28,391 nt of DNA from a virus. A program made the translations under genes and the position numbers. The stretch spans positions 1 through 28,391 of IMG/VR virus record IMGVR_UViG_3300025647_000202. The stretch is one strand, 5' to 3'. Positions 1 to 28,391 of the stretch are shown one piece after another (within the stretch, counting starts at the first letter, position 1; every line of letters starts with the position of its first letter). The notes beneath the pieces were generated by a model. It was not told where the DNA came from. It made no database searches and was given only the letters and a program-made list of their open reading frames with translations.

Positions 1-385
1 CAAGGTCGAGCGGTTTAGGATCAGCCTCGGGCTTAAGGAACTCATGCCACGGCATGTTCTGCATCTCGACGGTCGAAACTTTGCCGTCATTATTGACCTT
101 GAACTGCCCCTGTTTGGCAGTGTCTGTCTTATTTTCAGTGTCAAAAGTAACGCCAGCAAACGTCTCGAGGTACGGAATAATGTCGTTCGCACGAATAACC
201 TTTGCTTCCCTTGCCAGATAGTAGGCGCGAGTTAACAAGGAACAATCGCCACCCTTGCCGTTCTGCATAGTAGCAACACGATGCTCAGTAGCTGAAACAA
301 GCATGATATGCATGGCGTTCTTGACTTTAGTTACACCGCCAAGAAAAGACTTTTCAGCCTTGTTGAAAGTATCACGATGCGACAT
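1..385 (-). CDS. Leftward phage protein of unknown function, 5' part only
   Basis: An open frame of 128 codons runs leftward from an ATG at 385-383 and leaves the window without a stop, so only the N-terminal part is visible. The start is supported by a GAAAGGAA ribosome binding site at 391-398, seven bases upstream. The protein begins MSHRDTFNKAEKSFLGG and reads as a soluble, mixed alpha/beta protein with no membrane segment. A central stretch, GGDCSLLTRAYYLAREAKV, looks helical, and the visible end is rich in Asp, Lys and Pro. I do not recognise a family. It is the only leftward gene here and is divergent from the late genes, so it probably belongs to the early or replication arm of the phage. 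That placement is inference. Rightward frames in this interval are its shadows. Confidence 0.8.
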   Translation of the reverse strand, partial: MSHRDTFNKAEKSFLGGVTKVKNAMHIMLVSATEHRVATMQNGKGGDCSLLTRAYYLAREAKVIRANDIIPYLETFAGVTFDTENKTDTAKQGQFKVNNDGKVSTVEMQNMPWHEFLKPEADPKPLDL

Positions 386-404
386 TGTTTTTCCTTTCAG
401 TTTA

Positions 405-480
405 GCATTGCACTATTGCAACACAATTATCCCCACGATTGTCAGCCGTGGGGATTGTTCTATTGCAATTTGTTGTGTTA
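405..480. repeat. Nested direct and inverted repeats around a strong hairpin
   Basis: Nine bases, CTATTGCAA, occur at 413-421 and 460-468. AACACAA at 420-426 is the inverse of TTGTGTT at 473-479. Between them lies the hairpin at 429-455. The block sits immediately upstream of the ribosome binding site of the leftward gene, so it would lie in that gene's leader or at the end of an upstream leftward transcript. Confidence 0.6.
429..455 (-). terminator. Hairpin, possible terminator or leader structure of the leftward unit
   Basis: ATCCCCACG (429-437) and CGTGGGGAT (447-455) form a perfect 9-bp GC-rich stem with a 9-base loop. Reading leftward it is followed by AATTGTGTT, which is only weakly U-rich. 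It could end the candidate leftward RNA lying to its right, or serve as a structured leader or processing site for the gene starting at 385. The structure is seen directly; the terminator role is a guess. Confidence 0.4.
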
Positions 481-1070
481 GCTTGCCAATCCCATGTTCC
501 AGTGAGACATAGCAGGATTGAACGGGCGGTATCGGCTTATATTTACCTTTCAGGATTTACGGAAGCGATACACGTACTCCACATTATGGGTTGGCGAGAC
601 CTGTTAGTTTTGCGTACTTAAACGCGCCTTGTGTACCCTTAATTCGTGCTTGCTACGTCAAACGTCCGAATTGATTAGAGCTGTTAAACAATCGTCAATT
701 CATGGGGACAAGCTATTTTTTTATTATTTGGATATTACAGGACGCCCACATATAGTGCGCTTGCACCCTGTTACCTGCCACTTGTTGTCCAGTTAACGAC
801 ACTATACCTACGTCCCAACAAAGACGTGCCCCGTCAACCGCACGGATTTCCACCGCTCGCGCATGTACATTACCAGTACATTTCACCTACTTATTCCACT
901 AGGCTTTCGGGCGGTACGCTTGCGCGCAACCTATTGTCCGGTTCCATACTTACCTAGTAGCCCGCAGGCTACACCCTGATTTACCGTGACCCGCGAGGGT
1001 TGAGTGGCCTGCCCTAGGTGCCGGGCTATGTCGATGAGGGCATTTAGGGGATATTCGCCTATCGAGTAAA
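480..1070 (-). ncRNA. Candidate large structured non-coding RNA, leftward
   Basis: About 590 bases with no plausible protein frame and clearly higher GC than the AT-rich DNA to its right. The segment is dense in short perfect hairpins: 957-972, 913-931, 863-881, 825-844, 810-827, 786-801, 755-766 and 612-625. Strand choice rests on loops. Read leftward, the hairpin at 957-972 is capped by C(UGCG)G, a UNCG tetraloop, and that at 913-931 by GCAA, a GNRA tetraloop on a G-U-containing stem. Two heptaloops are closely alike: UGGUAAU at 875-869 and UGGAAAU at 852-846. The hairpin at 989-1000 is the exception, because its GNRA loop reads rightward. Boundaries are approximate. A large phage RNA class such as GOLLD is possible, but I cannot confirm a family from memory. 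Confidence 0.45.
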
Positions 1071-1098
1071 TATCTTTTATCGCATAGCTGATATGCAA
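1070..1098 (-). promoter_or_regulatory. Possible sigma70-like promoter for the leftward RNA
   Basis: Read leftward, TTGCAT (1098-1093) and AGATAT (1075-1070) are 17 bases apart and would start transcription near 1063, at the right edge of the hairpin-rich segment. Both boxes are imperfect and the DNA is AT-rich, so a chance match is quite possible. Confidence 0.25.
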
Positions 1099-1100
1099 AT

Positions 1101-1570
1101 TGTGCATGGCTTACACATACGCGCGTTCTTTATATATATGGGAAACAATAGGACAGCACTACTGACCTAACCTTTGGTTGAGCCAGGATTAAGAGAATAC
1201 AACTAAATGGTGTAGCTTTGACTATCTTGGAAGGTGCGGACAAAACGTGAACAATGAATAAATGTTTCCTGACAGGGTATGCACTAGGCGCATAACTCAC
1301 GCTATCTGGGATTGAATACGTAACGTAAACATACAATCAAATGGTGTACTTATTCACATATTTGAATATACCGATATAAACGCTAGGTGGGTTGGGAAGC
1401 TCACACAGTGGCCAAATATTTCTAGGTGGAATGATACCGGGCATTTGTTCCGCTTGTGTGTGGCCATTTATAGGGCTTTGAGAGCCATATGAATATAGTC
1501 TATTCGTAGGTATAGTGTCCTGATATAAAGATTCCTTTATGTGTTTCCTAATGGACAAGGAAAGCACAAT
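1101..1570. other. AT-rich stretch with no recognised gene
   Basis: Two leftward frames of 68 and 76 codons cross this stretch, but they start with TTG and GTG, have no ribosome binding site and do not look like proteins. I see no tRNA cloverleaf. GTGGCCA occurs directly repeated (near 1408 and 1460) in similar contexts. I see nothing else I can support. Confidence 0.5.
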
Positions 1571-1584
1571 ACATTCAAACTTTT

Positions 1585-1600
1585 AGATATAAACATATCT
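1585..1600. repeat. Inverted repeat AGATAT-AAAC-ATATCT
   Basis: Perfect 6-bp arms with a 4-base centre in AT-rich DNA. It could be a protein binding site or a weak hairpin. No function can be assigned from sequence alone. Confidence 0.5.
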
Positions 1601-1639
1601 TTATATGCTTAAATGGGAATGTGTCTAGGCGTGATACAC

Positions 1640-1653
1640 AATGTTATAACATT
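1640..1653. repeat. 14-bp perfect palindrome, operator-like
   Basis: AATGTTATAACATT reads the same on both strands. Ten bases further right, TGAATG-CT-CATTCA (1663-1676) is a second inverted repeat with different sequence. Both resemble dimer binding sites. No regulator gene is present in the window. Confidence 0.55.
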
Positions 1654-1716
1654 ACATCATATTGAATGCTCATTCAGAATAAACTACCTACAGTATTTAT
1701 TCCTAGCGTAGGACTA

Positions 1717-1763
1717 GGGGTGCACCTAGGGGTACAAGGGGGTGCGGGGGGGTGCACCGGGGG
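1717..1763 (+). repeat. G-run tract, predicted G-quadruplex
   Basis: Five runs of G on the top strand (lengths 4, 4, 5, 7 and 5, at 1717-1720, 1729-1732, 1738-1742, 1746-1752 and 1759-1763) are separated by 8, 5, 3 and 6 bases. This fits the usual pattern for an intramolecular G-quadruplex apart from one loop of 8. The tract also contains two copies of the palindrome GGTGCACC and short CTAGGGGT repeats. It stands alone in otherwise AT-rich DNA, between the palindromes and the rightward promoter. Confidence 0.6.
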
Positions 1764-1819
1764 ATGTACCACACCAAGAAAATTACTAAGAGAAATGTGC
1801 CACATAGTATAATTAACGT

Positions 1820-1849
1820 TAGGTAAGAAGCGCCTATAGTAATTACCTA
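1820..1849. repeat. Inverted repeat TAGGTAA / TTACCTA
   Basis: Seven-base arms (1820-1826 and 1843-1849) are separated by 16 bases. The spacer carries GCGCCTAT (1830-1837), which is repeated inside the promoter spacer at 1904-1911, 74 bases further on. The pair may mark a regulator site around the promoter. Confidence 0.35.
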
Positions 1850-1891
1850 TTGCTCATATACTAAAATCGCCTTAGCATACCATTTTAGGGA

Positions 1892-1920
1892 TTGACAGGG
1901 TTTGCGCCTATTGGTATAAT
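1892..1920 (+). promoter_or_regulatory. Consensus sigma70 promoter facing the late genes
   Basis: TTGACA (1892-1897) and TATAAT (1915-1920) are both perfect hexamers with the ideal 17-base spacer. Transcription would start near 1927, leaving a leader of about 240 bases before the first late gene at 2170. The promoter would be read by the host RNA polymerase. A perfect consensus promoter in front of late genes suggests control by the repeated palindromes just downstream, which is inference. Confidence 0.85.
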
Positions 1921-1960
1921 AAACTATAGGAACAAGAGAGATACGTAAGAACCCTATATA

Positions 1961-2095
1961 TTACTTAAGTAACTACTCTAGAGTAACGATAGCATAGTAG
2001 TTATACATACTTCAGTATTTATAATCATACTATAGTATAATTATTCCTAAACAATAAGTACCTAAACAGTATTACTTAAGTAAATACTTTAGTAA
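1961..2095. repeat. Array of six TACT-N-AGTA palindromes, operator-like
   Basis: Six related palindromes lie in 135 bases: TTACTTAAGTAA (1961-1972), TACTCTAGAGTA (1974-1985, centre two bases longer), ATACTTCAGTAT (2007-2018), ATACTATAGTAT (2027-2038), TTACTTAAGTAA again (2072-2083) and ATACTTTAGTAA (2084-2095). The shared half-site is TACT/AGTA. Spacing is uneven, with adjacent pairs at both ends. The array lies between the consensus promoter and the first late gene. It looks like multiple sites for one dimeric DNA-binding protein, or for a replication or packaging protein. Confidence 0.7.
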
Positions 2096-2117
2096 TATAG
2101 GGTATTCATATAATTCT

Positions 2118-2147
2118 TTTTCTTGTTATCATATTTTCTTGTTATCA
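2118..2147 (+). repeat. Two 14-bp direct repeats before the first late gene
   Basis: TTTTCTTGTTATCA occurs at 2118-2131 and 2134-2147, a 16-base period. The copies end 22 bases before the start codon at 2170. They could be phage promoter elements, packaging (cos/pac) sites next to the terminase gene, or regulator sites. Confidence 0.5.
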
Positions 2148-2169
2148 CAGCATAGGATTTGTTTAGGGT

Positions 2170-2664
2170 ATGAATAAGTTTAAGGCGACTAATGGAGTTC
2201 ATCTACTAAAGCCACTATTCTATGAACAGGCTTACGATGATCCCTCTAGGGCTTTGTACACACTAACGTATGAAGATCACCCCAAAGGCTATCTTTCTTT
2301 GTATAGGCTCTATCTGGAGATGGAGGATGTTACAGAGTTTGAGTTTGCCAATACTTACTTTGATGGTATGCCTCACTGGCGTAAACTATGTAAGTGTGGG
2401 TGGTTTAAACCTCTACTAGAGGAAATGCGTAATGACTTACAGTTGAAGCTACAGTCACGAGCCATTCGTGGCATTGCCATAGAAGCCTCAACAGATGATT
2501 CCCGTAATAAGTTTTCTGCACTAAAGTATCTGGCTGACAAGGGTTACGTACAGAAGGCAGACAGTAAACGTGGTAGGCCATCGAAGGAAGAGGTAGAGTC
2601 CACTAAGAAGCAGATTATCTCAGAAGACAATGAGCTTAATGAAATCCTACAAAGGTTAAACTAA
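2170..2664 (+). CDS. Terminase small subunit (probable)
   Basis: A soluble 164-residue protein. Small terminase subunits bind the phage packaging site and hand DNA to the large subunit. The middle (residues 48-110) carries a pattern seen in small terminases of marine podoviruses: an acidic helix around MEDVTEFEFA, an aromatic HWRKLCKCGWFKPLLEEM segment, then a helix rich in Arg and Lys and an SRNKFSALKYLADKGY helix. The C-terminal third is charged, with an RGRPSKEE AT-hook-like patch that could touch DNA. It is the first gene after the promoter and palindrome array. In T7-like phages the small terminase also precedes lysis and terminase genes. The ribosome binding site is weak (AGGA at 2154-2157). 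The large subunit lies about 5.8 kb downstream, separated by the fibre locus. Confidence 0.7.
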   Translation: MNKFKATNGVHLLKPLFYEQAYDDPSRALYTLTYEDHPKGYLSLYRLYLEMEDVTEFEFANTYFDGMPHWRKLCKCGWFKPLLEEMRNDLQLKLQSRAIRGIAIEASTDDSRNKFSALKYLADKGYVQKADSKRGRPSKEEVESTKKQIISEDNELNEILQRLN

Positions 2665-2665
2665 G

Positions 2666-2866
2666 ATGGCACCAGAGAAGTCCAAGGACGAGAAATTAGA
2701 TGAGCTTCTTCACAACTATGAGGTACTCCTTGAAGTTGCGGAGAAGGAACGTACTTGGACTGGCATTAAGAAGTGGCTAAAGGAAACAGTCATACTTATT
2801 GCCACAACCATCATTGTTATTTTTGGTGCAATCAAGGCTTATGTGGAGTATTTCAAGAATGGCTAA
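2666..2866 (+). CDS. Small one-helix membrane protein, holin candidate
   Basis: The protein has 66 residues. The N-terminal 40 are charged and helical (KDEKLDELLHNYEVLLEVAEKE). A single hydrophobic segment follows at about residues 42-59 (VILIATTIIVIFGAIKAYV), then a short charged tail. The start at 2666 has an AAAGG ribosome binding site ten bases upstream and lies one base after the small terminase stop. T7 places its 67-residue, one-helix class II holin directly beside the small terminase, so position, size and topology all fit a holin. The long charged N-terminus is less typical, and a second holin-like gene exists at 15500, so the role is uncertain. Confidence 0.6.
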   Translation: MAPEKSKDEKLDELLHNYEVLLEVAEKERTWTGIKKWLKETVILIATTIIVIFGAIKAYVEYFKNG

Positions 2867-3164
2867 AGACCCTCGCCTAGAACGTGCTGGTGTGTCTGGG
2901 TATAACAAACCTAAACGTACTCCCTCTCATCCTACCAAGTCTCATATTGTTGTTGCCAAGGAAGGTGACAAAGTTAAGACTATTCGCTTTGGACAACAGG
3001 GTGTAAAGACTAATCAGACTGCTGGGCAACGAGAAGCATTCAAGTCTCGTCATGCAAAGAACATCTCAAAGGGAAAGATGAGCGCAGCCTACTGGGCAGA
3101 CAAGGTTAAGTGGTCACCCTCTAAGACTAGTTCTCCTTCCAAGAAATGGGTTAAGGGTTCGTAA
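2859..3164 (+). CDS. Small basic phage protein of unknown function
   Basis: The protein has 101 residues starting at the ATG at 2859, which overlaps the previous gene by 8 bases. An upstream in-frame ATG exists, but it lies inside the preceding gene and would add an unlikely N-terminus. The sequence, MAKDPRLERAGVSGYNKPKR onward, with IRFGQQGVK, FKSRHAKNISKGKMSAAYW and a Lys/Ser-rich tail, is a type very common in marine phages and annotated only as a domain of unknown function. It is strongly basic, Lys/Arg-rich and has no membrane segment, so nucleic-acid or virion binding is possible but unproven. Its stop overlaps the next start by one base (TAATG). Confidence 0.75.
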   Translation: MAKDPRLERAGVSGYNKPKRTPSHPTKSHIVVAKEGDKVKTIRFGQQGVKTNQTAGQREAFKSRHAKNISKGKMSAAYWADKVKWSPSKTSSPSKKWVKGS

Positions 3165-3682
3165 TGCCTAAGATCACACTAAACAATATTGGCACTCTGG
3201 AGGACAACTCAGCACTAGCAAAGCTGAATGAAAACTTCCAGACTATTGTTGATGAATTTGATAACGTACCATCACGAGACGGTACTAGCCCTAGTGCTAT
3301 GCTTGCTGACTTGGACATGAACTCCAATCAGATTCTTAACCTACCAGACGCCACTACTGACCAAGAACCACTAACTTATGGGCAGTTCAATGTTTACTAT
3401 GCTGATATTCTTTCCAAGGCTGCACAAGTAACATCAGACAAGGCAGCGGTAGAGTCTCTTTATGACCAATTCGATGATCGCTATTTAGGCTCAAAGGCTT
3501 CTGATCCTTCTGTAGACAATGATGGTCAAACATTACTAAGTGGTGCTTTGTACTACAACTCAACGATACAACAACTAAAGTTTTACAATGGGTCTGCTTG
3601 GCAACGTATCAACCCCATTATCTCTGTGTCATCTACGGCACCGTCAAACCCAGAAGTAAATGATCTCTGGTTAGAAATCTAG
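3164..3682 (+). CDS. Tail fibre-associated structural protein
   Basis: The protein has 172 residues. The N-terminal half (LNNIGTLEDNSALAKLNENF, then SRDGTSPSAMLADLDMNSNQ and ILNLP) is a recurrent motif at the N-termini of tail fibre and adhesin proteins of many proteobacterial phages, where it is thought to attach fibre parts to the tail. The C-terminal part (GALYYNSTIQQLKFYNGSAW) is a short beta-rich motif also common in fibre proteins. It opens the fibre locus and has the AT-rich codon use of the phage backbone. An attachment or adaptor role is inferred. Confidence 0.7.
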   Translation: MPKITLNNIGTLEDNSALAKLNENFQTIVDEFDNVPSRDGTSPSAMLADLDMNSNQILNLPDATTDQEPLTYGQFNVYYADILSKAAQVTSDKAAVESLYDQFDDRYLGSKASDPSVDNDGQTLLSGALYYNSTIQQLKFYNGSAWQRINPIISVSSTAPSNPEVNDLWLEI

Positions 3683-3697
3683 AAAGGAATATACTAA

Positions 3698-4150
3698 ATG
3701 GCTGCTGGAACTTTTACACTCTACGATACCGTAGCTGAATTACTTGGGGATGGTACTATTGACCTAGATACCAACACTTTCAAGCTAATGCTAGCTACAT
3801 CTTCTTACACACCTTCTGCTGCACATGATGAGTATGCAGACGTATCAGGTGCCGAAGTAGCAAATGGCAATGGCTATACTACTGGTGGTGAAACTCTTAC
3901 TTCTGTTACTTGGTCACAGACATCAGGTGTAGCTACCTTTGACAGTGCTGACGTAGTATGGACTGCTTCTGGTGGTTCTATTACTGCTCGCTATGCAGTG
4001 CTCTATGATGACACCTCAACTGGTGATAAGCTAATTGGCTATGTTCTTCTAGACACTACTCCTGCTGATGTTACTGCCACTGATGGTAACACTCTCACTA
4101 TTGCTCCTTCAGCCAATGGTTGGTTTGATCAAACAGTAAATCCAGCTTAA
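3698..4150 (+). CDS. Virion protein of the fibre locus, unknown function
   Basis: The protein has 150 residues, begins MAAGTFTLYDTVAELLGDGT and is rich in Thr, Ala, Ser and Asp with few Lys or Arg, as in beta-structured virion proteins. The motif FKLMLATSSYTPSAAHDEYADV followed by a Gly-rich middle and an LIGYVLLD segment is a type I associate with small phage structural proteins next to fibre genes. A good ribosome binding site (AAAGGAA, 3683-3689) precedes the start. Function is unknown; association with the tail or fibre is inferred from composition and position. Confidence 0.65.
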   Translation: MAAGTFTLYDTVAELLGDGTIDLDTNTFKLMLATSSYTPSAAHDEYADVSGAEVANGNGYTTGGETLTSVTWSQTSGVATFDSADVVWTASGGSITARYAVLYDDTSTGDKLIGYVLLDTTPADVTATDGNTLTIAPSANGWFDQTVNPA

Positions 4151-4161
4151 GGATAGCCTAG

Positions 4162-5481
4162 ATGGCTGTATCACTTAAACATAACTTTGTATCTGCCGTA
4201 AGTGACGGTGGGGACAGCAACCTTGTTCAGCCTTCCAACTGGAACGAAGAGCATGTTCTAACTCTAGGTGCTTCAAAGATACTAGGGCGCTATACTGGTA
4301 CAACTGGTGCAGCACAAGAGATTACGCCATCTACTGGGCTTAACTTAGACTCTGGGACTGGTAACCTTACTGTAACTATCGGAACAGATGTTCAGGCATA
4401 CGACGCCACGCTGAACTCCATTGCTTCGCTTGGCACCGCCGCTGACAAATTGGCATATACTACCGGCGTAGACACTTGGGCCGAGACAGCCATTACCTCC
4501 TTTGGCCGGTCGCTGATTGACGATGCTGACGCTGCGGCTGCACGGACGACGCTGGGGCTTGAGTTGTATGCTGAAAGCCTAAGCAGCCCTATTTCACCAT
4601 CCGCTACTGGCATAAACACGGTGGCCATTGGAGATGGTGCGATTTCATCTGGTGGTATAGCTATTGGCACAAATGCCTCGACTACAAGTGGCCTTGCACT
4701 GGGTTTTAGCGCTACTTCAAGCGCAACTCAAGGGACCGCCATTGGCTATCAGGCGATTGTTCAGTCTGGATCATACGCAACTGCATTAACAAGATCCTAC
4801 GCTTCCGGCGCGGACTCCTTTGCAGTAGCCATCACCAACGCCTTCGGTTCCTACGGCGCTACCGGAGCAAACTCGGTGGCGATTGGGTATCAGGCGAAGG
4901 CAACTGGGGCAGATAGCATAGCAATAGGCGATGCGAATATTTCATCCGCACAGGGTTCTACCACCTTTGGCGGGGCCGGAAATACGGCCTCTGCGAGTTA
5001 TTCACTCGCAACTGGATATCAATCCCTGTCCAGCATTGTAGGTAAGTCGGCACGCGCCTCTGGTCAATTCTCGGCTCAAGGCGATGCCCAAACCGGTATT
5101 TTCGTTTTCCGCTCCGACACCACCGACGCAACGCCCGAAGCACTTACCACCAACAACAGCGCCGCGGGCACCACCAACCAAATCATCCTGCCCAACAACT
5201 CTGCCTACGCCTTCCACGGCACTATTGTGGCACGAGAGCAAGCATCGGCAGGCACCGACTGCGCAGCGTGGAAGATCGAGGGCTTGATCCGGCGTGAGGG
5301 CAGCGCAGGGACGACAGTGCTGGTGAACAGCGCCACGACTGTCATCGACAACACGCCATCTTGGGGCTTGGCACTGAGCGCAGACACAACAAACGGTGGC
5401 CTCAAGATTGAAGTGACTGGGGCAGCAGCAACCAACATTCGGTGGGTCGCTACGATCCATACGTCTGAAGTAACCTACTAA
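4162..5481 (+). CDS. Tail fibre / adhesin with YadA-head-like repeats
   Basis: The protein has 439 residues. Residues 1-77 form a backbone-type attachment region (NFVSAVSDGGDSNLVQPSNW). Residues 78-133 (AYDATLNSIASL, ADKLAYTTG, DDADAAAARTTLGL) are a linker widespread in tail fibres of proteobacterial phages and prophages. Residues 152-295 carry repeats of the type SVAIGYQAKATGADSIAIGD, which match the left-handed coiled YadA-head trimeric adhesin fold. Residues 308-439 form a beta-rich C-terminal domain. It probably forms a trimeric fibre or spike that contacts the host surface. Base composition changes to higher GC near codon 78 (about 4393), which suggests that everything after the attachment region was exchanged. 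Confidence 0.8.
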   Translation: MAVSLKHNFVSAVSDGGDSNLVQPSNWNEEHVLTLGASKILGRYTGTTGAAQEITPSTGLNLDSGTGNLTVTIGTDVQAYDATLNSIASLGTAADKLAYTTGVDTWAETAITSFGRSLIDDADAAAARTTLGLELYAESLSSPISPSATGINTVAIGDGAISSGGIAIGTNASTTSGLALGFSATSSATQGTAIGYQAIVQSGSYATALTRSYASGADSFAVAITNAFGSYGATGANSVAIGYQAKATGADSIAIGDANISSAQGSTTFGGAGNTASASYSLATGYQSLSSIVGKSARASGQFSAQGDAQTGIFVFRSDTTDATPEALTTNNSAAGTTNQIILPNNSAYAFHGTIVAREQASAGTDCAAWKIEGLIRREGSAGTTVLVNSATTVIDNTPSWGLALSADTTNGGLKIEVTGAAATNIRWVATIHTSEVTY

Positions 5482-5491
5482 GGAGGCCACG

Positions 5492-5791
5492 ATGGCTATT
5501 CAACTCGACCTGACCAACAGCCAGTATGGCACCCCGTTTGCTGGCGCTTACTTCCGCATCGTCACTGCGGCTGTCTCTCGTATGCGCGAGGGTGGCCCCA
5601 AGTTCACTGTGATGATTGATGTCTCTGGCTATGCCACGGCTACTCCGGGCGACGATACACGCGAGGTGGACTTCCGGCGCTACCATGCCGATCTGGCCGA
5701 GGTGGAGGCCGCCGCTGGCGCTCAGTTCCTCGATAAGTGTTATGCGTGGGTCATGGCGCAGGACGACATGAACGGGAGCGTTGCGGTCTAA
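5492..5791 (+). CDS. Small fibre-locus protein, unknown function
   Basis: The protein has 99 residues, with a strong AAGGAGG ribosome binding site at 5481-5487. The sequence (MAIQLDLTNSQYGTPFAGAY, then a VTVMIDVSGYAT-like beta segment and a helical HADLAEVEAAAGAQFLDKCY end) looks like a compact alpha/beta protein without signal peptide or membrane helix. I do not recognise a family with certainty. Similar small proteins occur beside fibre genes in proteobacterial phages and prophages. It shares the GC-rich composition of the cassette, and its stop overlaps the next start by one base. Confidence 0.65.
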   Translation: MAIQLDLTNSQYGTPFAGAYFRIVTAAVSRMREGGPKFTVMIDVSGYATATPGDDTREVDFRRYHADLAEVEAAAGAQFLDKCYAWVMAQDDMNGSVAV

Positions 5792-6150
5792 TGAGCATCG
5801 TCATCGACTACACCAAGGGTTTCTTTGAACCGTCACCTGCTAGTGAGACAGTCGGTGACATTGCATCCAGCACGCTTGATCTGGCTTCGGGCAACGTGTT
5901 TTCGGATGCACCATCTGCCAACGTGACCTACGTCTTTAGCAACCCGCCTGCATCTGGCACTGCCTACGGCTTCACGCTCAAGGTGACGCCCTCTGCGACG
6001 GTGACTGTGACTTGGCCTGCCTCGGTTGACTGGGCTGGTGGGACGGCCCCTGACGCCCCTGCAAGCGGCGAGACAGATGTATATGCGTTCTACACGCAGG
6101 ATGGCGGCACCACCTATTACGGCTTCCAAGCTGGGGATGCGATGGCATGA
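5791..6150 (+). CDS. Small beta-rich fibre-locus protein, possible receptor-binding tip
   Basis: I choose the ATG at 5791, which overlaps the stop of the previous gene (TAATG). An in-frame start further upstream would lie inside that gene. The resulting 119-residue protein is rich in Ser, Thr, Val and Gly. It has a pattern of short beta strands (NVTYVFSNPPASGTAYGFTL, TVTVTWPASVDW, TDVYAFYTQDGGTTYYGF) seen at C-terminal ends of fibre proteins. It lacks Cys and membrane segments. It may be a separately encoded fibre tip or decoration. There is no clear ribosome binding site, so translation is probably coupled to the upstream gene. Confidence 0.6.
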   Translation: MSIVIDYTKGFFEPSPASETVGDIASSTLDLASGNVFSDAPSANVTYVFSNPPASGTAYGFTLKVTPSATVTVTWPASVDWAGGTAPDAPASGETDVYAFYTQDGGTTYYGFQAGDAMA

Positions 6151-6944
6151 GCATTGCGAGGATGATGCAGATGGCGGCCGCTGGCGTGAGTGCTGGTGGA
6201 GTTGCGTTCAGCCCTGCCGACATTAACGACCTTCACTTATGGCTTGACGCCAGTGACGCTTCGACACTGTTTCAAGACACATCTAAGACGACCAGTGCGT
6301 CAGCAAACAACGACCCGATTGGTTGTTGGGCTGACAAGTCTGGCAATGGATTTGACCACGACCAAAGCACAAACGCTTACAGACCCTATCTCAACACGAG
6401 CCAAATGAACCTAAATAGCCTTAGTTTCAATGGGTCTCTAAACTCAAACTATGGGCAATGGCTAGAAAATTCTACCTGCACAGACAATATAACTTGGTTT
6501 GCCGCCTTCCACCTTACAAACTCAGGTGTTCTTGTTGGTCAGGGTGCTAGCATCAACGGTTATCTTCTTTTTCATTCGGGAACTAGTGGTCAATCTAATT
6601 ATATGGGAACAAATGCTGGCTATAGGAACGCCAACAGCAATATAACAATGAGCAGAAATGTGGACACAATTTGCTCTGGTGATATGGTTAATTTCATTCG
6701 TCGAAACGGAGTGCAAGCCCCTATGTGCGGCCCGTTTAATACTACCCCCAACCCGTTTGATTACAATGGTGGAGTGAGTGCAGATATTGGAACATATATT
6801 GGTCGTCGAGGACTGTCTCCAACTAACCACCAACCGTTTGATGGCTACATAGGTGAGGTTATTACATATGACAGACGACTATCATCAACCGAAATTGGTC
6901 AGGTTGAAAGTTACTTATCCAAAAAATGGAGTATCACAATATGA
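6147..6944 (+). CDS. Lectin-like (LamG / jelly-roll) fibre-locus protein
   Basis: The protein has 265 residues and overlaps the preceding gene by 4 bases (ATGA). After a short Ala/Gly-rich start, residues 25-265 show a concanavalin-type jelly-roll pattern. This includes LHLWLDASDASTLFQD near the start, WADKSGNGFDHDQ, SLSFNGS, ITWFAAFHL, and the closing FDGYIGEVITYDRRLSSTEI plus QVESYLSKKWSI, typical of LamG-like domains. Such domains usually bind sugars, so it may recognise host surface polysaccharide. Its second half is AT-richer than the flanking cassette genes, which hints at a separate origin. The fold is recognised by pattern; ligand and location are inferred. Confidence 0.7.
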   Translation: MSIARMMQMAAAGVSAGGVAFSPADINDLHLWLDASDASTLFQDTSKTTSASANNDPIGCWADKSGNGFDHDQSTNAYRPYLNTSQMNLNSLSFNGSLNSNYGQWLENSTCTDNITWFAAFHLTNSGVLVGQGASINGYLLFHSGTSGQSNYMGTNAGYRNANSNITMSRNVDTICSGDMVNFIRRNGVQAPMCGPFNTTPNPFDYNGGVSADIGTYIGRRGLSPTNHQPFDGYIGEVITYDRRLSSTEIGQVESYLSKKWSITI

Positions 6945-7369
6945 TTTATGTAAAAGTAGTTGATGGAGAGGCAAGTGATTTTCCTTACGATTTGCGCCAG
7001 TTACGCGCCGACAACCCGAACACATCTTTTCCGAAAGAAATAAGCACTGAGATGCTAGAGGGCTATGGTGTCTTTCCGGTGGTGGAAAATAGACCTGAGT
7101 GCGACCCGTATGTTCAGACGCTGTCTGCTGGCACACCTGTCTTGCGCGATGGTCAATGGCAGGTTGATTACACCGCCGCCAATATACCTGAAGCGGAAGC
7201 CGAGGAAGCCATTAGGAATACGCGCCACGAGATGCTCTATGCAACCGATTGGATGGCTTTGTCGGATGTCACTATGTCAGACGAGATGAAATCTTATCGT
7301 CAGGCACTTCGTGATATACCAGAACAAGAGGGCTTTCCGTATAGCGTGATCTGGCCCACCAAACCTTGA
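6941..7369 (+). CDS. Tail fibre assembly chaperone-like protein
   Basis: The protein has 142 residues from the ATG at 6941, which overlaps the previous stop (ATGA). An in-frame ATG 15 bases upstream is less likely. The C-terminal third, RHEMLYATDWMALSDVTMSD, then YRQALRDIPEQEGFP and a final WP, matches the phage tail assembly chaperone pattern (Pfam Phage_tail_APC type: R..L...DW....D......YRQ.LRDIP). The N-terminal half (FPYDLRQLRADNPNTSFPKE) is also typical of fibre assembly proteins. Such proteins help fold or attach the fibre encoded upstream, so it probably travels with the cassette as the partner of the fibre and lectin-like proteins. Confidence 0.75.
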   Translation: MIYVKVVDGEASDFPYDLRQLRADNPNTSFPKEISTEMLEGYGVFPVVENRPECDPYVQTLSAGTPVLRDGQWQVDYTAANIPEAEAEEAIRNTRHEMLYATDWMALSDVTMSDEMKSYRQALRDIPEQEGFPYSVIWPTKP

Positions 7370-7377
7370 GGTAAGCC

Positions 7378-7539
7378 ATGCTCGGTTTCTCCTCACTGGC
7401 GTCTGCGCCGCTTGCTGATGACGGGCTTGTCGCTGGGTTGGGTGCTGGCGCTATCAAGTACGTTGCCGCGACCTGCCAGCCAACACTACAAATCCGTTTA
7501 CTCCAGTGTGGCCACAGGAGCCATAACAGGTGGCTATAG
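7378..7539 (+). CDS. Small fibre-locus ORF with a probable broken 3' end
   Basis: A 53-residue frame begins MLGFSSLASAPLADDGLVAG, an N-terminus seen in small genes next to phage fibre genes, and has a GAGGT ribosome binding site (7368-7372) six bases upstream. After about residue 32 the sequence turns Cys/His/Arg-rich and loses protein character (CQPTLQIRLLQCGHRSHNRW). From 7476 another frame reads PANTTNPFTPVWPQEP and then stops at 7524-7526, which looks like a genuine C-terminus. So the gene looks like a GC-rich head joined out of frame to the tail of a backbone gene. It may be a recombination scar. It overlaps the next start by 10 bases. Confidence 0.5.
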   Translation: MLGFSSLASAPLADDGLVAGLGAGAIKYVAATCQPTLQIRLLQCGHRSHNRWL

Positions 7540-8450
7540 CATTTCAAACTAATGCGTTCCAAAAGAATGCGTTTCAAGCTGCTGACGACAAATCTGTAAC
7601 GATTACAGGTGGGTCTATTGAGCTTGCAGGAAATGCTGTATCTGTAGTCACACCTAATACAAGAAATATTTCTGTTGGTTCAGTAGAGTTAAATGGACAG
7701 CAACCTAGCGTACTAACACCTCGTCTAGTTAGTATTTCCAGTGGCTCTGTTGAGTTAGACGGCCAACAAGTATCTGTATCAACCCCTGTCCTTGTAACTA
7801 CTGTTGCTGGCTCATTAGAACTAGCTGGTAAACAACCAAGCGTTCTTACACCAAGACTGGTTACCTTAACTAACGGTAATATTGAGTTACTAGGACAGAC
7901 AGTTACTGTTTCTACACCTCGACTTGTTTCTGTAGTAAAAGGTAACATTGAGCTAGCAGGTCAAGCACCAGCCGTCAATCTTTCTGGTAATAAGAGAATA
8001 GACTTAAACTTTGGTGCTATTGAACTAAACGGTCAATTACCAAGTGCAGTAGCAACCACAGATGTCTATCTTTACCCAGCTAAAGCAGATATTGAGCTAA
8101 AAGGTAAAACGCCTACAGTACAAACTCCTGTAGACATTACAGTACAAAAGGGTTCTGTAGAGTTATCAGGAAATGCAATAACTGTAATTGCGCCTCTAGT
8201 TCCTTTAACTGGCTCTATTGAGCTTAAGGGTTATGAACCTTTTGTTGGCAAGGGTGCAACGGCATTTATTGTCTCTGGCTCTATCGAACTGTCTGGTAAC
8301 CAAGTAAGTGTTATACGTCAGACAAGTATCTACGAATTTGATGGAGCTAGCTGGAATAGAGGTGTTCTCTGGAAGTATAACGGAGTAACATGGGAAAAGG
8401 CTGAACTTAAACGATGGAATGGTTCAGCATGGATAGTAGCACAAGGATAA
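7530..8450 (+). CDS. Fibre-like protein of eleven ~22-residue repeats
   Basis: The protein has 306 residues and starts at GTG, with an AGGAG ribosome binding site at 7515-7519. After a Phe/Ala/Asn-rich start (AFQTNAFQKNAFQ), a motif like GSIELAGxxxSVxTPxLV recurs at residues 28, 50, 72, 94, 116, 138, 162, 186, 208, 228 and 250. The spacing is exactly 22 for the first six copies and 20-24 afterwards. The last 40 residues (YEFDGASWNRGVLWKYNGVTW, RWNGSAW) resemble small Trp/Asn-Gly binding motifs at fibre ends. The regular alternation of beta segments suggests an elongated beta solenoid. Codon use is that of the AT-rich backbone, unlike the genes before it. A tail-fibre or spike role is likely but not proven. 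Confidence 0.7.
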   Translation: MAIAFQTNAFQKNAFQAADDKSVTITGGSIELAGNAVSVVTPNTRNISVGSVELNGQQPSVLTPRLVSISSGSVELDGQQVSVSTPVLVTTVAGSLELAGKQPSVLTPRLVTLTNGNIELLGQTVTVSTPRLVSVVKGNIELAGQAPAVNLSGNKRIDLNFGAIELNGQLPSAVATTDVYLYPAKADIELKGKTPTVQTPVDITVQKGSVELSGNAITVIAPLVPLTGSIELKGYEPFVGKGATAFIVSGSIELSGNQVSVIRQTSIYEFDGASWNRGVLWKYNGVTWEKAELKRWNGSAWIVAQG

Positions 8451-8453
8451 CAT

Positions 8454-9992
8454 ATGTCTTCCAAGATAGACCAGATCAGAGAAGCAGCAGAAGCAGACTT
8501 AATCAACTTCATTAAATTAGTCCACCCACAAAGGGTACTAGGCTCTGTTCATGAAGAAGTAATTAGGTGGTGGACAAGAGAAGATGCTTCTAGTCATCAG
8601 CTACTACTGCTTCCTCGTGACCACGGTAAATCAGCTTTAGTTGCATATAGAGTAGCTTGGGAGTTGACAAAGAACCCACATTATCGTATACTATACATAA
8701 GTAGTACGGCTAATCTAGCAGAAAAGCAACTAGGTTTTATTAAACAGATTCTTACTTCAAAGATTTATCGTAAAGTCTGGCCAGAGATGGTTAACGAAGA
8801 AGAGTCCAAAAGAGAAAAGTGGACTAACAGTGAAATCTCAGTGGACCACCCACAACGTAAGGCAGAGGCTATTCGTGACCCTAGTATCTTTACAGCAGGT
8901 CTTACCACAACTATTACTGGCCTTCACTGTGACATCGCTGTACTGGATGACGTTGTAGTTAGAGAGAATGCCTACACAGAAGAAGGAAGAGAACGAGTAC
9001 GAAGCCAATACTCACTTCTTTCATCTATTGAGGGTAGTGATCCTAGAGAATGGGTCGTTGGAACAAGATACCATCCAAAAGACCTTTACAATGATCTACA
9101 GGCAATGCAAGTAGATGACTACAATAAGAACGGTGAGTTAGTTGGTTCTTATTCTTTGTACGAGACATTTGAACGACAAGTAGAAGATCAGGGTGATGGA
9201 ACCGGGGAGTTTCTTTGGCCCCGTCAACAACGATATGACGGTAAATGGTTTGGGTTTGACGCCTCTATTTTAGCTAAAAAGAGAGCACAGTATTTAGATA
9301 AGCTACAGTTTCGTGCTCAGTATTACAACAACCCAAACGATCCAGACAATGCTGCCATCAATCCTGAGTACTTCCAGTACTATGAGCCAAGGCTACTGAC
9401 TAGGCAGGGTGGTAAGTGGTTCTACGGTAACAAAAAGCTAAACGTATTTGCTGCTGTGGACTTTGCATTCTCACTACGTAAGAAGGCTGACTTTACTGCC
9501 ATTGTAATCGTAGGTATTGACTCAGACAACAACTACTATGTGTTAGACATAGAACGTTTCAAGACTGACAAGATCAGTGACTACTTCGACAAGATACTTC
9601 GTATGCACCAGAAGTGGGACTTTAGGAAGCTAAGAGCAGAAGTAACCAGTGCACAGAGTGTCATTGTTCGTGATCTAAAAGATAATTACATTCGTAGGCA
9701 TGGTCTTGCTTTGTCTATTGAGGACTTTAAGCCTAACCGTCATGCAGGATCAAAAGAAGAACGTATTGAAGCCATTCTTCAGCCAAGGTATCACAACAGG
9801 CAGATTTACCACTACATGGGTGGTAACTGTCAAATCCTAGAAGAAGAGCTAGTGCTTCAGAATCCACCTCATGATGACGTTAAGGATTGTCTGGCTTCTT
9901 GTATTGATAGTGCAGTAGCCCCAACAGCAATAAAGGCTTCTGTAGCATTCAGAAATAAACAGCCAGTATCTCGTTTTGGAGGATATGTCTAA
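8454..9992 (+). CDS. terL: Terminase large subunit (packaging ATPase/nuclease)
   Basis: The protein has 512 residues. It powers DNA translocation into the prohead and cuts the genome at the end of packaging. The ATPase domain carries a Walker A-type P-loop, PRDHGKS, at residues 54-60, and a Walker B motif, IAVLDD, at 161-166, with a later motif region at VVGTRYHPKD (201-210). The RNase H-like nuclease domain begins near residue 331 with AAVDFAFS (acidic D336), has E396 in RAEVTSAQS, and has the HDDVKD motif at 473-478. All expected acidic residues are present, so it appears intact. It follows the repeat fibre gene by 4 bases and is followed at once by the portal gene, its docking partner at the head vertex. 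Confidence 0.92.
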   Translation: MSSKIDQIREAAEADLINFIKLVHPQRVLGSVHEEVIRWWTREDASSHQLLLLPRDHGKSALVAYRVAWELTKNPHYRILYISSTANLAEKQLGFIKQILTSKIYRKVWPEMVNEEESKREKWTNSEISVDHPQRKAEAIRDPSIFTAGLTTTITGLHCDIAVLDDVVVRENAYTEEGRERVRSQYSLLSSIEGSDPREWVVGTRYHPKDLYNDLQAMQVDDYNKNGELVGSYSLYETFERQVEDQGDGTGEFLWPRQQRYDGKWFGFDASILAKKRAQYLDKLQFRAQYYNNPNDPDNAAINPEYFQYYEPRLLTRQGGKWFYGNKKLNVFAAVDFAFSLRKKADFTAIVIVGIDSDNNYYVLDIERFKTDKISDYFDKILRMHQKWDFRKLRAEVTSAQSVIVRDLKDNYIRRHGLALSIEDFKPNRHAGSKEERIEAILQPRYHNRQIYHYMGGNCQILEEELVLQNPPHDDVKDCLASCIDSAVAPTAIKASVAFRNKQPVSRFGGYV

Positions 9993-11798
9993 GTGGTAGG
10001 CAAAGTTTTAGACTTAAAAGACATTATCATTGAGGACCAACTAGGCACTCGTATTGCTGAACACTGGCATACGTGGAATAACTCACGCCAGAACTGGTTA
10101 AATGAAAAGAAGGAAGTCCGCGAATATGTGTATGCTACTGATACTCGTCGCACTACTAACGGGGCTTTACCTTGGAAAAATACGACCCACATACCCAAGT
10201 TATGTCAAATCCGTGATAACCTTTATGCAAACTATCTTGCATCAATGTTTCCTAAGCGTAAGTGGATGGTTTGGGAAGGTGAAACAGAAACTGACCAAGA
10301 CAAGGAAGAAGTAATCTCCAACTACATGCAGTGGGTTGTTTCTCACGGCTGGTTCAAGGAAGAAGTTGGTAAGTTAGTTCTGGACTACATTGACTATGGT
10401 ACGTGCATTGGCACTGTAGAGTGGGTTGATGAACGAGTAGAATTAGAGGACAAGACACAGGTAGGCTACGTAGGCCCAAAGATCAGGCGTATTAGTCCTA
10501 CTGACATTGTGTTTAATCCTGTGTCTCCTAGCTTTACGAAGACACCAAAGATTGTCCGTTCTCTTGTCACTATGGGTGAGATGAAGGACATTATCGAAGG
10601 GTTTTCTAATGATTCCGAAGCCTATGAACAGGCCAAGGAAATCTTTAAGTACATGCGTGAAATTCGTTCTGAGCAAGCAGAATACGTAGGAAACATAGAG
10701 GTTAAAGATGACTATTATAGTCTGGATGGCTTTGATTCTTATCGTCATTACCTTAGTAGCGACTATGTAGAACTCCTGACCTTCTATGGTGACATCTACG
10801 ACCACGAGACAGACACTCTGCTTAAAAACTATGTCATTACTGTAGTAGACCGTCACAAGGTTCTATACAAGAAGCCTAATCAGTCATTCTTTGGCTATGC
10901 TCCCTTTGCCAGTGCCGTATGGCGTGTACGACAGGACAACCTCTGGGGTATGGGTCCACTAGATAATCTTCTTGGTATGCAGTATCGTATTGACTCTGTA
11001 GAAAACCAGAAGGCTGACATGATTGACCTTACCACTGTTCCACCACTCAAGATCAAGGGCTATGTAGAAGACTTTGAGTGGGGTCCAATGGAAAAGATTT
11101 ATGTGGGTGACGAGGGTGACGTAGACATTCTACTTCCTAACTTCAATTCAGTAGCCCACAACGTAGAAATACAGACATACGAAAACCGAATGGAAGAAAT
11201 GGCTGGATCACCAAAGGAAGCTATGGGTTTCCGTACTCCCGGTGAGAAGACAGCATATGAAGTACAGCGTCTAGAGAATGCTGCTGCACGTATCTTCCAG
11301 AGCAAGATTGCACAGTTTGAGGAACAGGTAACAGAACCTCTGTTAAACTTTATGCTAGAGCTTGCCAAGCGTAACATGAACAAGACAGTCATTCGTGTAA
11401 TTGATGATGAGTTTAAAATTTCTGTATTCCAAGACTTGACTGCTAACGATATTACTGGTGCTGGACGTATCAAGCCTATTGCTGCACGACACTTTGCAGA
11501 GAAGGCAGAGTTTATCCAGAACATTAACAACTTCTATTCATCTGGCGTAGGTATGGACCCAGAAGTCCGTATTCACCTAAGCTCAGTGAAGCTGGCGGAT
11601 ATGATTAATAGTGTCCTAGATGCAGAGGATTATGAAATCTTTACGCCATACATTCGACTAACAGAACAAGCAGAAGCTCAGAAGCTACAGGGTGTGCAAC
11701 AAGAGGATGTCATGATGAATGCCATGACTCCTGCTGGTTTGACACCTGATGATGTGGAGCTAGCAGCAGAGGATTTTAATGTCGAAGAACAACCTTAA
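9993..11798 (+). CDS. Portal protein
   Basis: The protein has 601 residues starting at GTG, directly after the terminase stop, with GGAGG at 9978-9982 as ribosome binding site. The only nearby ATG, at 9985, is in another frame that stops after four codons. Portals form the 12-subunit ring through which DNA enters and leaves the head. Typical features are the N-terminal YATDTRRTTNGALPWKNTTH segment, DYIDYGTCIGTVEWV, RISPTDIVFNP, the central SAVWRVRQDNLWGMGPLDNL with GMQYRIDSVENQKADMIDLT, and EKTAYEVQRLENAAARIFQS with the long helices of the stem and crown. The C-terminus is acidic. Length and order next to the large terminase match podovirus portals. Confidence 0.9.
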   Translation: MVGKVLDLKDIIIEDQLGTRIAEHWHTWNNSRQNWLNEKKEVREYVYATDTRRTTNGALPWKNTTHIPKLCQIRDNLYANYLASMFPKRKWMVWEGETETDQDKEEVISNYMQWVVSHGWFKEEVGKLVLDYIDYGTCIGTVEWVDERVELEDKTQVGYVGPKIRRISPTDIVFNPVSPSFTKTPKIVRSLVTMGEMKDIIEGFSNDSEAYEQAKEIFKYMREIRSEQAEYVGNIEVKDDYYSLDGFDSYRHYLSSDYVELLTFYGDIYDHETDTLLKNYVITVVDRHKVLYKKPNQSFFGYAPFASAVWRVRQDNLWGMGPLDNLLGMQYRIDSVENQKADMIDLTTVPPLKIKGYVEDFEWGPMEKIYVGDEGDVDILLPNFNSVAHNVEIQTYENRMEEMAGSPKEAMGFRTPGEKTAYEVQRLENAAARIFQSKIAQFEEQVTEPLLNFMLELAKRNMNKTVIRVIDDEFKISVFQDLTANDITGAGRIKPIAARHFAEKAEFIQNINNFYSSGVGMDPEVRIHLSSVKLADMINSVLDAEDYEIFTPYIRLTEQAEAQKLQGVQQEDVMMNAMTPAGLTPDDVELAAEDFNVEEQP

Positions 11799-12042
11799 TC
11801 TACAGTGGTTCAAGGGTATTGATAAGTCCAAAAAGGACGATCTAGAAAAACTAATACGAAATAGCAGGATTGTACTTTCTAGGCTTAAGGACATTCTGGA
11901 CTCAGACATAAAAGAACTTAATGAATTTACAACGTCTGACTATGACTCTCCTTCATGGAGCCATAAGCAGGCACACAACAACGGAAAGCTGGAGTATGCA
12001 AGACAAGTGCGCTCACTGCTTTCATTCTTAGAAACGAGGTAA
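11779..12042 (+). CDS. Small helical protein between portal and scaffold, unknown
   Basis: The protein has 87 residues, begins MSKNNLNLQWFKGIDKSKKD and overlaps the end of the portal gene by 20 bases. It is predicted to be mostly helical with many charged residues (DDLEKLIRNSRIVLSRLKDI, then DIKELNEF) and an exposed C-terminal helix ending in RSLLSFLETR. No signal peptide or membrane helix. Small genes of this kind often lie between portal and scaffold genes in marine podoviruses. I do not recognise a function. A virion assembly role is suggested only by position. Confidence 0.65.
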   Translation: MSKNNLNLQWFKGIDKSKKDDLEKLIRNSRIVLSRLKDILDSDIKELNEFTTSDYDSPSWSHKQAHNNGKLEYARQVRSLLSFLETR

Positions 12043-12045
12043 TAC

Positions 12046-12792
12046 ATGACCGATGTATTCAACACTGATCCTTCTGAAGTGACCCAAACTCTAGAGGACA
12101 AGAACTATCTGGAAGAACTAGTAGGCGATAACAAGAAGTTCAAGGATGTACAGTCACTAGCCAAGGGTAAAGCCGAAGCTGATATGTATATCGAAACACT
12201 CACTCGTAAACTAGATGCTCTTTCGGAAGAAGTAAACAAGCGTAAGACTGCCGAAGAGATTGCCGACCAATTACGTTCTCAGATGGCAGACCGTTCTTCA
12301 AGTAGTCAAGAGACATACCAGTCTCGTGTCGAAAATGAAAACGATGGTCAAAACAAACTTAGCATGGCAGACATTGAAAAGCTAGTCGAAGAGAGGCTAA
12401 AGAAAGATAAAGAACTCTCCAAGGCACAGCAAAATGTCAACCAAGTAAACGAACGTCTAATCAAAGAGTATGGTGCTTCGGCTTCTAAAGTACTCCAAGA
12501 CAAGGCTCTAGAACTTGGTGTTTCTGTAGAGTACCTAAAACAACAGGCTTCAGTAAGCCCACAGGTGTTCTACAATCTGGTTGGTCTAAACAGTCAGAAA
12601 CAGATGCAGACTAACTTTGTTCCACCTCAGTCATCCATGAATACTGCGTCAAATGAACCAGTAGGGACTGTACGGAATAAGTCATACTACGACAAACTAT
12701 ATCGTGATAATCCGCATCTACGTAGTGACTCAAAGACTACCATTCAGGAACATCGTGATGCCGTGCGACTAGGTGAAAAATTCTATGAATAA
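12046..12792 (+). CDS. Capsid scaffolding protein
   Basis: The protein has 248 residues. It lies directly before the major capsid gene, the standard place for scaffolds that guide prohead assembly and then leave. The composition is acidic and rich in Glu, Lys and Gln. Residues 45-145 form a long coiled-coil-like region (LTRKLDALSEEVNKRKTAEE, then KLVEERLKKDKELSKAQQNV). The N-terminal FKDVQSLAKGKAEADMYIET segment is a recurrent scaffold motif in T7-like and related phages. The C-terminus (HRDAVRLGEKFYE) is a short charged helix that may contact the capsid protein. Ribosome binding site GAGG at 12036-12039. Confidence 0.82.
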   Translation: MTDVFNTDPSEVTQTLEDKNYLEELVGDNKKFKDVQSLAKGKAEADMYIETLTRKLDALSEEVNKRKTAEEIADQLRSQMADRSSSSQETYQSRVENENDGQNKLSMADIEKLVEERLKKDKELSKAQQNVNQVNERLIKEYGASASKVLQDKALELGVSVEYLKQQASVSPQVFYNLVGLNSQKQMQTNFVPPQSSMNTASNEPVGTVRNKSYYDKLYRDNPHLRSDSKTTIQEHRDAVRLGEKFYE

Positions 12793-12808
12793 TCGAAAGG
12801 AATAGATC

Positions 12809-13771
12809 ATGGCAGGATTTACAACCTCCAGCAATGACCATCTGATTCGCAGTAATCTATGGTCTGCTCGTCTAAAGGAAATTCTCGAAGACGAACTAAT
12901 GGGAACCCGTTACGTTGATATGATTACCGACTTCCCAGACGGTGACACCATCAACATCCCTTCAATCGGTCAGGCAGAAGTCAACGACTATGCTGAAGAT
13001 GCCTCCATTCAGTACAATGCAATGGATACTGGTAACTTCACCTTCTCAATCACTGACTACAAGTCAAGTGCAACCTACATCACTGAGAAGATGAAGCAGG
13101 ACTCCTTCTACATGGATCGTCTTGTTTCAGCCTTTGTGCCTAAGCAGTCACGCGCAATCATGAAGGCAATGGAAGTTGACATTCTAAAGCAGCCTACTCC
13201 TGCTGGTGTAGCTGGTCAGACTAACGCCAATGCCAACGTAATCAACGGTGCAGAACACCGCTGGGTTGGTTCAGGCACGAGTGAAGTTATTGCAGTAGCA
13301 GACTTTGCCAAGGCTCGTTATGCTCTACAGATGGCTAACGTACCGATGACTAACCTCGTTGCAGTTGTTCACCCTTCTGTTGAGTACGAACTTAGTACTC
13401 TATCCAACCTCGTCAGTGTCTCTAACAACCCACGCTGGGAAGGCATTGTTCGTGATGGTATCTCTACTGGGATGCAGTTCCTTGTGAATATCTATGGTTT
13501 CGACGTTTACACTTCTCAGAACCTACACGTTAACACTGCTTCTGAAACAATTGGTGGCGTAACTGCCGCTGCTGGTGTTAACAACCTCTTCTTCAGTGCT
13601 GCTCCAGATGTTCTACCAATCGTTGGTAACATTCGTCAGCAGCCCAAGGTTGACTCCGAGTTTAACAAGGATCGCCAGCGTGAAGAGTATGTCACGACTT
13701 GTCGCTATGGCTTCAAGTTCTTCCGTCCTGAGAATATGTGCGTTGTCGTAACTGACACCGACCAAGTTTAA
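12809..13771 (+). CDS. Major capsid protein
   Basis: The protein has 320 residues, with a strong AAAGGAA ribosome binding site at 12796-12802. It should form the icosahedral shell with the HK97 fold. The first 60 residues (SNLWSARLKEILEDELMGTR and then DGDTINIPSIGQ) are the N-arm and start of the E-loop; the ITDYKSSATYITEKMKQDSF helix region and the spine helix around RAIMKAMEVDILKQ follow. The segment VAVVHPSVEYELSTL lies in the A-domain, and the C-terminal REEYVTTCRYGFKFFRPENM closes the P-domain. There is no long pro-domain, which fits a phage with a separate scaffold. Codons here are more C-rich than in neighbouring genes, as expected for a highly expressed protein. Confidence 0.88.
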   Translation: MAGFTTSSNDHLIRSNLWSARLKEILEDELMGTRYVDMITDFPDGDTINIPSIGQAEVNDYAEDASIQYNAMDTGNFTFSITDYKSSATYITEKMKQDSFYMDRLVSAFVPKQSRAIMKAMEVDILKQPTPAGVAGQTNANANVINGAEHRWVGSGTSEVIAVADFAKARYALQMANVPMTNLVAVVHPSVEYELSTLSNLVSVSNNPRWEGIVRDGISTGMQFLVNIYGFDVYTSQNLHVNTASETIGGVTAAAGVNNLFFSAAPDVLPIVGNIRQQPKVDSEFNKDRQREEYVTTCRYGFKFFRPENMCVVVTDTDQV

Positions 13772-13788
13772 TATAGGAGGAATTTGAT

Positions 13789-14331
13789 ATGGCATGGACT
13801 AACAAAGATGGTCTGTACGTAAAGTATGGTCGTGAAGAGGCTGATGTAGCCAATGGTGGTCACTTTAATGTCGATGGTGCTACAAAGCTCCTTGAAGTTG
13901 ATGTTGATTACACTGATCTAGCTGCATCCTATGCCTTTATTGGCTCTGCTTCAGGTACTGGTGCTCGCGGCATTGTTGTACCAAAGGGTGCTATTGTTGA
14001 AAAGATGGAATTAGTAGTTACTGAGGCATTTACGGTTTCTGGTGGCACTGCTGACTCTGTTGTGTTTAGCTTTGGTCTTGGTAAGCGTGATGCTGCTGGT
14101 GCCATTGCTGCTGTAGACTACGATGAGTACACCACAACTTCATTTACTGGTGCACAGCTTTCTCTTGAGCAGGTTGGCAATGTTGTCACTGTTGATCCAG
14201 AGTCAACTGGTGCTGGTGATGGCTATGGTGTTGCTACTACTGAGAATGCTCTTCTTGTAGCTGCTAACACCACTCAGGCTACCAACGTACTAAATGGTGG
14301 TTCTCTTAAGCTACGGCTTTACTATCGCTAA
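13789..14331 (+). CDS. Capsid-associated structural protein (possible decoration)
   Basis: The protein has 180 residues, begins MAWTNKDGLYVKYGREEADV and has a near-perfect AGGAGG ribosome binding site at 13776-13781, which predicts strong expression like the capsid gene before it. It is a beta-rich, low-Lys, Gly/Ala/Thr-rich protein (GIVVPKGAIVEKMELVVTEA, then SVVFSFGLGKRDAAGAIAAV) ending LKLRLYYR. This is typical of virion proteins encoded right after the capsid gene in marine podoviruses. A head decoration or minor capsid role is the simplest guess, but no specific domain is recognised. A strong hairpin follows its stop. Confidence 0.65.
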   Translation: MAWTNKDGLYVKYGREEADVANGGHFNVDGATKLLEVDVDYTDLAASYAFIGSASGTGARGIVVPKGAIVEKMELVVTEAFTVSGGTADSVVFSFGLGKRDAAGAIAAVDYDEYTTTSFTGAQLSLEQVGNVVTVDPESTGAGDGYGVATTENALLVAANTTQATNVLNGGSLKLRLYYR

Positions 14332-14339
14332 CTAAAACT

Positions 14340-14369
14340 CTAGGGGAGAGCAATAGGGTTCTCCCCTAG
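14340..14369 (+). terminator. 10-bp perfect hairpin after the capsid genes
   Basis: CTAGGGGAGA (14340-14349) and TCTCCCCTAG (14360-14369) form a perfect 10-bp stem with a 10-base loop. The sequence after it (TACTTACATAAG) has no U-run, so this may be a partial terminator, an RNA-processing site or a stabiliser of the upstream capsid mRNA. It is the only clear intergenic hairpin in the rightward gene block. Confidence 0.6.
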
Positions 14370-14389
14370 TACTTACATAAGAGGATAAT

Positions 14390-14806
14390 ATGGCTAACGT
14401 ACAACATTCCGCACTTACTGATCCAGAACTACATGAGCCAAAGGATATTTCTACTGCCTCTAGTGGTGAGGTGTACGTAGCCGATGGTTCTGCCTCTGGT
14501 GCTTGGGGTCTAGCAGAGACTATTGAGGCTACCAAGGACGTTACGGGTACTGATGGTTATGTTAAACTCCCCGGTGGTGTGATTCTACAGTGGGGTTTTA
14601 AAACTTTAGCTGCTAACACCGCTGTTTTAGTTTCTTTTAGTACTTCTTTTCCTAATGCTCTATTAAGTGTACAAGCTACTATTCAAGAAAATAATAACCA
14701 AGATAGGTACCCTGCTAAGATAGGGTATACGGATGCTTCTCAATTTGGTTTATACAACACAAACGGTATTAGTCAAAATTACTACTGGATCGCAATAGGC
14801 TACTAA
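14390..14806 (+). CDS. Short adhesin with gp53-like C-terminal domain
   Basis: The protein has 138 residues with ribosome binding site AGAGGA at 14380-14385. The N-terminal VQHSALTDPELHEPKDISTA followed by GEVYVADGSASGAWG is a motif shared by many small phage structural proteins. From residue 56 on, GYVKLPGGVILQWGF, VSFSTSFPN and the final YYWIAIGY match the gp53-like C-terminal domain of tail fibres, a receptor-binding beta domain. It therefore looks like a short fibre or a head fibre. It sits away from the main fibre locus, between capsid and lysis genes, so a separate adhesion or head-fibre role is possible. Confidence 0.7.
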   Translation: MANVQHSALTDPELHEPKDISTASSGEVYVADGSASGAWGLAETIEATKDVTGTDGYVKLPGGVILQWGFKTLAANTAVLVSFSTSFPNALLSVQATIQENNNQDRYPAKIGYTDASQFGLYNTNGISQNYYWIAIGY

Positions 14807-14807
14807 C

Positions 14808-15503
14808 ATGAAGACTGGACCTAAAGGGATTAAACTCCTAAAGTCATTTGAAGGTTGGCGTAGTAAAGCCTACCGTGACTCAGTAGGTGTATGGACCATT
14901 GGTTATGGACATACATCTATGGCTGGTCCACCTAAAGTTACTTCTAGTATGACCATCACTAAGGCACAGGGTGAGGCTATCCTCAAGAAAGACCTTAAGA
15001 AGTATGAGAAAGCAGTTAATGACTACGTTAGGGTCCAATTAACTCAAGAACAGTTTGATGCTCTAGTAAGTTTCTGTTATAATGTAGGCCCCGGTAACTT
15101 CAAAAAGAGTTCAGTACTACGTTACGTGAATGCACGTAGGTTTGATGATGTACCTTCTAGGCTAATGCTATGGAATAAGGCTGGAGGTAAGGTTCTACGC
15201 GGTTTAACAAGGCGTAGAGCAGCGGAAGGAGAACTCTGGTCCTCTGGTACACGAGAATACAAACACGCTTCAGCGGCCTTCCCAGACGCTCCTAGAGGCA
15301 AGTCACCTATGGAGAGTACTACAAACATTGCTGCAACCATGAGTGCAGTAGCTGGTGTAACAGCCGCATCTAATGAGATAGTACAGAATACGAGTTCAAT
15401 GATGCAGGCTGCTCCTTGGGTTCTTCTTGTTATAGTGATTATTGGTGCTACCTTCTGGATATGGAAAGAACGTAACCGTAAGTCCAAGGAAGAAGGTATA
15501 TGA
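14808..15503 (+). CDS. Endolysin: GH24 lysozyme with C-terminal membrane helix
   Basis: The protein has 231 residues. It cuts peptidoglycan at lysis. Residues 1-147 are a T4-lysozyme-type (GH24) muramidase with the catalytic triad E15 (FEGW), D24 (AYRD) and T30 (VWTIGYGH). The conserved QFDALVSFCYNVGPGNF region is at 82-98, and RGLTRRRAAEGELW ends the domain. A Ser/Ala-rich linker leads to a membrane segment at about 201-219 (APWVLLVIVIIGATFWIW), followed by a Lys/Arg-rich tail. By the positive-inside rule the tail is cytoplasmic and the enzyme would be periplasmic once inserted. Most GH24 endolysins are soluble or have an N-terminal anchor, so a C-terminal anchor is unusual. It overlaps the next gene by 4 bases (ATGA). 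Confidence 0.88.
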   Translation: MKTGPKGIKLLKSFEGWRSKAYRDSVGVWTIGYGHTSMAGPPKVTSSMTITKAQGEAILKKDLKKYEKAVNDYVRVQLTQEQFDALVSFCYNVGPGNFKKSSVLRYVNARRFDDVPSRLMLWNKAGGKVLRGLTRRRAAEGELWSSGTREYKHASAAFPDAPRGKSPMESTTNIAATMSAVAGVTAASNEIVQNTSSMMQAAPWVLLVIVIIGATFWIWKERNRKSKEEGI

Positions 15504-15850
15504 TTTCCCTAATTCTAAAGGCTATCCTTGGTCCTCTGTTAACGATAGCAGAGAAGTACCTAGATAACCAAAGGGATTTGAATAGACTAAAGGAAACTAC
15601 CAAGCGTGTAGCTATGGTAGAAGATACAAAGCAGAGGGTAGTCAAGTGGCAGTACGCTATTCTCAGGTTTCCACTGTTTGTGGGTGAGACAGTAGCAGTA
15701 CTCTACTTTGGTGCAATCCTAATTGACTCTACGTTCCCTAGTGACTGGTTAAACCCTTTAGAGATACCACAGTGGTTTCAACCTTCTTTTGCTACTGCCC
15801 TAGCTTCTATCTTTGGTATTGCTGCCGCCGAAAGGATACTACGTAAATGA
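15500..15850 (+). CDS. Holin-like membrane protein
   Basis: The protein has 116 residues. A short amphipathic N-terminal helix (MISLILKAILGPLLTIAEKY) is followed by a charged region, then one clear membrane segment at about 57-75 (FPLFVGETVAVLYFGAILID) and a second weaker hydrophobic stretch at 95-110 (FATALASIFGIAAAERI). Its start overlaps the lysozyme stop (ATGA), the classic arrangement of an endolysin with its membrane partner, so a holin or a related pore role is likely. The next gene also starts by overlap. The single-helix protein at 2666 is the rival holin candidate. Confidence 0.65.
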   Translation: MISLILKAILGPLLTIAEKYLDNQRDLNRLKETTKRVAMVEDTKQRVVKWQYAILRFPLFVGETVAVLYFGAILIDSTFPSDWLNPLEIPQWFQPSFATALASIFGIAAAERILRK

Positions 15851-16605
15851 AGTATACGCTTCTAGAGATTGTACAGGAAATCCTTAGTGATATGGATAGT
15901 GATGAGGTTAACTCAATCTCAGACACTACTGAGTCACTACAGGTAGCAGGCATCGTAAAAGAAACATACTACCACCTTGTATCACAGAATGACTTACCTG
16001 AGCATACGGGTTTATTCCAGTTGAATGCTTCTGGGGATAACACTAAGCCAGTGCTTATGACTATGCCTAGCAATGCCCTCAAGCTCTACTGGATCAAGTA
16101 TGATAAACGTAAGGATGGTGAGACTAACTCAGTATTTGATACTGTACAGTTTCTAGAGCTTGATGACTTCCTAGAGCGTACTCAGCCAACTAACGTAGAT
16201 GAAACCTACGTAGACTCTATGACAGTAGATGGGTTTGAGTTTAAGTTTCAGACTAATAAAGCTCCTGACTACTGGACAGCTTTAGGAGATGATACTCTAG
16301 TCTTTGATTCTTATGACTCTAGTGTAGACACCACACTACAACAGTCAAAGACTTACTGCTATGGGCTACTGGAGCCTACATTCACTCTTAGTGACTCATA
16401 TACTCCAGACATTGATGCTACAGAATTTAACTGGTTTGTGAATGAAGCCAAGAAGGCAGCATTTGCTAAACTAAAGCAGGTTCGTGACCCTATTGCAGAC
16501 GAACGTGCAAAGCGAGGGTGGGTACGTAGTCAGCGTAATCGTGAGAAGACACCAGCTAACGTACCCTTCTACTCAAGATTTAACAGTTATGGGAGAAACA
16601 GATAA
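15847..16605 (+). CDS. Tail tubular protein A (gp11-like)
   Basis: The protein has 252 residues. It starts MKYTLLEIVQEILSDMDSDE, followed by an SISDTTESLQVAGIVKETYY helix, the usual opening of T7-type gp11 proteins. These form the ring joining portal to tail nozzle and bind the fibres. The middle is beta-rich, and the C-terminal FNWFVNEAKKAAFAKLKQVR and RAKRGWVRSQRNRE helices are typical of the family. It is followed, after one small gene, by the nozzle protein, the T7 gene order. Starts by a 4-base overlap with the holin-like gene. Confidence 0.82.
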   Translation: MKYTLLEIVQEILSDMDSDEVNSISDTTESLQVAGIVKETYYHLVSQNDLPEHTGLFQLNASGDNTKPVLMTMPSNALKLYWIKYDKRKDGETNSVFDTVQFLELDDFLERTQPTNVDETYVDSMTVDGFEFKFQTNKAPDYWTALGDDTLVFDSYDSSVDTTLQQSKTYCYGLLEPTFTLSDSYTPDIDATEFNWFVNEAKKAAFAKLKQVRDPIADERAKRGWVRSQRNREKTPANVPFYSRFNSYGRNR

Positions 16606-16850
16606 TGCAGATTGAAGAGCGAGACGACCGTGTTCGCACCTACGACCTTGGGAACAACAAAGCATTTATCAAACAGACTGATCCTTATGGGTTTGTATAC
16701 ATTAGTCTAGAGCGTGGACATCTACCAGAAAAACTACAGGGTGCCTACACAAACTATGACTATGCAGAACGTGACCTAAAACGCTACCTACAGGACAAGA
16801 AGCGTAAGGTACAAGAAGAAAAACAAGAGCCAATCAAACTGGAAGGCTAA
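16605..16850 (+). CDS. Small charged protein between tail tube genes, unknown
   Basis: The protein has 81 residues and overlaps the previous stop by one base (TAATG). It starts MQIEERDDRVRTYDLGNNKA, has an aromatic beta-like middle (YGFVYISLERGHLPEKL), and ends in a Lys/Glu-rich helix (RDLKRYLQDKKRKVQEEKQE). No membrane segment or known motif. Small proteins at this place, between tail tubular A and B genes, are common in marine podoviruses and are of unknown function. Confidence 0.7.
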   Translation: MQIEERDDRVRTYDLGNNKAFIKQTDPYGFVYISLERGHLPEKLQGAYTNYDYAERDLKRYLQDKKRKVQEEKQEPIKLEG

Positions 16851-16853
16851 TAG

Positions 16854-19043
16854 ATGACACGTAGTGCAGGTATTGCAGTTGAGAATAGTTTTGTTCGTGG
16901 TCTTATTACTGAGGCTACGGAACTAAACTATCCTGAAAACTCCTGTACTGAGACATTCAACTGTCGCTTTTTACGTACTGGTGAGGTTAAGCGTAGACTA
17001 GGGATTAACTTTGAAGTTTCCTATGCTGCGTTTAGCCTGACTGGTGACGCTACTCGTAGTGTTAGTGCAGTGACAGAATACTTATGGCTAGGTGCTGCCG
17101 GGGATGGTAACTACAACTTTGTGGTTATTCAGGTCGGGCAGTACCTATATTTTTATCAGGCTGGTTCTGTCCTTAGTGCCAATAAGAATGCAGACAGTGT
17201 TGATCTAAGTACCCACGCTGTTTCTGGTGCTGCTAATCCATATGAGCATCCTTGTGCCTTTGCCTCTGGTGATGGTAAGCTCTTCGTGGTAGGTAAGCAT
17301 ATTGAACCCTTCTATGTTAAGTATGATCCTTCTACAGATACTTTTAGTGAGACATCAATCACTGTAGAGGTACGGGATATTCAGGGTGATCCAGATGATC
17401 CTTATGCCTTTAATGAACGCCCTACAGCCACTACTAGCACTGTAAGTATACACCATCTATATAACCTATGGAACCAAGGGTGGGCAGAAGACGTACAGAA
17501 CCATAGCTCTAACCAAGTCAATCCTGTTGCATACTGGGATACTCAGTTAACTACTATTCCATCTAATCATGATCGTTGGTGGTTCTTTAAGGATGCTAAC
17601 GAAAAGTATTACCCTAGTGACCAAGTAGGTATTATTCCTAGTTCTACGGGCATAGCACCAAAAGGACACTTTATCTTTAATGCTTTTAATATTGCTAGGA
17701 CTACTGCTGCCAAAGCTAATGGTCAAACTATTAATACTGTTTATACACGTACAGACCAGAACACACTAAACGATACTACCTCTGGTGTTTATCGTCCCAG
17801 TGCAGTAGCCTTCTTTGCTAACCGTATCTGGTATGCTGGTGTAGATGCTTCAGGGTATAATAATGTATTGTACTTTAGTCAGCTTCTAGACGATATATCT
17901 AAAGTAGGTAAGTGCTACCAACAGAATGATCCTACTGACGAAACATTTAATGACCTTCTACCTACTGATGGTGGTACTCTAGTTATTCCTGCTTTGTCTA
18001 ACGTAGTTAAGATGATGGAAGTGAATAACTCTCTAATGATCTTTGCTACTAATGGTATCTGGCGTATTACTGGTTCAGAAGGCATTGGCTTTACGGCCAG
18101 TGACTTTAGTGTTACTCAGGTCAGTTCACTACAGAACCGTGGTAGGCTGTCCTATGTGGATGTTAATGGTACACCCATCTGGGTCAATGCACAGGGTGTT
18201 TACACTATTGGTCAACAGGGTGTACAGTCAATTAGTGAACAGACTATACAGACATTCTTTGACACAATACCAAAAACTTCTATTCCGTACATAAAGGGTA
18301 TTTACAATCAGGACGATAAGTGTGTATACTGGTTGTATAAGTCTGAGTCTGTTGGCCCTGTAGATCGTAACTATGAGTATGACAGAGTACTGGTACTTAA
18401 TACTGAGACTGGTGCATTCTATCCTTGGACTATGGGTGTTAGCAGTGCACGTAATGTCATTGGTCTTGCTGTAGTTACTGGCTCTAGTACTGAGACTACA
18501 GTCGATAATGTTATTGACTCCAGTTCAAACACTGTAGTTGATTCCAATACGGATCAAGTAGTAGCAAACACTGTGACTACAGTATCTCTTTCACCTACAA
18601 CCAAGTTCTTAGTTGAGTACCTAGATAGTGGTGTACGTAAGCTAACTTGGGCTGAAGAGTTCTGTACTACCTACGAGGACTTCAATGCCTGTACGGTTGG
18701 TCAGGGTGTAGACTACTCAAGCTACTTTATCTCTGGTTACAAGACAAGAGGTGAAGCCATTAGACAGCAACAGGCTACGTACATGATGCTTCATAGCAGG
18801 GCTGAGTCTGGTGCTTCTGTGTATGTACAGGGTGTGTGGGACTACAAGACATCTAGTGGGACCAAGAGGTGGTCTAATCCACAGCAGGGTTACAGACATA
18901 AGTCTAACTCTGCATTCACTACTCGTAAACTAAAGATACGTGGTAATGGGTTAAGTCTACAGATTAGGTGTTACTCAGAAACAAACAAACCATTCAATAT
19001 CACTGGATGGGCAATGCTAGAGACAGCGGCAAACGCGGTGTAA
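16854..19043 (+). CDS. Tail tubular protein B / nozzle (gp12-like)
   Basis: The protein has 729 residues, close to the 794 of T7 gp12. It forms the tail nozzle through which DNA exits. The N-terminal NSFVRGLITEATELNYPENS and TFNCRFLRTGEVKRRLGINF segments are strongly typical of this family. The large middle is beta-propeller-like with many short Gly/Thr/Asp-rich strands. It includes FANRIWYAGV, NNSLMIFATNGIWRITGSEG and VYWLYK, and ends with a beta domain (KTSSGTKRWSNPQQGYRHKS). Lies between tail tubular A and the internal virion proteins, as in T7. Confidence 0.85.
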   Translation: MTRSAGIAVENSFVRGLITEATELNYPENSCTETFNCRFLRTGEVKRRLGINFEVSYAAFSLTGDATRSVSAVTEYLWLGAAGDGNYNFVVIQVGQYLYFYQAGSVLSANKNADSVDLSTHAVSGAANPYEHPCAFASGDGKLFVVGKHIEPFYVKYDPSTDTFSETSITVEVRDIQGDPDDPYAFNERPTATTSTVSIHHLYNLWNQGWAEDVQNHSSNQVNPVAYWDTQLTTIPSNHDRWWFFKDANEKYYPSDQVGIIPSSTGIAPKGHFIFNAFNIARTTAAKANGQTINTVYTRTDQNTLNDTTSGVYRPSAVAFFANRIWYAGVDASGYNNVLYFSQLLDDISKVGKCYQQNDPTDETFNDLLPTDGGTLVIPALSNVVKMMEVNNSLMIFATNGIWRITGSEGIGFTASDFSVTQVSSLQNRGRLSYVDVNGTPIWVNAQGVYTIGQQGVQSISEQTIQTFFDTIPKTSIPYIKGIYNQDDKCVYWLYKSESVGPVDRNYEYDRVLVLNTETGAFYPWTMGVSSARNVIGLAVVTGSSTETTVDNVIDSSSNTVVDSNTDQVVANTVTTVSLSPTTKFLVEYLDSGVRKLTWAEEFCTTYEDFNACTVGQGVDYSSYFISGYKTRGEAIRQQQATYMMLHSRAESGASVYVQGVWDYKTSSGTKRWSNPQQGYRHKSNSAFTTRKLKIRGNGLSLQIRCYSETNKPFNITGWAMLETAANAV

Positions 19044-19060
19044 ACAAGAGGGAATACAGA

Positions 19061-19516
19061 ATGTTTTTTCTACCACTAATTGGTTTAGCTGCTTCTGTTA
19101 TTGGTACAGGTGTTAGCGTTTATGGCCAGATGAAAGCCACTGAAGCGGCTAATAAAAGGGCTAGACTTCAAGAAAGAATGGAACAAATGCGGGCTAAACG
19201 TGCTATGGCAAAAGAGATGCGCGAAAGGGCTTTGTTGCAATCTCAGTCTATTGCTAGAGGATACGCCCAAGGTGCAGGTGGGTCAAGTAGTCTTTATGGG
19301 GCTACATCTAACATCGCATCTCAGTCAGCCTCTAATGTCTTAGGTATAAACCAAGGACTATCTTTTTCTAGGCAGACGACTCAGTTGAATACTCAAATTG
19401 CTAACGCAGAAATGATTTCTAATCTTGGATCTGGTTTAAGTTCTCTAGGTGGAACTGCAATGAGTGTCGCAGGAAATGAAACCGCAATGAGGTCATTGAG
19501 GAGTATCACAGGTTAA
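19061..19516 (+). CDS. Internal virion protein, gp14-like
   Basis: The protein has 151 residues from the ATG at 19061, with AGAGGGAA (19047-19054) upstream. An in-frame start at 18968 lies inside the nozzle gene and is rejected. The N-terminus is hydrophobic (residues 2-22, FFLPLIGLAASVIGTGVSVY), followed by a long Arg/Met/Ala-rich helix (ERMEQMRAKRAMAKEMRERA) and a Ser/Gly-rich second half. This layout matches T7 gp14 and relatives, which leave the head early and form the outer-membrane part of the ejection channel. The two next genes are the expected partners (gp15- and gp16-like positions). Confidence 0.72.
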   Translation: MFFLPLIGLAASVIGTGVSVYGQMKATEAANKRARLQERMEQMRAKRAMAKEMRERALLQSQSIARGYAQGAGGSSSLYGATSNIASQSASNVLGINQGLSFSRQTTQLNTQIANAEMISNLGSGLSSLGGTAMSVAGNETAMRSLRSITG

Positions 19517-19518
19517 TT

Positions 19519-22500
19519 ATGGCAGAGTGGTCAAATAAAAATCCTGCTGTCTCTTCTGGTATTTCTTGGTCAGATAATACTTTAAGAATTGGAGACAAAC
19601 AGGCTAGGACAAAGGCTGAGACTATACATGGTGCTCTTGGTGAATTTTCACCCGGAGTCGAATCTCTTTACTCTTCTTTGCTAGCTGATGGTAATGACAC
19701 ATCTTTTAGGGAACAGTATAGTTCTCAGGAAATGACTGATCTAGAGGAGGCTAGGTATGCTGGCATATCTGATATTCTATCTGGGTATTCTCAAGAAGAA
19801 ATTAGTAAAAGGTTCGAAGGATTAGCAACATTTGATCCTGCTACAGCCATGACGCCACTTAGCATTAATCTTGAAAAGGGTTATGCTCAGAATATGGCTG
19901 ACTTTGTAGATAGTTATCGTCAAGTTAGAGCTTACGATATAGACTATGGAGACTTTTTTAATTATCGGAAAAATCTAGAAGATAAGGTGCTAGACCAGAT
20001 TGCTTTTTACAAGGGTTTTGAAGAAATCAATAGCTACCTAGAAGACCTAGACGAAGGCTTAACATCATATGACTTTGTAGACTTTTTCCAACAAGGTTTT
20101 CCTCTTAGGGGTGCAGCCTTGCAGATGAATGAAATTCCTAGCTTAGAGAATTTATCGTATCTTGCCGGACAGAACCTTAAAGAAACTGTAGAGTTTATTC
20201 GCAATATTGAAGACCCAGCAGAGCGTTTGAACCAGTCAAGGGCTTTGATAACTGCTATTGCTGAGGATGGTACTCTACCTTCCCCTGATGTTGCTGCTAA
20301 AGTAGCAGATGCTATTCTGCATGGTTTTGATAAAGAATCAGCTTTCTGGGACAATATCTTTATTCATGGTTCCGATGCTTTATTTGTTCCTTGGATAAAG
20401 GGACTAAGGGGTGCTGGTAAGGTAGCTGGTTCAAGCGCAGGAAGAGCTAGGGCTTACATAAAGGGATTATCCAGTAGGAAACCTCTTGTCGAGACAGCCC
20501 AAGAACTAGGTGATAATATCGAAATTGCTAAGTACGAGATGGTGAACACTACACTATCTGATACTATCGACGATATGACACGAAATTACCCAAGTTTGTT
20601 TAACTACCCTTCTATGGCAGAGGGTAAAGCTAACATTGGATCAGCGGCGGCTCGTCAGATTTCTGATAGGTTAGAGGCAAACACCTTTGAAGCACTAGAG
20701 AAGATTCGTAGAGTTGGCTCTGTAGATAGGGTTACTCTAGAACAACTTGATTTGGCTGCAAAGGCTACTGAGACTCGTGTTAAGCGTTGGGCAAAAGGAC
20801 TAGAAAAACACGTAGTTGATATAGGGGAATCTATCAGGTTTAACGATCTTACCAATAACTATACTTATGCTATGCGCTTTGGGTATGGTGGTGCTCCATT
20901 CCCTTCAAAAAGTGCAGCTATTGACTTTGCTGAGAACCAAATTGGTTTTACAAAGAACTTTGACTATAGAGAGATTGGTGAAGGTAGGTGGTTTGTTGAG
21001 ACAGAGTTCCCTATTGATGAAACTAAAGGGATTATATCCTCTGTAAAGGATGTTGAAGTCACAACAAAGTTTGCTTCTAATGGTGATCGTATTGACTGGC
21101 TTACAGATATTCTTGATAAACCATTACTTAATAACCTTAGTCCTCGTGGTGTTCGCTCTATTGTAGACAAGGCAAACATGGGTGCTAGACTTTCTGCCGT
21201 CCACGGAACAGAGGCTCTTGTTGAGGCTATTGAACCTCTCGTAAGGAGTCTTAATAAGTTTACATTCTCTAAGCAAGACCGTAACGAAATCAACCGTATT
21301 CTTCACATACAGCAGGCTACCTACAATAAAAAGACAAAAACTGAGGGTGTGTATTTTGAGACAGTATCCGAAGTGGAGAAAGCCTTCTTTAATGAGTTTG
21401 GTAAGTATCCAAAGGAAGGGCAGATAGAAGCTATTCTTTCATACAAATCTATATCTGACATAGAGTTCTTTATGCACGAACTAGATATTATGAAGAACCT
21501 TCAAAGGGTAGGAAGTATCAAGCTAGAGGTAGAAGCCTTAGCAGGTAAGAAGAAAGAAAAAGTCGCTGTTAGTGGATTTGCACGGCCTGTTGACTTAATT
21601 CCTTTCTCAGAGGATGCACCAAAGAGAGTAGCTTTTATTGACGAAAAGGGAAATGTTAGCTTTAAGACATACAGTAGGTCTTATACCACAGAGTCCAGTA
21701 AAAAGTTCTTTGATGACTTTACGAATGACGGCTCTGCTGAAATCTTTGAGGCTGTTTGGAATCCAATTGATATTGGAGATGATGTTGCTCACTTTGTTGT
21801 TTCAAAGAAACAGGCAGTAAAGAACAGGATTAGCCCCGGTAACTTAGGCTATAACTTTGGTGGTCACAGTCTTTATGAGGCTGGTTGGGGAATTAAACAG
21901 CCAAAGCTAAGAGGCAAGGAAACTGGAGTAAAGTACTATACTGGGGATGAAGTTCTTCTTCTTGCGCACACAGAAAAGCAAGCTCGTGCTCTTACGGATG
22001 CCATCAACAAAGCTAAAGCTAGCCTTGCTAAAGGTACTGACGAGTGGAAAGAAATTCGTAAGGAAAAGCTGTACTTCTGGAAAGAAGAAGAGTTTGAAAA
22101 AGTACTCAGGAAGAGCTTTAGCTTAGATGATACTGTCCCATTTTCTGTAGTAAGGAGTGGTCAACGCTCTATTGACACCTACAATTACTCTACTCCACAG
22201 GTTAGGGTAATTGATTCTACTGAAGGTGTTTACTCACCTTTGGGAGAGATGGATCGTGCCTTCTCTCAGACAAGACAGCAGTCTAAGTTGCAGACTGTAA
22301 TCGAGGAGAGTAATGGTCATATGCGTCTTGAGAGGGCTAGGAAGCTAAGTCCAGCAGTTGCCCTTGAGACTGGCCTTAAGAATGAGATACCAAAGCGTAT
22401 CAAAAGAGACTACATCTATCGTTCAATGAACGACCTTATGAGGAACTTAGCTCTTAGGGATAAGAAAGTTTTCAATGAAAACCTAGAGAAGATTATTAAC

Positions 22501-24288
22501 CAACCACTTGACTTCTTGCACTTCCCAGATAAGTACCTAGTACCGGGAATAGACGCTAAAACCCGTAAAGAAATAGACGTATACAGGAAGAATATCCTTT
22601 CTATTCTTGAGAATACATCACCAGAGTACAATATGCTAGAAGCCTTTAGAATGAGGCTACTAGACTATGCTGCTCCGGGGAGTACTAAGTTTGAGTTTAT
22701 TAAGGATTATATGATACCTCTGATAAAAGACCCATTTGTCTTTTCTCGTCGTATGGTATTTGCATCAAACCAAGGTTTTTGGAACTGGACTGCTTTCTTA
22801 CCGCAGATGCAGCAGTTTACTATTATGGCTGGGGCTTATCCAGAGTTTGCTCTACAGAGTTTTGCAGGAGCTATCTTTCAAAAGATGGCTATGTTTACTG
22901 AGCAAGTACCTGTCTTAAATCACCTAGCAAAGCACTATGCTATGTCCCTAGAAGGTCAATTACCAAAGAATGCAATAGGTACTGTCGCAAAAGACTTTCT
23001 TGAGATGACCCAGCTAGGTAAGGATAAAGGAGCGTTCAGGGTTGGCAATAGCTATGCTCTAATCGACGATATTACAGATGTTGATTTCACCTTTGGTTCT
23101 AGAACTAAACGCACTGCTAATGCGGTTGTTAACTCTGCTTCCATGTTTGTCCGACATGCTGAAGAGCTAATGAAGATGACTGCATGGAACATAGCATACT
23201 TAGAGTTTAAGAAAAAGAACCCAACAAAAACACTGACACAAGCAGATAAAGATGCTATACTTAATAGGGCTGATGTCTTGTCAGGTGCTATGTCAGCAGC
23301 AAACAACCAGTATTGGGCAAAGGGTGCTTTATCAGTTCCCATGCAGTATCAGACTTTCTGGCTACGCACTATGGGTACTGTTACTCCATCTCTAATTGGT
23401 GCTAAAGACTATGATGTCAGACGGGCTTGGCAGGTTCTTGTGGCTCAGGGTATTGCATACGGTGCTCTGGATGGATCATTAAGCACTGCTTTACCATTAG
23501 CACCATATAGTGATCTCCTGAAAGAAGAGATGATAAAGAACAATTACGACTGGTCTGAAGACTGGTATGCTAATGTTGTTATGGAAGGTCTACCAGACTT
23601 TCTTGTTCAGACTTACATGGGTATTGACCCAGACTTTTCAAGGTTCTCCCTAAAGAATGATGTTGTCTATAACATTCTTTCTGGAGATGAGAAGATGTTT
23701 GAGGTTCTTTTTGGGCCTTCTTATGACTTGTGGAAGGGTGTTGTAGCAACTCCTGTAAAGATACTAGGGTCATTCATAAATCAAAGGGATGAGTTTGAGT
23801 TAACCCAACAAGACTGGATTGATCTAGCTGGCTCAATAGGAACTTTGAGACACATTAACGAAGTAGATATTCTTATGACACACAATAAGTGGGTTACACG
23901 TACTTCGAATAACCAAGCTGATCTTAATGACAAGAGAGAAGCATTGTTCTTTGCCATTGCTAGGGTAAAGCCAGATGCTATCAACGAAGGCTACCTAATT
24001 AAGAATGTAGAACGAAAGCGAAAAGAAAAGGTTACCGAAGCAAAGAAGGAAGCCAAGCGACTCCTAGAGAGGGCCATTAGAGTTCAAGATACGAATCCTG
24101 ATGAAACTGATGCTTTAATCCGTAGGGCTAACACACTCCTAGCGACTCAAGACATTGTTGGTCGTTCAAAGTATATGTTCTTAAGAGAAATCTGGAAGGA
24201 TGAAACAGACATTGAAAAGGCTACTGAGCTAATGAAGACTATCGCAAGAAAAGCTGAACAGAAAAGCTATAGAGAAGGTCAAGAATAA
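19519..24288 (+). CDS. Giant internal virion / ejection protein
   Basis: The protein has 1589 residues, the largest gene in the window. It corresponds in position and size to the big T7-type ejection proteins that cross the envelope with the DNA. The protein is mostly helical and charged; the first 300 residues are Glu/Tyr-rich. The last 550 residues include FVFSRRMVFASNQGFWNWTA, MQQFTIMAGAYPEFALQ, RHAEELMKMTAWNIAYLEF, LSGAMSAANNQYWAKG and PMQYQTFWLRTMG. These are typical of the large C-terminal domain of such proteins in marine podoviruses. I see no lytic transglycosylase motif or protease motif. It ends in charged helices (VERKRKEKVTEAKKEAKRLL). It overlaps the next gene by one base. Confidence 0.75.
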   Translation: MAEWSNKNPAVSSGISWSDNTLRIGDKQARTKAETIHGALGEFSPGVESLYSSLLADGNDTSFREQYSSQEMTDLEEARYAGISDILSGYSQEEISKRFEGLATFDPATAMTPLSINLEKGYAQNMADFVDSYRQVRAYDIDYGDFFNYRKNLEDKVLDQIAFYKGFEEINSYLEDLDEGLTSYDFVDFFQQGFPLRGAALQMNEIPSLENLSYLAGQNLKETVEFIRNIEDPAERLNQSRALITAIAEDGTLPSPDVAAKVADAILHGFDKESAFWDNIFIHGSDALFVPWIKGLRGAGKVAGSSAGRARAYIKGLSSRKPLVETAQELGDNIEIAKYEMVNTTLSDTIDDMTRNYPSLFNYPSMAEGKANIGSAAARQISDRLEANTFEALEKIRRVGSVDRVTLEQLDLAAKATETRVKRWAKGLEKHVVDIGESIRFNDLTNNYTYAMRFGYGGAPFPSKSAAIDFAENQIGFTKNFDYREIGEGRWFVETEFPIDETKGIISSVKDVEVTTKFASNGDRIDWLTDILDKPLLNNLSPRGVRSIVDKANMGARLSAVHGTEALVEAIEPLVRSLNKFTFSKQDRNEINRILHIQQATYNKKTKTEGVYFETVSEVEKAFFNEFGKYPKEGQIEAILSYKSISDIEFFMHELDIMKNLQRVGSIKLEVEALAGKKKEKVAVSGFARPVDLIPFSEDAPKRVAFIDEKGNVSFKTYSRSYTTESSKKFFDDFTNDGSAEIFEAVWNPIDIGDDVAHFVVSKKQAVKNRISPGNLGYNFGGHSLYEAGWGIKQPKLRGKETGVKYYTGDEVLLLAHTEKQARALTDAINKAKASLAKGTDEWKEIRKEKLYFWKEEEFEKVLRKSFSLDDTVPFSVVRSGQRSIDTYNYSTPQVRVIDSTEGVYSPLGEMDRAFSQTRQQSKLQTVIEESNGHMRLERARKLSPAVALETGLKNEIPKRIKRDYIYRSMNDLMRNLALRDKKVFNENLEKIINQPLDFLHFPDKYLVPGIDAKTRKEIDVYRKNILSILENTSPEYNMLEAFRMRLLDYAAPGSTKFEFIKDYMIPLIKDPFVFSRRMVFASNQGFWNWTAFLPQMQQFTIMAGAYPEFALQSFAGAIFQKMAMFTEQVPVLNHLAKHYAMSLEGQLPKNAIGTVAKDFLEMTQLGKDKGAFRVGNSYALIDDITDVDFTFGSRTKRTANAVVNSASMFVRHAEELMKMTAWNIAYLEFKKKNPTKTLTQADKDAILNRADVLSGAMSAANNQYWAKGALSVPMQYQTFWLRTMGTVTPSLIGAKDYDVRRAWQVLVAQGIAYGALDGSLSTALPLAPYSDLLKEEMIKNNYDWSEDWYANVVMEGLPDFLVQTYMGIDPDFSRFSLKNDVVYNILSGDEKMFEVLFGPSYDLWKGVVATPVKILGSFINQRDEFELTQQDWIDLAGSIGTLRHINEVDILMTHNKWVTRTSNNQADLNDKREALFFAIARVKPDAINEGYLIKNVERKRKEKVTEAKKEAKRLLERAIRVQDTNPDETDALIRRANTLLATQDIVGRSKYMFLREIWKDETDIEKATELMKTIARKAEQKSYREGQE

Positions 24289-27200
24289 TGGCAGACTTTA
24301 GAGAATTTGTACAAACAGGAGATATACCTAAGTTTGAATCTCCTACATTTTATCAACCAGACTTTGGTAAAGCGATAGCTAATCTAGGTCAGACTGCTGG
24401 TATGGCTCTTGAGGCTTATGGTACACAGAAGGAGTCCCAACTAAAAGAGGATGCAAACAGGATTGTTCGTGAAAGTTGGACAGAGGCGGGTCTTCTAGCC
24501 AGTGGGGATGCTCCTGAAGCCGATATTCCTGCTGCGCTAAAGAAGGACTTAAGTCGAGTTGAGTTCTTGGCTCAGGCATCAAGAAAGTCTACAGGTTCAA
24601 GAGCGCAAGCAGCGGCTGATGCTCTAAAAGTTAAGATGTCTGATATTCAAAAGGACTATATTGGGTACGAAGACTTGATTTATGCGACAGTAGAAAAAAT
24701 CTCTGGTATCAATCCTTACAAGTTTGCCCTTGAGCTAGAACTTGAAAAGGAAAAGGCTAAGGCTAACGCTATCAGCAATGAAGAGAAAAGACGTATGACT
24801 ATTATTGGGAGTGACTCTGGTAAAGTTTTACTTCCTAATGTTGACCCAAAGAGTGCAATCTACGCTGAGAATTGGCCTGAGATAGAACAACAGATTCGAC
24901 AAAGGGATGCTCGTGTAGCAGAAGCAGAGTCAGTTGAAAAGCTCTCCAAGCTGAATATACCTGCTGCTACAACTATCTATTATGATGTTGGTGGGGCAGG
25001 CAAGGGTATTGCTGTTAACGATGTCTTTACGCTGCTTAGAAACTCTGCAAGGGAGTTTGCTAAAGACCCTAGTGAAGAAAACTATCAAAAGAACCTACAG
25101 GCTCTTCCTTTCTTTAGGCAGAAGTTAGTAGATATTCTTATTCAAAAGAGACGGTATATACAAGAGACGAAGGGTCTTGGCGCTCCTCCTTTGGCTGACT
25201 TAACAGCTATCGAAGATCAGATACTTGAGGACTTTGATAGGCAGGCATCACTATTCTCAGAAAAGAAGTTAAATGTACTGAATACTGAACTAGAGACTCG
25301 TGCCTATGGTGCAGCTAAGTACGCAAACGAATGGCGTAGGAATAATCCTGTTGCTGCCAGACTGTTTGATAACATCCAAATGGCTTCTCCTGAATTACGG
25401 CCAGTTATCTATTCTAACTTAGAGAATATGAAAGCGACGGAAAAAGCAGTTAACTCTGCAATTTTCTCAGGATTGACAACCCAAGAAACACCTGAAGGTG
25501 GTCAAAGCCTAGCAATAGACTATCTCAAGGGTATGATGGATGATACTTCTATTTCAGAAGAAGAAAAGAATAGCTCCATCAAAGAAGGGTTTAGGAAGTG
25601 GAAAGAGGGTGTCTTCCTTGGCACTGAGGTATCAAAGACAATGGCTATGTCCATTGCTGATCCAGTACAAATCAATAGGATTGCTAACGGGTTTGATAAT
25701 GGAGTAGAAGACTTCTTTACTTACCTAATGGACCCACGTATTGCACAGTCACTAAAAAAGGCTGGTGCTACGGATGAGGAAGTACAGCAGTATGTAACAA
25801 GTATTGGTACAGCTTTTGTAGAGAATGAACAAATCCGTAATGAACTGTCTGCTACTTTGTTTAAGTACACTGCTAGGCAGAATACAGGAAGTCTCTTTGT
25901 TAATCCAGCTACTGGTGAATTATCCTTTAGGATTCGTCCAGAGATACTTGTACAACAGTCTTCTTATCCCGGCTTTGATCCAAAGAGAGGAAGTCCTAAT
26001 CAGATTCTAGCGGATAATGTCTTAAAGAAAATTAACCCTTTCTTCAGGAATCTGTATAATGCTCTAGGTAATAGTGATTTAACCGAAGAAGCCAAGGTTG
26101 GTATAATCCAGTCTAATATGGCTATCTTAGGTATCCCTGTAGAGATTGCAGGAGAAGTTCAACAACAAGAACAACAGTCAAGTGCTCAAGAGCAACCTAG
26201 TTTAGAGAATGTAGCAGTACTAGAGGATGGTACTCAAGTCATACCTACCTCTGGTACAACCACAAGGGCTGAGTTCTTAGGTGTAGATAAGGCTGTAGGT
26301 GACCTATACGAAGATAAGACTAACGTAGATACAGCAGTTAAGACAGCATGGGGTGAGGGCCGTGGAGAGACACCTGAAGGCCGTATAGCTATCTTTGAAG
26401 TACTACGTAACCGTGCTCTTGCTTCTGGTGAATCTATCGACTACGAGGCTAAGAAGGGTAATGGATCACAGTTTAATGTCTGGAGAGAGAAAGATAAAAA
26501 CTATAAGGTAGTAACTAACTTTAATGAGAAAGACCCTAACTACGAAACGACAGTACAAGAGTTCTTGACTAGTGCCAATAGTGACATAACCAAGGGTGCT
26601 ACTCACTACTACAATCCAGATACCTCAAGCCCGCCTTGGGAGAACTTATTCGTAGAGACAGCCCGTATTGGTAAGCATCGTTTTGGTTATCTAAAGAAGG
26701 ATGATCCTTATCGTAAGAGGCTATCTAAGTATCGTGAGTCCTCTAATAACGATGTAATGAAGAGTGAAAGAGGGTCAGGATCAGGTTTTTTTAGTGGGTT
26801 AGTTAATACTATCTTTGGGTCAGAAGCCAAGGATGAGTTAACTCGTGAGGAAAGGGCAACTCTAGGACGTATTGATTATACGAATGCTATCGTTGCAAAG
26901 TTTACAGATGACTTAAAGTTTTCTTCGCAAATTCTCTATAGTAGGGATTCTGGAGAAGTGGTAGAAGGGATGTTGTCTGGTCTTCCTAGTGGTGCTCTAA
27001 AAGATAAAGACAAGGTTAATCTTATATCAACCTTAGATATTGTTAAGAAGTCACCTATAGCTGCTGTTGGTTTAATAGAGGTCGATCCAAAGAAAGTTGT
27101 TTTATACAATAAGGATGACTCTCGTACAACTCTTGGAGGATTTTATAAGCCAACCCAAGATGTCCTTTGGTACAATAAGAATGATCCTAGTGCTCTTTTA

Positions 27201-27518
27201 CATGAGCTTGCTCATAGATCAATGGAAAAGTACAAAGATGAAATTTCTGCGGAAATGGATACCTATATGAATGCACCTGATCTTAAAAAGTACGTAGAGC
27301 TACCAGAGTACAATGAGTATCTTGTAAGGTACATGACAGATGCACAACATGAGGGTGAAATAGACTTTGGAAGTAAGGGTAAGGAACAGCTAGAGATGGC
27401 TAAAGACTACTATAAAAAGGATATGTTCTTTAGGAAAGCTGTAGAAGCTACCCAAGCTGTTTTCTTAAGGAAGCTAGAGTCAATGCCGCAGGATAAATTT
27501 GGAAGAAGGCAGATGTAA
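24288..27518 (+). CDS. Internal virion protein with SleB-type hydrolase and HELAH motif
   Basis: The protein has 1076 residues. Residues 1-620 are charged, helical ejection-protein sequence with no recognised catalytic motif. Residues about 680-801 form a cell wall hydrolase domain of the SleB type. AWGEGRGETPEGRIAIFEVL (687-706, with the likely catalytic Glu in WGE), FNVW, KGATHYYNP (769-777) and ARIGKHRFGY (792-801) are the conserved blocks. It would open peptidoglycan during DNA entry. Further on, residues 971-980 read LHELAHRSME, which contains HELAH (972-976), the HExxH signature of zinc metalloproteases. Third ligand candidates lie in the Glu-rich region at 1004-1036. The combination suggests a two-tool entry protein, though protease activity is unproven. 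Confidence 0.8.
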   Translation: MADFREFVQTGDIPKFESPTFYQPDFGKAIANLGQTAGMALEAYGTQKESQLKEDANRIVRESWTEAGLLASGDAPEADIPAALKKDLSRVEFLAQASRKSTGSRAQAAADALKVKMSDIQKDYIGYEDLIYATVEKISGINPYKFALELELEKEKAKANAISNEEKRRMTIIGSDSGKVLLPNVDPKSAIYAENWPEIEQQIRQRDARVAEAESVEKLSKLNIPAATTIYYDVGGAGKGIAVNDVFTLLRNSAREFAKDPSEENYQKNLQALPFFRQKLVDILIQKRRYIQETKGLGAPPLADLTAIEDQILEDFDRQASLFSEKKLNVLNTELETRAYGAAKYANEWRRNNPVAARLFDNIQMASPELRPVIYSNLENMKATEKAVNSAIFSGLTTQETPEGGQSLAIDYLKGMMDDTSISEEEKNSSIKEGFRKWKEGVFLGTEVSKTMAMSIADPVQINRIANGFDNGVEDFFTYLMDPRIAQSLKKAGATDEEVQQYVTSIGTAFVENEQIRNELSATLFKYTARQNTGSLFVNPATGELSFRIRPEILVQQSSYPGFDPKRGSPNQILADNVLKKINPFFRNLYNALGNSDLTEEAKVGIIQSNMAILGIPVEIAGEVQQQEQQSSAQEQPSLENVAVLEDGTQVIPTSGTTTRAEFLGVDKAVGDLYEDKTNVDTAVKTAWGEGRGETPEGRIAIFEVLRNRALASGESIDYEAKKGNGSQFNVWREKDKNYKVVTNFNEKDPNYETTVQEFLTSANSDITKGATHYYNPDTSSPPWENLFVETARIGKHRFGYLKKDDPYRKRLSKYRESSNNDVMKSERGSGSGFFSGLVNTIFGSEAKDELTREERATLGRIDYTNAIVAKFTDDLKFSSQILYSRDSGEVVEGMLSGLPSGALKDKDKVNLISTLDIVKKSPIAAVGLIEVDPKKVVLYNKDDSRTTLGGFYKPTQDVLWYNKNDPSALLHELAHRSMEKYKDEISAEMDTYMNAPDLKKYVELPEYNEYLVRYMTDAQHEGEIDFGSKGKEQLEMAKDYYKKDMFFRKAVEATQAVFLRKLESMPQDKFGRRQM

Positions 27519-27673
27519 TGGCTAAACAAGGGTTGTATGCAAACATTCATGCTAAACGTAAGCGTATAGCAGCAGGGTCTGGAGAGAAGATGCGTAAGGT
27601 AGGTTCCAAGGGTGCACCTACCGCATCTGACTTTAGGAAGTCTAAGAAGACAGCAAAGAAGAGAGTAACGTAA
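27518..27673 (+). CDS. Small very basic virion-type protein (51 residues)
   Basis: A 51-residue frame starts one base into the previous stop (TAATG). Its sequence (MAKQGLYANIHAKRKRIAAG, then GEKMRKVGSKGAPTASDFRK and a KKTAKKR end) is a type found in many marine phages. It has about 17 Lys/Arg and no acidic patch, so nucleic-acid binding is possible. The function is unknown. Confidence 0.8.
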   Translation: MAKQGLYANIHAKRKRIAAGSGEKMRKVGSKGAPTASDFRKSKKTAKKRVT

Positions 27674-27678
27674 CAAAA

Positions 27679-28047
27679 ATGGCAAAGTTAGAAAAACCAT
27701 ATAGACCTTTTAATAAAGGTGAGAAAATAAAGAATAAAGGTGGTAGAGGTTACTCTACAGAGAGAACAAAAACTATTGGTAATAAGAGGGCTGGTTATAA
27801 AAACATCAATACGCTATGGAAAACAAAAAGCGGTACTGTTACGGATATAGGGCATTTATCTGAAGACAGAATTTTAGAGGTAGCAAAAAGCTATGAAAAA
27901 CGTACTGGGACTTCTTATCCTATTTATACTAGTGCTCCAAAAGCAGTAGAGCAAGCTAAGAAGCGTTCTCGTTCTCAGGGCGCTGGTTCTTCTCGTTCCC
28001 TAACAGTTCCTAAACCTAGACCTAAACCAAAGAAGAAAGGAAGGTGA
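27679..28047 (+). CDS. Basic protein of unknown function
   Basis: The protein has 122 residues. The N-terminal 50 residues are Lys/Arg/Gly-rich (KPYRPFNKGEKIKNKGGRGY) and the middle has a compact segment (GTVTDIGHLSEDRILEVAKS). The C-terminal tail is a low-complexity Ser/Arg/Pro/Lys run (RSRSQGAGSSRSLTVPKPRP) ending PKKKGR. It has no membrane helix. It lies between two other basic small genes. I do not recognise a family. Nucleic-acid or head-core binding is a possibility based only on charge. Confidence 0.65.
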   Translation: MAKLEKPYRPFNKGEKIKNKGGRGYSTERTKTIGNKRAGYKNINTLWKTKSGTVTDIGHLSEDRILEVAKSYEKRTGTSYPIYTSAPKAVEQAKKRSRSQGAGSSRSLTVPKPRPKPKKKGR

Positions 28048-28052
28048 TTCAA

Positions 28053-28391
28053 ATGGCAAGACGTATGGGTAAAGCAGCAGACAATCAATACATGGGTGGT
28101 GGCACAGGTAACTGGAAGGGTGCACCAAAGGCTCCAGCTAAGAAGACTCCTGTTACAGGAGCAGTTAAGAAGTCTGCACCTAAGCCAATGAAGAAACGTA
28201 ACATGGAGACTGCTAATAAGGTCAAGGCTGGTCTTTCTAAATCAAAGGCTAAGTCTGGTGCTACTTATGGTAGTCCTAAAAGTAAAGTAGGATCTGGTTC
28301 ACCACCAGCACCTAGAGACACTACTCGTTCATTGTCATCTAGGTCTGAAGTAAAGGCTCCTGCTCGTTCACTATCTCCTAAGCCAGTAAAA
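28053..28391 (+). CDS. Basic Lys/Pro/Ser-rich protein, cut at the window edge
   Basis: An open frame of 113 codons begins at the ATG at 28053, has AAAGGAAGG at 28036-28044 upstream and runs off the window. It starts MARRMGKAADNQYMGGGTGN followed by WKGAPKAPAKKTP repeats and continues as a low-complexity Lys/Pro/Ala/Ser tail (PMKKRNMETANKVKAG, SPPAPRDTTRSLSSRSEVK). The composition resembles histone H1-like tails. Function unknown. Third in a row of small basic genes. Confidence 0.75.
   Translation, partial: MARRMGKAADNQYMGGGTGNWKGAPKAPAKKTPVTGAVKKSAPKPMKKRNMETANKVKAGLSKSKAKSGATYGSPKSKVGSGSPPAPRDTTRSLSSRSEVKAPARSLSPKPVK

Follow-up and report, generated by a model that had tools for sequence, protein, structure and literature searches.

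What does a marine phage do with almost 600 bases, at the early end of its genome, in which no protein appears to be encoded? The question is raised by positions 480-1070 of the viral record IMGVR_UViG_3300025647_000202 (28,391 nt, hereafter the window, meaning the whole stretch analysed), which had been predicted from the letters alone to specify a large structured noncoding RNA. In the reading favoured here, whose chances seem roughly even, the first early transcript begins with this region as an untranslated 5' portion, which provides an accessory RNA that is released by RNase III and acts early on the host. The first stretch transcribed after infection would then probably be an RNA of ~600 bases without a protein product.

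To judge from its terminase, portal, capsid and tail genes, the 28.4-kb record is a Cobavirinae-like podovirus; its TerL is ~70% identical to those of Roseobacter phage SIO1, Celeribacter phage P12053L, and Lentibacter phages ICBM1, ICBM2, and ICBM3. The locus lies in a divergent intergenic region (386-2169), with a leftward early gene on one side (phrog_1448, 2-385, minus strand, the first early gene, which runs off the window) and rightward late genes on the other, starting with phrog_8035 (2170-2664, plus strand). In cultivated cobaviruses, the genome ends are short direct terminal repeats located in this intergenic region (PMC6775973). Positions 1725-1796 of the window resemble the G+C-rich 5' end of the terminal repeats of SIO1, ICBM3, P12053L, and several contigs, and a probable direct terminal repeat of the genome is placed at 1605-1776, with inferred bounds. 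Together with the early/late layout, the match assigns 480-1070 to the early side of the junction and to the left end of the linear genome. The same intergenic region contains a perfect consensus promoter directed towards the late genes (1892-1920, plus strand; TTGACA, 17 nt, TATAAT, with a TG before the -10), which is also kept in the sister phage L003. Between this promoter and the first late gene lie long inverted and direct repeats (1946-2110, with TTACTTAAGTAA present twice and arms of 32 nt), kept in both L003 and L004. Further into the genome, a 1589-residue protein is encoded at 19519-24288 (plus strand), of which only residues 1015-1383 weakly match an internal virion protein family. 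A contig of another sample, L014, is 99.98% identical to window positions 3999-10368, and the phage is thus present in more than one sample.

That the ~590 bases hold no credible protein frame was confirmed by codon log-odds: the best leftward ORFs are negative per codon (-0.16 for 713-886 and -0.20 for 931-1107), compared with +0.23 in the early gene next to them and a median of +0.35 across chunks of late genes. The region had also been described as GC-richer than the DNA around it; its GC content is 53-55% over 800-1100 but only ~44% over 500-700. Assignment to a known class, with GOLLD as the example given, was not borne out, as cmscan of 380-2200 at E<=10 returned zero Rfam matches and nothing in the window reached gathering scores. 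The hairpins and loops that had been named are indeed present on the leftward strand, namely a 6-bp hairpin with a C(UGCG)G tetraloop (957-972), another of 6 bp with the loop UGGUAAU (863-881), and stems with a GCAA tetraloop (913-931) and the loop UGGAAAU (840-857), but the last two, read from the sequence, are weak (4-5 bp including G-U). A 5-bp hairpin, ACGUC/GACGU with an 8-base loop, is found at 810-827 (minus strand). As marks of structured RNA, however, such hairpins fail: there are 3 with Watson-Crick stems of 5 bp or more, versus 2.8 expected, and 15 with stems of 4 bp or more, versus 11.1 (P=0.16). The folding energy of 478-1038 is also at chance (z=-0.36 leftward and -0.91 rightward), although z-scores are not diagnostic here, as SIO1, with a covarying core (see below), scores +2.3. 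The preference for one strand is seen in UNCG- or GNRA-capped hairpins, enriched on the leftward strand only, but the enrichment is mild (P about 0.02-0.03). A possible 3' domain (480-714, minus strand), in which AGCUUG-CCCAUG (714-701) pairs with CAUGGG-CAAGCU (496-480), comes from a predicted fold and may reflect chance. The longest long-range helix, a possible end-to-end pairing of GACAUAGC (1032-1025) with GCUAUGUC (513-506; 506-1032 overall, minus strand), has 8 bp, a length that is usual in shuffles. By itself, the window sequence makes a weak case for a structured RNA.

The predicted extent of 480-1070 runs almost exactly from a promoter to a hairpin. The predicted first early promoter (1032-1070, minus strand) consists of a -35 TTTACT (1065-1070), a 17-nt spacer, and a -10 CTAAAT (1042-1047), with a predicted leftward transcript start near CATCG, at about 1036. 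Among ~150 loci, the pattern TTTACW-17-CTAWAN-4..7-CATCG was matched only by the window and by loci L112 and L122; it occurred in 0 of 2000 shuffles of 386-2169, a test that is post hoc since the pattern was drawn from these three sequences themselves. At least two more loci with the pattern, L216 and L224, were found in a later scan of the collection. At the other end, the sole strongly non-random fold, located just outside 480-1070, is a 21-bp hairpin with internal loops (415-469, minus strand; z=-4.8, 0/300 shuffles), likely an RNase III-type processing site, which abuts the Shine-Dalgarno region of the first early gene. The z-score is -4.8 for window positions 301-500 and likewise for the last 95 nt before the gene. 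Most relatives have similar hairpins 20-35 nt ahead of their first ORF, with a median z of -2.5 over 17 loci, as compared to -4.8 in the window and a median of 0.05 for late-gene controls. By analogy with T7 early mRNA, 415-469 is probably cleaved by RNase III. The candidate noncoding RNA body thereby delimited is of about 570 nt (470-1036, minus strand); it neither shows a coding signal nor matches Rfam, and shares its slot with a covarying family of the relatives.

This family, R1, was recognized as a noncoding element common to SIO1, ICBM1, ICBM2, and ICBM3, located between the early promoter and the first early gene; in ICBM1, annotated genes begin only at 911, which is 740 nt past the terminal repeat. 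The motif GCAAGNNCTAGCAANCAAGNG from this element matched 29 viral stretches, 27 of which carry the element, although some come from copies of one and the same phage. When 25 were aligned, two covarying 5' helices emerged with a covariation score of 0.379; shuffles gave 0.115 (0/500), and slid pairings no more than 0.112. One pair is seen as C-G, G-C, G-U, and A-U. The corresponding covariance model has 29 members at 52-110 bits, the matches to sequences from which it was built being so by construction. In one subgroup, a 3' three-way junction is placed directly ahead of the first early gene. In the junction, 97.9% of cells are paired, both sides have changed in 10 pairs, and the covariation score is 0.574 versus 0.275 in shuffles; its loops GCCAAC and CUUGA are invariant in L100, L103, L106, L110, L114, L116, and L119. 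The TTGACA of subgroup B was considered as a second promoter and rejected, as it is a conserved loop of this three-way junction. The covariation establishes R1 as a real structured RNA. It starts at CATCG (CATGG in one subgroup), shortly past a promoter-like -10 box, with the conserved core beginning at the predicted +1, and is found in one copy per genome and not at other promoters. Its motif gave only chance matches in bacterial and archaeal genomes. The ICBM1 left end matched only unrelated eukaryotic Rfam families at E<=5, far below cut-off, and the left ends of L019, L112, L122, and L015 matched nothing in Rfam. A term search of the cobavirus genome paper returned no R1-type RNA. R1 is thus a new RNA family, present in four isolates (SIO1, ICBM1, ICBM2, and ICBM3) and more than 20 metagenomic relatives, and absent from Rfam 15, no model of which matched the left ends scanned.

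Does the RNA of the window belong to R1? By position it does: its slot lies directly after the first early promoter and before the first early gene, with the start at CATCG, and a long hairpin precedes the first ORF as in the R1 relatives. Moreover, L112 and L122 carry R1 (80.6 and 78.3 bits), and the phrog_1448 gene is found downstream of the slot in both, as in the window, in L122 after one small ORF. By sequence it does not, and the window is accordingly not filed as an R1 member: the R1 model reaches at best 8.9 bits (E=3.7) in the window, with no match in 386-1130, and the R1 core GCAAGNCCUAGCAANCAAGNGGNC is missing. Smith-Waterman comparison of the window RNA with all left-end RNAs gave no alignment that clearly beats shuffles; GGUUGAC is common to the window RNA, L112, and L122, and a shared UAAGCCG was also noted, but both may be due to chance. 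No homologue of the RNA body was obtained by blastn, motif scans, or Smith-Waterman: blastn of 380-2200 against phages returned nothing, the early-gene protein used as bait in viral contigs found none, and two window-specific RNA motifs gave only chance matches in viral contigs. Of the R1 core, L216, whose promoter is of the same type, retains at most a decayed version (13.3 bits, E=0.54), suggesting that the core may erode; the window RNA may represent a further step of this erosion or else an RNA of another kind that occupies the slot. It is, in any case, a plausible, if unproven, instance of a structured slot RNA. Overall, the original prediction is partly supported: the leftward strand and the location in front of the gene at 385 agree with the promoter, the synteny, and the relatives, and the extent and slot are right, while its evidence was weak and its GOLLD suggestion wrong.

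What else the slot can hold is indicated by the sister phage L003, which over 1573-8661 is 98.9% identical to the window. Positions 1-1573 of the two phages are unrelated save for one 73-nt promoter block (1041-1113, minus strand; 93% identity by blastn) that ends at the -10 hexamer, and blastn found no similarity to L003 between this block and the left end of the window. The two sequences part at the -10 box, which looks like a point of cassette exchange. After the shared block, L003 has a leader of ~34 nt and then, in the place of the RNA, small ORFs identified from their length and ribosome-binding site; the codon scores of these ORFs are negative or close to zero, a common feature of small early genes. 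As the promoter is kept in L003 while ORFs replace the RNA, the cassette is accessory, and what the aligned genomes display is, on sequence grounds, a natural RNA-for-protein exchange between sister phages. Used as bait for relatives, the promoter block recovered L003 only. P12053L, L036, L059, and L032 have the same promoter block with ORFs soon after, the first three with short leaders. The slot has other occupants too: L019 contains ~800 noncoding, GC-rich nt directly before the first ORF (60-860, minus strand; z=-2.8), for which no homologues were found in phage records. L015, whose terminase is the nearest to that of the window beyond the window's own species, has a ~390-nt rod-like inverted repeat at its early end (2010-2400, minus strand; z -11 to -14 on either strand). 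A tentative generalization, less likely than not, is that cobavirus-like phages possess a first-expressed slot by the genome end with exchangeable cassettes, including several classes of large structured RNAs that might act in trans and do the early anti-host or anti-defence jobs performed by proteins in sister phages. The classes meant, just as tentatively, are R1, the window's own type, the 800-nt L019 type, and the rod-shaped L015 type.

For the window itself, we infer the following course of events. Host RNA polymerase would start near 1036 and transcribe leftward, yielding about 570 nt of noncoding RNA; RNase III would then cut the 415-469 hairpin, thereby separating this RNA from the message of the first early gene; and the freed RNA would act as such during the opening minutes of infection, contributing to host takeover or counter-defence as early-slot proteins usually do. 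Two serious rivals remain. In the first, which we regard as unlikely, the action of the RNA would be confined to cis: it would serve the early operon as a long leader, through HK022 put-like antitermination, for instance, or by protecting or regulating the first early message. Its place at the 5' end of the early transcript agrees with this, as do the conserved core starting at the predicted +1, the 3' hairpin next to the Shine-Dalgarno region, and the lack of an RNA polymerase of its own in the close isolate SIO1 (PMC6775973). Close relatives nonetheless do without the RNA, the same promoter being followed by the ~34-nt leader in L003 and by short leaders in P12053L, L036, and L059, and the RNA is present once per genome and not at other promoters. 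That the slot is dispensable also weighs against an essential function in packaging or replication and, to a lesser degree, against an obligatory antiterminator.

The second rival, less likely again, is that 480-1036 is an unstructured or decaying spacer left by cassette exchange, function being confined to the promoter and the pre-gene hairpin. The R1 model mismatch and the ordinary folding energy of the body speak against the favoured reading; without homologues, the window sequence could be such a spacer, and the chance number of hairpins agrees. However, its positional equivalents in relatives are conserved RNA, and weak folding energy is not evidence against an RNA, since a proven member such as SIO1 can fold no better than shuffles; in addition, dense phage genomes rarely retain 600 nt without function. 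It is very improbable that the region works as DNA, in the early promoter region or in terminal-repeat processing or packaging signals as at the T7 left end, for despite the nearby terminal repeat (about 1605-1776) and the early/late junction, the family of the relatives covaries as base-paired RNA from the predicted +1 and is absent from phages with the same ends.

The accessory early RNA preferred here bears on a standing puzzle, that of large phage RNAs without known function such as GOLLD and ROOL. In phages that can be cultivated (SIO1, ICBM1, ICBM2, and ICBM3), a strongly covarying new family occupies what is probably the first locus to be transcribed, and near-identical phages differ in having RNA or protein in the slot, making deletion, swap, and complementation experiments directly possible.

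Among known systems, the left-end RNA of SIO1, ICBM1, ICBM2, and ICBM3 is like that of the window in slot, CATCG start, and noncoding nature, and the R1 members L112 and L122 in promoter type and downstream phrog_1448 gene as well, whereas the window is without the core and scores at background. The pRNA of phi29 is noncoding as well and is likewise specified by the left end of the genome, but it is an essential packaging part, while the left-end element is missing from relatives and has no Rfam match. GOLLD and ROOL are large noncoding phage RNAs of similar length, but neither Rfam model matches the window, even at E<=10, and they often lie near tRNA islands (PMC12286853), whereas the window, only part of the genome, contains no tRNA gene. 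The left-end RNA resembles HK022 put in its location near the early transcript start and in a possible cis action on host RNA polymerase. The put RNA is ~70 nt and present at both early promoters, in contrast to the single copy, 300-850 nt, and dispensability of the left-end RNA. Finally, the early mRNA of T7 is cut by RNase III, and its early leader has an RNase III site before gene 0.3. The window shares with it an untranslated leader past a left-end promoter and a ~20-bp hairpin with internal loops just before the first early gene, at 415-469. Unlike T7, SIO1 has no phage RNA polymerase, and the T7 leader is shorter than that of the window, whereas in the cobavirus relatives the leader is itself a conserved structured RNA.
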